From a virus: a stretch of DNA of 64,000 nucleotides. The DNA lies in the IMG/VR virus record IMGVR_UViG_3300027759_000087, positions 1-64,000 of that record. The stretch is one strand, 5' to 3'. A program made the position numbers and the translations under genes. The notes under the pieces are model-generated. The model saw only the letters and a list, made by a program, of their open reading frames with translations, made no database searches and was not told where the DNA came from. Positions 1 through 64,000 of the stretch are shown here, piece after piece. Every line of letters starts with the position of its first letter. The stretch's first letter is position 1.

Positions 1-295
1 CGTTAGGACCGTCCATCCACATATTTGTTATCATGTGTGATACACGGTCCAGGTTAATTTTTAAATCGTCTGGATGATCTACTTCTCCGAGAACACTATA
101 ACCATTTTGAATCTGATCGTTCAGGGTTTTGACAGCCTTGCCAATCTCATTCACAGGGTAAACACGCTGGTTAGCGTTGCGTATACCGCCCTGGATGCAA
201 ATCCCGGACATGTATAAATTTTTACCATCTTTATCATCAGATTCAACGATCATGTTTGCTTCGTTGAAGCTTAGATTCTCTCGGAGGTATTTCAT
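1..295 (-). CDS. 21: Prohead core protease gp21, N-terminal part (runs off left edge)
   Basis: The first 98 codons of a T4-type prohead protease, the serine protease that digests the scaffold and trims head proteins during capsid maturation. The gene starts with ATG at 295 and is cut by the window edge. Visible motifs are an N-terminal beta-rich region with the sequence NANQRVYPVNEI (compare the NGR-Y-P motif of the family) followed by GEVDHPDD, matching the G-E-x-D-H-P segment that contains the catalytic His in gp21-like proteases. It lies three bases after the stop of the gp67-like core protein and has no strong Shine-Dalgarno, so it is probably translationally coupled to it. Catalytic Ser and the C-terminus are outside the window. 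Identification is from motif and synteny. Confidence 0.9.
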   Translation of the reverse strand, partial: MKYLRENLSFNEANMIVESDDKDGKNLYMSGICIQGGIRNANQRVYPVNEIGKAVKTLNDQIQNGYSVLGEVDHPDDLKINLDRVSHMITNMWMDGPN

Positions 296-298
296 AGA

Positions 299-1129
299 TT
301 ACTTACGTGATCCAATTAGACTCTTTCTATCTGGAGCTGTGTCAGCGGAACCTTTACGTTCTGCACCGTGACCTGGCTCTTTCTTTTTAAATGCTGTTTT
401 ACCAGCATTTGCACCTGGCTTATTAATGTTACCACCATCTTGAATAGATGTTGTTGGCTTTAATAGTCCGCCTTGTGTGCCGCCTTTCTCTGTTGAGAAA
501 CTCTTAGCAATATTAGCAGTTGTACCGCCCATATCGTTCTTACCAGCTACAGCTGAACGTGTATTAACACCATTGTCGCCGTGCTTTGGAGGGCTAATTT
601 TGTTAACATATTCCATCATGTTATCTAATTCATCTGCACCACCAAACTCGTCGCCGCCCATTTCTGGTTCTGCGCCAAACTCGTCACCGCCCATATCGTG
701 CTCTTCGCCTTCTTCGCCAGCCATTAGCTGTTCAAATTCAGCTTTTAATTCGTCTAGTGCGTCTTCTAGGTCCATAACACGATCTTCCATGTCACCACCT
801 TCTTCACCTTCTTCACCGTCTTCTTCGTCACCTAGGTCGCCGATCATGTCGTCTGTAGCATCGCCACCAACATCATCTTCGCCGTCGTCTTCGCTATCAT
901 CTGCGGCATCGTCGGTTCCGGTATCATCTTCTTCATCCGCTGACTCTTCGTATTCGTTTTCGCCGTCTATGGATTCTTCTTTCTTTTCTTCGTCTTCGCT
1001 ATCTAAAAGACTTTCATAAATTTCGCGGCTTTTTGCAACTACGATATTATGGAAAATCTCTTTTGCTGTTTCTTGATCTTCATTGATCAACGCCTCTAGC
1101 ATGGCTTCAAATTGGGTACGATCAGTCAT
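299..1129 (-). CDS. 67: gp67-like prohead core protein, enlarged acidic form
   Basis: 276 residues. The N-terminal ~45 residues (LEALINEDQETAKEIF then IVVAKSREIYESLL) follow the pattern of T4 gp67, a small prohead core protein, and like gp67 are followed by a long Asp/Glu tract (about residues 45-135). T4 gp67 is only about 80 residues; here the acidic tract continues into repeated GGDEFG segments (about residues 150-165) and a Lys/Arg-rich tail, which may bind DNA or other core components (inference). Position between portal and gp21 fits the T4 order 20-67-68-21. It is expected to be assembled into the scaffold and digested by gp21. Very low complexity, so length comparison with relatives is unreliable. 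Confidence 0.75.
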   Translation of the reverse strand: MTDRTQFEAMLEALINEDQETAKEIFHNIVVAKSREIYESLLDSEDEEKKEESIDGENEYEESADEEDDTGTDDAADDSEDDGEDDVGGDATDDMIGDLGDEEDGEEGEEGGDMEDRVMDLEDALDELKAEFEQLMAGEEGEEHDMGGDEFGAEPEMGGDEFGGADELDNMMEYVNKISPPKHGDNGVNTRSAVAGKNDMGGTTANIAKSFSTEKGGTQGGLLKPTTSIQDGGNINKPGANAGKTAFKKKEPGHGAERKGSADTAPDRKSLIGSRK

Positions 1130-1164
1130 TGTTTATCTCCTGTGATTGATGGTTACAAGGCTGT

Positions 1165-1192
1165 ATTATATTTACACTTTACTTTAAAAAGT
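1165..1192 (-). promoter_or_regulatory. Possible late promoter in the 110-nt gap before the gp67-like gene
   Basis: The gap 1130-1239 contains, on the minus strand, TGTAAATA (1169-1176), one mismatch from the ATAAATA core seen upstream of other structural genes here, overlapped by TATAAT (1165-1170). No convincing -35 element is present. A CACTTT/AAAGTG inverted repeat (about 1175-1192) lies just upstream. Weak call. Confidence 0.3.
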
Positions 1193-1239
1193 GGTATAAT
1201 ATAGCCGCAAAACGACTCGTTTTTAAAAATGCGTGTTAT

Positions 1240-1479
1240 TTATGCCGGCGGCGCCGCTGGGGCCGCGTACATACTATGTATAAAACCTAATTCTCTTTCT
1301 TGATCTAGTATATGAGCTTCACTGCTCTTTCTTAATTCGTTAATTTGGCGAAGTGTTAATCGTGTCTTACGAGTATCTTTGCGATGCATTGTGGTAGAGT
1401 CGCGGTCAGGCGAATAACGTAAGTCATTTGCTGTCCGTCTTGTATCAGGATCAATATAAAACAATTCGCGAAGTATCAT
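1240..1479 (-). CDS. Small protein between portal and prohead core gene, unknown function
   Basis: 79 residues, basic and Arg-rich (runs such as HRKDTRKTRLTLRQINELRKS), with a short Ala/Pro tail. It occupies the gap between gp20 and the gp67-like gene, in the same direction and eight bases after the portal stop, so it is probably co-transcribed with head genes and may be a minor head or core component. I recognise no domain. The predicted central helix (about residues 38-60) is the only visible structure. T4 has gp68 in this neighbourhood, but on the other side of gp67, and I see no sequence likeness that would justify the name. Confidence 0.65.
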   Translation of the reverse strand: MILRELFYIDPDTRRTANDLRYSPDRDSTTMHRKDTRKTRLTLRQINELRKSSEAHILDQERELGFIHSMYAAPAAPPA

Positions 1480-1487
1480 ACGTGTAT

Positions 1488-3212
1488 TTATGCAGTTGGT
1501 ACTGTTGCAGGGGCCCCGCCAACTGGAGGTGGTGCGGCGCCTTCTGTGCCTGGAGGTAAGTCACCTTCAATGTCTTCCGGAGCACTCATATCGCCTGCGG
1601 CTCCGAGGTCGCCTTCGATACCTGCGGCACTTAGACCTGCTGAACGTAATTCTCCGGCGGCATCAGTATAAGTAGGCTCACCTTTTCCGTTCTCTTCAGC
1701 CCACATGCGTTCGTTTTCTGCTACTTCTTCGTCATTTAGACCTAAGAAACGCTTAAGAGCAAAGCGTTTTGACATAAACGGAACTGCTTGAATGGTGTTA
1801 AATGTGTTAATACGTTCTGCGTCAAGCGCACTTTGACGTGTTGATGCAAAGTTTAAAGGCGGATTAAACTTTAATTCAAACAAGTTTGCATCAAGATTTA
1901 AACCTTTACTGTACATAAACATCTTAAACTCTTCATCAAACATATGTGATACTAGAGCTTGCAAGCGTTCGCAGTACTTGTTAAAACGTAATTCTTGAAT
2001 GTATGCTGTACCAACACGGCCGTCATTATAACTTGCTTGACTATCGTCTGCGCCTGTTGGCAGATAGCTCGATGGTATACGTAAACCGCGGAATAATTTG
2101 TTAGTAAAGTACTTTAAGTCATCAATCTCACCTAGGTTAGTACCGCCTGGTAGTGTTTCAACTTTTGATCCACGACCTTCAGCAGTTTGCGGAAAGAAGT
2201 AGTCTTCGTTGATGCTTAAAGGATTGTAAGCGGAGTCTATGACATTTTGTCCACCACCCGTTTGACTTGGTATGCGGCGTTGGTGAATTTCATTTTTGAC
2301 ACGCTCAACGAATGCCATAGCCATGTGACTTGGCATATTGCCCACGTCAATATGAAATACTCTACGCTCTGGAGCACGTTGTATACGATAAATTAGAATC
2401 GCATCTTCTAGTAGTTCTTTTTGCTTGTAAACTTTAAAGATATTTTCTAATAAACTGTTACCGAATGGGTAGTTGTTGTCTAATCCTTCACTTAAACTTA
2501 AATGAATAACATGTTCTGCATTAATAGCATATTCAGTTTCTGTTGTTCCAAACCTACTACTGCTAGAAGGAATGCTTGATCCCTTTTGAGCACCACCTGC
2601 ACCAAACGGACTTGCGCCACCAATGCCACCACCTTGCCTAGTATTGATGTTAGGAGTTATTTGTGTAGCAACTAAATCCATAAAGTTGGGTGCTAGATCT
2701 TTAACAACATATTGTTCAGGCTTCTTGCCTTCACTTTCGTTAACAATAACCTTAACTAATTTACTTGGATCTACATAAGTCCACTTTTGATTTTCAGGGT
2801 CGCGAATAAAAAATGCATCACCGTACTTGAACGTGTTACGCATAATACGGAAAATACGTGTGTCAAACTTTTGCAGTTTGCACCATTGTTGCATGTATTC
2901 GCCTAGAATTTTAATTTCTGAGTTAGTGGCTTTGTGGCGCCACTGTACTGTAAATGGAGTTTTGCCGTCTTTTAGTTTTTGTGTACAAAATTCAGCAAGA
3001 ATATCTAGTGCCGCGTTAACTTCTGGATCAGCATCCATAGTTTCATATTGCTGATAACGTTCAATTCTATTAGGACTGCCAGAATATACATCGGGGAGAT
3101 AGCTACTATAGTTAGATTTAGCTGGACCTGCTTTAGCTAAAGAGTTTGAACTAGAAAGAGGACTTAAAGAAGTGCCAGTTGGTACTGGTGTAAAGAATTT
3201 TTTCCAGCTCAT
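1488..3212 (-). CDS. 20: Portal vertex protein gp20
   Basis: 574 residues (T4 gp20 is 524). The portal forms the dodecameric ring at the capsid vertex through which DNA is packaged and to which the tail attaches; in T4 it also nucleates head assembly. The family-typical N-terminal stretch around residues 50-75 (RIERYQQYETMDADPEV then AALDILAEFCTQ) and the central KQKELLEDAILIYRIQRAPER segment, the portal stem region, are clear. The C-terminal 60 residues are rich in Gly, Ala and Pro and are not conserved. The gene directly follows the probable tape-measure gene (3-nt gap) and precedes the small 79-codon gene, in the usual T4 head-cluster direction. Confidence 0.96.
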   Translation of the reverse strand: MSWKKFFTPVPTGTSLSPLSSSNSLAKAGPAKSNYSSYLPDVYSGSPNRIERYQQYETMDADPEVNAALDILAEFCTQKLKDGKTPFTVQWRHKATNSEIKILGEYMQQWCKLQKFDTRIFRIMRNTFKYGDAFFIRDPENQKWTYVDPSKLVKVIVNESEGKKPEQYVVKDLAPNFMDLVATQITPNINTRQGGGIGGASPFGAGGAQKGSSIPSSSSRFGTTETEYAINAEHVIHLSLSEGLDNNYPFGNSLLENIFKVYKQKELLEDAILIYRIQRAPERRVFHIDVGNMPSHMAMAFVERVKNEIHQRRIPSQTGGGQNVIDSAYNPLSINEDYFFPQTAEGRGSKVETLPGGTNLGEIDDLKYFTNKLFRGLRIPSSYLPTGADDSQASYNDGRVGTAYIQELRFNKYCERLQALVSHMFDEEFKMFMYSKGLNLDANLFELKFNPPLNFASTRQSALDAERINTFNTIQAVPFMSKRFALKRFLGLNDEEVAENERMWAEENGKGEPTYTDAAGELRSAGLSAAGIEGDLGAAGDMSAPEDIEGDLPPGTEGAAPPPVGGAPATVPTA

Positions 3213-3215
3213 TGT

Positions 3216-5585
3216 TTATCCTATAGTAAATCTATTATCAGCGGCTGATGCTAATTGATTATTTCCGCTCTGTGCAATTTGGTTTCCTTCTTGCAATAGT
3301 CCACCCATTCCTGCCACGCTAGTATTTAACTTTTCTAGTAGCCCTGCAAGCATATCTTGATTCGGTAAACCTGTTGGAACAGCCGCTTCTTGTGTTGCCG
3401 GCGCTGGGCCTGTTTCTGTCTGGGCGGCCTTAGTACCTAATTCCGATGAAAGACCAGCAGTCATACCTTTAAGGCCGCCAAATAAACCGTCTGTGCTTGG
3501 CATTGACATGTTAGACAGCGGTTTAAACATATCTGTCATTCCGGAAGTAAGTGGTTTAAACATGTCCGGGCCAAACTTACCAGCAACTCCTTCTAGAGTT
3601 TTACTAACATCGGGCATCTTAATATCACCCATCATCTTAGTAATATCTGGCATTTTACTAAAATCAGGCATCTTAATATCACCCATCATCTTAGTAATAT
3701 CTGGCATTTTACTAAAATCAGGCATCTTAATATCGCCAGTTTTGTTAATTCCAGTTTCACCAGGCATTCCGTCAATTAATTTACCAACAACTGTATCTAG
3801 TTGATTTTGCATTCCGCCTGCGGCATCTTTTGGAGCTGTTGATTCTTTCTTTTTGCTAGAAGCACCGGACATTTTTGATTGTAGTGCTTCACCAATAGCA
3901 GTCCATTGCTTTTTATTAGAAACTACTTCTTCCCCGTCTAATTGCACCATCTCCCCATTAGGATCAAATTTTTCTAGGGCTTCCATCCAACCTTTAGGTA
4001 CACCTTGTGTTTCTTGTTTTACATTTCCAAGTAAATCATCTAAACCTGGACTACCTCCTAAACGTACACGAGGCGTTGGTTTTTCTACCGGTGTTCTAAC
4101 TTCTGTTGGAGTTGCTTCTTGTCCTGTTTTTGCGGCTTTGGCGCCTGGCATCATTAATACTGCTTTACTAAAGTTGTCTACTGCACCTGAAAATTTCTCA
4201 TAGCCTGCGGCCTGCAGTTTGTTAAAATTATTTCTAGCGGCAATATCAGCAGCCACAATATTTTGAAATGCTTCAGTTCCTGGTGCTTTTGCTCCGTCTG
4301 GTGTTCGACCTGAAGCATTTGCAGCCATTTGGCTTGCTTGAAAGTCTCTAACTGTTTGTACTGAGCCTGCTGTAGTAGGGCCTCGTTGTCCTAATTGCTG
4401 TGCGCCTGTTGATTGCAACTGTAAACGTGACAGTTCTTGTCCTGCAATTCTACGCATTGATTGGCCAACCGCATCATCAGTGTATTTTTGAGACTGTGCT
4501 TGCGCGGCAAATCCGCCTGGACCTTGCTGACGCATGTAAGCATCCATATTATTTTTAGCCAGTTGAAGTCGTTGTTCTCCTTCTTTTCTCTGTTCTTCTG
4601 TTTTAGCGTTTCTTAATGCTAATGCGGCTTCACCTAATGCAGTACCTGCAGGCCCAATAGCACTTAAATTATTGCCGGCTTTTTCAGTCACTACACCCAT
4701 GGCAAATATTTCGTCAATAGAACCTTGAAGTTCACTTCCTAAATCCCCGGTGACATTTTTTAATGCTCTATACGAGTCATTCAGTTCTTTGCCGCCGGAC
4801 AACAATGCCAAATTCACATCCAAGTCTTCTGATCGAACTGCATTTTCTCTCATCAGCTGGTCTGTAGTTTTATTGGTAACGGCAGCATTGTTTAACATTG
4901 CCATTGAAAATTCACCAACACTCTTAATAGCTTCTTTTCTTGATTTCTCATCTTGCAATCCAAGATTTTGACTTCTTATAAGAGCATTAGTAGCTATCTC
5001 ATTGATCTGTTCAGGAACCATTCCCATACTTTCAAACATCTTGCCAGGTTTAGACTCTCTAAAATCTTTCTGGAATGCTAAAAGCTCTTTGGCTGCATCT
5101 ACGTTATTAGATGCTAAACCAGTCATTGATCCCTGTACTTTTGCTAACTGCGTCTGGAAGTGTTGGACATTTCCTCCGCTTTCAGCTAGTTTCTTACCCC
5201 AGTCGGCAGTTTGACCTGCAGATAACATACCAGACCCAATCATCGCCTTTTGCATGTCTACGGTGCCCATGAAACTATTTTTCATGGCATCAAAACCAGA
5301 CTGGACTCCTAGTACATTACCAGTCATCTTGCCTAATCCTGCGCTAACCCCTTCTAGTACTGATCCAACTGCACTACCACCTTTTCCGGCACGTTCAAAT
5401 CCTTTCACTACACTGTCAACAGCCCCGTTAACATCTTTGGCATTTGCTCCGGTTATGCTGGCGCCGCCACTACCCCCCGGACTGCTGCCGCCAGGAGTGT
5501 TCCGTAGAGCGGAGGCAAATGTACTTGCTTGACCAGTAAGCAAATCTTTCATTTGATCGTAGGTAATTGGGTTGGCACCTGACAT
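3216..5585 (-). CDS. Probable tail tape-measure protein
   Basis: 789 residues, rich in Gly, Ala, Met and Gln, with long predicted helices (about residues 120-480) and no enzymatic motif. Size, composition and a position next to the frameshifted gp26-like gene (which starts 64 bp away, divergently) and beside the portal favour a tape-measure role equivalent to T4 gp29, setting tail length and being ejected or threaded through the tube. At the usual 1.5 angstrom per residue rule the length would predict a tail near 118 nm (inference). Residues about 615-660 contain tandem 18-residue repeats. The C-terminal 100 residues are again helical. Alternative: an internal virion protein. Sequence identity to gp29 is not evident by eye. 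Confidence 0.55.
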   Translation of the reverse strand: MSGANPITYDQMKDLLTGQASTFASALRNTPGGSSPGGSGGASITGANAKDVNGAVDSVVKGFERAGKGGSAVGSVLEGVSAGLGKMTGNVLGVQSGFDAMKNSFMGTVDMQKAMIGSGMLSAGQTADWGKKLAESGGNVQHFQTQLAKVQGSMTGLASNNVDAAKELLAFQKDFRESKPGKMFESMGMVPEQINEIATNALIRSQNLGLQDEKSRKEAIKSVGEFSMAMLNNAAVTNKTTDQLMRENAVRSEDLDVNLALLSGGKELNDSYRALKNVTGDLGSELQGSIDEIFAMGVVTEKAGNNLSAIGPAGTALGEAALALRNAKTEEQRKEGEQRLQLAKNNMDAYMRQQGPGGFAAQAQSQKYTDDAVGQSMRRIAGQELSRLQLQSTGAQQLGQRGPTTAGSVQTVRDFQASQMAANASGRTPDGAKAPGTEAFQNIVAADIAARNNFNKLQAAGYEKFSGAVDNFSKAVLMMPGAKAAKTGQEATPTEVRTPVEKPTPRVRLGGSPGLDDLLGNVKQETQGVPKGWMEALEKFDPNGEMVQLDGEEVVSNKKQWTAIGEALQSKMSGASSKKKESTAPKDAAGGMQNQLDTVVGKLIDGMPGETGINKTGDIKMPDFSKMPDITKMMGDIKMPDFSKMPDITKMMGDIKMPDVSKTLEGVAGKFGPDMFKPLTSGMTDMFKPLSNMSMPSTDGLFGGLKGMTAGLSSELGTKAAQTETGPAPATQEAAVPTGLPNQDMLAGLLEKLNTSVAGMGGLLQEGNQIAQSGNNQLASAADNRFTIG
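3613..3736 (-). repeat. 54-bp tandem repeat inside the tape-measure-like gene
   Basis: Two nearly identical 54-bp units (3613-3666 and 3667-3720) followed by a 16-bp partial third. Each encodes 18 residues with the pattern GDIKMPDFSKMPDITKMM. The period is a multiple of three, so copy-number change would lengthen or shorten the protein in frame. The first two copies are identical at the nucleotide level over most of their length, which suggests recent duplication. Confidence 0.9.
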
Positions 5586-5610
5586 AAATTAAATCCTGAA
5601 AAAGTACGTA

Positions 5611-5618
5611 TATAAATA
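5611..5618 (+). promoter_or_regulatory. Late promoter for the gp26-like gene
   Basis: TATAAATA, identical to the T4 late promoter consensus, 30 nt upstream of the ATG at 5649. It is preceded by TACGTA. The gene has a good ribosome site (GGAG, 8-9 nt before ATG). Since gp55 is encoded here, late-promoter use is expected. Confidence 0.75.
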
Positions 5619-5628
5619 AGCGTATGTT

Positions 5629-5637
5629 ATATTTATC
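5629..5637 (-). promoter_or_regulatory. Late promoter for tape-measure/portal operon
   Basis: GATAAATAT on the minus strand, 44 nt upstream of the start at 5585. The same nonamer recurs before several other virion genes in this window (7705, 42354, 46235, 61147). It overlaps the leader of the divergent gp26-like transcript. Confidence 0.65.
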
Positions 5638-5648
5638 CGGAGTTTAAA

Positions 5649-6476
5649 ATGGCCCAAAATCCACTACAGCAATTCTTTCGTCAACCAAAAATTTATATTA
5701 AGTTTCCTTCTGAGGGTGCTTATACTAAACCAGGTGTACTACAAGGTAATACATCAAATGCACCCGTGTACGGCATGACTGGCATGGACGAAATTTTAAT
5801 TAAAACACCCGATGCGTTAATCAGTGGTGAAAGCACAGTTAAGGTTATAGAAAGCTGTTGCCCTATTGTTAAAAACGCATGGGAAATAAACAATCTTGAT
5901 GTTGAAGTATTGCTAACTGCAATTCGTATTGCAACCTACGGTGATGTTATTACAATTACACATGTATGCAATCATTGTAAAGAAGAAAGCGATTACGAAT
6001 TAGGACTATCTAAACTAATTGAACATTTTGGTGATATCAAATACGACAATCAAGTTGTATTAAAAGATGTAGTAGTTAGATTGCAACCGTTAACGTATCG
6101 TCAAGTTACAGACTACGGGCTTAAGAATTTTCAATTACAACAAAAGTTAAAACAAATTGCGACGGTTGAAGACGATGAAGATCGACAAAAACAAATATCA
6201 GCAATATATGTTGAATTTGCTCTATTGCAAAATGAAATTTATAGTGCTAGTATTGAAGCAGTTGAAGCAAATGGACAAGTAGTTAGCGAAAAAGCATTTA
6301 TTAACGAATGGTTAGTTAATACAGATAAAGTTTCTATCGACAAAGTCCGTGCTAAAGTCGATGAAAACAGAGATCGGTGGAAAAATCCACCGCAGACGGT
6401 TACTTGTCCTGAATGTAGTGGAGAAAACACAATATCTATTGAATTGGACCATTCAGATTTTTTCGCCAACGCCTAA
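5649..6476 (+). CDS. 26: gp26-like baseplate hub / tail assembly protein, zero-frame product
   Basis: 275 residues of the T4 gp26 (T4 baseplate hub) family. The N-terminal region (residues 10-70) carries the typical K-I-Y-I-K-F-P-S-x-G opening and the EILIKTPDALISG segment. Two CxxC pairs (C107/C110 and C253/C256) could bind one zinc ion. In T4 gp26 and its neighbour gp51 are needed for hub assembly. The last zero-frame codons GAT TTT TTC contain a slippery heptamer, and the stop at 6474 lies inside a stem-loop; see the separate frameshift entry. The gene is transcribed from a perfect late promoter and diverges from the probable tape-measure gene, the place where tail assembly chaperones normally occur. 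Confidence 0.85.
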   Translation: MAQNPLQQFFRQPKIYIKFPSEGAYTKPGVLQGNTSNAPVYGMTGMDEILIKTPDALISGESTVKVIESCCPIVKNAWEINNLDVEVLLTAIRIATYGDVITITHVCNHCKEESDYELGLSKLIEHFGDIKYDNQVVLKDVVVRLQPLTYRQVTDYGLKNFQLQQKLKQIATVEDDEDRQKQISAIYVEFALLQNEIYSASIEAVEANGQVVSEKAFINEWLVNTDKVSIDKVRAKVDENRDRWKNPPQTVTCPECSGENTISIELDHSDFFANA

Positions 6477-6518
6477 TTAGGTTATCGGTTGAAGATACGA
6501 TAGAGTACTTGATTAGGC
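6458..6518 (+). promoter_or_regulatory. Programmed -1 ribosomal frameshift signal (slippery site plus stem-loop)
   Basis: Slippery heptamer T TTT TTC at 6458-6464, in the correct phase relative to the gp26-like frame. After a 6-nt spacer (6465-6470) a 12-bp stem pairs 6471-6482 with 6507-6518 (ten Watson-Crick pairs and two G-U). Inside its loop a second 5-bp stem pairs 6483-6487 (TATCG) with 6498-6502 (CGATA), leaving a 4-nt bulge. The zero-frame stop at 6474-6476 is within the stem. Slippery sequence, spacer length and stem stability all match known -1 frameshift elements. Confidence 0.88.
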
Positions 6519-6697
6519 TTGACAAGCAGGTTAAACAATTCAAAGAAGAGCTGTTTAGAGTAAGTTGGTATATGAGGGGTGGTGTATCTGCTGTCGATCT
6601 CATGTACTTGTGGAGTTACGAAGATCGACAGTTGATGTATGCAACTATTGAAAGCAATATAGAGCTTGCTAAATCAACTGGCAAGCCGTTTATCTAA
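6464..6697 (+). CDS. -1 frame extension of the gp26-like protein (gp51-like / GT-type domain)
   Basis: 77 codons in the -1 frame, open continuously from the slippery site to TAA at 6695. It has no ATG; the only candidate initiator is TTG at 6509, without a Shine-Dalgarno, and starting there would discard 15 open codons. Reading through the shift gives a 349-residue fusion ending in a helical domain (KQVKQFKEELFRVSWYMRGG then DLMYLWSYEDRQLMYATIE). This mirrors lambda G/GT and many other phages, where a frameshift in the chaperone gene beside the tape measure adds a tape-measure-binding T domain. In T4 the equivalent position holds a separate gene (51). The role is inferred from context and architecture. 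Confidence 0.82.
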   Translation, partial: RQRLIRLSVEDTIEYLIRLDKQVKQFKEELFRVSWYMRGGVSAVDLMYLWSYEDRQLMYATIESNIELAKSTGKPFI

Positions 6698-7687
6698 TTA
6701 CTTTGCCTTCTGTCTTTCTTTTTCCATATCCGCTAGCGTTCTTCCTGCTTGCGGTACGTTAGCAAATCGTGGATCAATTTTAAATTCAGCACGACCAGTA
6801 GGAGAAGTTACAATCTCAGGTCTTGCTGATATTGGTAGTTGTTTGTTAGCAGGCCCTTGACCAGCTGTTGGATTTGTTCCTTGGCTAGTTGAATCTTTAG
6901 CAGTTTGTCCTTGTGTGTCCGCGGCGGAGTCAGCATCTGCTTTTGCTGAATTATCTGGAGTTGCTGGGCTGTTATCTTTGATGCCAAATATTTTCTTAAA
7001 CTTATCTACAACTGCAATACCTGCATCACCTAATGTTTGGTCAATCATACAAGCGCCAATGATTTCTGCAACAGTATTTTTACCAGATTCTGTATTTAAA
7101 TAGGCCATTAATCCAACGGTAGCGGCGCTGTCTAAGTTGCTTAATAGTTTACCTAGGTTAGCAACTGGTGCATATGGTACTAGTCGCATACCTACAGTTA
7201 GTTGTGTCCAACCTGTGGCTAACTTTAGTGTACCAAATAAAACTGTTGAGGCTGCAATCTGCCCAACGAGTGTTGCCATACGCTGTTGACGGTACTGCTG
7301 ATATTTCTCTGGGGTCCACTCGCCTTTTTCAACCATTGCAACAGCATCTTCCATGTCGTCCCAATAGTCATAGGCCATCTTACCTAGTCCTAAACCTTTT
7401 AACACTAATAGCAATCGACCAGTGGCCTTATTAAAGGTAGCAAATCCGTCCTTAGTTACTTTTCCACCTACATCTGCAATCTTTCCTTTAGGAATTTTAC
7501 CACCTTTACTTGCTGTAGCTACGGCATCATCTGCACGACCACTAGCACGTTGAGCTAATTTTAAAATACCTTTACCAACAGGTTCTAGTACTTTACCACC
7601 CGTTCTTCCAATTATATTCATAGCAGCCGGGATAATTCCCCCAAACTCTTTTAATTCACGTTCTGTTAGTAGGTCGTTAATTCTCAT
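6698..7687 (-). CDS. Putative internal head protein with N-terminal capsid-targeting peptide
   Basis: 329 residues, no recognised enzyme domain. The N-terminus reads MRINDLLTERELKEFGG. T4 internal proteins carry a short N-terminal capsid-targeting sequence cut by gp21 after (L/I)-x-E; here L7-T8-E9 and L12-K13-E14 both fit. The middle (residues about 90-215) has three hydrophobic stretches (GRLLLVLKGLGLGKMAY, LVGQIAASTVLFGTLKLA, TVGLMAYL), possibly membrane-interacting on ejection. The C-terminal 100 residues are polar, rich in Asn, Ala, Asp and Pro. The start is supported by GAGG upstream and a late-type promoter box. The gene ends exactly where the convergent frameshift extension ends (6697/6698). 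Head localisation is inference; a tail or membrane role is possible. Confidence 0.6.
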   Translation of the reverse strand: MRINDLLTERELKEFGGIIPAAMNIIGRTGGKVLEPVGKGILKLAQRASGRADDAVATASKGGKIPKGKIADVGGKVTKDGFATFNKATGRLLLVLKGLGLGKMAYDYWDDMEDAVAMVEKGEWTPEKYQQYRQQRMATLVGQIAASTVLFGTLKLATGWTQLTVGMRLVPYAPVANLGKLLSNLDSAATVGLMAYLNTESGKNTVAEIIGACMIDQTLGDAGIAVVDKFKKIFGIKDNSPATPDNSAKADADSAADTQGQTAKDSTSQGTNPTAGQGPANKQLPISARPEIVTSPTGRAEFKIDPRFANVPQAGRTLADMEKERQKAK

Positions 7688-7704
7688 TTGTATTTCCTCA
7701 GTAA

Positions 7705-7714
7705 GATATTTATC
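7705..7714 (-). promoter_or_regulatory. Late promoter for the internal-protein gene
   Basis: GATAAATATC on the minus strand, about 18 nt upstream of the ATG at 7687, with a GAGGAAA ribosome site in between. It separates the structured region 7715-8187 from the downstream gene, so the gene can be expressed late independently of the gp55 operon. Confidence 0.6.
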
Positions 7715-8187
7715 TACTACTTTAAGAAGAACTTGCGTTCTTCTGTTCTTCGCTAACGCTCGAACTTACTGTCTTTCTTTTAATTATATTATTAAACGCG
7801 AAGCGTTAAGATATTATCTAGATTGTTCAGTCACACTTAGCCCTTGCGGGCTAAAATTGAACATTATCTGAGTTGAGCAGTTCACTTAGTGTTTGCACTA
7901 CAAGCATATTGCTAGCTTAGGCGGTCATCCGGTACCTAATCGTGCTGTCTTATATGACGGCGGGCCTCTACACATACACTAACACATGCAGAGCCGTGGG
8001 CTGTTAACCCTCTTTTAGCCTTGGAAATACACACTTACAAATCAAACCGGTTATAATTTAGGCATATCCGATCAACGTCCTGTAAAGGATAGTGATTTGC
8101 TACTCTACGCCAATTAGAGTTCCTTGCCGCCACACATCAGAGCGGATTTAGGGCACTATACTATCGCCGGTGCGGGCTTATTTGGCG
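7715..8187 (-). ncRNA. Structured non-coding region, probable minus-strand RNA of about 470 nt
   Basis: No reading frame of useful length exists on either strand and G+C is visibly higher than in neighbouring genes. On the minus strand many hairpins form: 7731-7748 (GAAGAAC with a GCAA loop), 7837-7854 (TTAGCCC/GGGCTAA, GCAA loop), AACGC/GCGTT near 7796-7808, TAGTG/CACTA near 7888-7901, and ACTCTA/TAGAGT near 8101-8120. The second hairpin is enclosed by TGTTCA/TGAACA; an alternative TGAAC/GTTCA pairing is also possible. GCAA is a GNRA tetraloop only when read on the minus strand, which favours that strand. It follows the SegE-like endonuclease gene and would be transcribed with the gp55 operon. 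It does not match tRNA, tmRNA, RNase P or an obvious group I intron core by eye. Confidence 0.6.
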
Positions 8188-8631
8188 TTATTTTGCCTGG
8201 TTTTCTTGGAGTCGTTTAATATGCGAACCGTGTACACGTACTTGAATATGACCGTTATAATATTCATTTGATTCTAATACTCTACGTGAAAATTGTTCGC
8301 GAGCCTCTATGTAACTACATTCTGCCTTGGATTTGCAGTAAAACAGTATTTCTCTTGTGAAGTTTTCTTTGCCTAGTGCGTCTATGTCTGTTTGAAGATT
8401 AGGACTGCTACCATAGTATTCCTGCCAGTCGCTGTCAATTTTACTTCTAATCTTCTTTTTTTTCTTAGTGCCGTTTTTAAGTTTTACAGTTTTATATGAG
8501 GTTTTAGAGAATTTAGCAAGTTTTTTGCCTATGTACATGCGCCCGTTAGTTATATTGGTGATGATATACACGAATCCTATACAGTCTTCGGGTAAAATTT
8601 CTACGGTTTGGGATTGATATAACCACGTCAT
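8188..8631 (-). CDS. SegE-like GIY-YIG homing endonuclease
   Basis: 147 residues. The GIY-YIG fold starts at residue 19 with GFVYIITN and continues to MYIGKK (32-37), the variant of the GIY...YIG motif found in T4 SegE-type free-standing endonucleases. Downstream are a Lys-rich linker (about residues 50-65), SDWQEYYGSSPNL and the helix with the candidate catalytic Glu (YIEAREQF). Such enzymes nick or cut related phage DNA lacking the insert and spread themselves by recombination. No DNA-binding NUMOD-type C-terminal domain is evident; the C-terminus is short and basic. It is the last coding gene before the structured region 7715-8187. It lies 5 nt after the preceding small gene, in the gp55 operon direction. 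Confidence 0.85.
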   Translation of the reverse strand: MTWLYQSQTVEILPEDCIGFVYIITNITNGRMYIGKKLAKFSKTSYKTVKLKNGTKKKKKIRSKIDSDWQEYYGSSPNLQTDIDALGKENFTREILFYCKSKAECSYIEAREQFSRRVLESNEYYNGHIQVRVHGSHIKRLQENQAK

Positions 8632-8636
8632 GCAAG

Positions 8637-8900
8637 TTAGTTATCACTATCAGTTCCCTCCCGAGCTTCCTTTTGAGCCTTACGTTTTGCCTTTTGTTTT
8701 TCCCAGTCTACGTCTTTCCACTTGCGCCACTCTTGCACATGTATACGTCGAGCAGAGCATATCCTACGAATTTCACTCATCCAGAACCGAACGTCCATCC
8801 CTGCACGTTTGGTACCTTCTGCTAGCCAACGTTGATTTGCCTTAAAGTATTCCTTAAAAGCATCCATTAGTTGTGAGTGTAATTCCTCGTCCTGGTGCAT
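8637..8900 (-). CDS. Small basic protein, unknown function
   Basis: 87 residues, mainly helical and charged, with a Trp-rich central part (NQRWLAEGTKRAG, RFWMSEIRR, VQEWRKWKDVDWEKQK) and a basic Lys/Arg tail ending in acidic residues. The stop of the upstream PIG-L gene overlaps its start codon by one base, so it is translationally coupled into the gp55-gp47-gp46-PIG-L operon. No family recognised. Basic, helical character would suit nucleic-acid binding, but this is only inference from composition. Confidence 0.65.
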   Translation of the reverse strand: MHQDEELHSQLMDAFKEYFKANQRWLAEGTKRAGMDVRFWMSEIRRICSARRIHVQEWRKWKDVDWEKQKAKRKAQKEAREGTDSDN

Positions 8901-9400
8901 TATCCTACCTTATAGTACGCAACGCCATCTGTTGCATGTATTTTAATTGATTCTCTATGTCTAGGGAGCTCACTCATTCCTATGTTCAGTGGTAACATTA
9001 GATCAGTTTTATCTAATGAAAAATAAACTTTCTTACAGCCAAACGCCTGTGTTGATTCATGTACTACACGATGATGCGGATGACCGTATTCACCTTCTTC
9101 ATTGTGTGTTAATATTAAATCGTAGCCTATTGTTGCTCTACGCAGAGCCCTGATAGCATCAAACTTATCCCATGTGAGCAAACTATCCGTACCTAAATCC
9201 CTGCCGTGATCTTTGAATCCTAAAAACTCAGTATTAACACCACGCTGCCGCCAGTACCTAGCAATTTCACGACCACGCTTGTGCCAGCGCCAACAGGTTA
9301 GATACACAATGTTCCATTCGTATTCTGGATGTGCATCCATAAACGCACTGGCAAATATAACACAATCATCCGGATGAGCTACTAAGGCAATTGCTTTCAC
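8900..9400 (-). CDS. PIG-L / LmbE family deacetylase
   Basis: 166 residues. The zinc-binding signature AHPDD is at residues 8-12 and the second one, GHPHHRVVHE, at 106-115, giving the H9/D12/H110 metal site of N-acetylglucosaminyl-phosphatidylinositol or bacillithiol/mycothiol-type deacetylases. The fifth position of the first motif, usually Glu (AHPDDE), is Cys13 here, which may weaken or alter metal or water positioning. PIG-L enzymes remove acetyl from N-acetylglucosamine-type substrates. The gene overlaps the gp46 stop by 4 nt, so it is made with the recombination proteins. Possible roles are modification of a host glycan, a nucleotide-linked sugar or a DNA-base adduct; the sequence does not decide. 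Shorter than most bacterial members (about 200-240 residues). Confidence 0.85.
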   Translation of the reverse strand: MKAIALVAHPDDCVIFASAFMDAHPEYEWNIVYLTCWRWHKRGREIARYWRQRGVNTEFLGFKDHGRDLGTDSLLTWDKFDAIRALRRATIGYDLILTHNEEGEYGHPHHRVVHESTQAFGCKKVYFSLDKTDLMLPLNIGMSELPRHRESIKIHATDGVAYYKVG

Positions 9401-11175
9401 TCTGTGACCTCAAGATCAGTAGCGTATGATGTAAAGCCATTTTCTTTAATAACTCTAAGTACATTGTTAACACGACCAATTAGCTCGTCTTTGTGGCTGA
9501 TTAAGAAAATATTTTTCTTACGTTCACGTCCCATCTTTTTAAGTACACTGAGCGCACTTTCAACACCGCTGGCATCTAATCCGTTATCAATAAGCTCGTC
9601 AACAAATAACAAGTTAATGCTTTGATATAGGCTTTCCCATACATCGCGGAATGCCCATGATAATCCAAGAATAAGTCTATTTCGTTCCCCTCGACTTAGA
9701 TTATCAAAATCTAAATCTTGTCCTAGTTGGGTAATTTCAACAGTGAGATCGTTTTGGAATACAACAGTATGCGGTAGTCCCATGCGATCAAGATAATAGG
9801 TTAACCTATTATTAAGGTATGCTAGGTTTTGATCTATGATCTTCTTACGAATAAACGAGTCTTTTGAAGTTAGTAGCTTCAATAGAAACTCTTGGTGGTC
9901 TTTTAAGCTAGAAAGTTCATTAACACGATCCCATGTAATTTCTTGCATGGCGGTGTCTGTTAATTCATCGATCTGCTCTTGATACGGATCTGTTTCACCT
10001 GCTTTAATAGTCAGATTTGTTTCTAATGTTTTAAGATTATTTTGATGTTTAAGTGCTTGTTCAATAGTGTCATAATATGTTTCGGGCCGTCCACTAAGCT
10101 CACCGATAGCAATAATTTCTGTTGTAATTTTAGCTAGGTCAGCAACAACTTTATTGTGGTACTGTTGTGATTCTGCAAGATGCTTAGTAGCTTCGGCAGT
10201 CATTTCTTCATGTTTATGATCGTGAAGTTCTTGTTCACAAGCGTGACATTTTTTGTCCTGCAATTTAGCAAGCTCGCTAGAGTACTTTTTTACGCTTCGC
10301 TCCGCTTGTGCTGTCGCGCTATCTAACGTAGCTCTCTCCTTATTCAGGCTCTTTAGCTTGGCTGTCTTTTCATCAAACTCTTTAAGTTTAGCATGTTTAG
10401 CAAGCTCTGTATCAATGTCTACATTTTCTAATTCAATAATAGCACGACCAATTTTTTCAAGATCTTGATCGTGTTGATGGTTCCATGCATTTTGTCTTGT
10501 TAACAATGCATCAATACTTTGTTGTATTTTTTCATTAGCTTTTTTTGACGCTTCGATATTTGCACTTTCTTGTATAATACTATCTTTAGTTTGTCGGATT
10601 AGTTCTTTAAGTGTTTCTGCTTTCTCACTGAGCAAGGTAATACCTAACAACTGTTCAATGATAGCACGTTGGTCCGCAGCCTTCATAGACAAAAACGGCT
10701 CAGTATAAGTGTTAAGTGCAACCACGTGCTTGAACATGTCGTGACTCATACCTAGCAAGTCATCTAAGTCCTTTTGTGTCTCACGCATATCGCCCTGAGC
10801 ATCGTCGGTTTCTTCTGTTTCTTGTTCCTGATCGTTTACATAAAACTTCATAAGAGTAGGCTTGCGCCCACGCTCAACACGATAGACAACGCCGTCTTTT
10901 TCAAAAGCTAGTGTAACCAACATATTTTTATTATTAATTTTGTTGATTAAATTATCTTTCTTAATATTAGTAAGTGCATTACCAAACAGGGCAAAACTTA
11001 ATGCATTTACAATGGTTGTTTTTCCCGTGCCATTTCTACTTCCGCTATCATCTCCGCCTTGGTCTAAGTTTTCCCCTAGCACAAGTGTTAAGTTCTCTTT
11101 TGTAAAATCTACAGCTTGGGTTTGATTACCCACGCTCATAAAATTCTTAACAGTTAAATTTTTAATTTTAATCAT
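9397..11175 (-). CDS. 46: Recombination endonuclease subunit gp46 (SbcC/Rad50 family)
   Basis: 592 residues. This is the SMC-like ATPase that with gp47 resects DNA ends for recombination-dependent replication and host DNA breakdown. Walker A is N48-G-T-G-K-T53, preceded by a GGDDSGS insertion common in marine T4-like relatives. Coiled-coil segments (about residues 170-480) flank a zinc-hook CHAC motif near residue 308. The ABC signature LSRGERNRL is near 491 and Walker B LLFVDELID near 525. All elements for an active ATPase are present. Start and stop overlap gp47 and PIG-L genes by 4 nt each (ATGA-type), indicating translational coupling. Confidence 0.97.
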   Translation of the reverse strand: MIKIKNLTVKNFMSVGNQTQAVDFTKENLTLVLGENLDQGGDDSGSRNGTGKTTIVNALSFALFGNALTNIKKDNLINKINNKNMLVTLAFEKDGVVYRVERGRKPTLMKFYVNDQEQETEETDDAQGDMRETQKDLDDLLGMSHDMFKHVVALNTYTEPFLSMKAADQRAIIEQLLGITLLSEKAETLKELIRQTKDSIIQESANIEASKKANEKIQQSIDALLTRQNAWNHQHDQDLEKIGRAIIELENVDIDTELAKHAKLKEFDEKTAKLKSLNKERATLDSATAQAERSVKKYSSELAKLQDKKCHACEQELHDHKHEEMTAEATKHLAESQQYHNKVVADLAKITTEIIAIGELSGRPETYYDTIEQALKHQNNLKTLETNLTIKAGETDPYQEQIDELTDTAMQEITWDRVNELSSLKDHQEFLLKLLTSKDSFIRKKIIDQNLAYLNNRLTYYLDRMGLPHTVVFQNDLTVEITQLGQDLDFDNLSRGERNRLILGLSWAFRDVWESLYQSINLLFVDELIDNGLDASGVESALSVLKKMGRERKKNIFLISHKDELIGRVNNVLRVIKENGFTSYATDLEVTE

Positions 11176-12200
11176 AGGCTATTGTAAATTGCTAAAAGCG
11201 TATTCTTATCAAACTGGTCAGAGTCAATATTAATAAGCTGACTAGACACAATTTGATCTACTGATTCAAATGCTTGAATATCAATACTTGTATTGATTTC
11301 TGCATCTTTCTTTTCAGCAATCAATGTAAGTTCACGTATTTCATAATCTGAAATAAATTTTTCTTTAATAAAACTAGCTTCTTCATACGTGATATCAATA
11401 TCTAGTGTAACACGTAAATGTTGTTTAGGTTTAATAATTGTACCGGCTTCGTCAATAAGCTGGCTTAGTTTAACTGTACGGAATGTAGGCTGTGCAGGCC
11501 AGCTATGATATTCTGGTTCACCACCCCATTCCATAGTCATCATACCGCGGTCATCATCCCATGCATCTGCATAATTGTGCGGAAACGCATTACCAATATA
11601 AATCATGTTACGTTGTTGTTGGCGTTTATGAAAATGTCCGCTAAATCCTAGCTCATAACCTTTAAAACTATCTAGTTGGATCTCTCCGTGATCTGGCATT
11701 TGTACCATTGCGTTCATAAAAAAGCTAGGCAATTCAAAGTGCCCAAATATATACTTGCCACCTTTCTTGCCTATTGATCGCCATTCGTCCCCAACGAGCC
11801 AAGGACATAGAGTAACGTCACCAATAGTAGTGGGCTCGTGTACCACAGTGACGCCAGGAATATACTTTCCGAATTCAACGCTGTGGATGTCCCGCTTATC
11901 TTTGTAGTAAAGATCATGATTACCAGGAAAGAAATAAAACTTATCGAAAGCCTGTCCCAGTTTTTCAAGGGCTCTAAGGCTATAGTCCATAGTAGTAATA
12001 TTAAGACTGTTGCGATTGTGATGCCAGTCGCCCATAAAAATTCCAACATCGCATCCTTCCTCCTTGGCTTTTGCAATATACCAATCTACAAAATCTTCAC
12101 AGTCTTGATTATGCACACTACTGTTAGATTTTAGTCCAAAATGAATGTCTGTAAAACAAGCAACTTTTTTAAACAGTTGGTGTGTCGGTGGTTGGTTCAT
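11172..12200 (-). CDS. 47: Recombination endonuclease subunit gp47 (SbcD/Mre11 family)
   Basis: 342 residues from the ATG at 12200, chosen because AGGAC lies 9 nt upstream and the conserved family start (F-K-K-V-A-C-F-T-D-I-H-F-G) follows within a few residues; the frame is open further upstream to an ATG at 12239. Metallophosphoesterase motifs: D18-I-H20, G57-D58-W-H-H, G93-N-H-D96, then GHFELP and SGHFHKR, which together bind two metal ions. It is the nuclease partner of gp46. The first 32 bases overlap the end of gp55, and its stop overlaps gp46 by 4 nt. Confidence 0.96.
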   Translation of the reverse strand: MNQPPTHQLFKKVACFTDIHFGLKSNSSVHNQDCEDFVDWYIAKAKEEGCDVGIFMGDWHHNRNSLNITTMDYSLRALEKLGQAFDKFYFFPGNHDLYYKDKRDIHSVEFGKYIPGVTVVHEPTTIGDVTLCPWLVGDEWRSIGKKGGKYIFGHFELPSFFMNAMVQMPDHGEIQLDSFKGYELGFSGHFHKRQQQRNMIYIGNAFPHNYADAWDDDRGMMTMEWGGEPEYHSWPAQPTFRTVKLSQLIDEAGTIIKPKQHLRVTLDIDITYEEASFIKEKFISDYEIRELTLIAEKKDAEINTSIDIQAFESVDQIVSSQLINIDSDQFDKNTLLAIYNSL

Positions 12201-13026
12201 TAGTGGTGTCCTCGTTATGACGTTTAAGTGCGGCCGCATGTTCTCCAGCGCCGGTACGTGAGTAAGATGGATTCATTCCATTCATTTCTAAGATATCATC
12301 ACGGATGTTTTGATTGCGTTTCTCAATGTTAATAACACGAACAAAACTATTAGTAACTGCCGCGGTAAAATAAGCAAACGGATTGTCAGACTTTGATTCA
12401 TCAAACTGTAATCCCACTTGTGTCAACTGTAAAATAGCTTGTCCACGCATTTCATCGTTATAGGTGTAACCTCGAACGTTGCCTCTAGTAGCATAGCGTT
12501 CACAAAGTTTAATCATCATGCGGGCTAGTGTGGGCGTAATTTGTCCAGCATCTTTGTCAAAATGACCTTTGTCCAAACTACCTTTCCAGTGACTTTTTCC
12601 AACACAAACCAGCTCGTCTTCATCGTTAAATTTCCAATGTTGAAATGGTGGAAAGTTAACTTTGTCACGATGGTCTGCTAAACTCTTTGGATTTTTCTTA
12701 CGTGTGTTGTTAAGCGGAATATGGTCAAACGTCATGACCCTAAACACTAAATCTAGCTTCTGGATCTTTTTATAATCAACTTCGCAGTCGGCCTGTTTGA
12801 CTTTTTCACCAGCCCGTTTGCGAGTTTGATATTCTAAATCGCCTATTCTTTTGGCTTGATTACGCTTGGCCTCTGCAACTGTGCGTATGTTTACTTTGTC
12901 TAAACTTGGTATAATCAAGTCGTATTGGTGATACTTTGGATCGGTAAAACTACAATAACTGCTTTTGGATCTATGTATTTCTAAAAGCATATCTTTGTTG
13001 TTTAAGTAATTGATTTTTGCTGTCAT
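12169..13026 (-). CDS. 55: Late-transcription sigma factor gp55
   Basis: 285 residues from ATG at 13026, chosen over an upstream ATG at 13101 because AGGA is 8 nt before it and the upstream 25 codons are hydrophobic and would overlap the promoter. The C-terminal half contains the sigma-like core: YTYNDEMRGQAILQL, then SDNPFAYFTAAVTNSFVRVIN and EKRNQNIRDDIL, matching the region of T4 gp55 equivalent to sigma region 2, which recognises the TATAAATA box. The N-terminal ~130 residues (basic, including DPKYHQYDLIIPSLDKVN) extend beyond the 185-residue T4 protein and resemble those of cyanophage-type relatives. It is first in a sigma-70-driven operon with gp47 and gp46. Confidence 0.93.
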   Translation of the reverse strand: MTAKINYLNNKDMLLEIHRSKSSYCSFTDPKYHQYDLIIPSLDKVNIRTVAEAKRNQAKRIGDLEYQTRKRAGEKVKQADCEVDYKKIQKLDLVFRVMTFDHIPLNNTRKKNPKSLADHRDKVNFPPFQHWKFNDEDELVCVGKSHWKGSLDKGHFDKDAGQITPTLARMMIKLCERYATRGNVRGYTYNDEMRGQAILQLTQVGLQFDESKSDNPFAYFTAAVTNSFVRVINIEKRNQNIRDDILEMNGMNPSYSRTGAGEHAAALKRHNEDTTNEPTTDTPTV

Positions 13027-13047
13027 TAAAGAGTCCTCGTAAAGTAA

Positions 13048-13076
13048 ATTATAAACTACGCACAGATTAAAGTCAA
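13048..13076 (-). promoter_or_regulatory. Sigma-70 promoter of the gp55-gp47-gp46 operon
   Basis: Minus strand TTGACT (13071-13076), exactly 17 nt spacer, TATAAT (13048-13053), 22 nt before the gp55 start. This is a near-consensus host promoter, so gp55 should be expressed before late transcription. Confidence 0.88.
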
Positions 13077-13086
13077 ATAAATAGAG
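13075..13086 (+). promoter_or_regulatory. Late promoter of the baseplate block
   Basis: AAATAAATAGAG (core AATAAATA) on the plus strand, 21 nt before the tube-initiator ATG at 13107. It overlaps the -35 box of the divergent gp55 promoter. AGGAG, about 10 nt before the ATG, is the ribosome site. Confidence 0.6.
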
Positions 13087-13106
13087 TATCAGGAGAACCA
13101 AATATT

Positions 13107-14072
13107 ATGGGTCTATTCAATTCAGTACAAGGCTTAAACCAAGTCGTAGGCGGTGCGCAAACAGCATTTGGAGCTATCGAAGTAGCAACCAGTTTACCAA
13201 GCCAACTTGAAGGGCTTAATGCGTTTGGTAGCATTGACAATATACGCACTATTGGCTTGCCTACAGCAGGCGAAGCAGTTGGCGACATATATAGTGCGGT
13301 AGCAAGTTTTGGTGGTGGCGATGCCCCTAGCAATGATTGGCGTGTTCGATTAAGTTTGCCCAAATGGCCTAGCTTTAGAACAAGTCCGGTGTTATCTCCG
13401 TTAAAAGATGCGGGAGGTTTAATTTTTCCGTATACTCCAGTTATAACAATAAATCAGCAAACCACTTATACACCAATGGCACCAACCCATAACAACTATG
13501 CTTTCAACGCTTTTAAAAGTAGTGATCCGGGTACTATACAAATTGCGGCTCCTATGTATGTAGAAGATGCTGATCAAGCATTGTATTGGATCGCAATGCT
13601 ACATTATTTAAGAAGTGTTTCCAAAATGTTCAGCGGAAATGATCCAAAAGCTGGCAATCCTCCGCCTGTTGTTAATTTAAATGGCTATGGAAATTTTGTA
13701 TTTAAAAATGTACCGGTTGTTGTAACTGGGTTTAACATTACATTAGATAAGGATTGTGATTATATTGGATGCAATGTTGTAGGTAGTGCAATGGGAGCAG
13801 TATCAGGACTAGCCGATACACTTGGTGGACTTGCAGATAATTTTGGCTTAGAAGATATTAGTAGTGTATCAGGTACGCTGGGACAAATTGCAGGATTACT
13901 AGGCACGTTTGGCATTGGTGGCAGTACAAGCGGCGGAGTAACTCACGTCCCAACAAAAAGTACATTTACAGTAACCGTTAAACCAACATACAGCAGAACT
14001 AATGTTCGTAAATTTAGTCTAGATCAATTTGTAACCGGCGGCTACATGTCTGGTTCAACAGGATACATTTAA
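13107..14072 (+). CDS. Baseplate tail-tube initiator/cap protein (gp48/gp54-like)
   Basis: 321 residues. Residues about 75-230 contain the segment DWRVRLSLPKWP, YAFNAFKSSDPGTIQIAAP, ALYWIAMLHYLRSVSKMF and VPVVVTGFNITLDKDCDYI, typical of the tube-like domain by which gp48/gp54 cap the baseplate hub and start polymerisation of the gp19 tube. The N-terminal ~50 residues and a Gly/Ser region (about 235-285) are low complexity. The length equals T4 gp54 (320) and is close to gp48 (364). It is the first gene of the baseplate block, directly upstream of gp53. Only one such gene is seen here, so it may serve both roles, or the second lies outside the window. Confidence 0.7.
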   Translation: MGLFNSVQGLNQVVGGAQTAFGAIEVATSLPSQLEGLNAFGSIDNIRTIGLPTAGEAVGDIYSAVASFGGGDAPSNDWRVRLSLPKWPSFRTSPVLSPLKDAGGLIFPYTPVITINQQTTYTPMAPTHNNYAFNAFKSSDPGTIQIAAPMYVEDADQALYWIAMLHYLRSVSKMFSGNDPKAGNPPPVVNLNGYGNFVFKNVPVVVTGFNITLDKDCDYIGCNVVGSAMGAVSGLADTLGGLADNFGLEDISSVSGTLGQIAGLLGTFGIGGSTSGGVTHVPTKSTFTVTVKPTYSRTNVRKFSLDQFVTGGYMSGSTGYI

Positions 14073-14073
14073 T

Positions 14074-14373
14074 ATGGCTCAATACAAAGACACAAGTCCG
14101 TGGTCTATAACTCCAATAACACGCAACTATCTTGATATTTTAAGCATTAGAACTGTTAGTGCAGAGTCGGATGATTTTTTATATACAATTCAGCCGCAAT
14201 ATAATTTGCGCCCAGATTTGTTAGCGTTTGACTTATATGGTGATCCTGCACTATGGTGGGTGTTTACTCAACGTAATATGGATATTATACAAGATCCAAT
14301 TTTTGATTTCACAGCAGGCACTAAAATTTATATTCCAAAAAATAGTAGTCTTACAGAAATGTTAGGAATTTAA
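14074..14373 (+). CDS. 53: Baseplate wedge protein gp53
   Basis: 99 residues. The signature P-A-L-W-W-V-F-T-Q-R-N (residues 50-60) after DLLAFDLYGD is the hallmark of gp53, a wedge component that in T4 joins neighbouring wedges around the hub. T4 gp53 has 196 residues; this short form is essentially the conserved N-terminal half with a LysM-like ending (GTKIYIPKN). It follows the tube initiator by one base and precedes the hub gene by one base, indicating coupling. Confidence 0.9.
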   Translation: MAQYKDTSPWSITPITRNYLDILSIRTVSAESDDFLYTIQPQYNLRPDLLAFDLYGDPALWWVFTQRNMDIIQDPIFDFTAGTKIYIPKNSSLTEMLGI

Positions 14374-14374
14374 T

Positions 14375-16624
14375 ATGGCAAATACCGATATTAAAGAAAC
14401 AAGTACGCCAGCCAGCGCCACTTCACAATCATCTAGTAATCCTATTGCAACTGCAAGTTCTGTAATAGGTTTAGGCGCCGGAGCGGCCTCGTTGTTAGGG
14501 TTTAGTGCTGATACTAAATTCAAAGCACCAATGGGAAATCCCTTGCACAAATATGCAAGTTATACTCAAGTTTTTACTTTGGCAATATTAACACCTGATT
14601 TAATAGCTAACCCTGAAAAATATATTCTTAAAAAAACACCATTGCCTATTATTTTAAGAACTGCTGGTGGTAACCCAACAAATAGAATTAAAACACCGTT
14701 TGGTAAATTTGATTTTTATATTAATGATTTAGAAATCAAAAGTGTTTACGGATTCACTCAAGGTTTAGGAAATACCAATGCTACCCTATTTGATTTTACA
14801 GTATCAGAACCTTTCAGTGCAGGTATGTTTCCTATATCATTAAACGTTGCCGCCCAAAGCATTGTAGCAGACGGCAAATACACTTACAATAGTTTCACGG
14901 ACGCTACTTTTTTATTAAAAATTGAATTTATGGGAGTAGATCAAAACGGTAACATGATAAAAATACCAAACACTGATAAATTTTTACCTATAAAATTTAG
15001 ACGGGTAGATATGAGTGTTACTGAAGCTGGCGCAACCTACAAATGCTCAGCGCATGCCGCAGGCGATACTCCTGCAATGAGATCAAATTCAAAAATTTTA
15101 ACAGACATCACTGTTAAAGGAAGTAATGTTCAAGAAATATTACAACGTGGTCCAGAGAGTCTTCAAGCAATTATTAACAGTAGGCTAAGAGAAACTGCTA
15201 AAGCTTCGGATGTAAAAGGTAAAACTCCTACTGTAGCCGATGAAGTACTGATATTGTTTCCACCTGCCAACGACAAGGATGTGAAAACATCCGTGGCTGG
15301 AGAAAACGAAAACGACACAAAAAACTCAGCCGCGGCACCGCCAAAAAATGATAATAAATCAACAGTTGTTGCTAACTCTGAATTATTTGCAAAATTAAAT
15401 GTGGCTCGCGGCGATGTAAAATTAAACGGCGAAACACTAATACAACAACAAGTTAACTCAATTGGCATAGCCAGTATGGGGTATAGTGCGGCCGCCAAGC
15501 AAGCTAAAACTGCGGCCGCAACTACAGCAAATGCAATTCCAGAAAAAGGTGAAAACGCAGGTAAAGTAGTTAAAGCTGAAGTCGCAAAGAAAAATGCAAC
15601 AGTTACTGAATATACACTCCCGCAAGATACTACAATACAAAATGCTATCAATCAGATTATCATATCTAGTAACTACGGAGTTGATGAACTTAAACGCGAA
15701 CCTGACAAAACAACCGGAATGAAAAATTGGTGGAGAATTGAAACTGAATACTACGAGTTATCTAAATCAGCTAATGAAACAACCGGTCAGTGCCCAAAGT
15801 TATTTGTTTATAGAGTTGTACCGTATCTGTACCATCATACTGCTATGCCGGTAACTGGCTCAGCAAGTACATCATACAGTGGATTATTAAAACAATGCAT
15901 TAAAGTTTACAATTATATTTTTACAGGTAAGAATCAAGATATTTTAAAATTTAATTTAGACTTTGACTCTAAATTTATGGTGGCTATTACTAGTGATATG
16001 GGAACTATTGACGGGAAAGCAAAAGATACAAGAGGTGCTCCGGTCGTTAATAGCGGCGGTGGAGGCGGCCCAGCAAAGCCAACCGGTAAAGGCGGATTTA
16101 ATTTTAGTTCAACTTATACAGCAACTCGTACTAGATATGATAGACAAGGTCGTGGCGGCGACGAAACTCCTGAAATTAGATCTGTACGTATGATGTACGA
16201 TGCACTTACCTATGGATCGGATTTACAAAATCTTGAAATGGAAATAGTAGGAGATCCTTACTATCTAACAAGCAACGGTGTAGGAAACTATAGAGCCGCT
16301 CCTGATAAAAATTTAATGAATATTCTTTCGGACGGCAGTATAAATTATCAAAATGGAGAAGTTGATATTGCTGTTATTTTTAAGACACCGTTGGATATTA
16401 ATTCGGCCACTGGATTATATACTATGACTGGAAAAGCTGTTGGAGAATTCAGCGGGCTATACAAATTAAAAACAGTAACACACCGATTTAAAGACGGCCA
16501 GTTTACACAAACTATTTCAGGATCTCGGAGATCGTTTACTAAAGATGACACGTCTAACATAACTCGTGATTTGACTCCAAAACCAGACAGTGGCGGCGAC
16601 CGCGGAACAAGAGGAGGCGCATAA
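14375..16624 (+). CDS. Baseplate hub protein (gp27/gpD-like)
   Basis: 749 residues. Its position directly upstream of gp5 and its C-terminal half, with PYLYHHTAMP, DILKFNLDFDSKFMVAI, PYYLTSNGVGNYRA and finally FSGLYKLKTVTHRFKDGQFTQTI, are typical of the hub ring that links the tail tube to the spike (T4 gp27, P2 gpD). An Ala/Lys/Thr-rich region (about residues 285-415) is an insertion of low complexity; T4 gp27 is only 391 residues. A Gly-rich loop lies near 555-565. The last base of its stop is the first base of the gp5 start codon. Confidence 0.72.
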   Translation: MANTDIKETSTPASATSQSSSNPIATASSVIGLGAGAASLLGFSADTKFKAPMGNPLHKYASYTQVFTLAILTPDLIANPEKYILKKTPLPIILRTAGGNPTNRIKTPFGKFDFYINDLEIKSVYGFTQGLGNTNATLFDFTVSEPFSAGMFPISLNVAAQSIVADGKYTYNSFTDATFLLKIEFMGVDQNGNMIKIPNTDKFLPIKFRRVDMSVTEAGATYKCSAHAAGDTPAMRSNSKILTDITVKGSNVQEILQRGPESLQAIINSRLRETAKASDVKGKTPTVADEVLILFPPANDKDVKTSVAGENENDTKNSAAAPPKNDNKSTVVANSELFAKLNVARGDVKLNGETLIQQQVNSIGIASMGYSAAAKQAKTAAATTANAIPEKGENAGKVVKAEVAKKNATVTEYTLPQDTTIQNAINQIIISSNYGVDELKREPDKTTGMKNWWRIETEYYELSKSANETTGQCPKLFVYRVVPYLYHHTAMPVTGSASTSYSGLLKQCIKVYNYIFTGKNQDILKFNLDFDSKFMVAITSDMGTIDGKAKDTRGAPVVNSGGGGGPAKPTGKGGFNFSSTYTATRTRYDRQGRGGDETPEIRSVRMMYDALTYGSDLQNLEMEIVGDPYYLTSNGVGNYRAAPDKNLMNILSDGSINYQNGEVDIAVIFKTPLDINSATGLYTMTGKAVGEFSGLYKLKTVTHRFKDGQFTQTISGSRRSFTKDDTSNITRDLTPKPDSGGDRGTRGGA

Positions 16625-18084
16625 TGTCATATCAAGATATGAGTAATCAACGGCCTGTTGCTAATATTGATACTAGCCAAAAAAATCCCGGTCCTTTTTT
16701 AGCAAGAGTAATTGACAATCGTGATCCTGACCAAGAAGGAGCAATTCGTGTTCAGATTATCCACGAAGGTTCAACTGGATCTAGAGCAACGGGAGAATTG
16801 ATAACAGCTTATTATATGAGCCACTATTGGAGTGGAACGCCTCAACAATTTAACGGCCCAGCTGACACATTTCAAGATACGCAAAAAACTTGGGGCATGT
16901 GGATACCGACACCTGAAGTAGGGTCAATAGTTATAGTAATTTGTATAGAAGGCAACAGCGGAAATGCCTATTGGTTAGGCGGAGTAATTCATTCTCAGGT
17001 TGACAAATACAAAAATTTTGCAGTGCCCGACAGTGCGGCCACAACATATAATACTGAAGCCGAAGGAAAACGTTTACCAGTAGCAGAATTCAATGCTCTT
17101 ACTCAAGAAAAAGGTCCTTTAGAAACTACACTTAAAAAACCAGTTAATCCTATTAGAGATGTTTTTAACACACAGGGATTATTAGAAGATGATGTTAGAG
17201 GTATTACATCAAGCAGTGCTCGAAGAGAATCTCCTAGCAAAGTATTTGGCTTCAACACACCTGGTCCAATTGATTATAAAAGCCCTAAGAAAGATGTAGG
17301 TACTCCAAATAATGCATCATTAGCATTTGTACATAAATTAGGCGGAAGCACGTTTGTCATGGATGACGGTGACGATGAATTTTTTAGAAAAACTCCAGCC
17401 AGTGATGGACCTCCGGAATATGCAGAAGGACTTCCTACAGGTGCCCAGCAAATTCCGCATAACGATTTAATACGTATCAGAACACGTACAGGCCATCAAA
17501 TTCTGTTACACAACAGCGAAGATTTAATCTATATTGGTAATGCCAGAGGCACAACTTGGATTGAATTAACTAGCAACGGTAAGATTGACATATTTGCAGA
17601 AGATAGTATTAGCATACACACAAAAAATGATTTAAACATTCGTGCCGATAACGACATTAATCTAGAAGCAGGTAGAAATGTAAATTTAAAAGCTAATGGC
17701 AAGACTCATTTAGAATCTAAACTTGATTTAGAAATACTATCGTTGGGCGCAACTACACTATCGTCAACTAAAGCAATAGGTATGATATCAGCAGATAATC
17801 TTATTATAAATGCTAAAATGATTCATATGAATAGTCCAGGGCAAATAGTGATACCGCCTATACCATTAAAAACACACATGAATCTTACAGAAAAAGAAGG
17901 CACAACAATTGAATCTATTTTATTGCGTGTGCCCACACACGAACCATGGCCGTTACACGAGAATTTAAATCCTACTGATTTTATGCCTGCAAAAACTGAT
18001 ATTAAAACCGGATCAGCCGCGTCAGCCCCAAAATACTGGAAGTTATATTCTGCACCAAGAGACACCTTTAAACCAGGAAATTAA
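16624..18084 (+). CDS. 5: Baseplate central spike protein gp5-like, no lysozyme domain
   Basis: 486 residues. The N-terminal OB-fold (about residues 15-130: PGPFLARVIDNRDPDQEG, then GMWIPTPEVGSIVIV and GNAYWLGGVIH) matches gp5/VgrG. The C-terminal part (about 300-410) has short repeats of a triple-stranded beta-helix needle (KIDIFAEDSISIHTKNDLNI, NDINLEAGRNVNLKANGKT). The T4 protein carries a lysozyme domain between these parts; here the middle (about 130-270) shows no such motif. The protein should form the trimeric puncturing spike. Confidence 0.85.
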   Translation: MSYQDMSNQRPVANIDTSQKNPGPFLARVIDNRDPDQEGAIRVQIIHEGSTGSRATGELITAYYMSHYWSGTPQQFNGPADTFQDTQKTWGMWIPTPEVGSIVIVICIEGNSGNAYWLGGVIHSQVDKYKNFAVPDSAATTYNTEAEGKRLPVAEFNALTQEKGPLETTLKKPVNPIRDVFNTQGLLEDDVRGITSSSARRESPSKVFGFNTPGPIDYKSPKKDVGTPNNASLAFVHKLGGSTFVMDDGDDEFFRKTPASDGPPEYAEGLPTGAQQIPHNDLIRIRTRTGHQILLHNSEDLIYIGNARGTTWIELTSNGKIDIFAEDSISIHTKNDLNIRADNDINLEAGRNVNLKANGKTHLESKLDLEILSLGATTLSSTKAIGMISADNLIINAKMIHMNSPGQIVIPPIPLKTHMNLTEKEGTTIESILLRVPTHEPWPLHENLNPTDFMPAKTDIKTGSAASAPKYWKLYSAPRDTFKPGN

Positions 18085-18086
18085 TT

Positions 18087-18524
18087 ATGGCATCAACATT
18101 ATACGATAAAATTACATTACCAGCTGTGCCTGTAACGGTTACTCCAATACCGCAAGCGTACAAAGGGTTTAGCACAGTTAACCAGGCATCGCAAGGATAT
18201 GCGCTATACGATTTAGAATTAATCAAACAAGATTTGCTTAATCAATTTCACACCCGCAAAGGTGAGCGTTTAATGAATCCTGCTTTTGGAACAGTCATCT
18301 GGGACAATTTATTTGAACCAATGACAGAAGACCTTAAACAGACTATCGTAGCCAACGTTAATGAAATTATTAATTATGATCCTCGTTTGGTTGCACAAAA
18401 TGTAATAGTGACCACATACGAAAGCGGAATTCAGATCGAGTGTATCTTAAAATACCTGCCCTACAACATCCAACAGAGTATGCAATTACGCTTTGACCAG
18501 ACAAACGGACTAATGTCTACATAA
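18087..18524 (+). CDS. 25: Baseplate wedge protein gp25
   Basis: 145 residues (T4 gp25 is 132). The family core DLLNQFHTRKGERLMNPAFG then IWDNLFEPMTED is at residues about 48-80, and the C-terminal strand pair (VIVTTYESGIQIECILKY) is present. gp25 forms with gp6 and gp53 the conserved wedge core and primes sheath polymerisation. It contains the Glu-Arg pair (GER) of the gp25/lysozyme-like family. It starts 2 nt after gp5 and ends 47 nt before gp6. Confidence 0.95.
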   Translation: MASTLYDKITLPAVPVTVTPIPQAYKGFSTVNQASQGYALYDLELIKQDLLNQFHTRKGERLMNPAFGTVIWDNLFEPMTEDLKQTIVANVNEIINYDPRLVAQNVIVTTYESGIQIECILKYLPYNIQQSMQLRFDQTNGLMST

Positions 18525-18544
18525 TATACGTACATATTAAAAAT

Positions 18545-18556
18545 CAATAAATATTG
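18545..18556 (+). promoter_or_regulatory. Late promoter upstream of gp6
   Basis: CAATAAATATTG, a 12-nt palindrome around the late core AATAAATA, 15 nt before the gp6 start region. It is preceded by ATATACGTACATAT (18527-18540), a TACGTA-containing motif that also occurs next to the late boxes at 5611 and 61147. Confidence 0.6.
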
Positions 18557-18571
18557 ATAATAGGATAAAAC

Positions 18572-21500
18572 ATGAGCGCAACAGATAGACAAAATAGACT
18601 GCTAGTGGCCAAAGACTGGACTAAGGTATACCAGTCTTTCCGTAATGCAGATTTCCAAAGCTACGACTTTGAAAATATTCGTAGAAGCATGATTGACTAT
18701 CTACGCCAGAATTTTCCAGAAGATTTTAACGATTACATTGAATCCAGCGAATACCTTGCCCTAATTGACCTTATTGCTTACCTGGCCCAAAGCATAGCTT
18801 TCCGTGTTGACTTAAATGCCCGTGAAAACTTCTTAGAGCTAGCAGATAGACGTGATAGCGTATTGCGTCTAGCACGTATGCTTAGTTACAATGCTAAACG
18901 TAACCAAGCTAGTAAAGGTGTTTTAAAATTTACTTCTGTGCAAACTACACAGAACGTATTAGATTCTAATGGTAGAAACTTGTCTAATCAAATTGTTGGT
19001 TGGAACGATAGTTCAAATAACAACTGGTACGATCAATTTATTTCTGTTTTGAACGCGGCCTTTCCTGCCAATCAGCAATTTGGAAACCCATCCGATAGCG
19101 CAACTATCTACAATGTTCCAACAGAACAATACAAATTTAATAGTTCTAACACCGCAGTTCCTGTTTATGGATTTACAAAAACAGTCAACGGTTCCAGAAT
19201 GGAGTTTGAAGTTACTAGTACAACATTTAGCGGTCAGGACTATATCTACGAAGAAACGCCAAAACTTGGCAATCCAATGGCTTGCATTTATAAAAATGAC
19301 GGTCAAGGATCTGCAAGTAATAACACAGGATTTTTCTTTTATTTTACTCAAGGTACGTTGAATAACGGAGCTTTTACAATTTCGCAACCTACTGCAAGTG
19401 AATCGATTGATTTAGACTCTACTAATATTAATGATACAGATGTTTGGTTATATAAAATTGATCAACAAGGAATTGAATCAGAACTATGGACTCCAGTACC
19501 TAATTTAACAGGCAACAACATTATCTATAATAGTCTTAATAAGTCTATTAAAAACATTTATAAAGTAATTACTCGTGCAGGCGATAGAATCAGCTTATCA
19601 TTTAGTGACGGCACATTTGGAACTACCCCACTTGGTACATTTAGTGTTTACTATCGAACTAGTAACGGGTTGTCCTACACCATTAATCCTCAGGATGTAA
19701 GAGGAGTATCTCTTACAATTCCATATATTTCTTCGCTTGGCCAAGCAGAAGAATTAACCATTACACTGGGATTACAATCTAGTGTTGATAATAGTTCGGC
19801 AACAGAAAGCAACGATACTGTTAAAGATAATGCTCCTGCAACATACTATACACAAAATAGAATGATTACTGCGGAAGATTATAATATTAGTCCGCTATCA
19901 GTAAGTCAAGAGATTGCAAAAATTAAAGCAGTTAATCGCAGTGCTAGCGGTATAAGTCGTTATCTTGATTTAATTGATCCAACAGGAAAATATAGTAAAA
20001 CAAACTTATTTGCAGACGACGGAGTATTGTATCAAGAAATTTATACCGTAAACACAACGTTTACGTATGCTAGTAGAACTGATATTCAAGGAATAATTAT
20101 TAATAAAATCTTTGATATTTTAGCTGAGCCTGACTTACGAAATTTTTATTACTCAAAATTTACAAACATTAGTACAACATTGTTAGATATTTCTTGGTAT
20201 AACGTTACTAATGATTTGTCATTTTCTAGCGGCTACCTTGGATCAACAATAGATAAAAAACCATATTTGCTATCAGCATATACAAATACTGCATTAAGAT
20301 ATGTATCAGTAGGATCATTAGTTAAATTTGAAGCACCGCTAGATGCTGACGGCAGTGAACAAGTATTTGATAGAAGTAACGGCAATGCATTAATTAAAAA
20401 AACAGCAATTGCAAAATCTAATACTAGTGATTATATTTGGGCTGAAATTGTAACATTAGCAGGTGACGGCACAGCGGCCGGCACTGGAGTATTATCAGAC
20501 GGGTCAGGAACAGTATCACTAAACGATACAATTCCAACTGGTGCAATTGCAACACGAGTTGTTCCTGTGTGGAAAACAATCATTGGAAGCACTGTAATTA
20601 CTACAATGACTGACCTTATTGCTAATAATACTCCGTTTGGTTTAAGATACGATATCAATACTCAGTCTTGGCAACTTATATTCCAATCTAATTTAGATTC
20701 ATCAGGCCCGTTTAGCTTAGGTAAACAGGGCGATATAAGTAACTTGCAATTAGATGCAAGTTGGTTACTATTGTTTGTTACTGATACAATAACATATACT
20801 GTGTCCACGCGAAAATTACGTTACATTTTTGAAAGTGCGGCCCAACTTAGATTTTACTTTGATAACGATGAGCGTGTTTACGACAACGTTTCAGGCACAT
20901 TATTGACTGATAGTATTAATGTATTAAGTGTCAATACACAACCAGGCCTTGCTATTCCGTTTACATTCGACCAAAAATTTAAAATTACCAATCAGTTTAT
21001 TGGATTAGACGGATATGTTGATACTAAAAAAATTGTACTGACATTCAGCGATAAAGATAATACTGGAATAGTTCAAGACCCAGACACGTTTAATAATATT
21101 GTGGTACCCGCTACAACTTTTAGTTTATCAGCAAATTATATTGTTCTAGAAAAATATACAGTAGAAGCCGGCCAAGACGATTATCGATATGTTACTAATA
21201 ATGATAGTAAAATGATTGTATTGCAAACACAACCTACAAATTTTGCTCAATATAATAACGGACAATATTTTTATTTTATAGATGTGGATACGGTTGCAGT
21301 ATACAATTCAGCTACTTCAGAATTAACTCCAAGCCTAGACTATAAAGTATTTTTAGGCAGAGATAATCTTAAATTTCAATATACACACAATGCTAGTGAT
21401 ACACACCGCATAGACCCCGGCATCAGTAATATTATGGATGTTTATGTTCTTACTAATAGCTATGACTTATTATTTAGACAATGGTTGAACGATGTTATCA

Positions 21501-22054
21501 CATACAAGCCATTGCCTCCAAGCAGTGATGAACTAAACAATACATTTGCTCCAAAATTAAATTTAATTAAAACTATCAGTGATGAAATCATCTATCATCC
21601 TGTAAAGTATAAAGTTTTATTTGGTGCTAAAGCTGAAAAGAATTTACAAGCACAATTTAAAGTAGTTGTTAATAAAACAGTAGTAGTGTCTGATAACGAT
21701 ATAAAAACACAAATTTTATCTGCAATTAATAATTTCTTTGCGTTAGGTAATTGGGACTTTGGAGATACTTTTTATTTTACAGAGATGGCAAGTTATGTCA
21801 CATCTCAAGTAAGTCCCGCAATTGTTAACTTTGTTATAGTTCCAACCGCCAGCTCATTATCATTTGGTGGATTGTTTGAAATTACAGCGGGCCCTGATGA
21901 AATTTTTATTAGCGGAGCAACCATCATCAATATTGATATAGTAACATCTATGACTTCTTCAACTATTAATAGTTTAGGAACTATCACTTTAACATCAAAT
22001 GCTATTGCAGTGCAAGCATTAACAAGCTCAGCTTACGGATCATCTAATGTCTGA
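18572..22054 (+). CDS. 6: Baseplate wedge protein gp6
   Basis: 1160 residues (T4 gp6 is 660). The N-terminal 130 residues (DFENIRRSMIDYLRQNFPED, YIESSEYLALIDLIAYLAQS, AFRVDLNARENFLELADRRD, SVLRLARMLSYNAKR) are strongly conserved in gp6, which forms the inner ring of the baseplate. AEDYNISPL (about 435) and the C-terminal LFGAKAEKNLQAQFKV to NNFFALGNWDFGDTFYFTEM segment (about 1015-1085) are also typical. The extra length lies in the beta-rich middle (residues 130-430 and 540-900). The stop overlaps the giant gene start by 8 nt. Confidence 0.94.
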   Translation: MSATDRQNRLLVAKDWTKVYQSFRNADFQSYDFENIRRSMIDYLRQNFPEDFNDYIESSEYLALIDLIAYLAQSIAFRVDLNARENFLELADRRDSVLRLARMLSYNAKRNQASKGVLKFTSVQTTQNVLDSNGRNLSNQIVGWNDSSNNNWYDQFISVLNAAFPANQQFGNPSDSATIYNVPTEQYKFNSSNTAVPVYGFTKTVNGSRMEFEVTSTTFSGQDYIYEETPKLGNPMACIYKNDGQGSASNNTGFFFYFTQGTLNNGAFTISQPTASESIDLDSTNINDTDVWLYKIDQQGIESELWTPVPNLTGNNIIYNSLNKSIKNIYKVITRAGDRISLSFSDGTFGTTPLGTFSVYYRTSNGLSYTINPQDVRGVSLTIPYISSLGQAEELTITLGLQSSVDNSSATESNDTVKDNAPATYYTQNRMITAEDYNISPLSVSQEIAKIKAVNRSASGISRYLDLIDPTGKYSKTNLFADDGVLYQEIYTVNTTFTYASRTDIQGIIINKIFDILAEPDLRNFYYSKFTNISTTLLDISWYNVTNDLSFSSGYLGSTIDKKPYLLSAYTNTALRYVSVGSLVKFEAPLDADGSEQVFDRSNGNALIKKTAIAKSNTSDYIWAEIVTLAGDGTAAGTGVLSDGSGTVSLNDTIPTGAIATRVVPVWKTIIGSTVITTMTDLIANNTPFGLRYDINTQSWQLIFQSNLDSSGPFSLGKQGDISNLQLDASWLLLFVTDTITYTVSTRKLRYIFESAAQLRFYFDNDERVYDNVSGTLLTDSINVLSVNTQPGLAIPFTFDQKFKITNQFIGLDGYVDTKKIVLTFSDKDNTGIVQDPDTFNNIVVPATTFSLSANYIVLEKYTVEAGQDDYRYVTNNDSKMIVLQTQPTNFAQYNNGQYFYFIDVDTVAVYNSATSELTPSLDYKVFLGRDNLKFQYTHNASDTHRIDPGISNIMDVYVLTNSYDLLFRQWLNDVITYKPLPPSSDELNNTFAPKLNLIKTISDEIIYHPVKYKVLFGAKAEKNLQAQFKVVVNKTVVVSDNDIKTQILSAINNFFALGNWDFGDTFYFTEMASYVTSQVSPAIVNFVIVPTASSLSFGGLFEITAGPDEIFISGATIINIDIVTSMTSSTINSLGTITLTSNAIAVQALTSSAYGSSNV

Positions 22055-25000
22055 TAATAAAAACCCAACAGGTTCAAATAATTACTCAATGGTAGATTTG
22101 CTACCAAATTACTATCGCACCGATGCTAATAATAAATTTATCCAAGCAACTGTCGATCAGCTGTCACAAAAAGGCACTGCTAAAAAAATTACTGGCTATA
22201 TTGGCCGTCAAAATGCAAAATCGGCTAATGGGTCTGATGTGTATATTACATCCCCAACTAGTATTCGTCAAACTTATCAGTTAGAGCCGTCTGTAGTTAT
22301 TAACGACAGCACAGGAAATACTACCTTCTTTAAAGATTATCAGGATTATATTAATCAATTAAAAGTATTTGGAAGTAATGTTGCTAATCACGAAAATATT
22401 AATCGCCAGGAATTTTATTCTTGGGATCCCCACATTGAATGGGATAAATTTGTCAACTTTCAAAACTATTACTGGCTTCCTTACGGCCCAGATTTAATTA
22501 CTATTACCGGTCAGAAATTAAATGTTACTAGTACATATACTGTATCTATATCGCAATCTGCTACGTTGCAGAAAGAATATTTGTTTACTCCAAACGGCTT
22601 AGATCGTAATCCTTCTTTAACACTATATCGCGGCCAAACTTATTATTTTGAAATTGATAGTCCTGGGGAACCGTTTAGTATTAAAACTGCTCGTACTCCA
22701 GGCACCTCAGACAGATATACTGATGGAAATTATGTAGATAAGTTTGCAGTTGAATCAGGAATACTTAAATTTACAGTTCCAATTGCTGGCCCAGATAATT
22801 TATATTACATAAGTGAACGCAATGCTGACTTAGGCGGCCTAATTAAATTTTTAGATATTACTGAAAATAGTTATATTAATGTTGAAACAGAGTTGTTAGG
22901 CAAAAAAACATATTCACTTTCTGACGGCACGCCTTTAAGTAACGGAATGAAAGTTGCGTTTAGCGGTAACGTAATTCCTGCACAATATAGTAAGGGAGAA
23001 TATTATGTAGAAGGCGTTGGCACTGCAATTGCATTAGTACCAACTACAGTTCTTGAAATTGTCAGTACATATACTCAAGATAAAGCAGTTAATTTTGATT
23101 CAACACTGTTTGATCAATACCCGTTTGCGGCCGCAACTTCATTTGCTGGAATACCAGATTATATTACTATTAATAAAACTAGCAAGGATCAAAATCCGTG
23201 GAGTAGGTACAATCGTTGGTTTCATACGGATGTTATTACTGCCAGTGCTAAATTTAATAATAAACTAGCAGACTTTGATCAAGCTAGTCGAGCAGTCCGT
23301 CCAATTATTGAATTTGAAGCAAATTTAAAATTATTTAATTTTGGTACAGTTGCAATTGCCGACGTTGATTTAGTCGATGATTACACTACGGATGTGTTTA
23401 GTATCATTGAAGGTTCAGCTGGATATAGCGTTGACGGTATCCAATTAACACAAGGTATGCGTATTGCGTTTATAGCAGATCCAGATATCACTGTAAAGAA
23501 TAAAATTTTTAAAGTTTCTTTTATCAACATTGCAAATTCAGGCATTGGTGTTCCGCAAATACGATTAATATTAGATGAAACACCTACTACTAATTCAAAT
23601 ATGTTAGTAAGACAAGGTGTTAAGTATCAGGGTTATAGTTTTTGGTTCAACGGCTCAAGTTGGATATACGGGCAACAAAAAACAATTGTTAATCAAGCAC
23701 CGTTGTTTGATTTGTTTGACAAGTCGGGGTTAAGTTTTGCTGATTATAGCGGCTCAACGTTTAAAGGTACACAACTGTTTTCTTACAAAGTTGGAAATAC
23801 AATTGCCGATACTGTTTTAGGATTTAGTTTAAGTTATCAAAATATTAATAATATTGGAGATATACTATTTTCTTTTAATTTATTAACTGATTTGTTTAAT
23901 TACAAAGAAAACGAAATTTTAACTACAAAACTTGTTAACACAGGGTTCTTATCTAAGTTAACTTTTGTTAATTCTAGTGTATATGTTAATGGATGGCAAA
24001 CTAGTCTTGTAACCCGTTACCAACCAGCTATTAGAATTTATAAAAATTCTGGACTAACCAACAATTTTGCATTGGATATCTATGATAATAAAACAGATTT
24101 ATTAGATTTAGAAATCCGATTATATGTCAACGGCCGCCGACTTAATAAAGCAGAATGGAAATTATTAGATGCAGTAAATTATAAAAAAATTATATTATCT
24201 AAAGATATTTCTAAAACTGATGTATTGACAATTAAAGCGTTTGCTAAACAGCCAATTAATAATAACGGCTATTATGAAATTCCAATTAATCTACAAAATA
24301 ATCCGTTAAACAACGATATAGGTAACTTTACCTTAGGCGAAGTAACTGACCATGTAAATTCTATTATTGATAATATTCAAGACAGGTATGTAGAAACATC
24401 ACCGGGTGTAAACAATTTAAGCGATTTAGGAAATATTACTCCTTACGGTACAAAATTTGTACAGCATAGCGGCCCTGCAAGTTTAGCACTTTATCATATT
24501 ACAAGTGAACAGAATAATGTTATTCGAGCTTTAGAAAAATCTCGAGACGATTACGGCAAATTTAAACGTAGTTTTTTACTTGCGGCTAAAAATCTAAAAA
24601 CTGATACTGATGTTGTTAGCCAGGTTAATACAATACTTAAAACTTTATCTGCAAATAAAACACAAAAATCGTCGTATTATTTTAGCGATATGGTACCGTT
24701 CACAGGAAAAAAAGTGACGGAATATCTAGTTGTCGATACTAGTAATAAACTATATCCGTTATCAACAACGTTTGATAATACCATTATTTCAAACAAAGCA
24801 GTAAGTGTATACTTTAATGGAACTCAATTATTATACGGCATTAATTATTTTTTTACAGCAGACGGTTATGTAGAACTTAACAATACGGTATCAGTAGTCA
24901 ACGGTGACAAAGTTGTAATCTTTGAATACGACAGTACGGATGGTTGTTTTATTCCTCCAACTCCTACTAAATTAGGCTTGTGGCCAAAATTTACTCCAAA

Positions 25001-28000
25001 GATATATGTGGATAATAGCTATCTAACACCCCAAACTATGATACAAGGGCACGATGGAAGTCAGGTATTGGCATACGGTGACTATCGAGATGCTATTATT
25101 TTAGAATTAGAAAAAAGAATTTATAATAACATACAAACCAAATACGATCCTACAATATTTGATATCTATAATATTATTCCGGGTTACCACAGAACAAGTA
25201 ATTTTACATTAGATGAATTTAATAAATCTTTAGCCTCTGGATTTTATAAATGGGCTGGAATTACTGGAAGAGATTTTTCTAAACAAGTTGGGTTTAACAA
25301 AGCTAATACATTTACATTCAATTATAAAGGAAACACAGCCCCAGACGGAAGAAGCCTACCAGGCTATTGGAGAGGAGTTTATCGTTGGATGTATGACACC
25401 GATAAACCACATTTATTTCCGTGGGAAATGTTAGGTTTCAGTGAAGAACCAACTTGGTGGCAAGCAAAGTATGGCCCAGCACCTTATACTAGTAACAACC
25501 TTGTAATGTGGAAAGATTTAGCCGCAGGCGCAGTTAGCCAACCAGGCATGCCAGTTGTGTATCGACCACAATTTGTTAGACCAACATTATTAAATCATGT
25601 GCCGGTTGACGAAAGTGGAAATTTAATAAGCCCAGCACTTGCCAGATTGTCAAACGGAGTATTTAATGCCGATATTCAAAGTCATTATGTATTTGGAGAT
25701 GTTGCACCTGTTGAATCAGCATGGCGTAGAAGCAGTTACTTTCCTTTTAGTACACTGATAGCTTCTATGATTTTACAACCTGCACAAACTTTAGCAACAG
25801 GTTTAGATATATCTCGTACTGTAAGAAATTTATGTGGACAGTTGGTATACAAAGATACTAATTTAAGAATACGACCGCAAGATATTGCTTTGCCTAGTAT
25901 CTATTCTAGCACCTCTAGAGTTTATACTTCGGGTATTATCAATTATTTGATAGAATCTTTAATCTCAAACAATTATAACTATTACCAAGACTATCAATAT
26001 AATTTAACTAATCTAAATATAAATCTATCTTATAGAATTAGTGGGTTTTCAAGTAAAGAAAACTTTAATTTAATCCTTGATAGTAAAAATCCTGCGGCCA
26101 GTGGCAATGTTTTTGTGCCGCCTGAGAATTATAAACTTGTATACAACAGTTCAAGCCCTATTGGTAAATTATCCTATAGCGGCATTATTGTTTCCAAAGT
26201 TGATACTGGTTACGAAATCAAAGGCTATAGTTCTTCGGAATCATTTTTTAATTACTATTCTTATAGACAAGAACTTGGCCCACAAATTAATGTAGGCGGA
26301 ATCAGTTCAAGTTTTGTAACGTGGACTGCTGGCAAAACGTATGTGCTAGGACAAATTGTTTTATATAGTGGCAAATATTATCGAACACTATATGCTGTTA
26401 CACAAGATACGTTTAATATTAATGCATTTGCAATATTACCGTCACTGCCAATAGCAGGCGGAGTAACTGCAATTTTTAGACAAGCATGGGATACAACTAC
26501 AACTAATGTACTGCCTTATGGTTCTGTATTAGCAGACGTACAACAAGTAGTTGATTTTATATTAGGTTACGGCGCATATTTAAAAAATCAAGGTTTTGTA
26601 TTTGATGATTTTAATAATGCCTTATCTCAAGTTAGTAACTGGGAAACAACAGCTAAAGAATTTATGTTCTGGACCACACAAAAATGGTCTGCCGGACAAA
26701 ATCAATGGGAACAATGGATTCCTAATATTGCAATTGCCTATGGAGACATTGTAAAATATCAAGGAGAATTCTACAAAGCTATACAGAATGTTCCAGCACA
26801 ACAAGTATTCCTTGAAGAGTTTTATTTCAAGTTGGATGGATTAAGCACTGTAGGAAGTCCAGTTATTAGTTTAAGTCCTGCCGCTAATAAATTGACATTT
26901 GTTTCGCCATTGTCAGTCGCAGAAGATATTAATAATCCTTTTAATGATTATGAAATATTTCAAGTAGATGGTACTAGCTTATTACCAATGGATATTAATT
27001 CGTCTAGACAAGGAAACCTTGTGACGTTTTCTCCGGCTAATAACGGCACCATCTATAATGCTAGTTTTTATCTAGTGCAAAAAGAACAAGTTTTAATTTT
27101 AGATAATGCAACGGTGTTTAATGATATTATCTACCATCCAGAAAGCGGATACAGACAAGAGCGTATTAAAGTTTCTGGATTTGTAAGTAGCCAGTGGTTT
27201 GGTGGATTTGAAGTTCCTGGATTTATCTTTGATAGAGCAGATATTGCTCCGTGGAAATCGTGGACTGATTATTCAGCAGGCGATATAGTATACTATCAAG
27301 GTTATTACTATAGTGCCAATGCTTTCTTAGCAGGATTTTCAGAGTTTGATCCTAACAACTGGTCTCAAATTAAGAAACCAGTCCCAACACTATTGCCTAA
27401 TTGGTCATACAAAGCTGGACAATTTGAAGATTTTTACAATTTAACAGAAGATAATTTTGATGTTGGACAACAAAAAATTGCCCAACATTTAGTAGGTTAT
27501 CAAAAACGTCAATATTTAAACAATATTATTCAAGATGATATTAGTGAGTTTCAATTTTATCAAGGAATGATTCGAGAAAAGGGTACACAAAACAGTCTTA
27601 ATAAACTGTTTGATGTATTAAGTGCTGATAACAAAGAAAGCATAACATTCTTTGAAGAATGGGGCATTCGTGTAGGTCAGTACGGCGCAAGTCAGGCATA
27701 CGAAGCAATTGAATTTTTAGTAACGCAACCAGATATAACTAAAAATTCACAAGGGTTCTACTTAACGTTATTACCAGAACGTTCTACAAATTTTAATTTA
27801 AATATTCCTGCTAACAAGGTGTATCTAAAACCGCAAGGGTATGATGCCAATCCGTTCCCAGTTAATAACAAGCAGAAATTTTTCTTAAGATCTAGCGGAC
27901 ATGTACAAGCTAGTACTGATACAGTACAAATTAAATCAATATCTGATTTATCAACACAAGATATTACAAAATTTAAAGATGGTACATATATCTGGGTAGC

Positions 28001-31000
28001 ATTTGAAAAAACAAGTTGGAACATTTACAGATTTACATCTGTAAAATTAATGCCAGTTGATGCAGTTTATAACAATGATAAAACAATTACAATAAAAACG
28101 TCTAATTTTGTAGATCCTAGTATAGTTGGATATTATATTGGAATTCAGCAAGTATCGTTTGCAGGATTTTATAAAGTAGTTGCGGCTGAATTAACAACAC
28201 TAACAATTGATGCATCTAATTTTTCGTCAAACAGCGACTGGCCAACCGCAGATAACATTAAATCTAATTTACAAATTTTTAACCTATATCCGGTAAGAAC
28301 TAATTCAATTAACAATGCAAATAATATTATTAAGGCTTATACAGAATTAGGAGACAAAATTTGGGTCGACGATGACGGCACAGGTAAATGGGCAACCTTA
28401 AAACTAACCTCTGTATTTGCCCAATCAGAAATTAGAAAACCTTACACAGCTCCAGATACTGCCCATGGCCGTATAGTAACATTAAGTGCTAGCGGATTAA
28501 TTGCGGCAGTAGCAACACAATCGGGCGAAGTAATTATCTACGAAAAGCAAGGTAACCGATGGATATTTAGACAAATAATTAATCGTCCGTTTATGTCGCA
28601 ATATGAGTTTGGAGTAGATCCAAACCCAGCTATCACATTTGCCGAAACAATGGCAATGAGTTCAGACGGACAGTTTTTAGCAGTTGGCAGTCCCCAAGCA
28701 GGCAAACTGGCCACACGAGTATTACCTAATGGAAACATTGTCTGTGATAAATCTAGTTTAAACGCATCTACTACACTTACGGGCGCAGTTAGTTTATACC
28801 AAAAAGATGAATTTAATGAATTTATATTACTGTTTACTATTGCTAGTGGTGACAATATATCGGGACAACAATTTGGATCATCGTTAACATTTGGAACAAA
28901 TACGTTGTTTGTTGGTTCAAAAGGCAATACTAATTACGGAACACAAGCAACAGTCTTTGAATTAAGATATATTGTTGGAATTGATAGTAATACAACTACA
29001 ACTAATACAAACGCTGACGGCGAAACAGCCAATGCTATTGTAACAGTAACTTACGATGCTGGTAATGCGTTTTCAACTAGTAATAGTTCGGCAGATGTAT
29101 CATTTGATGGCGGCTCAGCTCTTACAATTGAAAGTACAGCCGACAGATGGGTAATTGTACGCCCAGGTATAAGTATAACCAACGGATCTAGCATTGGCTT
29201 TGGATTATCTTTATCCGTATCAGCAGATAATTCTGTACTGGCAATTGGCGCACCTCTCGGAGGCTCTGTATACATTTATAGATTAAACACTAACAATGTT
29301 TATAGATTATCGCAAACAATTAACGGTCCGACCCAAATAGTAACTGACGCAACTACTGTTGACGGAGTTGTATCATTTAACGCATTAACTTTAAGTGGCG
29401 GATATGGATTTAAAACAGCCGTTAACGAATTTACAAATACACTACTGACAAATTTAAATACTGCCGGCGGCACTGGAACTGGATTAATTGTAGATGGAAC
29501 GTTAGATTCAAACGGAGTAATTCAAAAAGTTAATATTAGAGAACCAGGAAAAAATTATCAAGTTGGTGATACTATCACAATAGTAAATCCTATTGGAAAC
29601 GGTTCTGTATTAAGTTTAGCATGGTCAACAAAAACATACAACGAAGGAATTCAATATAAGACCGGCGATACTGTGACATTAGGCGGTGTTAACTACGTTG
29701 CTATAGCCAATACACCAACTATTGTTGGATCGTTAACATTAATACCAAAAAATCCAGCAACAGAGGCATCATTTTGGTCTGTAATTTCTTTTGCTAATGC
29801 ACTAGTTGGAACTGACATCAGTGTAAGTACAACAACAGGTTCTGGATCAGGATTAAAAATTAAATTAGCAACTGCAACAACATCAGGAGCAGTAGCAGGT
29901 AATATTGTAATTCCAGTTACTACAACTGATAACTTTGCACCAGGGCAATCCGTATTTTCAGCAACCTCACCAACAGCATTTGCGGCCGGCACATACATTA
30001 CACAAATTAATAATGCATCATTTGTATCAACATTATCCGATAATGTTTTAACTGTCACTAGTATTACTGCTGGTAATAATAATGTTGTTGCAAAAATATT
30101 TGGATCTATAATTGGTACTACTCTTACCGCTGAAGAAATTGCCGGCGGCAGAATATTACCGGGAATGGTATTAACAGGAACAGGAGTTCCAGAAAATATT
30201 TTTATTATCAGCGGATCTGGCAATACATGGACTATTAATAATCCTGCTTCTGTTTCTAAAGTACAAATTACAGCAACATTGTACGAAACAATTACTCCAG
30301 GAATGCAACTAATAAATCCTGCGCTTGATACTCCTGCAACGTTTACAGGAGCAATCTCTACCAAAGGAACAGCAACTTTAACTGGCGCAGTTACTACTGT
30401 GATTGGTGGAGTATCATCTTTATATAATGCTACAATTAGCGGTACTACACTAAAATTTGATACTGTTACCGGCGGTGACCCTGTTGTTCCAGGAATGACA
30501 TTGACAGGGACAGGTGTTACTGCTGGAACAAAATTATTATATGGAAGCGGAACAACTTGGATAGTTAATACTAGTCAAACTGTTGCATCTCCGGTTACCA
30601 TCACAGCCACATTAACTACAGCATCAATTGACGGTTACAACTTAACATTTTCAAAATTTACCGGCGCATCTTTGCAACCCGGTGCAATATTAACCGGCGG
30701 CAGTGTGGTTGCCGGTACAAAAATAGTAGGCGGCTCTGGAACTTCGTGGACTGTTGATATTAATCAAACAGCAACTTGTACTACTGCTACCCTTCCTTAC
30801 GGATCGATTAATGGAAATACATTAACATTTACTGCTAAAACAGGCGCAGATATTGAAATTGGAATGGCAGTATCTGGGTTAACAACTGTGCCAGGCACAT
30901 TTATAACAGGCGGTTCAGGCACTACTTGGACTGTTAATATTAATCAATCAACTATTTGTAGCCAAGTTACATTGCAAGCGTTCTTAATTGATGCACAAAT

Positions 31001-34000
31001 TATCAACACCACACTAACTTTTACAAGTAGTACTGGAGCAGATTTAATAGCAGGAATGGTGTTAACTGGCACTAATGTGATATCAGGAACTTATGTTATT
31101 AGTGGCGCAGAGTCTGAGTGGATAGTAAGCACTTCACACGGCTCTAGCGTTGTTCCAACAACAATAACAGCAACACCAGTGTATCTTACTGTTAGCGGAA
31201 CAATTACTGGATCGGTGTTACTAGGCCAACAACTAGGCGGATCAGGAGTAGCTAGCGGCACAACTATAGTTGCCTCAGGTACAGGCATTGGCAAAGCTGG
31301 AACTTACTTGGTTACACCAATACAAACTATTGGAGCTAATCCGTTTACCAGTCGTTACATTTATACAAGACCTACAATCATTCCAGGTATTACATTATCC
31401 GGAGCAACTATATCTGGTACAACATTAACATTTTCTAATAATACTGGTGGCGCCATACATGCTGGAATGTTAGTAACAGGAAGCAATGTGTTGCCAGGAA
31501 CTGCTATTGTGTCTGGATCTTCAACTAGCTGGGTAGTGAGTATAAGTCAAACTGTTTCTGCTACTACTTTATTAGTTACTGGTACAGGAACTGGCGGCAC
31601 TGGCACATACATTATAGATCAAGTATTGCCTGTTGGTATAAATGTAACAAGAGGGATTAGTCTAGTTCTTAATACTGGTTTAGCAAATACATTGTCCGGC
31701 GCTGGAGAAGTTACAAGCCTAACAATTTCTAATTACGGTACAGGATATGCTATAAACGATCTAGTACAATTTAACATATCTGGTGCTTCTAATTTAATTA
31801 GAACGCAAATTGCAGAAATTACTAGCAACGCTACAATTACTGTCGCTTCGATAAGCGATGGCAGTATTACTAAAGATGCTTCACAATTTGCTTCTAGTAT
31901 AAAACTTAACACTACCGGAGAATACTTGGCAATTGGATCCCCACTATATTCTGGAATGACTGGGTTTGACGGCCAAGTATTAGTTTACAGTAATAACACA
32001 AGTACTCAGAATACTTACAGCCTTTTCCAAGAAATTACAAATCCACATTCTGCTTCTGGAGATTTATTTGGCAAAGCAGTTGACTTTTCAACTGACGACA
32101 AAACTTTACTAGTTTACAGTCCCGGAGCCGACTCATTTATATTAACTACATTCGATGCAGATAATTTACAAACTAGTTTTGATGCTAATTCTTTACAATT
32201 TAAAGAATTGACTTTAAATTCAGGCAAAATTGATGTATATACTCGTTATCTAACTAATTGGATTCTTGGAGAATCATTGTACAATGCAAATACAACTACA
32301 GACGGCTTTGGACAAAGTTTTGCAATTGCCAACGATACTATACTAGTAGGCGCTCCCCATGAATTTGATGTGTTAAATGATGAGCAAAATAGTATTCCTA
32401 TCAAACAACTTAACTCTGGTAAAGTGTATTCGTATGAGCGCAATGCTAATAGTTTAAACTGGAATCCTATACACGAGCAAGCAGATTTAATTGACTTAAC
32501 TAAAATTAAACAAGTATTCTTGTATAACAAATCTACTAGCAAACTTATAAAATATCTAGATGTAATAGATCCTAATTTTGGAAAAATTGCAGGATCTGCC
32601 GAACAAGAAATTAGCTATAAAACATTTTATGATCCTGCAATTTACACTGTAGGAAATAGTGCAGTTAATACTGATGCTGGTTCCGCATGGACAACATCAA
32701 ATGTGAGTAAATTGTGGTGGGATTTGCGAACTGCAAAATTTGTAGATAGTCATGCAACAGATATTGTTTACCGAAATAGTACACTAAACATGCTAGCTAC
32801 TGGCGCTAGCATTGACATTTACGAATGGGTTGAAACTAAATTGACTCCAACAGAGTGGAAATCACAAGCAGACACTTCAACCGGATTAACTAAAGGCATC
32901 AGCGGCCAACCGTTGTACACAGATGCATATAGCATTAAACAGCATTATAATACTTTTACAAAAGTATACGAAAACACTTATTATTTCTGGGTCAAAAATA
33001 AAGTACTAGTGCCTGAAGTAGAAAACAGATCAACATCTGCGTATTCAGTATCTAGATTAATTGGAAATCCTAGAGGAGAGAATTATTCTTATGCAAGTAT
33101 AACCGGAAAAAATTCTTTTAATCTAGTAAACTGTCAAAATTTGTTAGCAGGCGACGATGTTGTATTGGGTATTGAATATTGGGTAGTGGATAATACAACG
33201 CAAAATACACATGCACAGTGGAAATTAATTGATAATAATCCTAGTACTAATTTACCATCCGCTATTGAAAATAAATGGTTTGATAGTTTGTGCGGAAAGG
33301 ACCAAGCCGATAGACCAGTTCCAGATTTAGGATTACCTGCTAAATTACGATTTGGTATTGAAAGTCGTCCTCGACAAAGTATGTTTGTTAATAATTATGA
33401 AGCTTTAAAACAATTTGTAGAGCGTACTAATAGAATATTAATTAACAATCAAATTGTTGAACAAAAAAATATATCATTACTTGATAGTTACGATGTTGCT
33501 CCGTATGCATTTACTGGAGAATATGATACCATTGTTGATACAGACGCCGAGCTAAGAGTTATTGCAGTTTCTACAGCTAAGCCGGCATTTGTTTCTCCTA
33601 TAATTACTAATGGTTCAATTACTGGAATTACAATTATCTCTGCAGGTTCAGGCTACATTAATACTCCTGCAATATCTGTATTTGGAAAAGGATCTGGAGC
33701 AAAACTAAAAGCAATTATTGATATTGCAGGACGAATTGTTGGCGTAACTATTTTAGACAGCGGCAAAGGATATACTTCAACAACAACATTAACAGTAAGA
33801 CCGTTCTCCGCGCTAGTTAAATCAGACTCTGTAGCCCATGGCAAATGGAGCATCTACGCATATACGATTAATAATATTACTAATATTAAATCGTGGACAA
33901 GAATACGTACTCAATCTTACGATGTACGTACTTATTGGAACTATGTAGATTGGTATGCTACAGGCTTTAATCAATTTACTGTAGTTGATAATGCAATAGA

Positions 34001-37000
34001 TACATTTGCAGAAATAGGAACAATTACCCCAGTAGTTGGGCAAACTTTAAAGATTCGAGTTGCTGGATCTAAAGGTTGGCAATTGCTATTCTGCTATTCA
34101 TCTACAGTAACGTTAGACTGGACTCAACAATATAATGTTGTCGGTATTGAAAACGGAACTATACAGTTAAGTCAAACACTTTATAATTTTAGCAATAATA
34201 ATATTGGCTTTGATAGTTCAACATTTGACGGAATTGGATACGATAATACCGCCAGTAAAGAATTACGAATTATTCTTAATTGTTTAAAATCTGAAATTTT
34301 AACAGACACCTTAAAACAAGATTATCTAGATTTATTTTTTGCTAGTATTAGGTATGCACATTCTGAACAGACATACATTGATTGGGCATTTAAAACTAGT
34401 TTTGTAAAAGCTCAACATAATGTTGGCAGTCTAAAACAAACAGTTACATACACAAATGATAATCTTTCTAACTTTGAAGATTATATTAAAGAAGTTGTCC
34501 CTTACAGAACAACAGTACGAGAATATGTAAGTAACTATATATCTACTGATAGCAGTTCGTCTGTAATTACAGATTTTGATTTGCCAGCAATTTTTAATAA
34601 TTCTGGCAACACTGTTATTAAAACAGAAGTACAACAAGGTAAAGTAGTTTCAAATAATGAACTAATACAATCTTATCCATGGAAACATTGGTTAGAAAAT
34701 TTAGGATTTCAGTTAACTTCTATAGTTATTACATCATCAGGTTTGGGATATGTGTCAGAACCTAAAGTAAAAATTATTAGCGATAGTGGCACCGGAGCAG
34801 TGGCCCGTGCCTATGTTGCTAATGGTAAAGTAACTAGAGTTGATTTATTAAATTCTGGAAGCGGTTACCTTACTGCACCTACTATCGTTATTGACGGCGG
34901 CTCAAGTGCCACAGGAACAACAGCTAAAGCAATTGCTATTATTGGCAAATCTTTAGTTAGGTCTAGTCTTATTAAGATGAAATTTGATAGAATTAATAGC
35001 AAATATTATATAATTCAATTAAATGAAGAACAGACATTTCCAGGCGGCCCAAATAATTATCAACTAAGATGGGCTCCAGATATTAAAATTAATGCTAGTA
35101 CTGTAAAAGTAAACGGCATTACAGTCTTGCGCGACACTTATGTATTATCAGTAGTTAAATCAACTAGCAAAGGTTATACAACATATTCAGGCTTGCTTAA
35201 ATTTGCATCGGGCCTAGCCCCCGCAGTTGGCACAGTAGTTACTATTAACTACTTAAAAGATATTGATTTATTAAACGCAACGGATCGTATCCAATATTTT
35301 TATGATCCAGTAAGCGGACAATTAGGCAAAGATTTAAATCAGTTAATGACTGGAGTTGACTATGGCGGCGTCATAGTAACTGGCACAGATTATAATACTG
35401 CAAGCGGCTGGCAAAGTGTTGGCTTCATGCAAGATTTGTGGGATTCATACGAAAATACATACAACGATTATATTGTAAGCATTAACGCTACTTCTGCCGC
35501 ACTGCGCACTTTTGAATTACCGTACATGCCAGCAGTATTTGAAAATATTAATATATATTATCAATCTACAGTTAAGAATGTGTATACATCAAACGGTTCT
35601 AGCTTAATATACACATTTGATTTAAATTATAATTATATTAATTCAATTAACGTGACTATTGATAAAGCTGTAGCGGGCATTTCTAAAACTGTTACAGATA
35701 CTTCAACAGAAACAACTAGTGTTATTCAAACACTTAATGGTTTCAATACATTAACAGTTGCGAGTGTTGCTAATCTTTCAGTAGGTAAATCAATTAAATT
35801 TTTATCTGGAACAGCAAACACTGGACTTATTGCAAATCAAACATATTATGTAAAAACAATTATTCCTGTTTCAAATTCATTTACAGTGTCGGATAGTCTT
35901 GGCGGCCCAGTAGTTACAGTTAATAATATGCCTACTGCCGCAAATCCAGTGTTGAATATGGTAATGCAATATGGCACATCTACAAACTACTTAACATCTA
36001 CTACTTCTGGCCTGTATGCTGGAATGGCATTCCAATTTAGCGGTAATGCGTTGTTAGGCGGAGTGATTACCAATAAAACATATTACGTTAGTCAAATAGT
36101 TGATGCTACTCATTTTACTATAAGCGCAACTTCTGGCGGCCCTGTATTAGCATTGACATCTGCAATAGGCACAATGACATTGCGACAAGTAGCGGCTTCA
36201 CCTGAATCTACGCTGTTATTAACCAACATACTAGGATTAAAAGTTGGCGATGTAGCAACAACAACAGTTGATGGTGCAATTGCAGACGGTACTCGTATTG
36301 TTAAAATTAATTCTAACTCTGTATTATTATCTAATATATTGTACGGAGACATACTAGCCAATACACCTATTACTTTTGTTAGAACATTAACTGCGCCTGT
36401 TAATTTTAGATATATTACTAATAATTCATTGCAGTTGGCAGAAGCACCGGTTGCAGGAAGTATACTTACAATTTCTGGTGCAGAGGCTCCTGTTAGAATT
36501 GATGATCCAAATTTTAATAAGCAATGGATTATTACGGCTACTGAAGCAACAACAAATATTATAACAACTGTAACTCCTATTACATTTGAAATTGGTGATT
36601 CGATTTCATTTACTGGAACAACTATTGGCAACATTAATCCTAATACTCCCTATTATGTACAGGATATAATAGACAATAGACATTTTAAAATAACTGCAAC
36701 TACAGGAGTGCCTGGCCCAAATCCAAACGGAGTAGAGTTTAAATTAAAATCAGCAACAGGTTCTTTTGTGGCAAAAAGCACAGGCAACGCTACCGCAGTT
36801 ATGTCTACTTATATTGCAGACGGTTTACAACCTATTATTACAATTCCAAATACGTATCCTTTAACAGTTGGTGATTTAATAATTTTCCGTAAGAGCACAA
36901 GCGACGGATCGGTAGCAGTTAATTCAAACGATTTAGATACTGTGCTAGATGGCGGCACTTTAGTTTATAATACCGCTACTGGAATAGCGCCAGATGATAT

Positions 37001-39908
37001 TATTGTAGACGGCGACGGATTTGTAACCGTAACAACAGGTAGTGGTCCTGAAGAACTAGTACAAGGACAAGTGGTAGATTCAGTAGCAATTAAAGTGTTT
37101 GACAGACCAAGCGATGGATCTGCAACATTAAAAGTATTGAGTTATATTGCAGATGGTACAAATAAGAAATTTGATTTAGAACAATTTCCAAATAGTTCAA
37201 GTGCTGTGTATGTTAAAGTAAATTCTAATATTTTAACAACCGGAACAGATTATACTTTAGATTATTCAAATAAAAAAATAGTATTAAAACTAGCGCCGCC
37301 TGCCGGCAGTACAGTTACCTTACATAGTTTTGGATTTAATGGTACAAACATCTTAGACGTTGATTATTTTATAACAGACGGAAAGACTAAAGAATTTATT
37401 ACAAAAGCACCTTATTTAGATACACCATTTACATATATAGTGTACCTAGATGGAGTTGCAATACAACCAACTTTGTTCAAAACAGACTTGTCATATGATA
37501 GTCCAAACAGAATTGGTTTTAGATTTAGTATTGCCCCAACTAAATTACAAGTATTGAATTATTTGATTATCTCCGGAACCCAACAAACATTCTCAATTTT
37601 TAAGAATGAAAAAATAGCAACTAACGGTAGTTCAACTTATACATTAACAAACACTATTGGATCTAGTTTACCTTTAGAAAGTAGTATCCTTGTTCGTGCT
37701 AATCAGAATTTGTTAAACGGGCCTAACAATAATTACTTTACAATTTCAAGTAATCAGTATAATTATTCACTTGATATATTGTCAACTCAGCCATACAGTA
37801 TTAACACAGACGATCTTACTGTGTATGCTGATGGAAATTTATTAAACATTTCTACAGATTACACTGTTGACACATCTGGTGTTACTATATCAATTAATAA
37901 GAAAGTTTACAGTACTTACAAAGGTAAAAAGTTAATAATCAATGTTAAATCAGCACAGGACTATTATATTGTAGGTAACACAATATCATTTAATCAAGCA
38001 TACACTAATGCAGATTATGTGGAAGTTGTATCAGCTTACAAACATGATATTTTGCAAATACAAAGATCTCGAGTTAAAGCAACTAATAACTTGCAATTTT
38101 CTTCAGCATCGGCAAATTATTATAGATACGTTTCTGTACTTGGCGGTAAAATTGAATTGTCCTCAACTATATCAACCGAAGCGCAGTTGTGGGTTACAAA
38201 AAATAAAACATTATTGATTAACGGAGTTGATTATAAAATTAATCCAGACTTAGCAAGTATTAGTTTAGATGCTCCAGTAATCGTGGGCGATGAATTTGAA
38301 TGCATTATATTTGCGGGCAGTCCAGTTAAACAAGGACTAAGCTATATGCAGTTTAAAGATATTTTGAATAGAACTGTTTATAAGAGATTAAACTTATACA
38401 AACAAAATACTCTAGCACAAGATTTATATTATTACGACAGTGTCATATATGTTAAAGATGCAGGTAATTTTGACAAACCAAATCCGGCACTTAACAAGCC
38501 TGGCATTGTTGAAATTAACGGTGAGCGTATTGAATACTTTACAATTAAAAACAATACTACACTTGGACAGTTACGCCGCGGAACATTGGGTACTGGTATT
38601 CCTACAGTACATGGTGCCGGCTCACGTGTACAAGATATTGGGCCGGGAGAAACTATTCCGTATAACGATACATTTAAAACAGAAAATACAATTGTAGACG
38701 AAGTTAATGTTAATAAAATTATTCCTTTAAGTTTTACCCCAACTAAGAATGATGCATGGACCGCAAGCCCATCAGAATTTGGGTTATTTGATAATGCAAT
38801 AATTCAAAAGTATATTAGTAAAACTGGCGCCGGCCCTTACTTGATTGAATTTGCAGTTCCGCAACAACAGTATGCTCCAGCAGTTGGTAAATCGATATTG
38901 ATAACAAATAATAGCAATACTAAGTATAACGGTTATTATAAAGTATCTAGTTCAGATATTTCTAATACTGTAACAGTATATCCAACAATAATTAGTTCAA
39001 TCTCTACTATTGGTACTTCAATTAGTGTAACTTTTACAATCCCATTGCAAGATGTTGCACCGTTAACTCAACGTTATTATATTATCAACGGAGCTATGCC
39101 AGTAGAATATAATAATGCATGGATTTGTAGTGCAAGTTCTACTACAAGTATAACTCTAACTATTACAAATAATTACGGAGTCTTTAAAACTCTACCAACA
39201 TCTATAGTTTCAGCCCATACAATTACCATGGCATATCCTACAGATCCTGGAATATATGGAACAAAGCAGATAACTACTATATCTGCTCCAAGATACGGCC
39301 AAGCAAATGAAATGGAAGTGTTTGTCGGTGGGTATGACGATTCAACAATTTGGACTGCAAATACAATATTTGTTGCAGAACAAATTATAACAGTTAATAG
39401 CTATGTATATAAAATTAAAACTACTCATAGAAGTGGGGCAACATTTAATAGTCCTGTAACTACGTTGGATGAAACTAATGCGATAATTGCATCTAATGTA
39501 CTAGCAACTAGTGTACGAACATTATTTGTTGGTAATATAAGATTAAAGAAAAAACCTTACAGTGTGCATACTATAGAAAATGCTCCTAATAGCCCAGAAG
39601 GTGATATAACATTTGGTGCAGACTTTGCAGTAGACGGAATTAATTCTGAATTAATATTAAGAAATAAACTTAGTCCTGGTACAGTAGTAACAGTTACTAG
39701 AAAACTTGGACAATCGTGGACTGAAACTGGAGTTTCATTACAAGATAGTCAAACTAAAATTGCTAAGTTTATTACAGCAGTACCGGGAGTGTGGTTGTCA
39801 AGTAATAAGACTACAAGTACACAAACTACGACAGCTACAACAACAACATTTGACAATGTTTCTGGAACATTCGACGATGATAACAATACATTCGATCAAG
39901 GAATCTAA
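22047..39908 (+). CDS. Giant baseplate/fibre protein of 5953 residues at the gp7 position
   Basis: One uninterrupted frame, roughly 640 kDa. It occupies the place of gp7 (1032 residues in T4) immediately after gp6, with which it overlaps by 8 nt. Residues 1-2000 are wedge-like (early segment FYSWDPHIEWDKFVNFQNYY; later EFQFYQGMIREKGTQNSLNK). About 2140-3470 hold FG-GAP-type beta-propeller blades (LAVGSPQ, FGLSLSVSADNSVLAIGAP, LAIGSP, FGQSFAIANDTILVGAPH), interrupted at about 2680-3200 by tandem fibre repeats. Further modules are GxGY-type repeats (about 3855-3920 and 4225-4300), three TYYV-type repeats (about 4545-4915), and an LRRGT segment near 5508. The C-terminus is Thr/Asp-rich (FDNVSGTFDDDNNTFDQGI). 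I infer a wedge protein fused to fibre or adhesin modules; the gp7 equation rests on synteny. Confidence 0.75.
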   Translation: MSDNKNPTGSNNYSMVDLLPNYYRTDANNKFIQATVDQLSQKGTAKKITGYIGRQNAKSANGSDVYITSPTSIRQTYQLEPSVVINDSTGNTTFFKDYQDYINQLKVFGSNVANHENINRQEFYSWDPHIEWDKFVNFQNYYWLPYGPDLITITGQKLNVTSTYTVSISQSATLQKEYLFTPNGLDRNPSLTLYRGQTYYFEIDSPGEPFSIKTARTPGTSDRYTDGNYVDKFAVESGILKFTVPIAGPDNLYYISERNADLGGLIKFLDITENSYINVETELLGKKTYSLSDGTPLSNGMKVAFSGNVIPAQYSKGEYYVEGVGTAIALVPTTVLEIVSTYTQDKAVNFDSTLFDQYPFAAATSFAGIPDYITINKTSKDQNPWSRYNRWFHTDVITASAKFNNKLADFDQASRAVRPIIEFEANLKLFNFGTVAIADVDLVDDYTTDVFSIIEGSAGYSVDGIQLTQGMRIAFIADPDITVKNKIFKVSFINIANSGIGVPQIRLILDETPTTNSNMLVRQGVKYQGYSFWFNGSSWIYGQQKTIVNQAPLFDLFDKSGLSFADYSGSTFKGTQLFSYKVGNTIADTVLGFSLSYQNINNIGDILFSFNLLTDLFNYKENEILTTKLVNTGFLSKLTFVNSSVYVNGWQTSLVTRYQPAIRIYKNSGLTNNFALDIYDNKTDLLDLEIRLYVNGRRLNKAEWKLLDAVNYKKIILSKDISKTDVLTIKAFAKQPINNNGYYEIPINLQNNPLNNDIGNFTLGEVTDHVNSIIDNIQDRYVETSPGVNNLSDLGNITPYGTKFVQHSGPASLALYHITSEQNNVIRALEKSRDDYGKFKRSFLLAAKNLKTDTDVVSQVNTILKTLSANKTQKSSYYFSDMVPFTGKKVTEYLVVDTSNKLYPLSTTFDNTIISNKAVSVYFNGTQLLYGINYFFTADGYVELNNTVSVVNGDKVVIFEYDSTDGCFIPPTPTKLGLWPKFTPKIYVDNSYLTPQTMIQGHDGSQVLAYGDYRDAIILELEKRIYNNIQTKYDPTIFDIYNIIPGYHRTSNFTLDEFNKSLASGFYKWAGITGRDFSKQVGFNKANTFTFNYKGNTAPDGRSLPGYWRGVYRWMYDTDKPHLFPWEMLGFSEEPTWWQAKYGPAPYTSNNLVMWKDLAAGAVSQPGMPVVYRPQFVRPTLLNHVPVDESGNLISPALARLSNGVFNADIQSHYVFGDVAPVESAWRRSSYFPFSTLIASMILQPAQTLATGLDISRTVRNLCGQLVYKDTNLRIRPQDIALPSIYSSTSRVYTSGIINYLIESLISNNYNYYQDYQYNLTNLNINLSYRISGFSSKENFNLILDSKNPAASGNVFVPPENYKLVYNSSSPIGKLSYSGIIVSKVDTGYEIKGYSSSESFFNYYSYRQELGPQINVGGISSSFVTWTAGKTYVLGQIVLYSGKYYRTLYAVTQDTFNINAFAILPSLPIAGGVTAIFRQAWDTTTTNVLPYGSVLADVQQVVDFILGYGAYLKNQGFVFDDFNNALSQVSNWETTAKEFMFWTTQKWSAGQNQWEQWIPNIAIAYGDIVKYQGEFYKAIQNVPAQQVFLEEFYFKLDGLSTVGSPVISLSPAANKLTFVSPLSVAEDINNPFNDYEIFQVDGTSLLPMDINSSRQGNLVTFSPANNGTIYNASFYLVQKEQVLILDNATVFNDIIYHPESGYRQERIKVSGFVSSQWFGGFEVPGFIFDRADIAPWKSWTDYSAGDIVYYQGYYYSANAFLAGFSEFDPNNWSQIKKPVPTLLPNWSYKAGQFEDFYNLTEDNFDVGQQKIAQHLVGYQKRQYLNNIIQDDISEFQFYQGMIREKGTQNSLNKLFDVLSADNKESITFFEEWGIRVGQYGASQAYEAIEFLVTQPDITKNSQGFYLTLLPERSTNFNLNIPANKVYLKPQGYDANPFPVNNKQKFFLRSSGHVQASTDTVQIKSISDLSTQDITKFKDGTYIWVAFEKTSWNIYRFTSVKLMPVDAVYNNDKTITIKTSNFVDPSIVGYYIGIQQVSFAGFYKVVAAELTTLTIDASNFSSNSDWPTADNIKSNLQIFNLYPVRTNSINNANNIIKAYTELGDKIWVDDDGTGKWATLKLTSVFAQSEIRKPYTAPDTAHGRIVTLSASGLIAAVATQSGEVIIYEKQGNRWIFRQIINRPFMSQYEFGVDPNPAITFAETMAMSSDGQFLAVGSPQAGKLATRVLPNGNIVCDKSSLNASTTLTGAVSLYQKDEFNEFILLFTIASGDNISGQQFGSSLTFGTNTLFVGSKGNTNYGTQATVFELRYIVGIDSNTTTTNTNADGETANAIVTVTYDAGNAFSTSNSSADVSFDGGSALTIESTADRWVIVRPGISITNGSSIGFGLSLSVSADNSVLAIGAPLGGSVYIYRLNTNNVYRLSQTINGPTQIVTDATTVDGVVSFNALTLSGGYGFKTAVNEFTNTLLTNLNTAGGTGTGLIVDGTLDSNGVIQKVNIREPGKNYQVGDTITIVNPIGNGSVLSLAWSTKTYNEGIQYKTGDTVTLGGVNYVAIANTPTIVGSLTLIPKNPATEASFWSVISFANALVGTDISVSTTTGSGSGLKIKLATATTSGAVAGNIVIPVTTTDNFAPGQSVFSATSPTAFAAGTYITQINNASFVSTLSDNVLTVTSITAGNNNVVAKIFGSIIGTTLTAEEIAGGRILPGMVLTGTGVPENIFIISGSGNTWTINNPASVSKVQITATLYETITPGMQLINPALDTPATFTGAISTKGTATLTGAVTTVIGGVSSLYNATISGTTLKFDTVTGGDPVVPGMTLTGTGVTAGTKLLYGSGTTWIVNTSQTVASPVTITATLTTASIDGYNLTFSKFTGASLQPGAILTGGSVVAGTKIVGGSGTSWTVDINQTATCTTATLPYGSINGNTLTFTAKTGADIEIGMAVSGLTTVPGTFITGGSGTTWTVNINQSTICSQVTLQAFLIDAQIINTTLTFTSSTGADLIAGMVLTGTNVISGTYVISGAESEWIVSTSHGSSVVPTTITATPVYLTVSGTITGSVLLGQQLGGSGVASGTTIVASGTGIGKAGTYLVTPIQTIGANPFTSRYIYTRPTIIPGITLSGATISGTTLTFSNNTGGAIHAGMLVTGSNVLPGTAIVSGSSTSWVVSISQTVSATTLLVTGTGTGGTGTYIIDQVLPVGINVTRGISLVLNTGLANTLSGAGEVTSLTISNYGTGYAINDLVQFNISGASNLIRTQIAEITSNATITVASISDGSITKDASQFASSIKLNTTGEYLAIGSPLYSGMTGFDGQVLVYSNNTSTQNTYSLFQEITNPHSASGDLFGKAVDFSTDDKTLLVYSPGADSFILTTFDADNLQTSFDANSLQFKELTLNSGKIDVYTRYLTNWILGESLYNANTTTDGFGQSFAIANDTILVGAPHEFDVLNDEQNSIPIKQLNSGKVYSYERNANSLNWNPIHEQADLIDLTKIKQVFLYNKSTSKLIKYLDVIDPNFGKIAGSAEQEISYKTFYDPAIYTVGNSAVNTDAGSAWTTSNVSKLWWDLRTAKFVDSHATDIVYRNSTLNMLATGASIDIYEWVETKLTPTEWKSQADTSTGLTKGISGQPLYTDAYSIKQHYNTFTKVYENTYYFWVKNKVLVPEVENRSTSAYSVSRLIGNPRGENYSYASITGKNSFNLVNCQNLLAGDDVVLGIEYWVVDNTTQNTHAQWKLIDNNPSTNLPSAIENKWFDSLCGKDQADRPVPDLGLPAKLRFGIESRPRQSMFVNNYEALKQFVERTNRILINNQIVEQKNISLLDSYDVAPYAFTGEYDTIVDTDAELRVIAVSTAKPAFVSPIITNGSITGITIISAGSGYINTPAISVFGKGSGAKLKAIIDIAGRIVGVTILDSGKGYTSTTTLTVRPFSALVKSDSVAHGKWSIYAYTINNITNIKSWTRIRTQSYDVRTYWNYVDWYATGFNQFTVVDNAIDTFAEIGTITPVVGQTLKIRVAGSKGWQLLFCYSSTVTLDWTQQYNVVGIENGTIQLSQTLYNFSNNNIGFDSSTFDGIGYDNTASKELRIILNCLKSEILTDTLKQDYLDLFFASIRYAHSEQTYIDWAFKTSFVKAQHNVGSLKQTVTYTNDNLSNFEDYIKEVVPYRTTVREYVSNYISTDSSSSVITDFDLPAIFNNSGNTVIKTEVQQGKVVSNNELIQSYPWKHWLENLGFQLTSIVITSSGLGYVSEPKVKIISDSGTGAVARAYVANGKVTRVDLLNSGSGYLTAPTIVIDGGSSATGTTAKAIAIIGKSLVRSSLIKMKFDRINSKYYIIQLNEEQTFPGGPNNYQLRWAPDIKINASTVKVNGITVLRDTYVLSVVKSTSKGYTTYSGLLKFASGLAPAVGTVVTINYLKDIDLLNATDRIQYFYDPVSGQLGKDLNQLMTGVDYGGVIVTGTDYNTASGWQSVGFMQDLWDSYENTYNDYIVSINATSAALRTFELPYMPAVFENINIYYQSTVKNVYTSNGSSLIYTFDLNYNYINSINVTIDKAVAGISKTVTDTSTETTSVIQTLNGFNTLTVASVANLSVGKSIKFLSGTANTGLIANQTYYVKTIIPVSNSFTVSDSLGGPVVTVNNMPTAANPVLNMVMQYGTSTNYLTSTTSGLYAGMAFQFSGNALLGGVITNKTYYVSQIVDATHFTISATSGGPVLALTSAIGTMTLRQVAASPESTLLLTNILGLKVGDVATTTVDGAIADGTRIVKINSNSVLLSNILYGDILANTPITFVRTLTAPVNFRYITNNSLQLAEAPVAGSILTISGAEAPVRIDDPNFNKQWIITATEATTNIITTVTPITFEIGDSISFTGTTIGNINPNTPYYVQDIIDNRHFKITATTGVPGPNPNGVEFKLKSATGSFVAKSTGNATAVMSTYIADGLQPIITIPNTYPLTVGDLIIFRKSTSDGSVAVNSNDLDTVLDGGTLVYNTATGIAPDDIIVDGDGFVTVTTGSGPEELVQGQVVDSVAIKVFDRPSDGSATLKVLSYIADGTNKKFDLEQFPNSSSAVYVKVNSNILTTGTDYTLDYSNKKIVLKLAPPAGSTVTLHSFGFNGTNILDVDYFITDGKTKEFITKAPYLDTPFTYIVYLDGVAIQPTLFKTDLSYDSPNRIGFRFSIAPTKLQVLNYLIISGTQQTFSIFKNEKIATNGSSTYTLTNTIGSSLPLESSILVRANQNLLNGPNNNYFTISSNQYNYSLDILSTQPYSINTDDLTVYADGNLLNISTDYTVDTSGVTISINKKVYSTYKGKKLIINVKSAQDYYIVGNTISFNQAYTNADYVEVVSAYKHDILQIQRSRVKATNNLQFSSASANYYRYVSVLGGKIELSSTISTEAQLWVTKNKTLLINGVDYKINPDLASISLDAPVIVGDEFECIIFAGSPVKQGLSYMQFKDILNRTVYKRLNLYKQNTLAQDLYYYDSVIYVKDAGNFDKPNPALNKPGIVEINGERIEYFTIKNNTTLGQLRRGTLGTGIPTVHGAGSRVQDIGPGETIPYNDTFKTENTIVDEVNVNKIIPLSFTPTKNDAWTASPSEFGLFDNAIIQKYISKTGAGPYLIEFAVPQQQYAPAVGKSILITNNSNTKYNGYYKVSSSDISNTVTVYPTIISSISTIGTSISVTFTIPLQDVAPLTQRYYIINGAMPVEYNNAWICSASSTTSITLTITNNYGVFKTLPTSIVSAHTITMAYPTDPGIYGTKQITTISAPRYGQANEMEVFVGGYDDSTIWTANTIFVAEQIITVNSYVYKIKTTHRSGATFNSPVTTLDETNAIIASNVLATSVRTLFVGNIRLKKKPYSVHTIENAPNSPEGDITFGADFAVDGINSELILRNKLSPGTVVTVTRKLGQSWTETGVSLQDSQTKIAKFITAVPGVWLSSNKTTSTQTTTATTTTFDNVSGTFDDDNNTFDQGI
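30100..31640 (+). repeat. Tandem ~50-60-residue fibre repeats within the giant gene
   Basis: About seven diverged copies encoding the pattern I-x-G-T-x-L-T-F ... T-G-A-x-L-x-x-G-M-x-L-T-G-x-x-V-x-x-G-T-x-I-x-x-G-S-G-T-x-W-x-V-N-x-x-Q-T. Clear copies start near 30110, 30430, 30620, 30800, 30995, 31185 and 31395. The copies have diverged at nucleotide level, so they are old or fast-evolving. This type of repeat is common in fibre proteins of environmental phages. It interrupts the propeller-like blade series. Confidence 0.8.
35690..36790 (+). repeat. Three diverged TYYV-type repeats within the giant gene
   Basis: Repeated modules of about 80 residues share the pattern L-x-V-G-x-x-I-x-F-x-G ... 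N-x-T-Y-Y-V-x-x-I-x-D-x-x-x-F-x-I-x-x-T-x-G-G-P (near 35735-35960, 35985-36190 and 36540-36780). A related module opens the 783-residue protein at 49214 (PTTYYVIAVGSSTITLSLTP), so the unit has been shuffled between fibre genes. Confidence 0.7.
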
Positions 39909-39911
39909 AAA

Positions 39912-42329
39912 ATGGCACAACAAATTATTAACATCGGGTCAACGGTTAATGACGGCACCGGCGATACACTACGTACTGGCGCCCAAAAAATAAATGCAAA
40001 CTTTGCAGAATTATATTTGACAACGCTTCCGTCACAAACAGGCAACAGCGGAAAGTTCTTAACAACAGATGGCACTGGCACACAGTGGCAGTTAATTACA
40101 GACACGATAACTGCGGCCGCTAGTCAACTAACAGGAACAACCTTAGCAGACAGCGTAATCAACAGTAAATTAACTAGTGTTGGTACTTTAACAACTTTAA
40201 CTGTTACTAATCCAATAGTTGGAAGTATTACTGGAAATGCCGCTACTGTAACAAGCGGTCTTTATTCTACCACAGTGTATCAAGATCCTGCATGGATAGG
40301 AAGTCTAGCTGGATCAAAAATTAACGGAGATATTTTAGGTAATTCTGGCACAGTTACTAACGGTGTTTACACAAATCAAATTTATCCTAATCCAATATGG
40401 ATATCATCGTTGTCCGCTGACAAAGTATTACCAACACCGGTAGGACAAAGCGGAAAGTTTTTAACAACTAACGGCGCGGCAGGCGGGTTTTCTTGGGGAA
40501 CAATTACAAATTTACCAGGCGGAGCCCCAAACAAAATTTTATATCAGTCTGCAATTGGTGTTACTAGTTTTGTTACAGCACCGACAAGCTCTGGCACATT
40601 TTTAAAATGGAACGGAACTGGCTTTGAATGGACTGCGGCAGGCTCAGGCATAGGAACTGTTACACGAGTAGTTGCCGAAGGTTCAGTTCAAGGTCTTACA
40701 TTGACAGGTGGTGTTGCTCAAGATGCATCAACTGGAACAATTACCTTGGGCGGTTCAATAACATTGAACAGTTCAAACATTACAACTGCATTAGGATTTA
40801 ATCCAGTTCAGCTTGGATCATTCAGTGTTGTTACAAATAGTCCAAGTGGAACTGGTACACTAGCGTTTAATACATCCAACGGTGTGTTTACATTTACTCC
40901 ACCTGCGCCTCCAGTAGGTACAGTTAGTAGTGTAAGTTTTACAGCGGCCAATGGATTCACTGGCTCTGTAGCAACAGCAACAAGTACTCCAGCAATATCA
41001 GTTGGTACTAGCATTACAGGATTGCTAAAAGGTAACGGTACAAGTATATCGGCGGCTGTGGCAGGTACTGATTATTTCTTACCATTTAGTAGCCAATCTG
41101 CTAATACAGTATATGCGGCACCTAACGCGGCGTCCGGAACTCCAAATTTCCGTGCCTTAGTAGCTGGCGATATTCCACTATTAAATCAAAATACTACAGG
41201 TTCGGCGGCTAGACTAGCAGTTGCAAGAAATATCAACGGAAATCCGTTTGATGGATCTGCAGATATTTCAGTAACTGTACCAGCATCATCGGGCATTACA
41301 GGACTTGCTGGAGGTATAGCTAGTTTCTTAACATCTGCTACAAGCGCAAGTTTATCAACAGCATTAACTGACGAAACTGGAAGTGGAGTTGTTGTGTTTA
41401 ATAATACTCCAGCTATTACTAGCCCGGACATTACTACTAGTATTACCACACCAACTACTGGAACATTTAATCTAATTAATGCTAATGCTACATCAGTTAA
41501 CTTTGCTGGCGCGGCAACTGCTATTGCAATTGGAGCAAGTTCAAGTACATTAACATTTAATGGCACTACATTAACTGCGGCCAATCTTGCAACTATCACA
41601 ATGAATGGCGCCAATCCAACCATACAAAGTACAGCTACTGGTACATTAACATTGTTTAACTCTGGAGTTACAACTATAAATTTAGGAGGCGCGGCCACCA
41701 CTGTATCAGAATATGGCCCAGTTACAGCTTATAGTTTAGGTAATACTGCAACTGCCGCTCAGAATGTAAACATGTTTACAGCCAGCACGGGCGCAAGTAC
41801 GTATAATTTTGCCACAGGTGCCACAGGTGCAGTAACAAAAGCAATTAATATTGGTACGAATGGTGGTGCAAGTTCCACAACTAATATTGCTATTGGTAGC
41901 ACATTGGGTACAAGTACAGTGACAATTAATGGCACCGCAACTATTACCTCAAATGTATCAGCTGGCGGAAATATTACGGTTACCGGCACTTCTTCTGTAA
42001 TTGGTTATGCTACTGGTTCAGGCGGCACAGTAACACAGGGTACTAACAGAAGTACAGGTGTTTCAATTGATAAAGCTTCTGGTGCCATTACATTATTCAG
42101 CACTACAACTAGTGCAGGACAAGTTACTTCTTTTACTGTAACAAACAACAGAGTAGCGGCCACAGATACTGTAATTTTAGCCCAAAAAACAGGAACAGGC
42201 GTGTATTTCTTAGGAGTTACAAATATCACAACTAACTCTTTTGTAATCAGCGTGTTTACACCAGCCGCTGTGGGTTCTGCTGAAGCACCAATAATTAACT
42301 TTACAGTGATTAAAGGCGTAACTGCTTAA
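39912..42329 (+). CDS. Tail fibre-like structural protein
   Basis: 805 residues, rich in Thr, Ser, Ala and Gly. The N-terminal motif NDGTGDTLRTGAQKINANF is a widespread virion-attachment opening in fibre and neck proteins of environmental T4-like phages. Then come beta-rich repeats, including two GQSGKFLTTNG-type units (near residues 38 and 177) and the common fibre string VSSVSFTAANGFTG ... GLLKGNGTSISAAVAGTDYF (about 340-385). No catalytic motif or collar domain was seen. It starts 3 nt after the giant gene and is followed by a late promoter, so it probably belongs to the same long transcript. It is likely a distal fibre or fibre-linker protein. Confidence 0.7.
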   Translation: MAQQIINIGSTVNDGTGDTLRTGAQKINANFAELYLTTLPSQTGNSGKFLTTDGTGTQWQLITDTITAAASQLTGTTLADSVINSKLTSVGTLTTLTVTNPIVGSITGNAATVTSGLYSTTVYQDPAWIGSLAGSKINGDILGNSGTVTNGVYTNQIYPNPIWISSLSADKVLPTPVGQSGKFLTTNGAAGGFSWGTITNLPGGAPNKILYQSAIGVTSFVTAPTSSGTFLKWNGTGFEWTAAGSGIGTVTRVVAEGSVQGLTLTGGVAQDASTGTITLGGSITLNSSNITTALGFNPVQLGSFSVVTNSPSGTGTLAFNTSNGVFTFTPPAPPVGTVSSVSFTAANGFTGSVATATSTPAISVGTSITGLLKGNGTSISAAVAGTDYFLPFSSQSANTVYAAPNAASGTPNFRALVAGDIPLLNQNTTGSAARLAVARNINGNPFDGSADISVTVPASSGITGLAGGIASFLTSATSASLSTALTDETGSGVVVFNNTPAITSPDITTSITTPTTGTFNLINANATSVNFAGAATAIAIGASSSTLTFNGTTLTAANLATITMNGANPTIQSTATGTLTLFNSGVTTINLGGAATTVSEYGPVTAYSLGNTATAAQNVNMFTASTGASTYNFATGATGAVTKAINIGTNGGASSTTNIAIGSTLGTSTVTINGTATITSNVSAGGNITVTGTSSVIGYATGSGGTVTQGTNRSTGVSIDKASGAITLFSTTTSAGQVTSFTVTNNRVAATDTVILAQKTGTGVYFLGVTNITTNSFVISVFTPAAVGSAEAPIINFTVIKGVTA

Positions 42330-42353
42330 TAAAAATAGCATATTATGGTATAA

Positions 42354-42364
42354 GATAAATATTG
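42354..42364 (+). promoter_or_regulatory. Late promoter upstream of the 203-residue gene
   Basis: GATAAATATTG, 17 nt before the ATG at 42382, in the 52-nt gap following the fibre-like gene. AGAGAG near 42370 can serve as ribosome site. Confidence 0.65.
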
Positions 42365-42381
42365 AATAAAGAGAGATTACT

Positions 42382-42993
42382 ATGCAAGGTAAAGATTTAA
42401 CCGGAATTCACATAGAAGGGCACATTAAGATCTTCAACCCAGAGTCGGGAGAAGTATTCATTAATAAGCGCAACGCTATTCACTATGAAAATATGAGTAT
42501 TGCGCTAGCTCAAACTATGGCTAATAGTTCAAAAGGCGGCACAGTTTATCAAATGGCATTTGGCAATGGCGGAACAGCCATAGATCCAACAGGAATTATT
42601 ACTTACCTAACCCCAAACAGTTCAGGAAGTAACGCTAGTTTATACAATCAAACTTTTGCAAAAGTAGTTGACGGGCAAAGTAGTAATAATACTGACCCTA
42701 CTAGAAATTATCTTGAAACTCGTCACGTAACTGGAACAAATTATACAGATTTATTTGTAACTTGTTTATTAGATTACGGCGAGCCTTCGGCACAGCAAGC
42801 ATTTGACAATGCAACCAACACAAATGATTCATTTGTATTTGATGAACTTGGACTAGTAAGTTATAACCCTAGTGGTACGGGCTTGTTATTGACACATGTT
42901 ATTTTTAACCCTGTACAAAAGTCATTGAATCGTTTGATCCAAATAGATTATACAGTACGTATCCAGAGCTTAACTGGTTTGGCAGGAGCATAA
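42382..42993 (+). CDS. Structural protein of the fibre cluster, unknown exact role
   Basis: 203 residues. The opening is conserved-looking (TGIHIEGHIKIFNPESGEVF then NKRNAIHYENMSIALAQTMA), followed by a beta-rich body with QMAFGNGGTAID and a C-terminal IDYTVRIQSL strand. It sits where T4 has gp8/gp9, between the gp7 position and the collar-type fibre genes, and may connect fibres to the baseplate. I do not see sequence similarity to gp8 sufficient to name it. It is the first gene after a late promoter and is separated from the next gene by 3 nt. Confidence 0.65.
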   Translation: MQGKDLTGIHIEGHIKIFNPESGEVFINKRNAIHYENMSIALAQTMANSSKGGTVYQMAFGNGGTAIDPTGIITYLTPNSSGSNASLYNQTFAKVVDGQSSNNTDPTRNYLETRHVTGTNYTDLFVTCLLDYGEPSAQQAFDNATNTNDSFVFDELGLVSYNPSGTGLLLTHVIFNPVQKSLNRLIQIDYTVRIQSLTGLAGA

Positions 42994-42996
42994 TAT

Positions 42997-45111
42997 ATGT
43001 CATATCAAGTTACATTTACAGAATCAAATAATCCGTTAAAGCCACCAATTACTGTTGAAGATTCAACAGTAAATACTCAAACTAGTATTACTTTTATTGG
43101 TAAAAATTATTCAGGTTATGGTCCGTTACTTGCAAAAAACTTTTTGCATTTATTAGAAAACTTTTCCGGACCGTCAAAACCGTCTAACCCAGTACAAGGA
43201 CAACTATGGTTTGATAATAATTCAGATGTAAGTCAACTTAAAGTTAACATTGACGGCACTGCCAATGGCTGGGTAAGTGCTGGCGGTATCAAAAAATCTC
43301 CAAGTGCTCCAGTAATCAGTTCCAGTATCCAGGGCGACTTATGGGTTGATACAGTTAATCAACAGTTAAGTTTATTCACTGGTAGTAACTGGTTACTAGT
43401 TGGCCCAACATTCAGTCAAGGTTCGCAAACTGGCCCAAAATTAGAACAGATAGTTGATATTTTAAATATCACACATACTGTTCAAAGTATATATGTAGAA
43501 AATAATCGTGTAATGATTATTAGTAATACTACGTTTACACCAAAATCAAAACAAAGCGGTTACGATAAAATTAATAAAGGTTTAAATCTTTATTCTCTGT
43601 CCACCGGCAACGAACTATTTAAATTTAGTGGCATTGCAACCCAAGCAGATAGTTTATCAGACCCGTTTAGTGGCGTATCAATCCCAACTGCATCATTTTT
43701 ACGTTCAGATCAACCAAGTACATCTAACTATAGTTTAAACATCAGAAATAGTGGAGGTATTACAGTTGGTAGCGATACTGGAGCAATTACACTATTCACA
43801 GAAAACGCAACCAATGCGGCAACGTTTTATGCAAAAAGTGGAAATAGTATTGATTTTAGATTAAATGTAAATGGCGCGGCTAAAACAGTTTTACATTTAG
43901 ATCCTAACGCTTTTGTAGGTATTAATAAAACTAATCCAACAGTAGCATTAGATGTAAATGGTAATATTGCCGCAAATAAAATTTCATTGACTAATACCGA
44001 TTCGGATAGTGTTACACTTGCTGGCGGAATAATTGTTAATGGCGATTCACAACTAACAAAATTACAAGTAAACAATAGATTACTTGTTGGCGGCGACATT
44101 CAACCGTTGTCTAACAATACTTACACAATTGGCTCAGATCCTACAATAACCGGCGGCGCACAATTTTCAAGTATATATGCGGCTAATTTTTACGGAAATT
44201 TTAACGGTACATTTAGTGCAGGAACATTAATTAACGGTAGTATTAACGGTAGTGCAACTAAATTAACAAGCCCAACTGTTTTTAATATCACAGGCGATGT
44301 TGTAAATTCATTAACAGATAATACAGCCTTTGACGGTACAAATCAAACAATAACATTTAATACAGTATTATCTAGCTTGGCAATTACTAGACAACCAGAA
44401 ATAACAATTGCACCTGATCTAGCATCCGTGTTACTTTATAGTCCAGCAACATCGGGCACTCCTGGTTTAAGGAAAATTTCAGTTGAGAATTTAACAAAGA
44501 GTTTTCCTACAGTGCCAATTGGCGCAATTTTTCCTTTTGCCGGCATGACAAATAAAATTCCAAACGGATATTTATTATGTGATGGCGCCGAAGTTAGACA
44601 GTCAATATACAGTACATTATTTGCAACACTTGGGTATAGTTATAAAGCATCAACCCAATTAGAAGGCGCAGGAACATTCTGTTTACCGGATTTACGAGGT
44701 AGAATGCCAATTGGTCGTGATAACATGAATAACGGTATTCAAGTTGCTAATCCGGCCGGAACTCCTATTTCCACTATTAGTGCTACAGCAGGCCGAGTAA
44801 CAAATGCATTTGCCCAGAACGTAGGTGGATCTGCAGGATCAGAAACTGTTATATTAGAAACTACTAATCTTCCTGAGCACACCCATACATTAAAAGGTAA
44901 TGCTGGTGGTTCATATTTTGCTGTAAGAAATATTGCTGGCCCACCAGACGATACAGATGCTATTTCAGGACCAGGCGGTCAAGCGGCCGCTCAAGCACAA
45001 TACTTGCAAACAAGTGGCGGTGTTGATTCTTTAACACACGGCGAGAAAGTTAATGTTATGAATCCTTACCTAGCAATTAATTATATTATATTCACTGGAG
45101 TTTACGCATAA
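42997..45111 (+). CDS. Tail fibre with collar domain (gp12-like)
   Basis: 704 residues. The N-terminal ~150 residues form an anchor domain (LIGKNYSGYG-like FIGKNYSGYG, NFLHLLENFSGPS, GQLWFDNN, GDLWVDTVNQQL) shared with the next two genes. The C-terminal region (about 505-700) is a phage tail collar domain: PIGAIFPFAG, PNGYLLCDGAEV, FCLPDLRGRMPIG, ETTNLPEHTHTL and NPYLAINYII, as in short tail fibres like T4 gp12. The PEHTHT histidines correspond to the metal-binding His residues of that domain. The middle is a beta-rich shaft. The last base of the stop is the first base of the next start. Confidence 0.88.
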   Translation: MSYQVTFTESNNPLKPPITVEDSTVNTQTSITFIGKNYSGYGPLLAKNFLHLLENFSGPSKPSNPVQGQLWFDNNSDVSQLKVNIDGTANGWVSAGGIKKSPSAPVISSSIQGDLWVDTVNQQLSLFTGSNWLLVGPTFSQGSQTGPKLEQIVDILNITHTVQSIYVENNRVMIISNTTFTPKSKQSGYDKINKGLNLYSLSTGNELFKFSGIATQADSLSDPFSGVSIPTASFLRSDQPSTSNYSLNIRNSGGITVGSDTGAITLFTENATNAATFYAKSGNSIDFRLNVNGAAKTVLHLDPNAFVGINKTNPTVALDVNGNIAANKISLTNTDSDSVTLAGGIIVNGDSQLTKLQVNNRLLVGGDIQPLSNNTYTIGSDPTITGGAQFSSIYAANFYGNFNGTFSAGTLINGSINGSATKLTSPTVFNITGDVVNSLTDNTAFDGTNQTITFNTVLSSLAITRQPEITIAPDLASVLLYSPATSGTPGLRKISVENLTKSFPTVPIGAIFPFAGMTNKIPNGYLLCDGAEVRQSIYSTLFATLGYSYKASTQLEGAGTFCLPDLRGRMPIGRDNMNNGIQVANPAGTPISTISATAGRVTNAFAQNVGGSAGSETVILETTNLPEHTHTLKGNAGGSYFAVRNIAGPPDDTDAISGPGGQAAAQAQYLQTSGGVDSLTHGEKVNVMNPYLAINYIIFTGVYA

Positions 45112-46220
45112 TGAGTTATACTATATTAAAAAGCAACGGCGATACACTAACTCAGATTGTCGACGGCCTAGTTGATAATAGTACAGATCTTACCCTAATT
45201 GGCAAAAATGCGGCTAGCTATGGTACATATCTTAATGAGAATTTTGTATACCTTTTAGAAAATTTTGCAAATTCAACCTCGCCAACAAACCCAATTGTTG
45301 GCCAGTTATGGTACGATACTAGTACAGGAAGATTGCAAGTATATGATGGTAACTTGTTTAGGGTATCTGGCGGCGCCATAGTTTCAGCTGATATTCCTGC
45401 ACAATTAGCTACTGGTGATTTATGGATTGATAGTAAAAATCAACAAATTTATTTTAACGACGGCATTGCAAATGTATTAGCCGGCCCTGTATACACTCAA
45501 ACTCAAGGCTTATCAGGTTTCCAAACAGGTACTTTAGCTGATATCTTCAGCATAGATCATACAGTATTGTATTTGTATTTGAAAAAAACAATTATTGGAA
45601 TTTTTAGTCTTGAAGCATTTACCCCGTTAGTTGCACCTCCAGGATTTACAACAATTGGAATTGGTTTTACTGCTAGTACTATCACTGGATTAACGTTTAA
45701 TGTACAATCTAAATCTGCATCTAGTTTAATTGCGGCAGACGGCACAAGCAAAACTGCTGAAAACTTTCTTAATACTGGCGATCAAGTATTAAAGAAAATG
45801 ACCACAACTAATCAATTAATTATTGCAAATGCAATTCCTTTACTTTTGGGTCCAGCACAAAACAGTGAAGTTTTAGTTGATGCAACAAAATTCAATTTGT
45901 CTGCAAAAACAAAAAGTCAAAATTTTGGAATTTATGTAAATCCAGACGGAACACCTACCGGAGCAATTTTTGTAAACAGTACTGCTCAACAAGTAGGAAT
46001 ATTCACAACAACGCCATCTGCAACATTGGATGTCAATGGAAATGCAAAAATTCGAGGAAATTTAACCTTAACTGGAACCTCCATAATTATTAATACTTCA
46101 GTAGTTCCAGCCAGCGCATCTGCTGAAGGACTTCCAGGGCAAATTGTGTGGGGGCCAAGCTATGTTTATGTTTGTATAGCTTTGAACACTTGGAAACGTG
46201 CGGCACTTACAACATGGTAA
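45111..46220 (+). CDS. Fibre-family protein, paralogue 2
   Basis: 369 residues. The N-terminal anchor domain (TLIGKNAASYG, NFVYLLENFANSTSPTNP, GQLWYDTSTGRL, GDLWIDSKNQQI) is clearly homologous to those of the flanking genes. The C-terminus differs: a Thr/Asn-rich shaft followed by a trimerisation-like end (ATLDVNGNAKIRGNLTLTG then WGPSYVYVCIALNTWKRAAL), with no collar or peptidase domain. It is coupled to the upstream gene through a 1-base stop-start overlap. It probably is an accessory fibre or fibre-tip subunit. Confidence 0.7.
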   Translation: MSYTILKSNGDTLTQIVDGLVDNSTDLTLIGKNAASYGTYLNENFVYLLENFANSTSPTNPIVGQLWYDTSTGRLQVYDGNLFRVSGGAIVSADIPAQLATGDLWIDSKNQQIYFNDGIANVLAGPVYTQTQGLSGFQTGTLADIFSIDHTVLYLYLKKTIIGIFSLEAFTPLVAPPGFTTIGIGFTASTITGLTFNVQSKSASSLIAADGTSKTAENFLNTGDQVLKKMTTTNQLIIANAIPLLLGPAQNSEVLVDATKFNLSAKTKSQNFGIYVNPDGTPTGAIFVNSTAQQVGIFTTTPSATLDVNGNAKIRGNLTLTGTSIIINTSVVPASASAEGLPGQIVWGPSYVYVCIALNTWKRAALTTW

Positions 46221-46234
46221 CAGTAGTAGATAAC

Positions 46235-46247
46235 GATAAATATTAGG
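46235..46247 (+). promoter_or_regulatory. Late promoter upstream of paralogue 3
   Basis: GATAAATATTAGG in the 42-nt gap before the ATG at 46263; GAGGAA downstream acts as ribosome site. Confidence 0.65.
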
Positions 46248-46262
46248 AACGAGGAATAACTG

Positions 46263-47735
46263 ATGTCATACACCATTAATCGATATAACGGCACTCAAGT
46301 AGGAGTAGTAGCCGACGGAACCATAGATAGTACCCTATCGCTAAAGCTAATTGGCAAAAATTATGCCGGCTACGGTGAGGTACAAAATGAAAATTTAGTT
46401 CACTTATTAGAGAATTTTAGCGGTTCAACAAGCCCAAATAATCCAATTTCTGGACAGATTTGGTTCGATAGTGCAAATAGCAAGATGAAATTTTACGATG
46501 GCAGTAAATTTCGCGTTGCCAGCGGTGCTGAAGCTAGCGCCACTGCACCAGTAGGATTAACACCTGGCGATTTTTGGTACGATACATCTAACAAGCAAAT
46601 TTATGTATGGAATGGTACAACCTTTACACTGGTTGGGCCTCAAAGTGTTGCCGGCGCAGGCACAACACAAATGCAAAGTATTAGTGTTATTGACGATGTT
46701 GGAGCAAATCATTCGGTTATCCAAGCAGTGACCAACGGACAAGTAATGTATATTATTAGTGCCGATCAATTTACACTTAACAGCGGTTTAAACCCAATCA
46801 CTGGATTTACAAAAATTGGTAAAGGAATTACACTAGTTAACAGTACTACTGGCAGTGTACTTGGAATAACCAGCACAGGCGACCAAAAATACTGGGGAAC
46901 AGCAAGTAACGCAGATTATTTAGGTGGTTATGCGGCATCGGAGTATCTAAGAGCTAGCACAACTAGTTTTGCAGACCCAATACATTTTAGTAATCAAGGT
47001 TATACAGTTGGTAATAATAGAGATTTGGTAGTTAATATTACCGGAAGTACTCCAGTTATTGCTAACGTGTTAAGCAATACAATTACATTCCAAACAACAG
47101 TATCAGGAACTACGAAAACTCCAATGTCATTAGTTGGAACTGACATAGTTCCAGGAGATACTAACATATCAAATATTGGTTCTCCAACAAAAATTTATAA
47201 TACAATTTATGCAGGATCATTTAATGGTATTGCAAGTCAATCTAATCAAATTTTAGAAACAGTTAGCGGTTTATATCGTTCAGGTAACACCGGCGCGGCC
47301 GCAAGTACAGTAGCAGTTCGTGATGCTAGTGCAGACTTATATGCTAACGTATTCCAAGGTATTGCTAGTTCAGCAGACTACGCTGACTTGGCAGAAAAAT
47401 ACCTAGCAGATGCAGAGTATCTTGTTGGAACAGTAGTATCAGTTGGCGGCGAAAAAGAAGTAACTGCTTGTACAGTGGGCGATAGAGCAATTGGTATTGT
47501 TAGTGCAAATCCAGCTTATATGATGAATAGCGGCTTAGAAGGCGGAACTTATATTGCATTGAAAGGTCGTGTGCCATGTAAAGTAATTGGCCAAGTTAAG
47601 AAAGGTCAACGCTTGGTTGCTGGTTTGAACGGAGCGGCACAAGCCGCATACGGCGCTAATTCTGATGTGTTTGCAATTGCTTTAGAAACTAGTGAAGATG
47701 CAGGCGAAAAAACTATCGAAGCATTGGTACTATAA
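46263..47735 (+). CDS. Fibre-family protein, paralogue 3, with Peptidase G2-like C-terminus
   Basis: 490 residues. The N-terminal anchor domain (KLIGKNYAGYG, NLVHLLENFSGSTSPNNP, GQIWFDSANSKM, GDFWYDTSNKQI) pairs with the two preceding genes. The C-terminal ~115 residues (SADYADLAEKYLADAEYLVG, GEKEVTACTVGDRAIGIVS, AYMMNSGLEGGTYIALKGRV, PCKVIGQVKKGQRLV) resemble the Peptidase G2 autoproteolytic domain that acts as an intramolecular chaperone in some fibre and tailspike proteins. I do not assign catalytic residues. If active, the C-terminal piece would be cleaved after trimer folding. Confidence 0.72.
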   Translation: MSYTINRYNGTQVGVVADGTIDSTLSLKLIGKNYAGYGEVQNENLVHLLENFSGSTSPNNPISGQIWFDSANSKMKFYDGSKFRVASGAEASATAPVGLTPGDFWYDTSNKQIYVWNGTTFTLVGPQSVAGAGTTQMQSISVIDDVGANHSVIQAVTNGQVMYIISADQFTLNSGLNPITGFTKIGKGITLVNSTTGSVLGITSTGDQKYWGTASNADYLGGYAASEYLRASTTSFADPIHFSNQGYTVGNNRDLVVNITGSTPVIANVLSNTITFQTTVSGTTKTPMSLVGTDIVPGDTNISNIGSPTKIYNTIYAGSFNGIASQSNQILETVSGLYRSGNTGAAASTVAVRDASADLYANVFQGIASSADYADLAEKYLADAEYLVGTVVSVGGEKEVTACTVGDRAIGIVSANPAYMMNSGLEGGTYIALKGRVPCKVIGQVKKGQRLVAGLNGAAQAAYGANSDVFAIALETSEDAGEKTIEALVL

Positions 47736-47744
47736 GGAATTATC

Positions 47745-49160
47745 ATGCCAGGATTAGGAACAAAAATATTAGCATCGGATTTTAACACTATTCAAGCACT
47801 AGCACAAACAGTGTTAGGAGTTGGTTCGGGACAATACGGTTATGGACAAGTAGTAACAAGTACTCAGGTTCGCCGTGGCGACCCGTTTAGACTAACAGAT
47901 TGGATCAATCTAAGAAGCGATTTGTTAAAAATTGGTGCTCATCAGACTGGCGATGCTAATGAAGGAGCCGAGTTAATTATTCCTGGCAATTTAGATCCAC
48001 GAAATATTAATTCCTTTAATACTAAAACAGGTACTGGCCCGTACTTGATAACTTTTGGATTTACTGCAACACCTGGTAATATTTTACCATCGGTTGGTGC
48101 TCCTTACAAAATACAAGGATGCGCAAACGCAAATTATAATGGCGTTTATGAATCAACCTCAAGTACTGCAAGTACAATTACATTAAAATATAACAATGAC
48201 CCTGGCCAGTATAGCAGTGCTAAACCTGTTAAAATTAGCAGTGTGTTAACAGATGCAATCCGATCACAGTATTTAGGTTATGCTCAAGTTAAATATGCCA
48301 AAGCACATAATCAAACAGTCAGTATAACTGGAACTACTAATTCTAGTACTACAATGAGTAGTGCAAATGCGGCTATAATAATGTTAGGAGGAACTGTATC
48401 TGGGCCAGGTATAAATGCTAATACTACGGTTACAGCAGTTAGTCCAGGCGTAAGTATAACATTAAGCAATTCTGCTTATACAACAGTTTCTGGCGGAACA
48501 TTTGTAGTAGCATTAATTACCGGTGTTAAAACAGTAGCCGCAAATCAATTAAGTCCGAACGAACCAATTACTAGTGTAGTAAGAACAACTCAGTGGAACG
48601 GAAATATTCAAACAGTAGCCACAATTAATTTTCCAACTGTTGACTCGGCCCGCGCATTTTTTAATAGCGGAAGCCAATTTGAAATTACTCCAACGTTAAC
48701 CGGATCTTTTGGGTCAATAGGCGAGCAATTAACCAAAGATCAAACATGGCAAACAATGTTTACCCAAGTTGGAACAATTTGCTTTAGAGCTAACGACTGT
48801 ATACAAACTCCAAACGATTATAATACAAATCAAAGCCAACACTATCCAATTGGATTTTTTGGTTTAACTACCAGTGATAGATTGGTATTTGTAAAAAATG
48901 CGCCTGGCGGTTCATACGCTAGTAACGCTTTAAATGTATTTGCTCGATTAGATGCAACAGGAACAGTGTTAATAATTACTATTAGATTCCAAGATAATGC
49001 ATCATTTACAAATACTACGGTATATAATCCAGGATATGGCCCGTATGGTATAGACGAAAACGTCGACGGTATATTATCAGTCAATTTGACAGCAACTAGG
49101 GCTAGCGGAACCAATGTATCCGTAATTATTCCTCCTGCCAATTTAACACCAATTGCCTAA
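47745..49160 (+). CDS. Fibre-tip family protein A
   Basis: 471 residues. The N-terminal segment (SDFNTIQALAQTVLGVGSGQ, YGYGQVVTSTQVRRGD, WINLRSDLLKIGAHQTG) and the central segment (QWNGNIQTVATINF, RAFFNSGSQFEITPTLTGSF, IGFFGLTTSDRLVFVK) are paralogous to the next gene. Between them (about residues 90-250) is an inserted beta module with the common fibre string GGTVSGPGINANTTVTAVSPG. No catalytic motif is seen. It follows paralogue 3 by 9 nt. Confidence 0.7.
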   Translation: MPGLGTKILASDFNTIQALAQTVLGVGSGQYGYGQVVTSTQVRRGDPFRLTDWINLRSDLLKIGAHQTGDANEGAELIIPGNLDPRNINSFNTKTGTGPYLITFGFTATPGNILPSVGAPYKIQGCANANYNGVYESTSSTASTITLKYNNDPGQYSSAKPVKISSVLTDAIRSQYLGYAQVKYAKAHNQTVSITGTTNSSTTMSSANAAIIMLGGTVSGPGINANTTVTAVSPGVSITLSNSAYTTVSGGTFVVALITGVKTVAANQLSPNEPITSVVRTTQWNGNIQTVATINFPTVDSARAFFNSGSQFEITPTLTGSFGSIGEQLTKDQTWQTMFTQVGTICFRANDCIQTPNDYNTNQSQHYPIGFFGLTTSDRLVFVKNAPGGSYASNALNVFARLDATGTVLIITIRFQDNASFTNTTVYNPGYGPYGIDENVDGILSVNLTATRASGTNVSVIIPPANLTPIA

Positions 49161-49166
49161 AAATTC

Positions 49167-49189
49167 TATCACTGGTTAGTAAAGTGATA
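49167..49189 (+). other. Intergenic hairpin between the two tip-family genes
   Basis: TATCACT (49167-49173) and AGTGATA (49183-49189) form a 7-bp stem with a 9-nt loop. It is followed by A/T-rich sequence (ATTATATAAAAG), not a clear T-run, so it is a weak terminator or an RNA-processing or stability element. TATATAAA downstream may be a diverged late box for the next gene. Confidence 0.45.
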
Positions 49190-49213
49190 ATTATATAAAA
49201 GATAGGAATAAAC

Positions 49214-51565
49214 GTGGCAAGCACAACGACAACAGCTAGTTCAGTAACATCCGGCGGAGTATTAACAGTTGCTTCGGTGTCTGGAATTACCACCAGACAA
49301 ACTGTACAATTAACAGGTACGACCTTTGGCGGACTTTTTGTAGCCCCAACTACCTATTATGTAATAGCTGTTGGTTCAAGCACTATTACTTTAAGTCTAA
49401 CTCCCTACGGTACAGCAATAGCTATTGCTGGCGGCAGTGGATCGTTAACAGTTAAAACTGGCCCAGCAGTTGGGCCAGGAGTAGATAATATTGTAAGTGC
49501 AGATGTCACCGGAGACTACAATACTATACAAGCTAAATTAGCCAAAGTATTAGGCCCTCCTACCGATAGTACACCTCGTTACGGATATAATCAATCAGTT
49601 ACTAGCAGTCAAGTAGCTGTTGGTAATAGAGTATATCTTAGCCATTGGACAACCTTGCGCTCAGATATGATTAGGGCACGTGGCCACCAATCTGGATCTG
49701 CATCAGAATCAAATAATATAAGTTTGCCAACTAGTCTAAGTTTAGTTTCAGAAGCTACACGTTCAGAATATCTTACCTATGCAAACTTAATTGACACGTA
49801 TCGAGATACGCTTGGCGACAATCAGTATGGCATAGAAACCATAATGACAGCCCAACGGATAGATGATTGGAATGGAAATATTGTCAGTACATTAAATGTA
49901 AATTTTGGAGATAATGCTACTATGCGGGCATTTTTTAATGCTGGCGGAGTTTTCAAATTTAATGTTAATATGACTGGAACTTTTAATACATTTAGTACAG
50001 TAAAAGACGGTACATGGGTAGAAATGTTTAGTCAAATGGGTACAATTACGTTTGACCGTGCTGGCACAAGATTAGATCAAGGAAGTACAGGAACAACTAC
50101 TAATATTGGATTTTTTAATTTAACTAATTCCTATCAAACTATTTTTACTAAATCTGCTCCTTCAGGAAATTACGCCAATAATAACTTTACAATTGTTGCG
50201 CTGGCAAATAGTGGTGTATTAACAATATCATTACAATACAATGATGGGTCCACAGGCGCAGGCGGATCTTATATTCAAGGCGGACAAACTGCTGGCCCTG
50301 GAAGCCAAGCTCAAACAATTCAAGGAGGCTTTACTCCTGGCGGTGTGGGTGACGAATACATTGACGGAATTATAACTCAAACTGCGGTAATTTGGCGTCC
50401 TAGCGGCAGTTATGTTAGTATAACGGCTCCAACAGTTACTTTAACAGGTGATTTTGTAAATGCCGGATCAGCAGTGTATGGTTTAAGTGCTAACAAATAT
50501 GCTGTAGATGAAGGCGCCGCGGTAACAGTTAAATTGCAAACACGAAATGTTGCCAACGGCACAGCCGTAACATACTACGTTGGCGGTTCAAAAAATTATA
50601 CAGTGAATGGCATTACCAACTCGCGTATTAGTTCAGGCGCTACAGATGGATTTTTTACAGTTAATAATAACGAAGCAACAGTTAGTTTTGTAATAGATAA
50701 CAATTTATATACTGATGGTTTAACGTCTATTACAGTGAATCTTTATAACGGACTAGCAAGTACTACAATTTTTATCAATGATACTTCTACTACTCCAATT
50801 AATAATCGATTTTATGATTTAATTGGTAATAACTCGTGGGTTGCACCGGCCGGGGTTAGAACTGCAAGTATATTAATAGTTGGCGGTGGTGGCGGTGGTG
50901 GCAATTTTGGCGGTGGTGGCGGTGGTGGTGGCCAAGCTAGAATTCTTACTACTAACATTGCACCTACAAATACATATCCGCTTTCAATAGGCGGTGGTGG
51001 TCCAAACAGTCAAAACGGCACAGCAAGTTATTTTAACGGCAATGCGGCACAAGGTGGAAGCCCGGGTGGTGCAGGAAGTTCAACAGGTCATGGCGGAACT
51101 CACTCAGGAGGCACTGGCGGAGCATCGGGCACTGGTCGAACTGGTGGAAGTGGTGCCGGTAGTACGGGCACAACTATGACACTGGGTGGTGGTGGTGGCG
51201 GTGGCTCAGTAGGTAACGGTTCCAACGGTTCAACAACCACTGGCGGCCGCGGTGGCGGCGGATTGGCATTTACATATTATGGGATTAATACCATCTATGT
51301 AGCAGGTGGCGGAGGTGGTGGTGGTACAGTAGGTTCAGACCCAACTGCATATCTATCTCCTGGATATTTTGGTGCTGGTGTGGGTGGCGGAATGGACACA
51401 CAAGGAAAAACTGCTCCTGGTTATGCAGGTGGCGGTGGCGGTGGCGGTGTAAGTTTAAGCCCAAATGCCCAAGTAGCCAATACTGCCGCGCAATCATCTG
51501 CATACTTAATCGGGCAAAATGGCGGCGCAGGCGGTCAAGGTTTTGTCTGGATATTCTGGCCATAA
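49214..51565 (+). CDS. Fibre-tip family protein B with glycine-rich receptor-binding-type domain
   Basis: 783 residues from GTG at 49214 (AGGA 7 nt upstream). It contains a TYYV-type module (residues 1-85), then the domain shared with the previous protein (YNTIQAKLAKVLG, WTTLRSDMIRARGHQSG, DWNGNIVSTLNVNF, MRAFFNAGG), then a beta-sandwich-like stretch (about 405-530). The last 240 residues are an extreme glycine-rich domain (ILIVGGGGGGGNFGG and several further poly-Gly runs) ending VWIFWP. Glycine-rich sandwich domains of this kind form receptor-binding tips in other T4-like adhesins (S16 gp38 type). A receptor-binding role is inferred. Confidence 0.75.
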   Translation: MASTTTTASSVTSGGVLTVASVSGITTRQTVQLTGTTFGGLFVAPTTYYVIAVGSSTITLSLTPYGTAIAIAGGSGSLTVKTGPAVGPGVDNIVSADVTGDYNTIQAKLAKVLGPPTDSTPRYGYNQSVTSSQVAVGNRVYLSHWTTLRSDMIRARGHQSGSASESNNISLPTSLSLVSEATRSEYLTYANLIDTYRDTLGDNQYGIETIMTAQRIDDWNGNIVSTLNVNFGDNATMRAFFNAGGVFKFNVNMTGTFNTFSTVKDGTWVEMFSQMGTITFDRAGTRLDQGSTGTTTNIGFFNLTNSYQTIFTKSAPSGNYANNNFTIVALANSGVLTISLQYNDGSTGAGGSYIQGGQTAGPGSQAQTIQGGFTPGGVGDEYIDGIITQTAVIWRPSGSYVSITAPTVTLTGDFVNAGSAVYGLSANKYAVDEGAAVTVKLQTRNVANGTAVTYYVGGSKNYTVNGITNSRISSGATDGFFTVNNNEATVSFVIDNNLYTDGLTSITVNLYNGLASTTIFINDTSTTPINNRFYDLIGNNSWVAPAGVRTASILIVGGGGGGGNFGGGGGGGGQARILTTNIAPTNTYPLSIGGGGPNSQNGTASYFNGNAAQGGSPGGAGSSTGHGGTHSGGTGGASGTGRTGGSGAGSTGTTMTLGGGGGGGSVGNGSNGSTTTGGRGGGGLAFTYYGINTIYVAGGGGGGGTVGSDPTAYLSPGYFGAGVGGGMDTQGKTAPGYAGGGGGGGVSLSPNAQVANTAAQSSAYLIGQNGGAGGQGFVWIFWP
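50881..51460 (+). repeat. GGN triplet tracts encoding poly-glycine runs
   Basis: Several tracts of GGT/GGC triplets (near 50881-50933, 50991-51002, 51184-51207, 51247-51264, 51304-51328 and 51430-51450) encode runs of 4-9 glycines. Triplet slippage would alter loop lengths without breaking the frame, a plausible source of host-range variation (inference). Confidence 0.7.
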
Positions 51566-51582
51566 AATAAAATTCTAAAGTA

Positions 51583-51620
51583 TTGACAAGATAACTACTA
51601 GAGTGTACACTAAACACTCT
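51583..51620 (+). promoter_or_regulatory. Sigma-70-type promoter with operator-like dyad before the glycosyltransferase cassette
   Basis: TTGACA (51583-51588), exactly 17 nt spacer, TACACT (51606-51611). The -10 box lies within a perfect 10-bp palindrome AGTGTACACT (51602-51611), nested in a larger dyad AGAGTGT (51600-51606) / ACACTCT (51614-51620). The first gene starts at 51632 after an AGAGG ribosome site. The dyad could be an operator or a 5' hairpin of the transcript. Confidence 0.7.
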
Positions 51621-51631
51621 CAGAGGTTATT

Positions 51632-51982
51632 ATGGACGAAAGAATTGAAAAAGCATTTGAAGTGGCAAATTACATGGCCACTCTTTCAAATCAAAGACGT
51701 GTTATTCTTGAAGAATACAATCAAAAACTAGTATACTATATTAGCGGAGCCACATTTCAAGTAGACTACAATCTAATTAACTTTGCTAAAAATTTAATAG
51801 ATCTTGGACATACTGAAGATGTTGCATTTGTTGATGCAAATAATCAGCCTGTGGTTATCAAAGATGTTCAAGATTTTCTTGACAATTTGTTATCTGTATA
51901 TTTTGAAGCAGTTAATGAATACCAAACAAAATTTGCAGATATCAAGAAAAAACGCAATGTAAAAGATCTAGTTGAACTATGA
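51632..51982 (+). CDS. Small conserved-looking protein leading the glycosyltransferase cassette
   Basis: 116 residues, largely helical: ERIEKAFEVANYMATLSNQR, RVILEEYNQKLVYYISGATF, then FLDNLLSVYFEAVNEYQTKF and a basic end. No domain recognised. It is the first gene behind the sigma-70-type promoter and overlaps the first glycosyltransferase start by 4 nt, so both are made together. It may be an accessory or chaperone-like subunit, but nothing in the sequence proves it. Confidence 0.65.
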   Translation: MDERIEKAFEVANYMATLSNQRRVILEEYNQKLVYYISGATFQVDYNLINFAKNLIDLGHTEDVAFVDANNQPVVIKDVQDFLDNLLSVYFEAVNEYQTKFADIKKKRNVKDLVEL

Positions 51983-52827
51983 CAACAGGCGCTTTAATTT
52001 TTGCACAAAATACTGTTGGTGTTGATTATGTAAAATTAGCATTGTTTGCGGCTAAACAGATAAAAAAACATTTAAACATTCCTGTGAGTCTGGCTACTGA
52101 TAGTAGTGCATGGTTAAAATTTTATCCTGAACATACTGACATCTTTGATCAAATAATTCCTATAGTTGGCAATACTACCCAACAAAAAAAATTCTATGAC
52201 GGTACGTTAGCATATAAACTAACAGAATGGAAAAATTTAACTCGCAACCAAGCATATGATATTACTCCGTATGACCGTACACTAGTAATTGACAGCGACT
52301 ATATTATTAATAGTAACACGTTAGAAAAAGCATTAAAAAACGATTATAGTTTTCAAATATTTCGTAAAAGTTTTGATTTAGCCAGTTGGCGCGATGTTAG
52401 TCCGTTCAATCGCATTAATCAATACAGTGTACCTTTTTATTGGGGTACAGTTTTTATTTTTGAAAAGACAGCAAGTACTAGAAGTTTATTTGATTTAATT
52501 GAGTACATTAAACTTAATTGGGAATATTTTAGAATCATTTACAAAATTGACAGTAATACATTTCGCAACGATTTTGCTTTTAGCATTGCTATACATATTA
52601 TGAATGGCATGACAGAAGGCGATTTTGCACATGAATTACCAGGGCTAATGACCTATATATTAGATAGAGATATTATGGTTGATATGAAAGAAAACAAGAT
52701 GAAATTTCTTGTGGAAAAAGCACATTACCCAGGCGAGTATACTTTAGTAAGCACTAATGCAACAGACGTACACGTTATGAATAAACAAAGTTTAACACGA
52801 TATATCGACGGAGGTTACGGTGTCTAA
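51979..52827 (+). CDS. Glycosyltransferase-like protein 1 (GT-A type)
   Basis: 282 residues. The N-terminal Rossmann-like start (ALIFAQNTVGVDYVKLALFA) and the D-x-D motif D105-S-D107 in the strand TLVIDSDYII indicate a GT-A nucleotide-sugar transferase; the DxD Asp residues normally bind the metal and nucleotide sugar. PFYWGTVFIFEK follows as the acceptor-side segment. It is a diverged paralogue of the next gene (both start with x-x-x-A-Q-N-T-x-x-V-D-Y-V-K). Overlap with flanking genes is 4 nt and 8 nt. The substrate is unknown; virion proteins or a host glycan are candidates, given the neighbouring fibre genes. Confidence 0.75.
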   Translation: MTTGALIFAQNTVGVDYVKLALFAAKQIKKHLNIPVSLATDSSAWLKFYPEHTDIFDQIIPIVGNTTQQKKFYDGTLAYKLTEWKNLTRNQAYDITPYDRTLVIDSDYIINSNTLEKALKNDYSFQIFRKSFDLASWRDVSPFNRINQYSVPFYWGTVFIFEKTASTRSLFDLIEYIKLNWEYFRIIYKIDSNTFRNDFAFSIAIHIMNGMTEGDFAHELPGLMTYILDRDIMVDMKENKMKFLVEKAHYPGEYTLVSTNATDVHVMNKQSLTRYIDGGYGV

Positions 52828-53653
52828 AGGTTATATAGTACTAGCACAAAATACCGCAGATGTTGATTATGTTAAACAAGCATACGCACTAGCATTAAGT
52901 ATTCAAGCTACACAATCAGAAACTGCAATTAGCATTATTACTAATGATAATGTACCAGAAGAATACCAAGATGTATTTGACCAAATTATTCCAATTCCAT
53001 GGACTGATGATAATGCGCCTAGTCGGTATGTAGCAGAACATAGATGGAAAATTTATCACGTAACTCCTTATGATGAAACTATTGTGTTAGATACAGACAT
53101 GATATTTTTGCAAGACATTAACAGTTGGTGGTGGTATTGTCAGGATCACGATTTACTATTTTGTACAAATGCACTTAATTATAAAGGCGATACAATTCAA
53201 AATAGTGTGTATAGAAAAACATTTATAGAAAACGATTTGCCTAGTCCGTATTTTGCATTACACTATTTTAAGAAATCAGAACGTGCAGAATACTTTTATA
53301 AAACATTAGAATTTGTAATTAATAATTGGGCGTGGTGTTATGGAAAACTGGCCAGCGAACATTATCAAAATTGGTTAAGCATGGACTTATCAGCCGCAAT
53401 TGCGCTGGAGTTATGCGGATATAGTAATTCGGCAGATGTGTGTAGTCCTTTAAAATTTGTACATATGAAATCAGGTGTACAAGGTTGGCACCCAGTACCT
53501 GCAAATTGGCGCCAAACTATTCCTTATTCTTTTACTAAAGAAGGAACTTTAACAGTTGGCAATATACGACAAAATTATCTATTTCACTATGTAGAAAAAG
53601 ATTTTATTGATTTAGATATAATAAACAAATTAAAAAGATTAGCAAATGGATGA
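52820..53653 (+). CDS. Glycosyltransferase-like protein 2 (GT-A type)
   Basis: 277 residues from GTG at 52820, supported by GGAGG 5 nt upstream. Start motif VLAQNTADVDYVKQAYALAL and D91-T-D93 in the strand ETIVLDTDMIFL give the GT-A signature. Further on is HPVPANWRQTIPYSF, and FKFVHMK-like FVHMK before it is typical of the C-terminal His-containing segment of this superfamily. Paralogous to the previous gene; both may act on the same acceptor. Its end overlaps the next gene by 8 nt. Confidence 0.78.
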   Translation: MSKGYIVLAQNTADVDYVKQAYALALSIQATQSETAISIITNDNVPEEYQDVFDQIIPIPWTDDNAPSRYVAEHRWKIYHVTPYDETIVLDTDMIFLQDINSWWWYCQDHDLLFCTNALNYKGDTIQNSVYRKTFIENDLPSPYFALHYFKKSERAEYFYKTLEFVINNWAWCYGKLASEHYQNWLSMDLSAAIALELCGYSNSADVCSPLKFVHMKSGVQGWHPVPANWRQTIPYSFTKEGTLTVGNIRQNYLFHYVEKDFIDLDIINKLKRLANG

Positions 53654-54251
53654 AGACGAATTCTTAACACCTGAACAGTTGGACGAAATTTTAAACACAA
53701 AATATGTGTTTGACTACTATGTGTATTTTGAAAAAGATACAGGACATATTATAGCATTATCAAATGAAAAACTAGTTTACGAAAACTTTATACAGATAGA
53801 TTTTAAAGAAATAGAACAATTCTTTAATAACAAAGAAAATTTTATTAATTTTAAAATTACTTTTGATCAAGATGGATCTGTGAAATTTGTAAACAGAAAT
53901 CAAAGTGAATTAAATTTTAAAAGTAACATAGTTGAAACAATACGGTTGAATGAAAACGACAATATTCTTACAGTAGAATGGTCTCCAAAAGGTTGGAAAT
54001 TTATTATGAATGATAGATTTTTACAGCACCCTCGAGCAAAAAGTTTAAATGCAAAATTATTTTTTTATATAACAACAGATAATAATATAAATTTTTTAAT
54101 ACGACAAATTGAAGTTCAGTTAAAAACATTAATTGGTAACGGCCACATAATTGTTCCATTTACTAGTGAAAAAGAAAAAACTATTGAAAATATATCTATG
54201 TTCACACTACCATTTTTTGAAAGTTACGGGATGAGAATTAAACATGATTAA
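53646..54251 (+). CDS. Protein of unknown function between glycosyltransferase genes
   Basis: 201 residues, acidic at the N-terminus (MDEDEFLTPEQLDEILN), with many short beta strands (YVFDYYVYFEKDTGHIIALS, ILTVEWSPKGWKFIMNDRFL) and a C-terminal TLPFFESYGMRIKHD. No recognised domain. Its position, with 8-nt overlaps on both sides, ties its translation to the transferases. It might be a beta-sandwich adaptor or the acceptor protein. Confidence 0.65.
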   Translation: MDEDEFLTPEQLDEILNTKYVFDYYVYFEKDTGHIIALSNEKLVYENFIQIDFKEIEQFFNNKENFINFKITFDQDGSVKFVNRNQSELNFKSNIVETIRLNENDNILTVEWSPKGWKFIMNDRFLQHPRAKSLNAKLFFYITTDNNINFLIRQIEVQLKTLIGNGHIIVPFTSEKEKTIENISMFTLPFFESYGMRIKHD

Positions 54252-55137
54252 AGTAATAGACCAAGACATTATTTTCCTCAGCTATGATGAACCAAACGCT
54301 GAAAAAAACTACGCTGACTTGCTGACAAAAGCACCTTGGGCAAAACGTGTACACGGAGTTAAAGGCAGTGACGCGGCACATAAAGCCTGCGCGGCTCTAA
54401 GCGAAACAGAATACTTTATTACTGTAGATGCTGATAACATTGTAGATCCAAAATTCCTTGAAGTTGAGGTAGATATAGACGCATTAGGATTAACACCTGA
54501 TCATGTGTTTAGCTGGTGCGGTCGAGTTCATGTTAACGGATTAGAATACGGCAACGGTGGACTAAAAATGTGGACACGTAAATTTGTTAACAATATGCGT
54601 ACACATGAAAACAGCGATCCTACAGATGTTAAAGGCTTAGTTGAATTTTGTTTTGATGACAAATATTATCAATTCAATGACAACTATAGCGAGAGTTTTA
54701 CTAATGCTACTCCTTTTCAAGCATGGCGAGCAGGCTTCCGTGAAGGTGTAAAGATGAGCTTAGACCAAGGAGCAAAAGTAAAAGATTTGCGTGGTATTTG
54801 GTGGCAAAATTATCAACGTTTATTAATTTGGTGTAATGTAGGTGCTGATGTAAAACACGGAGAATGGAGTATGTACGGTGCTAGAGAAGGTGCGTACAAA
54901 ACTAATTGCACAGATTGGGATTATGCTAATGTACGTGATTTTGATTGGCTTACAACTGAATGGGAAACCAAATACAGTAAAATTACTGATGAAATGTTGC
55001 CTTACGAAATAATGGGGTTGGGTGAAACACTTAAACATGAATGTAAATTGGAAGTGGGTGAAATGGATGCTACTGCCAGTGCGTTCTTCAAACGTGTGTA
55101 TGTTAATACTCCTAGAATTATAAAGAACCGTCAATAA
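54244..55137 (+). CDS. Glycosyltransferase-like protein 3 (GT-A type, second subfamily)
   Basis: 297 residues. N-terminal DIIFLSYDEPNAEKNYADLL, then HGVKGSDAAHKACA and the D62-A-D64 motif in YFITVDADNIVDP identify a GT-2-like GT-A fold. RVHVNGLEYGNGGLKMWTRK is shared with the next protein. FQAWRAGFREGVKMS and a Trp-rich helix follow. A different subfamily from proteins 1 and 2. The stop overlaps the next start by one base. Confidence 0.78.
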   Translation: MIKVIDQDIIFLSYDEPNAEKNYADLLTKAPWAKRVHGVKGSDAAHKACAALSETEYFITVDADNIVDPKFLEVEVDIDALGLTPDHVFSWCGRVHVNGLEYGNGGLKMWTRKFVNNMRTHENSDPTDVKGLVEFCFDDKYYQFNDNYSESFTNATPFQAWRAGFREGVKMSLDQGAKVKDLRGIWWQNYQRLLIWCNVGADVKHGEWSMYGAREGAYKTNCTDWDYANVRDFDWLTTEWETKYSKITDEMLPYEIMGLGETLKHECKLEVGEMDATASAFFKRVYVNTPRIIKNRQ

Positions 55138-55838
55138 TGTACGATATTGTCTTTATCAGCTATAACGAGCTTAACGCAGAAGAAAACTACAATAGACTGT
55201 CATCTAGGTTTTCACCACCCATTTTGAAGAGAATAACCGGGGTTGCAGGCATACACAACGCACATATTGCGGCCTCAAAAAAGGCTATGACTAAAATGTT
55301 TTGGGTAGTGGACGGAGACGCACAAGTGCTAGATACCTTTAATTTTGACTATCAAGTACCTAACAATGAATTGGATTATGTACACGTTTGGCGCAGTCAA
55401 AACCTAGTTAACGGGCTTGTATATGGCAATGGCGGAGTTAAACTATTACCACGAAAACTAACAATGAATATGGATACTAGTCGCATAGATATGACAACTA
55501 GCATTAGCACGTTGTTTAAGCCTATGCCTGAAATAGCCAACATTACAGCATTTAACACAGATCCATTTAGTACCTGGCGCAGTGCCTTTAGGGAATGTAC
55601 TAAGCTAGCCAGCAGTAGTATTGAACGACAAAACGATGTTGAGACACAACAAAGACTAGATACTTGGTGTACGCTTAACGATGGTGTACCTTATGGGTTT
55701 TATGCCTATTCAGGCGCACTCGCCGGCCGAGAGTACGGAGAAAAAAATGCCTCCAATAAGGAGGCACTATCTAAGATAAATGACTTTACTTGGCTAGAAG
55801 CTCTGTGGCTAGCGGAAAAATCTCAGCTATCACTTTAG
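55137..55838 (+). CDS. Glycosyltransferase-like protein 4, paralogue of 3
   Basis: 233 residues. It shares with the previous gene DIVFISYNELNAEENYNRL, GVAGIHNAHIAASKKA, D59-G-D61 (MFWVVDGDAQVL), NGLVYGNGGVKLLPRK and FSTWRSAFRECTKLAS. It is shorter than protein 3. Its last 53 bases overlap the end of thyX on the other strand, and codons near 55741-55766 also encode the thyX terminator, so this reading frame is constrained on both strands. Confidence 0.76.
   Translation: MYDIVFISYNELNAEENYNRLSSRFSPPILKRITGVAGIHNAHIAASKKAMTKMFWVVDGDAQVLDTFNFDYQVPNNELDYVHVWRSQNLVNGLVYGNGGVKLLPRKLTMNMDTSRIDMTTSISTLFKPMPEIANITAFNTDPFSTWRSAFRECTKLASSSIERQNDVETQQRLDTWCTLNDGVPYGFYAYSGALAGREYGEKNASNKEALSKINDFTWLEALWLAEKSQLSL
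55741..55766 (-). terminator. Intrinsic terminator of the thyX transcript, inside the opposing gene
   Basis: On the minus strand, TGCCTCC (complement of 55760-55766) pairs with GGAGGCA (complement of 55748-55754) around a TTATT loop, followed directly by seven T residues (complement of 55741-55747). It lies 20 nt after the thyX stop and within coding sequence of glycosyltransferase-like protein 4. Confidence 0.88.
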
Positions 55839-56469
55839 CGCAAGCAATGGCAACTTCTTGGTGCTCTTTCTGTGTGCCATTAGCACTACGCAATTCAATG
55901 AAATGAATCCAACTACGTAGTGTACCATTCATATATAAACGACTTTCTATCATACCTTCAGGTAATACTGCACGAGCTTGTTCTTTAGCAATCCCGGCAT
56001 TAATAGCCCAAGTGTATGCTTCAATAGCGGCTAGTTTAACACGAGTCTGTGCGTTTGCCCAGTCCATTGCTAATTTACGTGATGTAGGATTATCTAGTAC
56101 AACTTCTATTGAGTTTTGTCTATTTTTGGGATCTTGTAACCGTGCTTCTCTAAGTACAAATGACAAGTCTTTAGTAGGATCAGCATATCGTTGACTGAAC
56201 TCTTGGAAACTGAAACTTCTGTGTCGCAAGATTTGCCGGGCAATATCTCTTGTTGTGGTAATTTCAATACAGGCACTGACCATTTCAAGTGGGCTCCAGT
56301 GTTGGTGTTTGACCAAGTACTTGATGAGTTTTTCTGATGTGTCTGTGTTGAGTTGATTGGAGGGATTGCTAACACGGGCGCAATACGCAATGAGTTCCTG
56401 TGCGTCTTGTAAGCCCATGCCTGCAAATTCTTCTGTGGGTTGACTGTAACTAAGTAATCGAACATTCAT
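55786..56469 (-). CDS. thyX: FAD-dependent thymidylate synthase ThyX
   Basis: 227 residues. The ThyX signature RHR-x7-S is complete: R82-H-R84 to S92 (RHRSFSFQEFSQR). Upstream, HWSPLEMVSACIEI (57-70) is the usual lead-in and ARAVLPEGMIESRLYMNGTL the typical C-terminal active-site segment. It makes dTMP from dUMP with methylenetetrahydrofolate, FAD and NADPH, supplying thymidine for phage DNA. It is the last gene of a minus-strand unit that ends at the terminator 55741-55766. TATAAT occurs 8 nt before the ATG but without a good -35, so co-transcription with the upstream gene is more likely. Confidence 0.96.
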   Translation of the reverse strand: MNVRLLSYSQPTEEFAGMGLQDAQELIAYCARVSNPSNQLNTDTSEKLIKYLVKHQHWSPLEMVSACIEITTTRDIARQILRHRSFSFQEFSQRYADPTKDLSFVLREARLQDPKNRQNSIEVVLDNPTSRKLAMDWANAQTRVKLAAIEAYTWAINAGIAKEQARAVLPEGMIESRLYMNGTLRSWIHFIELRSANGTQKEHQEVAIACAKVIAEIFPLATELLAK

Positions 56470-56472
56470 GTA

Positions 56473-56793
56473 TTATAACTTCTTCTTTTTAAAAAATTGT
56501 TGTGTGCCTTTTTCAATATCTTTTTTAACACGGATTGTATCCAGTTTAAAATCGACATTATCTATGTTGTCTTCGTAGTTCTTTACCAACTCACTCAGTT
56601 GAGTTTCAAAGACAGTCCAACCTTCCTTACGGGCTTCGGCAGATATTTTTACTTCCCAAGTCTTGCCATCTTTGAAATTAATTAATACCGAATTAAGATA
56701 TTTTATGGGTAATACATTTAATTGTATTTCAGAAAATATTTCAGGCCAATGATCAATTACATCCTTGGGAAGGTTTTTCCCAGGTCTTGTCAC
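56473..56793 (-). CDS. Small protein, unknown function
   Basis: 106 residues. The N-terminal TRPGKNLPKDVIDHWPEIFS, the beta segment SVLINFKDGKTWEVKISA and a basic Lys-rich tail are visible. Similar short proteins are common in marine T4-like phages, but I know no function. The start overlaps the end of the preceding gene by 4 nt and it ends 3 nt before thyX, so the three genes form one unit. Confidence 0.7.
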   Translation of the reverse strand: MTRPGKNLPKDVIDHWPEIFSEIQLNVLPIKYLNSVLINFKDGKTWEVKISAEARKEGWTVFETQLSELVKNYEDNIDNVDFKLDTIRVKKDIEKGTQQFFKKKKL

Positions 56794-57425
56794 TTAGCTT
56801 TCTTAGTCGGCGCTAATTCTTCAGCTTTACGGCGCATTTCGGCGGCTTGTTTAGCCAATCGATCTGCCTCGCTACGAAAACGTTTTGCTTGTGCTTCTGG
56901 GCTTTGATCAACAGTTTCTTCCATAGCGGCTGAACTAGAAGTTGTTTTACCAACATCAGCAGTTTCTTTAGCCATGTCGCTAACTGAACCAACTTCTTGT
57001 ACTTCGACCTTTTGCGATGGCTTAGGATCAGCCGCAACTCCAGATTTAAGTGCTAACGCATCGACAGCAACACCTTGTTGTTCAGCAATGATTTGATTTA
57101 ATTCACTTAGCTGGATACTAGTAGTTGAGTTTGGAAGCATTTCAATATTGTCAGTAGACACTTTGATCAAACGTCCTTGTGTATGCAAAGCGGCCAACAT
57201 AACACTTCCGTCCGGGAAATTACTACGAGCCATTACTTCACCAAATTCATTAGAACTTTGTCCACCTGAACTTTCAACTAAATTAATAATTGCATCGTGA
57301 TAGCTATCCGGTAAATTTTCGGTTGGCGCAATTAAGCAGTTGTAAGCATCGCCAGGTAGTGTACGAAACACTACAATACATTTTTTGCCGTTTGTTTTGA
57401 TACGGCCCACATGTTTCATTTCCAT
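56790..57425 (-). CDS. Conserved-type phage protein with Ala/Lys-rich tail, unknown function
   Basis: 211 residues from ATG at 57425, preferred over an ATG at 57452 because AGGA lies 8 nt upstream of it and it avoids overlap with the previous gene. The N-terminal ~90 residues form a compact-looking domain (HVGRIKTNGKKCIVVFRTLP, DAYNCLIAPTENLPDSYHDA, SNFPDGSVMLAALHTQGRLI). Residues about 125-210 are helical and low complexity (SPEAQAKRFRSEADRLAKQA), possibly a coiled coil. The function is not recognised. It is co-oriented with thyX. Confidence 0.72.
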   Translation of the reverse strand: MEMKHVGRIKTNGKKCIVVFRTLPGDAYNCLIAPTENLPDSYHDAIINLVESSGGQSSNEFGEVMARSNFPDGSVMLAALHTQGRLIKVSTDNIEMLPNSTTSIQLSELNQIIAEQQGVAVDALALKSGVAADPKPSQKVEVQEVGSVSDMAKETADVGKTTSSSAAMEETVDQSPEAQAKRFRSEADRLAKQAAEMRRKAEELAPTKKAK

Positions 57426-57429
57426 GATT

Positions 57430-57687
57430 TTATCCTTGTGTTGTTCCAGCACCAGCCGCTTTTTGGGCTTCCGCCTGTTTAGCTACTTGATCCAGAAAAA
57501 CTGTTAGTTTGTTATAAGTTTGGCCAACCATCATCATTTCTGCTGGCTTAAAAGCACCACGTGTACTAGCCACATCGATAATAGCTTTCATAGCACTCAA
57601 ATCCTGAATGTTTAAATCAGTACTTGGTGTTTGAGCTTCGGTAGCTTCAGTTACGGGTTCTTGTGTTTGTTCTACTTTATCAGTCAT
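57430..57687 (-). CDS. Small acidic/helical protein, unknown function
   Basis: 85 residues. The N-terminus is Glu/Thr/Pro-rich (TQEPVTEATEAQTPS), followed by a helical core (LSAMKAIIDVASTRGAFKPA, MMMVGQTYNKLTVFLDQVAK). AAGGAGATAT lies upstream of the start. The gap 57688-57734 carries an A/T-rich stretch with a late-like GATAAATTA and TTGAAT, but no clear promoter. The pattern is common in T4-like phages from water; the function is unknown. It is 4 nt upstream of the next gene. Confidence 0.7.
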   Translation of the reverse strand: MTDKVEQTQEPVTEATEAQTPSTDLNIQDLSAMKAIIDVASTRGAFKPAEMMMVGQTYNKLTVFLDQVAKQAEAQKAAGAGTTQG

Positions 57688-57734
57688 AATATCTCCTTAT
57701 TGAAAAAGCACAATATAATTTATCTATATAGAAT

Positions 57735-58007
57735 TCAAGTATAGGCAATCTTGAAAAAACTAAGTTCTTTCTCAACTTCAAATCCAATTCGTGTAATATA
57801 GACAATTGTATTAGTATGATCTAATGTTAGATCCTGTCCTATGTAATACCTCCCATTAAGATTCTGTCGAATCCATGAGTCTACTTCTTTAGTTAAATTT
57901 GGTGCAAATTTATCTAATACAGTATATTTAAAATGAGGGCAGGCAAATTCTACCCTCCGTAGACCAAAATAGTTTAGAGGGTTTGGTTTGCCTGCTTTTA
58001 ACGACAT
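57735..58007 (-). CDS. Small protein downstream of the VWA gene, unknown function
   Basis: 90 residues: a basic N-terminus (SLKAGKPNPLNYFGLRRVEF), then FACPHFKYTVL, WIRQNLNGRYYIGQ and a beta-rich end (TIVYITRIGFEVEKELSFFK). It starts on the base where the VWA stop ends, so it is coupled to the MoxR/VWA module and may belong to it. No domain recognised. Confidence 0.65.
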   Translation of the reverse strand: MSLKAGKPNPLNYFGLRRVEFACPHFKYTVLDKFAPNLTKEVDSWIRQNLNGRYYIGQDLTLDHTNTIVYITRIGFEVEKELSFFKIAYT

Positions 58008-59185
58008 TAATCTTTAAACTCGTAGTATGCGTGTTCGCCCCAAGGAGGAACAATTTTGTCATTACCGTGAATAATGAATACTGTATCGCAGTAGTTTTCA
58101 TCGCCCCATGAGCCGTATGGATAACCGTCTGTGAACATGATAAACTTTTTAGGTTGAATATCATTTTCTTTCATGTATTCCCAATTAGCCATAAACTCAG
58201 TACCGCCACCGCCCATTGGTTCGTATTCGTCAAACTCGTCCACGTTATAACTATTGTAATCTGCTTCGTTATAAACACGAGTATCAAAGCACCATACTTT
58301 GATTGTAAAGTCCTGATACTCTTGCATGATACCTTTAATTTCTGTTAAGAAATCTTTGGCTTGTTCGTCACCAATTGAACCAGACATATCAATGCCTACG
58401 CAAATATCAATTGTTTCTTTAAAGTTAGTACCTGGAAGGATAGCACCCATGTGCCAACCTTTACGGTTAGGACGCATAAAACTAAAGTCATCTTTAATGA
58501 CACTTTGAATTTGCTGACGAATAATCTCACGCCAATTCATTTTAGGCTCTGTAAGTTCTTTAATCATGCGTTGAACGTTAGCAGGAGTATTGCCCGCACC
58601 CGCGGCTTGCGCGGCCTGCATAGTTGCTTCGCGCATTTCATCACGAATCTTTTTCAATTCTTCTTTGCTGTAGCTAGGGCGATTGCCGTTAGAATCGCTT
58701 TCACCCCAATCAATATGATCGTCTAGCAACTGACCTAATGCGTCCAGTTCTTGTTCGTCCATTTCGTCAAAGATTTTATCGTAAACTTCTTCTGCACCCA
58801 TGCCGTAATATTTGGCATCGTGGAAGATTTTGATGCCTTCAATATTGTGTTCGCCAATACGGTCACGTACCAATTGTCCGTTTACACAATAATCAGCCGC
58901 GATGTTAAAAATCTTTGGATTACGTCCTTCACGGCGACCCATATGATCAAATACATTGTGTAGGATTTCGTGTGCAATAACAAATTCAATTTGTTTAATT
59001 GAAAGAGGCTCAAAGAATTTACGATTAAAGTAAATTGCTCGACCGTCTGTAGCCGCAGTATTACACCATTCTTCAGCTTCTTTAATTTGCAAACGGGTTG
59101 CTAAATTACCAAAGAATGGATGGCGAAGTAGTAGACCCACACGGGCTACAATAATTTTATCGATAATTGGATCTGTATGTGACAT
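58007..59185 (-). CDS. VWA-like protein with metallopeptidase domain (DUF2201 type), partner of MoxR
   Basis: 392 residues from ATG at 59185 (AAAGGAG 5 nt upstream; an in-frame ATG at 59239 would lie inside the promoter). The N-terminal domain has a zincin-like motif H72-E-x-x-H76 and H81. The C-terminal von Willebrand A-like domain has the MIDAS D266-x-S-x-S270 and a later TDG (FIMFTDGYPYGS). Between them is a charged helical linker (about 135-200). In bacteria such proteins are encoded beside MoxR AAA+ ATPases and act together as a chaperone-like module for complex assembly or metal insertion. Here both halves look intact. The phage role is unknown: head or tail assembly, or host takeover. 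Confidence 0.88.
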   Translation of the reverse strand: MSHTDPIIDKIIVARVGLLLRHPFFGNLATRLQIKEAEEWCNTAATDGRAIYFNRKFFEPLSIKQIEFVIAHEILHNVFDHMGRREGRNPKIFNIAADYCVNGQLVRDRIGEHNIEGIKIFHDAKYYGMGAEEVYDKIFDEMDEQELDALGQLLDDHIDWGESDSNGNRPSYSKEELKKIRDEMREATMQAAQAAGAGNTPANVQRMIKELTEPKMNWREIIRQQIQSVIKDDFSFMRPNRKGWHMGAILPGTNFKETIDICVGIDMSGSIGDEQAKDFLTEIKGIMQEYQDFTIKVWCFDTRVYNEADYNSYNVDEFDEYEPMGGGGTEFMANWEYMKENDIQPKKFIMFTDGYPYGSWGDENYCDTVFIIHGNDKIVPPWGEHAYYEFKD

Positions 59186-59210
59186 GAATGCTCCTTTACT
59201 GTATGTATAT

Positions 59211-59239
59211 ATTATAACACCTCCCAAAGGAGGTGTCAA
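59211..59239 (-). promoter_or_regulatory. Perfect-consensus sigma-70 promoter with palindromic spacer, for the VWA gene
   Basis: Minus strand TTGACA (59234-59239), 17-nt spacer, TATAAT (59211-59216), both hexamers perfect. A perfect 8-bp inverted repeat ACACCTCC/GGAGGTGT with a 4-nt loop spans 59217-59236, filling the spacer and touching the -35. This arrangement suggests an operator, or a terminator-like hairpin for the upstream moxR transcript; no T-run follows. Confidence 0.85.
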
Positions 59240-59255
59240 ATACTATTAAACCGTA

Positions 59256-60356
59256 TTATTTACGATCTTCTTTGTCAGTAGCCTGTGCAATATACTTGCC
59301 GTATTTTGCGTGGAATGCATCAAAACATTTGATTTCGTCCGGATCCAATGGCAATTTGTAAGTGCTCAATGCCAATTTAGTTCCCATAATAACCAATTCT
59401 GTTTCAAAATTGTCCATCATAAACTGGAAGAAATAGTTAGTTTGATCATTCCAATTCTTGGCATTCTTTTCGCAAGCATCTTTCAATTCGTAGCACAAAG
59501 ATACAGTCAAAGAATACATGGCACTAATTTCCTTAGTTTTCAGTTCTTTAACTTTGCCACTCAAAATGTCTGTAGGGTTAGGCATTTTGCTTGCATGTTT
59601 ACGGTGTGCCATAAACTTAAGAGCAAGACCTTCACCAACCGAACCGCTAACCAAATCAGTCAACGTATCTGCATCGCAGTCGTCGTCATGCAACAGTTCG
59701 CTAACAAACGACCAGCTACGTGGAGTAGCAAAAGAGCGTGAACTAGACTTTGGATCAAAGTCATACAAGTCTTTCTTACTGAAAGTCAAAAAGCCTACAA
59801 CTTCTTGATGAATCTTATTGTCAACAGCCCAGTCAAAATAGTCGTCCCAGTCAACTGTCATTTCTAAGTGAACAAAACGGTTAGCCAACGGAGCAGGCAT
59901 ACGGAATGTAACACCTTTGTCAGTTTCACGGTTACCAGCCGCTACCATTACAACATTGTCTGGCAAACTGTAAGTACCAACACGGCGATTCAAAATCAGC
60001 TGATAAGCCGCGGCCTGTACACTAGGTGCCGCACTGTTCATTTCGTCCATGAACAGGATAATTGTTTTATGTTTCTTAGCAAGTTCTGCATCTGGCAATT
60101 CGCTAGGAGGTGCCCAAACCATTTTGCTAGTGTTAGAATCAAAGTAAGGAATACCTTTAATGTCAGTAGGTTCCCAAAGACTCAAACGAACGTCGATTAC
60201 ATGAGCATCGAGTTCAGTACCAAGTTGTTTAATAATATCGGATTTACCAATTCCGGGAGGACCCCACAGGAAGATTGGACGTTTGTTTTTGAACGCTTTA
60301 CGCAGGGATTTTTTTGCGCCTTTTGGTCCAACTGTGCGGCTGTTAACTTCTGCCAT
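59256..60356 (-). CDS. MoxR-family AAA+ ATPase
   Basis: 366 residues. Walker A G32-P-P-G-I-G-K38-S, Walker B ILFMDE (D104-E105), sensor 1 AAGN (N142) and the MoxR-type segment WAPPSELPDA are present. APLANRFVHLEMTVDWDDYFDW (about 155-176) is the usual post-sensor region. It should form a hexamer and remodel a target together with the VWA-domain protein encoded next. It has its own consensus promoter upstream, while the VWA gene has another, so the two can be regulated separately. Confidence 0.93.
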   Translation of the reverse strand: MAEVNSRTVGPKGAKKSLRKAFKNKRPIFLWGPPGIGKSDIIKQLGTELDAHVIDVRLSLWEPTDIKGIPYFDSNTSKMVWAPPSELPDAELAKKHKTIILFMDEMNSAAPSVQAAAYQLILNRRVGTYSLPDNVVMVAAGNRETDKGVTFRMPAPLANRFVHLEMTVDWDDYFDWAVDNKIHQEVVGFLTFSKKDLYDFDPKSSSRSFATPRSWSFVSELLHDDDCDADTLTDLVSGSVGEGLALKFMAHRKHASKMPNPTDILSGKVKELKTKEISAMYSLTVSLCYELKDACEKNAKNWNDQTNYFFQFMMDNFETELVIMGTKLALSTYKLPLDPDEIKCFDAFHAKYGKYIAQATDKEDRK

Positions 60357-60416
60357 TTTGCATTTCCTTTAAGTTACGGGTTTAAATTGCTAGGTAATCT
60401 TTTACGCTATGTAAGT

Positions 60417-60445
60417 ATTATAGCACCGCAATGGAACTTAGTCAA
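60417..60445 (-). promoter_or_regulatory. Sigma-70 promoter of the MoxR gene
   Basis: Minus strand TTGACT (60440-60445), 17-nt spacer, TATAAT (60417-60422). Same hexamers and spacing as the gp55 promoter. The -35 box overlaps the stop codon of the upstream gene. The leader to the ATG at 60356 is about 50 nt; AAAGGAAA near 60363-60370 is the ribosome site. Nothing else is seen in the 85-nt gap. Confidence 0.88.
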
Positions 60446-60840
60446 GCAGAATCTTCAGTACTTTGCCTATTTTTCATGGCCTTAATCAGCCCAAATTTAC
60501 GAATGTCATCTGAAAACATATAAAGCTCAAAACTTTTCTTTTCAGAAAATACAGTAATACTTTGATTGGTAAGGTAGTATGGGCAGTCAATGTATCTGTC
60601 CATAAAAATGATTGTTTGGGGACTTAAATCGATTGGTTCGGTAAACGGAATTTCATAACTTGCCAAATCCAATTCAGCAGTTAAAAATTCGTAGCCATCT
60701 TCGGTAAGCCTGAGCCCGCCGCTAAGTTTAGTTCTGTTGTTTATAAACCACTTTCTTTGAAATATCTTGACATTAGTATCATCGCTACTTTTGTCCCAAT
60801 ATTTTAAAAAGATTTTAGTGTATGTTTCTTTTGATATCAT
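60442..60840 (-). CDS. Small protein, unknown function
   Basis: 132 residues: KETYTKIFLKYWDKSSD, RTKLSGGLRLTEDGYEFL, PQTIIFMDRYIDCPYYLT, FSEKKSFELYMFSDDIRKFG. The compact alpha/beta pattern is known from many T4-like phages of water, but no function is assigned to my knowledge. Possible DNA-binding winged-helix character (GGLRLTEDGYEFL resembles a wing region) is inference only. It overlaps the upstream gene by 4 nt. Confidence 0.68.
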   Translation of the reverse strand: MISKETYTKIFLKYWDKSSDDTNVKIFQRKWFINNRTKLSGGLRLTEDGYEFLTAELDLASYEIPFTEPIDLSPQTIIFMDRYIDCPYYLTNQSITVFSEKKSFELYMFSDDIRKFGLIKAMKNRQSTEDSA

Positions 60841-61121
60841 TTAACTACAGTACCGGTGGTAAGTTTGTAAACGTCAAACTCCTTGGTGCCAAAAGTTAAA
60901 TTTAATTTTTTTGCTAGATTGATTGCATGACCAGGGTTGCTAAAACTTGTCTTTTTATACTTAGGGCCTGGATAACTTGTAACACTACTAAAAGACTTGA
61001 GATTGAACGGCTCGCCTTTGTAGAATACTGCCCAAATGGCTTCAGACTCCAAAACCTGTTCGGCTTTGTAAGTCTTTTTGTTTATGTATTCTAGTAATAC
61101 TTTTGGTTTTGGTCGACTCAT
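60837..61121 (-). CDS. Small basic protein, unknown function
   Basis: 94 residues, basic, with beta-rich segments (EAIWAVFYKGEPFNLKSF) and FSNPGHAINLAKKLNLTFG. No domain recognised. A late-type box lies 26 nt upstream (61147-61155), unlike the MoxR/VWA genes downstream, and a 4-nt overlap couples it to the next gene. Confidence 0.65.
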   Translation of the reverse strand: MSRPKPKVLLEYINKKTYKAEQVLESEAIWAVFYKGEPFNLKSFSSVTSYPGPKYKKTSFSNPGHAINLAKKLNLTFGTKEFDVYKLTTGTVVK

Positions 61122-61146
61122 AATATACGTCTCGATATGTACGTAT

Positions 61147-61155
61147 ATATTTATC
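61147..61155 (-). promoter_or_regulatory. Late-type promoter box before the 94- and 132-residue genes
   Basis: GATAAATAT on the minus strand, 26 nt before the start at 61121. It is followed by an inverted repeat ACGTATAT/ATATACGT (61141-61148 and 61123-61130), and TACGTA appears here as at two other late boxes. Confidence 0.6.
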
Positions 61156-61403
61156 TATTTTTGCTCTCCAAAGCCACCACCGTCGAGTTGTATATTAACT
61201 ACTTCATTAGCACTAGATTGTTTTAATGCATGAAACAAGCTCTCATAATCCTGTGTTAATTTAGCCAACACTTCCGTAAGAGTTATATTAAGCAATCTAG
61301 CCTGTTGAATAGTCATTTTAAGTTCTTTTTGTTGACTAAGTTCTGCGGCCTTCAACAGTTGTGCAAACTGCATTAAAGATGCAGTATTAACTGGATTTTG
61401 CAT
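61155..61403 (-). CDS. Small helical protein, unknown function
   Basis: 82 residues, strongly helical and Gln/Leu-rich (SLMQFAQLLKAAELSQQKEL, QARLLNITLTEVLAKLTQDY), ending in GGGFGEQK. A coiled-coil or tail-chaperone-like fold is possible, but there is no family evidence. The start overlaps the preceding gene by 17 nt, an unusually long overlap, so the true start could be a later codon. Confidence 0.6.
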   Translation of the reverse strand: MQNPVNTASLMQFAQLLKAAELSQQKELKMTIQQARLLNITLTEVLAKLTQDYESLFHALKQSSANEVVNIQLDGGGFGEQK

Positions 61404-61872
61404 TTGCTAGTACCGCCTTCATTTCAAATTCACTAGTAAACGGTCCTTTATTAGGATAACGTTCAATAGTAATTAGTTTAGGACAAAAACTTCGAACCCA
61501 ACCTTTTTCAAATTTAATTGTATAGTATCCTGCACAATATAAGCTCTTACTTGCATTGCTTTTAGTAAACAATGGTAACTTACGTTTTACATCGTACATA
61601 CTGTTATAAGGTTTGCACATTGCCGGGAAACCATGTACTTCATATGTTTCAGGCTCTGCAGAAGTTACTTTAACTTTGGTATTCTTTAAAAAGAATTCTT
61701 TACCAAATTGTTTTTGTAAATCTTCTTTTTTGTTAAACATTACTTCACCGTTAGTGCTCGATAACACAAACCGATTATTTTCTTTTTTGTGTAGTGTAGC
61801 AATTTTAGTGCCGTCTCGTTCTACTATCCAAAATTTGCCATCTACGATGGGCTTTGCGTGTATCTCTGTCAT
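61387..61872 (-). CDS. Conserved-type phage protein, unknown function
   Basis: 161 residues. Segments GKFWIVERDGTKIATLHKKE, YEVHGFPAMCKPYNSMYDVK, KSLYCAGYYTIKFEKGWVRS and FCPKLITIERYPNKGPF are reminiscent of a protein widespread in cyanophage-like T4 relatives, whose function I do not know. Two beta-rich halves are likely. Upstream (61873-61939) is 67 nt with a GAGG ribosome site and TTATAAAA, which is not clearly a promoter. Confidence 0.7.
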   Translation of the reverse strand: MTEIHAKPIVDGKFWIVERDGTKIATLHKKENNRFVLSSTNGEVMFNKKEDLQKQFGKEFFLKNTKVKVTSAEPETYEVHGFPAMCKPYNSMYDVKRKLPLFTKSNASKSLYCAGYYTIKFEKGWVRSFCPKLITIERYPNKGPFTSEFEMKAVLANAKSS

Positions 61873-61939
61873 AGTTATTACCTCACAATTATCTGTCTTA
61901 TTAGGACATGTTTTTTATAAGCACATTCTTCAATGTACA

Positions 61940-62653
61940 TTATTCTTCCTTTGATGCTATTTCGTTAGCAAGCTGTTCGTAAATCTCATTATCCATAAAA
62001 GGATAAAATGCAAATCCTTCTTTTAATTCAGGAGTAATTGCATGATCTAACCATATGTCAAATGCAATGCTTACTCGAGGTGTTTTCCCTCGATACACAT
62101 CAGTATAGTGTGGCAAGCACGATGGAAATATTGTTACTCCGCCTTTTATATTATCAAACCCATTAAAATCTCTTGCTTCAAATGGTGGAGAATACATTGT
62201 CTTAGTATGATAGTTATCTAAATGCATATTACCACTTAGGTACGCACTAGACTCGGAACCATGCGAATGTTTAGTAATAGCTTTATTATCTTTAATAACA
62301 TTAAACCAACAAACTACACTAGAAGCTCTTATTGCGCTAAGATCCTGAATAACAAATTCTAAATATGATTTACGTAAGAATTTTAATAGATCTTTTAGTT
62401 CTGGTAACTCTGTATGAAAATCAAATAAATTATATTGCCCGGATCGACTAGTAACACTTTCGTAACCTAATCCAGTTCCGTGATCGTTATTTGAAGGATA
62501 ATCATTTAAAATTTGTTCTTCCTTAATCAACAACCACTCGCGAATTTTATCTACTTTTTCTGTGTCGTTCCAATGATCATGGCCTACTGGGAAATTCCAA
62601 GTTGGCGCATACTCGCTTAACGGAAATCCACTTTTTAATCTTTGAATTTTCAT
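61940..62653 (-). CDS. 2OG-Fe(II) oxygenase superfamily protein, first of a tandem pair
   Basis: 237 residues. The core contains KHSHGSESSAYLSGNMHLDN (about 128-147), the strand-with-His region of the double-stranded beta-helix, and later GVTIFPSCLPHYTDVYRGKT and RVSIAFDIW, which provide the distal His and the 2-oxoglutarate-binding Arg. Such enzymes hydroxylate or otherwise oxidise proteins, nucleotides or small molecules; relatives are very common in marine T4-like phages with unproven substrates. It overlaps the next gene by 4 nt. Confidence 0.8.
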   Translation of the reverse strand: MKIQRLKSGFPLSEYAPTWNFPVGHDHWNDTEKVDKIREWLLIKEEQILNDYPSNNDHGTGLGYESVTSRSGQYNLFDFHTELPELKDLLKFLRKSYLEFVIQDLSAIRASSVVCWFNVIKDNKAITKHSHGSESSAYLSGNMHLDNYHTKTMYSPPFEARDFNGFDNIKGGVTIFPSCLPHYTDVYRGKTPRVSIAFDIWLDHAITPELKEGFAFYPFMDNEIYEQLANEIASKEE

Positions 62654-63297
62654 ATACTTTCCTTAAATTGTTTTAGCTCTTGTAATCTATTAGGATCACC
62701 AAACGTTCCATCAAACCATGTGTTAAAAGACAGTACACATCGGACATTAGGGTTAAGTCCTTGCCCGTCAACTGAATGATATGTTTGCGATGGAAATAAA
62801 ATCAAACGTCCAGTTTTGACTGATAACTCGTTCCAATCAGCAGTCCATGGCTGATCGGTACAACTAGGGTCAGTTTCCCAGTCAATAAACGGTGTTGAAT
62901 GCCCGCCAGATTTAGAATGAAAACGTATTCCTTGAGATCCTTCAGGCGCCATAACATAGTAAGCACCGCTAATTATACTGTTTGGGTGTGCATGAATAAA
63001 CAGTTGTTGCACTACATTTTTATGCATTAGACACCAACTTTGTGTTATTTTTAATTTACTAGATGTAGCCATGACATTTTTAGTATAATTATCAATGCGG
63101 CTTTGAATCCAGTTTCTTAATGTAGGTGCGTGGGTTTCTAAAATATAATTATTTTTAGTAGTATTAAACTGCCCTGTATTATAGGATGCATTGTAAGCAG
63201 TAGCCAACAATTGATCATGATCCTCAACAGGAATATCAATATTATCTACAACCTCAACAGCGGTTGGAAATAGTAAATGTAATTTACTATTACTCAT
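62650..63297 (-). CDS. 2OG-Fe(II) oxygenase superfamily protein, second of a tandem pair
   Basis: 215 residues. QLFIHAHPNSIISGAYYVMA and later GRLILFPSQTYHSVDGQGLN with RCVLSFNTWFDG form the beta-helix core with two His ligands and the Arg. The N-terminal LHLLFPTAVEVVDNIDIPVE is the usual start of this phage subfamily. Paralogous in fold but not closely similar to the neighbour. Start and stop are coupled to flanking genes (1-nt and 4-nt overlaps). Confidence 0.85.
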   Translation of the reverse strand: MSNSKLHLLFPTAVEVVDNIDIPVEDHDQLLATAYNASYNTGQFNTTKNNYILETHAPTLRNWIQSRIDNYTKNVMATSSKLKITQSWCLMHKNVVQQLFIHAHPNSIISGAYYVMAPEGSQGIRFHSKSGGHSTPFIDWETDPSCTDQPWTADWNELSVKTGRLILFPSQTYHSVDGQGLNPNVRCVLSFNTWFDGTFGDPNRLQELKQFKESI

Positions 63298-63794
63298 TAC
63301 TCGGGCTTTGGAAATTCTTCACTAAACGGCCAACTTGTACTAGGGTTAGGCTTGGCTCTTAGTTTAACATTTTCTTCAATTATTGTGCCATCTTCTTCAC
63401 ACAAGCTAACTTGATACGGAGCATCAATGAGTAAGTAATCATCTTCAACTTGCCAATCGTGTTCACCATCAAACAACCAGCCAGCACCGCCTTCATGATA
63501 AGCAGTTTCAAATGCTTCTTTTTGCTCGTCGGTAAAGTCATCGCTATATTCAAAATAGCAAGCAACTCCATCTTCAAGTTCCGATCCCCACCCAAAGTCT
63601 GTCTTTGCGTATGCTTGTGTTGCGCCTTCGTAGGGAAGATTTATATCCATGTCTGCTTCAACAAACCCTTGTCCCCAGCGATAGTGGTCTTCGATATTGA
63701 CCCAACTAGTAGAACCGTCAGCATTGTCTCGAAACAGTTCTATACACCAGCAGATGCTTTTCTTATGTAAAGGTTTGATTAAGTATACAGACAT
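63297..63794 (-). CDS. Acidic protein, unknown function
   Basis: 165 residues, acidic. Motifs KSICWCIELFRDNADGSTSW, DEQKEAFETAYHEGGAGWLF, DGEHDWQVEDDYLLIDAPYQ and VSLCEEDGTIIEEN suggest a compact alpha/beta protein. I do not recognise a family with a known function. Pro-rich C-terminal end (KPNPSTSWPFSEEFPKP). It overlaps the oxygenase start by one base, hence the same transcript. Confidence 0.68.
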   Translation of the reverse strand: MSVYLIKPLHKKSICWCIELFRDNADGSTSWVNIEDHYRWGQGFVEADMDINLPYEGATQAYAKTDFGWGSELEDGVACYFEYSDDFTDEQKEAFETAYHEGGAGWLFDGEHDWQVEDDYLLIDAPYQVSLCEEDGTIIEENVKLRAKPNPSTSWPFSEEFPKPE

Positions 63795-63803
63795 TATTCT
63801 TCC

Positions 63804-63995
63804 TTATTGATCTAAAGGTAAGTTATTCCATTCTTTAACTAGAGCAAGTACTTCTTCTTCTGTGTTGCACAGAGTCTTTGTATTTGACCAATCTTCTTTT
63901 TTATTGCGACCACCAATTTCTACCATCCAACCGTTGTCGTAACGATTGATAGTGATTTGTTCATTTACTTTTGCTAATTTAGATAGTTGTGACAT
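63804..63995 (-). CDS. Very small protein at the right edge
   Basis: 63 residues, complete in the window. ITINRYDNGWMVEIGGR looks like a beta hairpin with an RYDNGW motif, followed by a helix (EEEVLALVKEWNNL). Small proteins with this N-R-Y-D-N-G-W pattern occur in many T4-like phages; function unknown. It is 9 nt upstream of the acidic protein gene. Confidence 0.65.
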   Translation of the reverse strand: MSQLSKLAKVNEQITINRYDNGWMVEIGGRNKKEDWSNTKTLCNTEEEVLALVKEWNNLPLDQ

Positions 63996-64000
63996 TTAGT

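Follow-up and report, generated by a model that had tools for sequence, protein, structure and literature searches.

Atkins et al. (2016, PMC5009743) describe the G-T frameshift behind the lambda proteins gpG and gpGT as a feature with wide conservation in long-tailed phages, T4 being the exception. As outlined in PMC3004832, gp51 of T4 is needed for assembly and absent from the particle, and gp26 is listed as a hub assembly chaperone; the same account notes genetic studies supporting the presence of gp26 in the hub, which would count against this protein being simply a chaperone. According to the PRFect paper, some T4-like phages have one short and one longer gene instead of frameshifting, a statement for which it cites Vladimirov, Gautam and Davidson (2022). 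A 2025 paper on the Pakpunavirus phage Adele, citing the same study, refers to poly-T frameshift signals as known in T4-like tail-assembly chaperone (TAC) genes, and describes for the TAC of Adele and the Andersonviridae a conserved poly-T −1 frameshift, the downstream ORF of which had earlier been annotated as a separate gene (PMC12846349). These belong to other phage families and carry the motif GTTTTT, and they are compared with the present locus by description only. Frameshifted and T4-like tail chaperones are therefore already known, and their identification in T4-like phages appears to have been published in 2022. That study, judging by its title and two citing papers, is said to have identified T4-like tail assembly chaperone genes, apparently of the same gene family as the one treated here, and its title stresses a mechanism other than frameshifting. 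In one open-access library we found no paper on tail-chaperone frameshifting in jumbo phages or on frameshifting in the RaK2 hub, although one may still be in print.

Here we describe a gp26-type gene in a stretch of 64,000 nucleotides of virus DNA (hereafter the window), which covers positions 1 to 64,000 of the IMG/VR record IMGVR_UViG_3300027759_000087, a record of 64,900 bases. With a probability of about 0.85, this gene yields two tail-assembly chaperones by programmed −1 ribosomal frameshifting, a short form that ends at the zero-frame stop codon and a long form that carries a C-terminal extension read in the −1 frame. The pair is likened to lambda gpG/gpGT by analogy; the window gene and the probable tape-measure gene point away from each other instead of lying in line, and the short form, unlike gpG/gpGT, belongs to the gp26 type and has two conserved pairs of cysteines. 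Possibly new are how far the arrangement reaches among jumbo phages, a covarying RNA stem, and the interpretation of small annotated 'gp51' genes as the tails of frameshift products.

The gp26 gene and its neighborhood

The gene runs on the plus strand from an ATG at 5649 to a TAA stop codon at 6474–6476 (5649–6476) and encodes the short form, a putative gp26-type tail-assembly chaperone of 275 amino acids. This protein scores 46.9 bits against PF12322, the gp26 family, with a curated cut-off of 24.5, and is thus a member of that family; it also matches phrog_150 (E 4.3e-15). One PF12322-type match was obtained in the 64,900-base record, which may be a fragment. Another IMG/VR contig, of 108,991 bases, encodes a gp26 protein identical to that of the window over its full length and has the same heptamer at the slip site. 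Upstream of the start codon are a Shine-Dalgarno-like GGAG (5639–5642, plus strand) and, at 5611–5618 of the same strand, TATAAATA, which resembles a T4 late promoter.

The preliminary description placed the gene beside the probable tape-measure gene. The adjacency is real, as a divergent gene for a protein of 789 amino acids occupies 3216–5585 on the minus strand, and the identity of this neighbor as a tape measure is probable by position only. The portal gene (PF07230) lies on the same side of gp26, and the slot between portal and gp26 is that of a large virion protein in 121Q, RaK2 and GAP32. The 789-residue protein had no family match in PHROGs or Pfam, and blastp detected no significant similarity to the RaK2 and Phosso proteins of the same slot. 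The large genes that follow the extension in relatives were also compared: those of D484, Y68 and Melnitz have weak tape-measure matches (in Y68 and Melnitz a small gene sits between the extension and this large gene), those of PX29 and Ps15 have no tape-measure match, and that of S-BM1 falls in a family named endolysin. Elsewhere in the window, among the tail genes, 22047–39908 is an ORF of 5953 amino acids; a scan covering its first 2800 residues detected a carbohydrate-binding module of family 5/12.

The slippery site and the −1 reading frame

The heptamer T TTT TTC is in phase with the gene start and occupies 6458–6464 on the plus strand, beginning 16 bases before the gp26 stop codon; a spacer of 6 nt (6465–6470) separates it from the RNA stem considered below. 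The −1 extension (6464–6697, plus strand) consists of 77 codons, the last of which ends at 6694, and a stop codon at 6695–6697, and would form the C-terminal domain of a predicted long form of 272 + 77 = 349 amino acids. Phase, spacer and length of the open frame had all been given correctly in the preliminary description. Its statement that the −1 frame lacks an ATG and a ribosome site holds for the beginning of the frame, near which there is no start; farther on ATGs do occur, the first being codon 37 (6572–6574).

The bare 7-mer is not rare, since TTTTTTC occurs at five places on the plus strand and 14 on the minus strand of the 64,900-base record (the reversed pattern at 11 and 4, respectively); what is rare is the place and phase of the gp26 heptamer. 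Among the 56 window ORFs of at least 100 amino acids, three have an X XXY YYZ in frame within their final 60 nt and also a −1 frame that stays open for 90 nt or more beyond the stop; T TTT TTC is found at such a position only in gp26.

Four scans of IMG/VR with proteins of the window's group, one of them limited to the best 80 of 140 relatives, gave 102 loci; four contigs are present twice, so that these represent 98 distinct contigs, one of which is identical to the window in gp26. Conservation of the slippery site, which the preliminary description had proposed as a check, is complete in this set: TTTTTTC stands in phase in 102 of 102 loci. The extension is 75–77 amino acids long in 100 of them, the exceptions being one locus cut by the contig end (L139) and one with a divergent end and 81 amino acids in all (L181). 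Other in-frame heptamers served as a control, and within the first 750 nt of the group's genes none of 108 opens a −1 frame of 40 amino acids or more. One locus (L172) carries a second heptamer besides TTTTTTC. In another (L016, which resembles L015) gp26 is interrupted by a stop codon following codon 193, ahead of an intact slip site; we regard this as either a broken copy or an error of sequencing.

The −1 frame is under selection at the protein level. Over 62 unique loci, 59% of single-base codon differences are synonymous in this frame, compared with 20% and 12% in the other two, and its variability peaks at third codon positions.

The RNA stem

On the plus strand of the window, positions 6471–6482, which include the zero-frame stop codon, pair with 6507–6518 to form a stem of 12 bp, two of them G-U. 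This stem covaries in the window's group. In a gapless alignment of 62 sequences (61 distinct), the 12 pairs are formed in 92.1% of cells, compared with a mean of 86.6% in shuffled alignments, none of 500 shuffles being as high, and two-sided changes are found in 41 cells, compared with 15.5 in the shuffles, figures that are not probabilities because the sequences are related. When one arm was slid by 1 to 3 bases, pairing was at most 54.2%. The final two pairs do not form in 23 and 22, respectively, of the 61 sequences, and therefore about 10 of the 12 are conserved across the group; the 12-bp stem of the preliminary description is thus complete in the window and somewhat shorter as a shared element. 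RNAalifold, given the group's alignment, found nine of these pairs unaided. The inner 5-bp stem that had also been described is present in the window's own predicted fold and absent from the consensus fold of its group.

The arginine encoded within the stem, at the 3′ arm, is AGG in 57 of the 59 sequences that have arginine at that position, and elsewhere in the extension AGG accounts for 20 of 318 arginine codons, 62 of which are codon 1, constrained to CGN by the heptamer. L022 and L218, distant members of the group, are left out of the stem count on account of their differing sequence; in both, folding gives a stem of very dissimilar sequence about as far downstream of the heptamer. A stem conserved in all lineages was considered and rejected: for cyanophage loci the RNAalifold consensus is empty (75 unique sequences) and the best fixed 5-bp stem does no better than shuffles (74 sequences), and in the RaK2 group no consistent stem was found.

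Distribution of the slip site

A tblastn search with the window gp26 matched 64 phage records, 16 of which were read at base level: Atu_ph07, Phosso, 121Q, RaK2, GAP32, PA5oct, XacN1, RAS14, Vibrio 2.275.O, XaC1, Munch, CBB, XbC2, BF, Hallingskeid and PAC2, the last being near-identical to PA5oct at this locus. The heptamer is present in every one of these, as TTTTTTC in 14 and TTTTTTT in 2, and is followed by a −1 extension of 69–80 amino acids. Nine further records were S-BM1, SCTP-2, LR756511 (an uncultured 595-kb phage), Ps15, PX29, Vibrio D484, Rhizobium RHph_Y68, Melnitz and Vibrio K474. All of these but K474 have a heptamer, which is TTTTTTG in Y68 and TTTTTTT in Melnitz, and an extension of 56–76 amino acids; LR756511 stands apart in the distance from heptamer start to stop, which at 70 nt exceeds that of the rest, and in having a second, overlapping heptamer. 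Counting T4 and EC-F2, 27 named records were examined base by base, and 24 of them combine heptamer and extension; the exceptions are K474, T4 and EC-F2, and in the latter two no heptamer opens such a −1 frame. PHROGs treats −1 extensions as families of their own, phrog_18291 and phrog_634, the former, which has no description, being matched by 10 of the 24 extensions.

A scan with S-BM1 gp26 found at least 597 relatives, the best 80 of which were analyzed. All 80 of these cyanophage-type loci have TTTTTTC followed by one codon and then the stop, and in 79 the extension is 42–68 amino acids long; the remaining one (L069) is ended by the contig end about 40 nt after the stop. In the same 80 loci, heptamers lying at least 120 nt before the stop open a frame of 30 amino acids or more in 0 of 55 cases.

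Relation to T4 gp26 and gp51

The preliminary description noted that T4 has separate genes 26 and 51, and suggested that their products are the T4-family equivalents of G and GT. The first point is borne out: in place of the one frameshifted gene of the window, T4 has two separate and divergent genes, the in-frame heptamers of which open at most 19 codons of −1 frame. The second is supported and can be sharpened by profile comparison, in which a two-sequence alignment of gp51 from T4 and EC-F2 was set against a 16-sequence alignment of cyanophage-type and related long forms (S-BM1, PX29, D484, Ps15, Y68, Melnitz and ten IMG/VR loci); the hhalign E-values given here are those of single comparisons. 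Residues 6–247 of gp51 align with the 16-sequence long form straight across the frameshift junction (E 7.2e-16), and residues 11–207 of gp26 align with it and end at the junction (E 2.7e-21). The window-type long form aligns with the same 16 sequences over 275 columns (E 1.6e-21) and only weakly with gp51 directly (E 3.9e-4, probability 36%), so that homology between the window's long form and gp51 across the junction is established by way of the cyanophage-type intermediate. The window extension by itself has no significant similarity to T4 gp51 or to the cyanophage extension, and no match in PHROGs or Pfam.

Family assignments point in the same direction. PHROGs places both T4 gp26 and gp51 in phrog_150, and residues 147–246 of gp51 match phrog_634, 'baseplate hub assembly catalyst' (E 1.2e-23), which also holds the −1 extensions of S-BM1 (E 1.8e-30), PX29, D484 and Y68; the Ps15 extension has no match to this family. 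Judged by these alignments, gp51 is a complete long form, consisting of a gp26-like domain and an extension domain, and not just a C-terminal piece. Since gp51 aligns with the long form and gp26 with the short form, gp26 and gp51 look like G/GT-like short and long tail-assembly chaperones that T4 makes from two genes.

Near its end T4 gene 26 reads GAG TTC TTT GAG TTA CTA TAA, with two phenylalanine codons where relatives have the slippery site, and these may be its remnant. We lean, with some reserve, towards the following history: in the T4 superfamily, jumbo phages included, the −1 frameshift in gp26 would be the ancestral way to short and long chaperones, and T4 and its near relatives would be derived by a duplication in which the gp51 copy kept the long form and the gp26 copy lost the slip site, GAG TTC TTT GAG being what is left of it. 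The small 'gp51 / baseplate hub assembly catalyst' genes of cyanophages and others would then be frameshift tails and not independent genes. On the present data T4 becomes an understandable exception to the G-T frameshift rule, and gp26 and gp51, hub assembly chaperones of unclear action, gain a concrete and testable role.

Predicted structures

An AlphaFold2 model of the short form has a mean pLDDT of 87.7, and that of the extension is all-helical with a mean pLDDT of 87.9. Compared with phage proteins by Foldseek, the short form has 60 matches at E 0.001 or better; among the matches listed (50 of the 60), several are annotated as baseplate hub or hub assembly proteins, and the fold extends to other phage groups such as Campylobacter CP220, Bacillus SP-15 and Ralstonia RSF1. 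Against solved structures in the PDB, Foldseek gave no match for the short form at E 0.001 or better. In a VIA comparison of the short form with 674 chains the matches are mostly short and helical, the best having Z 7.7 over 60 residues (rmsd 3.0); 5ir0_B (Z 5.3, rmsd 4.5, 93 residues) was considered as a fold match and set aside as chance level. A sequence search of solved structures with the short form, the extension and T4 gp51 yielded nothing credible, and the extension model has no match among viral models at E 0.001.

Proposed mechanism and alternative explanations

An outline of the proposed process is as follows. Most ribosomes would terminate at 6474 and release the gp26-like short form of 275 amino acids. 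A minority would pause on T TTT TTC at the stem starting 6 nt downstream, where both tRNAs would slip back by one base, and the reading of 77 further codons would give the long form of 349 amino acids. On the model of lambda G/GT, coating of the tape-measure protein would fall to the short form and recruitment of tail-tube subunits to the helical C-terminal domain of its longer counterpart, and neither form would stay in the virion. T4 and the Pseudotevenvirus EC-F2 would make the same two products from separate genes, gp26 as the short form and gp51 as the long one. We infer both the occurrence of the shift and the chaperone function from sequence and analogy: a −1 frameshift best explains the conserved heptamer, its phase, the extension and, in the window's group, the covarying stem, taken together with the occurrence of the long form as an ordinary gene in T4, and a chaperone pair acting on the tape measure is suggested by the lambda analogy (PMC5009743) and by gp51 being, in the account cited above, required yet absent from the particle (PMC3004832).

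Could the extension instead be a separate small protein, made from its own start codon or by termination and reinitiation at the gp26 stop? It is annotated in this way, with a small separate ORF at the extension, in records such as 121Q, GAP32, Ps15, PX29, K474, D484, Y68 and Melnitz; in RaK2, PA5oct and PAC2, on the other side, no ORF is annotated for it on that strand. Loss of start signals in the second frame had been proposed as a check, and in the window's group the conserved −1 extension indeed stands without start signals of its own: a start codon with a Shine-Dalgarno-like motif in its first 20 codons is found in only 1 of 62 loci, and 52 of them have codon 37 as their first ATG. In T4 gp51, moreover, the same domain is fused to a gp26-like domain. 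We therefore set aside an independent gene for the window's group, where it is improbable, and keep it in consideration for a few relatives. Ps15, D484 and Y68 have an ATG overlapping the gp26 stop despite the heptamer, which makes reinitiation possible there, and in Vibrio phage K474 the extension may come from reinitiation, since no X XXY YYZ heptamer is present, TAATGATG overlaps the gp26 stop (L130:2200–2235) and the −1 frame is open for 65 codons. Across the records read here, what is annotated as a small separate gene, or goes without annotation, more probably represents the end of a frameshifted protein.

Slippage of RNA polymerase on the T run, which would add a U to some mRNAs and so lead to the same long protein, is slightly less probable still. 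In its favor, the core of the heptamer is a run of six Ts, extended to seven in Melnitz, XacN1 and RAS14. A run of six bases is short for efficient polymerase slippage. A signal acting on the polymerase also fits poorly with a heptamer kept in phase as T TTT TTC, TTG or TTT, and with a covarying RNA stem 6 nt downstream in the window's group. A sequencing error or a decayed gene would account for one broken frame and is refuted by conservation, the same site recurring in 102 + 80 metagenome loci and 24 named records with coding selection acting on the −1 frame.

A comparison with P1 PmgB

P1 PmgB, which has weak profile similarity to gp26 and a Pfam score below the cut-off, is encoded just upstream of the tape-measure gene and has been proposed, as PMC9024508 puts it, as the chaperone of that protein. 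Near the end of pmgB (L041:44425–44574, minus strand) a +1/−2 frame, unlike the −1 frame of the window, stays open, with no slippery site established, and reads like a chaperone extension. In this candidate extension, 37 residues are 73% identical in Cronobacter phage JK004, the sole divergent match among 21 records.

Follow-up and report, generated by a model that had tools for sequence, protein, structure and literature searches.

The DNA analysed here, called the window throughout, is a stretch of 64,000 nt that makes up almost the whole of a 64.9-kb virus record. An uninterrupted reading frame of 5,953 codons runs from ATG to stop at positions 22047-39908 of the plus strand, a length over which base composition alone would give about 445 stop codons. 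The computed product, referred to below as the giant protein, has 5,953 amino acids, a mass of 649 kDa and a pI of 5.2. The codon-position bias in G+C content was even along the whole frame, with third-position values of about 0.16-0.24, which fits one coding frame. Searching IMG/VR with the N-terminal core of the giant protein as the query returned 62 loci. The nearest relatives, on two independent contigs, had full-length, stop-free frames of 5,937 and 5,949 aa, and the other complete relatives, on other contigs, had single frames of about 3.3-5.2 kaa. Apart from the size of the frame, nothing pointed to an assembly artefact or a chance fusion of several genes, and this explanation is refuted by the two independent contigs, by the uniform codon bias and by the homologues that cultured phages carry, at 3.3-4.5 kaa. 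These results confirmed that the 17.9-kb frame of 5953 codons reported in the original prediction is a real single gene for a 5,953-residue virus protein. A nucleotide search of phage records gave no match. Isolated frameshifts were observed in two homologues, L020 (near 16200) and L050 (near 8940 and 13880); since their positions differ, they look like sequence errors or dead or decaying copies, not a common feature.

The genes around the frame are arranged in the order gp53-like, structural, gp5-like, gp25, gp6-like, giant and gp9/10-N (Table 1). This order matches gp25-gp6-gp7-...-gp10-gp12 of T4, with the giant gene in the place of gp7. The gp6-like gene is the translationally coupled partner of the giant gene; their reading frames overlap by 8 bases, and the overlap between gp6 and gp7 of T4 is 4 bases. 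A gp6 homologue was located directly 5' of the giant gene in 66 of the 69 related loci with enough upstream sequence, taking a gp6 end no more than 150 bases from the giant start as the criterion, and the median overlap was 1 base. Hence, the predicted location where T4 has gp7 holds family-wide, and the adjoining gp6, together with the full-length frames on other contigs, excludes the joining of several genes during assembly, against which the prediction had cautioned. In the window gp8 was not recognised, and the search with phrog_438 found only the GSGY-repeat part of that profile.

Several of the neighbouring genes showed features of their own. Of an 887-aa hub/lysozyme profile, the gp5-like hub protein matched mainly the initial ~200 residues, and Pfam showed no lysozyme domain in it. 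The gp9/gp10-like protein was recognisable in relatives over its first ~35 residues only, the remainder being variable. At 42997-47735, three adjacent genes (704, 369 and 490 aa) have short N-terminal families in common (phrog_15511/14394) and differ in their C-terminal parts, as if different fibres shared one anchor. The last of them gave a weak Peptidase_G2-like match at its C-terminus (E 0.009).

Table 1. Positions of the giant gene's parts and of its neighbours in the window.
Feature	Residues	Position	Strand	Evidence or remark
gp53-like		start 14074		Upstream of giant
gp5-like hub protein, 486 aa		16624-18084
gp25		start 18087		Upstream of gp6-like
gp6-like baseplate wedge subunit, 1160 aa		18572..22054	+	phrog_10646 E 4.7e-298; phrog_219 (T4 gp6 family) E 8.5e-24
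N-terminal core	1-2025	22047..28121	+	Conserved throughout the relatives, 121Q, PA5oct, Atu_ph07 and SCTP-2 included (block conservation, tblastn)
LLP motif and first predicted helix	18-45	22098..22181	+	Motif by eye; proposed first half of core bundle
CBM5/12 (chitin-binding type 3)	1425-1451	26319..26399	+	PF02839, 49 bits over protein, cut-off 26.2
CBM5/12	1736-1756	27252..27314	+	PF02839, 29.5 bits, cut-off 26.2
QYL...FYQGMI.EKGT..S..KLF, helix-KGT-helix	1821-1860	27507..27626	+	Proposed trifurcation half of gp7
Variable FG-GAP-type propeller region	2026-3450	28122..32396	+	Occupancy <0.3 in relatives
Six ~62-aa fibre-type tandem repeats	2697-3180	30135..31586	+	Inside variable region
Middle conserved block	3451-4500	32397..35546	+	DWAFKTSF and EVVPYRT motifs
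GSGY-type beta repeat	3839-3917	33561..33797	+	phrog_2885 E 4.2e-22; phrog_701 E 5.7e-21; phrog_460 E 1e-17
Second GSGY-type beta repeat	4218-4293	34698..34925	+	phrog_460, phrog_438
C-terminal conserved block	4951-5550	36897..38696	+
T7 tail-fibre N-terminal-type domain	5029-5092			PF03906, 29 bits, cut-off 25.2
gp9/gp10-like wedge/fibre connector		39912..42329	+	PF07880 T4_gp9_10_N, 29 bits, cut-off 25
Small conserved protein, 203 aa		42382-42993		Downstream of gp9/gp10-like
Collar-domain fibre		start 42997

Block conservation among the relatives revealed three conserved blocks in the giant protein, at residues 1-2025, 3451-4500 and 4951-5550. The variable parts (2176-3300, 4500-4900 and 5550-5850) are kept mainly in close relatives. 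As to the propeller, fibre-repeat and adhesin-like modules of the original prediction, FG-GAP, CBM5/12 and T7-fibre domains scored above their Pfam cut-offs, and six fibre-type repeats were present. An FG-GAP propeller repeat was found at residues 3417-3437 (PF14312 FG-GAP_2, 31.3 bits against a cut-off of 23), and each of the six fibre-type repeats matched a repeat HMM, built from the same copies, with E 1e-23 or better. Weaker CBM5/12 sites were located at residues 2531 and 5769, and CBM structures were among the Foldseek matches of the AlphaFold2 model of residues 1560-2125. The GSGY repeats are mobile modules that recur in cyanophage gp7 families and in structural proteins of other kinds, hub and neck proteins among them, and the small T7-fibre-type module at 5029-5092 is common to residues 51-107 of cyanophage gp7 (probability 71%). 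A module common to cyanophage gp7 profiles (phrog_4406, 65-127) was also seen in another large frame, of 2,166 aa, on the contigs of two relatives (G007, C1:50102-50290; G008, C1:165590-165778), a sign that large structural proteins exchange modules.

The giant protein belongs to a family present in cultured jumbo phages. The phrog_10938 profile matched its two halves with E values of 2.9e-224 and 9.6e-81, and tblastn against phage records found homologues in PA5oct and its relatives, Atu_ph07, SCTP-2 and the 121Q/RaK2/CBB/GAP32 group. In PA5oct and its relatives the matches covered 71% of residues 1-2,500 at 28% identity. Members of the family include 121Q gp582 (3,323 aa), RaK2 ORF070w, CBB_236, PA5oct gp355 (3,857 aa), Atu_ph07 gp180 (4,449 aa) and SCTP-2 gp140 (3,807 aa), and they are annotated in the cultured phages as 'virion structural protein', 'structural protein' or 'hypothetical protein'. 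In the regions inspected, the homologues of cultured phages follow the gp6 gene, except that SCTP-2 (L005) has an unrecognised protein of 3,096 aa in the place of gp6 (10627-19917), with no tblastn match to the gp6 of the window. The wedge slot adjoining the giant homologue in SCTP-2 may thus be inflated too.

Mass spectrometry has detected CBB_236 in virions with 21 peptides and 7.7% coverage (PMC5259590), and phAPEC6 gp245, of 381.9 kDa, with 17 peptides and 7.6% coverage (PMC7247149). The record of PA5oct gp355 also marks its detection by ESI-MS/MS. For phAPEC6, a reconstruction of the tail has been published at no better than about 25 A (PMC7247149). Virion presence has therefore been shown for homologues, and by analogy with them a virion role of the window protein is supported. 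Since coverage of the homologues was low (7.6-7.7%), their intact size is not visible in these data (PMC5259590, PMC7247149), and the mosaic architecture would also suit a polyprotein that is cleaved post-translationally into several virion proteins, so that the particle would hold no 649-kDa subunit. We regard such processing as improbable, as Pfam found no protease domain in the giant protein, the published proteomics describes no cleavage of a homologue (PMC5259590, PMC7247149), and full-length frames are intact across the relatives.

The table of T4 counterparts for CBB lists the wedge proteins gp6, gp25 and gp53, and gp7 is missing from it (PMC5259590). In the publications consulted, no gp7 is named for the RaK2/PA5oct/Atu_ph07-type jumbo phages, and the giant homologues are not called gp7 (PMC5259590, PMC7247149). 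A separate gp7 homologue, the finding that the original prediction had set against itself, did not turn up: neither the record nor the complete genomes of 121Q, PA5oct, Atu_ph07 and SCTP-2 yielded a convincing match to the phrog_964 and P2 gpI profiles, with none above the Pfam cut-off for gpI (PF09684), which is weak negative evidence because a diverged gp7 could evade these profiles. The 203-aa product of 42382-42993 was assessed as a possible small gpI and discarded; it gave no sign of being one and had no LLP or KGT motif. The phrog_17744 profile had no match anywhere, and this search was uninformative.

Direct comparisons of the giant protein with T4-type gp7 were negative. When 16 segments were aligned by hhalign with 19 T4-type gp7 sequences, the probability was below 2% in all segments, and phrog_964, the T4 gp7 profile, had no match in the record. 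Sequence searches of the PDB with phmmer, profiles and large segments retrieved no gp7 chain, only chance matches and a tailspike that was hit through the GSGY repeat. Foldseek with an AlphaFold2 model of residues 1560-2125 found no gp7, the core helices of this model being poor (pLDDT 24-50 in the helix region). The AlphaFold2 model of residues 3440-4510 was fair (pLDDT 73), and matches in BFVD were mainly to the same family and to cyanophage structural proteins. Against the PDB this model matched neck, tail and fibre proteins at E values of 0.009 or worse, and the predicted gp7 resemblance at residues 3900-4200 was therefore unsupported; the gp7-like stretches were instead the LLP motif at residue 18 and the KGT region at 1821-1860. 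Of the original identification as a gp7-type wedge protein, the position, the virion role as judged from the homologues and the mosaic architecture were supported, and direct homology to T4 gp7 was not demonstrated by HMM, hhalign or Foldseek.

Cyanophages offered an indirect route to gp7. Giant proteins occupy the same slot in these phages, such as those of S-CREM1 (5,422 aa) and S-PM2 (S-PM2p081, 3,048 aa), the P-SSM4 'gp7' at 57144-79082 (7,312 aa) and Bellamy gp111, a 'baseplate wedge initiator' of 4,067 aa. Their motif 'DFY.sKGT..S...LF..LYg' matched residues 727-758 of T4 gp7, with a probability of 96.7% by hhalign and an E value of 7.9e-6 in a PDB search. The most conserved helical stretch of the giant family reads 'QYL.NI......EF.FYQGMI.EKGT.N.L.KLF', in which Y, L, F, Y, G, I, K and G are invariant in 24 relatives. 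When the cyanophage gp7 motif profile was run against 90 windows of the giant protein, the KGT window ranked first with a score of 27.7, followed by an overlapping window at 21.9 and the next at 18.9. Pairwise hhalign of the two motifs over ~40 residues gave E values of 0.0007-0.0023, each for a single comparison and uncorrected for the choice of the motif by eye, and the probability was only 12-26%, making the link to cyanophages suggestive and not proof. An HMM of residues 1800-1880 matched S-PM2 gp7 at the KGT motif but ranked it below an unrelated small ORF, so this test alone was not significant. AlphaFold2 gave a helix-KGT-helix at low confidence. The N-terminal LLP motif had no profile match to the N-terminus of T4 or cyanophage gp7, and matches of the cyanophage gp7 profiles (phrog_2885/701/4406) to the giant protein were confined to the GSGY repeats. 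Between the LP/LLP and the KGT motif T4 has 86 aa, S-PM2 and Bellamy ~185, S-CREM1 and P-SSM4 ~690 and the giant protein 1,827, a series that reads as one site growing by insertion. The comparison suggests that the giant protein and the cyanophage gp7s may share the KGT helix motif in the right register.

We conclude that the frame probably encodes a jumbo-myophage wedge scaffold equivalent to gp7. The main rival to this model is a baseplate-attached adhesin or fibre that sits in the gp7 slot, with another, diverged protein or a larger gp6 performing the role of gp7. Consistent with it, no T4 gp7 match was significant, most of the length of the giant protein consists of fibre, sugar-binding and propeller modules, and the gp6-like protein is indeed enlarged (1160 aa compared with 660 in T4). 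Such an adhesin, however, would not be expected from the strict coupling to gp6 in nearly all loci, nor from conservation that is strongest in the N-terminal core and the KGT region and not in the adhesive parts. No gpI/gp7 candidate was found in the complete relatives to take over the role of gp7, and the product of 42382-42993 is without the motifs of one. On balance we consider the adhesin unlikely, while giving it more weight than the cleaved polyprotein.

As a gp7-equivalent scaffold, the giant protein would be present once per wedge and six times per virion, adding up to ~3.9 MDa, and would pair with two copies of gp6 like the (gp6)2-gp7 of T4 and XM1. Even the type VI secretion baseplate retains this arrangement (PMC6300606). 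In the proposed model, the N-terminal LLP helix joins gp6 in the core bundle and the pair of KGT helices at 1821-1860 makes the trifurcation, with ~1.8 kaa of beta and CBM5/12 modules splitting the two. In XM1 gp17, an orthologue of gp7, core-bundle domain I is split into residues 1-79 and 107-133, and tail spikes attach at the unresolved loop 80-106 and at the C-terminus (PMC10457771). These spike sites give a structural reason for modules to gather in the interval separating the motifs and at the C-terminal end. The ~1.8 kaa between the helices and the ~4 kaa of propeller and fibre modules behind them could build a large peripheral carbohydrate-binding rim, and the most likely role of the giant protein is to tether a large, fibre-like structure that binds sugars to the tail tip. 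A bolder version, which we put forward tentatively and judge doubtful, is that one polypeptide absorbed both the gp7 scaffold and the outer baseplate, forming a split-core, six-fold sugar-binding rim of 3.9 MDa in place of gp8 and of further peripheral proteins of the wedge.

Giant proteins in the gp7 slot are already known, the P-SSM4 gp7 being larger and the same family occurring in cultured jumbo phages, and the novelty is therefore modest. Three things are new: the size of 5,953 aa within the phrog_10938 family, whose members in isolates have 3.3-4.5 kaa; the explicit proposal of a gp7-equivalent role for the giant of jumbo phages; and the reading of its core as split. The window also adds a very large, naturally variable and putatively adhesive subunit in environmental phages. 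If the proposal is true, the gp7 identity would complete the wedge of the RaK2/PA5oct/Atu_ph07-type jumbo phages and explain the giant gene after gp6, and it would provide a testable picture of baseplate enlargement by modules growing inside and behind a fixed helix core.

Compared with T4 gp7 (1,032 aa, PDB 5IV5, phrog_964), the giant protein has the same gp25/gp6/gp7 gene order, the overlap with gp6 and, by eye, a helix-KG-helix, but no significant match in sequence or structure. The extra domains of T4 gp7 precede the core motifs, whereas those of the giant protein lie between and after them. With the gp7 of Kyanoviridae it has in common the slot after gp25 and gp6, the GSGY beta repeats and, in two cyanophage proteins, a long insertion between LP and KGT. 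Similarity to cyanophage gp7 is not significant over the full length, the common KGT motif is only suggestive, and the YYQ...HPAGF motif of cyanophage gp7 is absent from the giant protein. XM1 gp17, a minimal gp7 orthologue of 242 aa, is 25 times smaller and was compared through its description only (PMC10457771); the plan proposed for the giant protein is that of gp17, with a split core and with the loop between its halves and the C-terminus as the sites for spikes. The phrog_10938 isolates have proteins 1.5-2.6 kaa shorter, without the modules at 2176-3300 and 4500-4900 of the window protein, but they are homologous to it over the N-terminal core and the middle block at 22-32% identity and occupy the same place after gp6.
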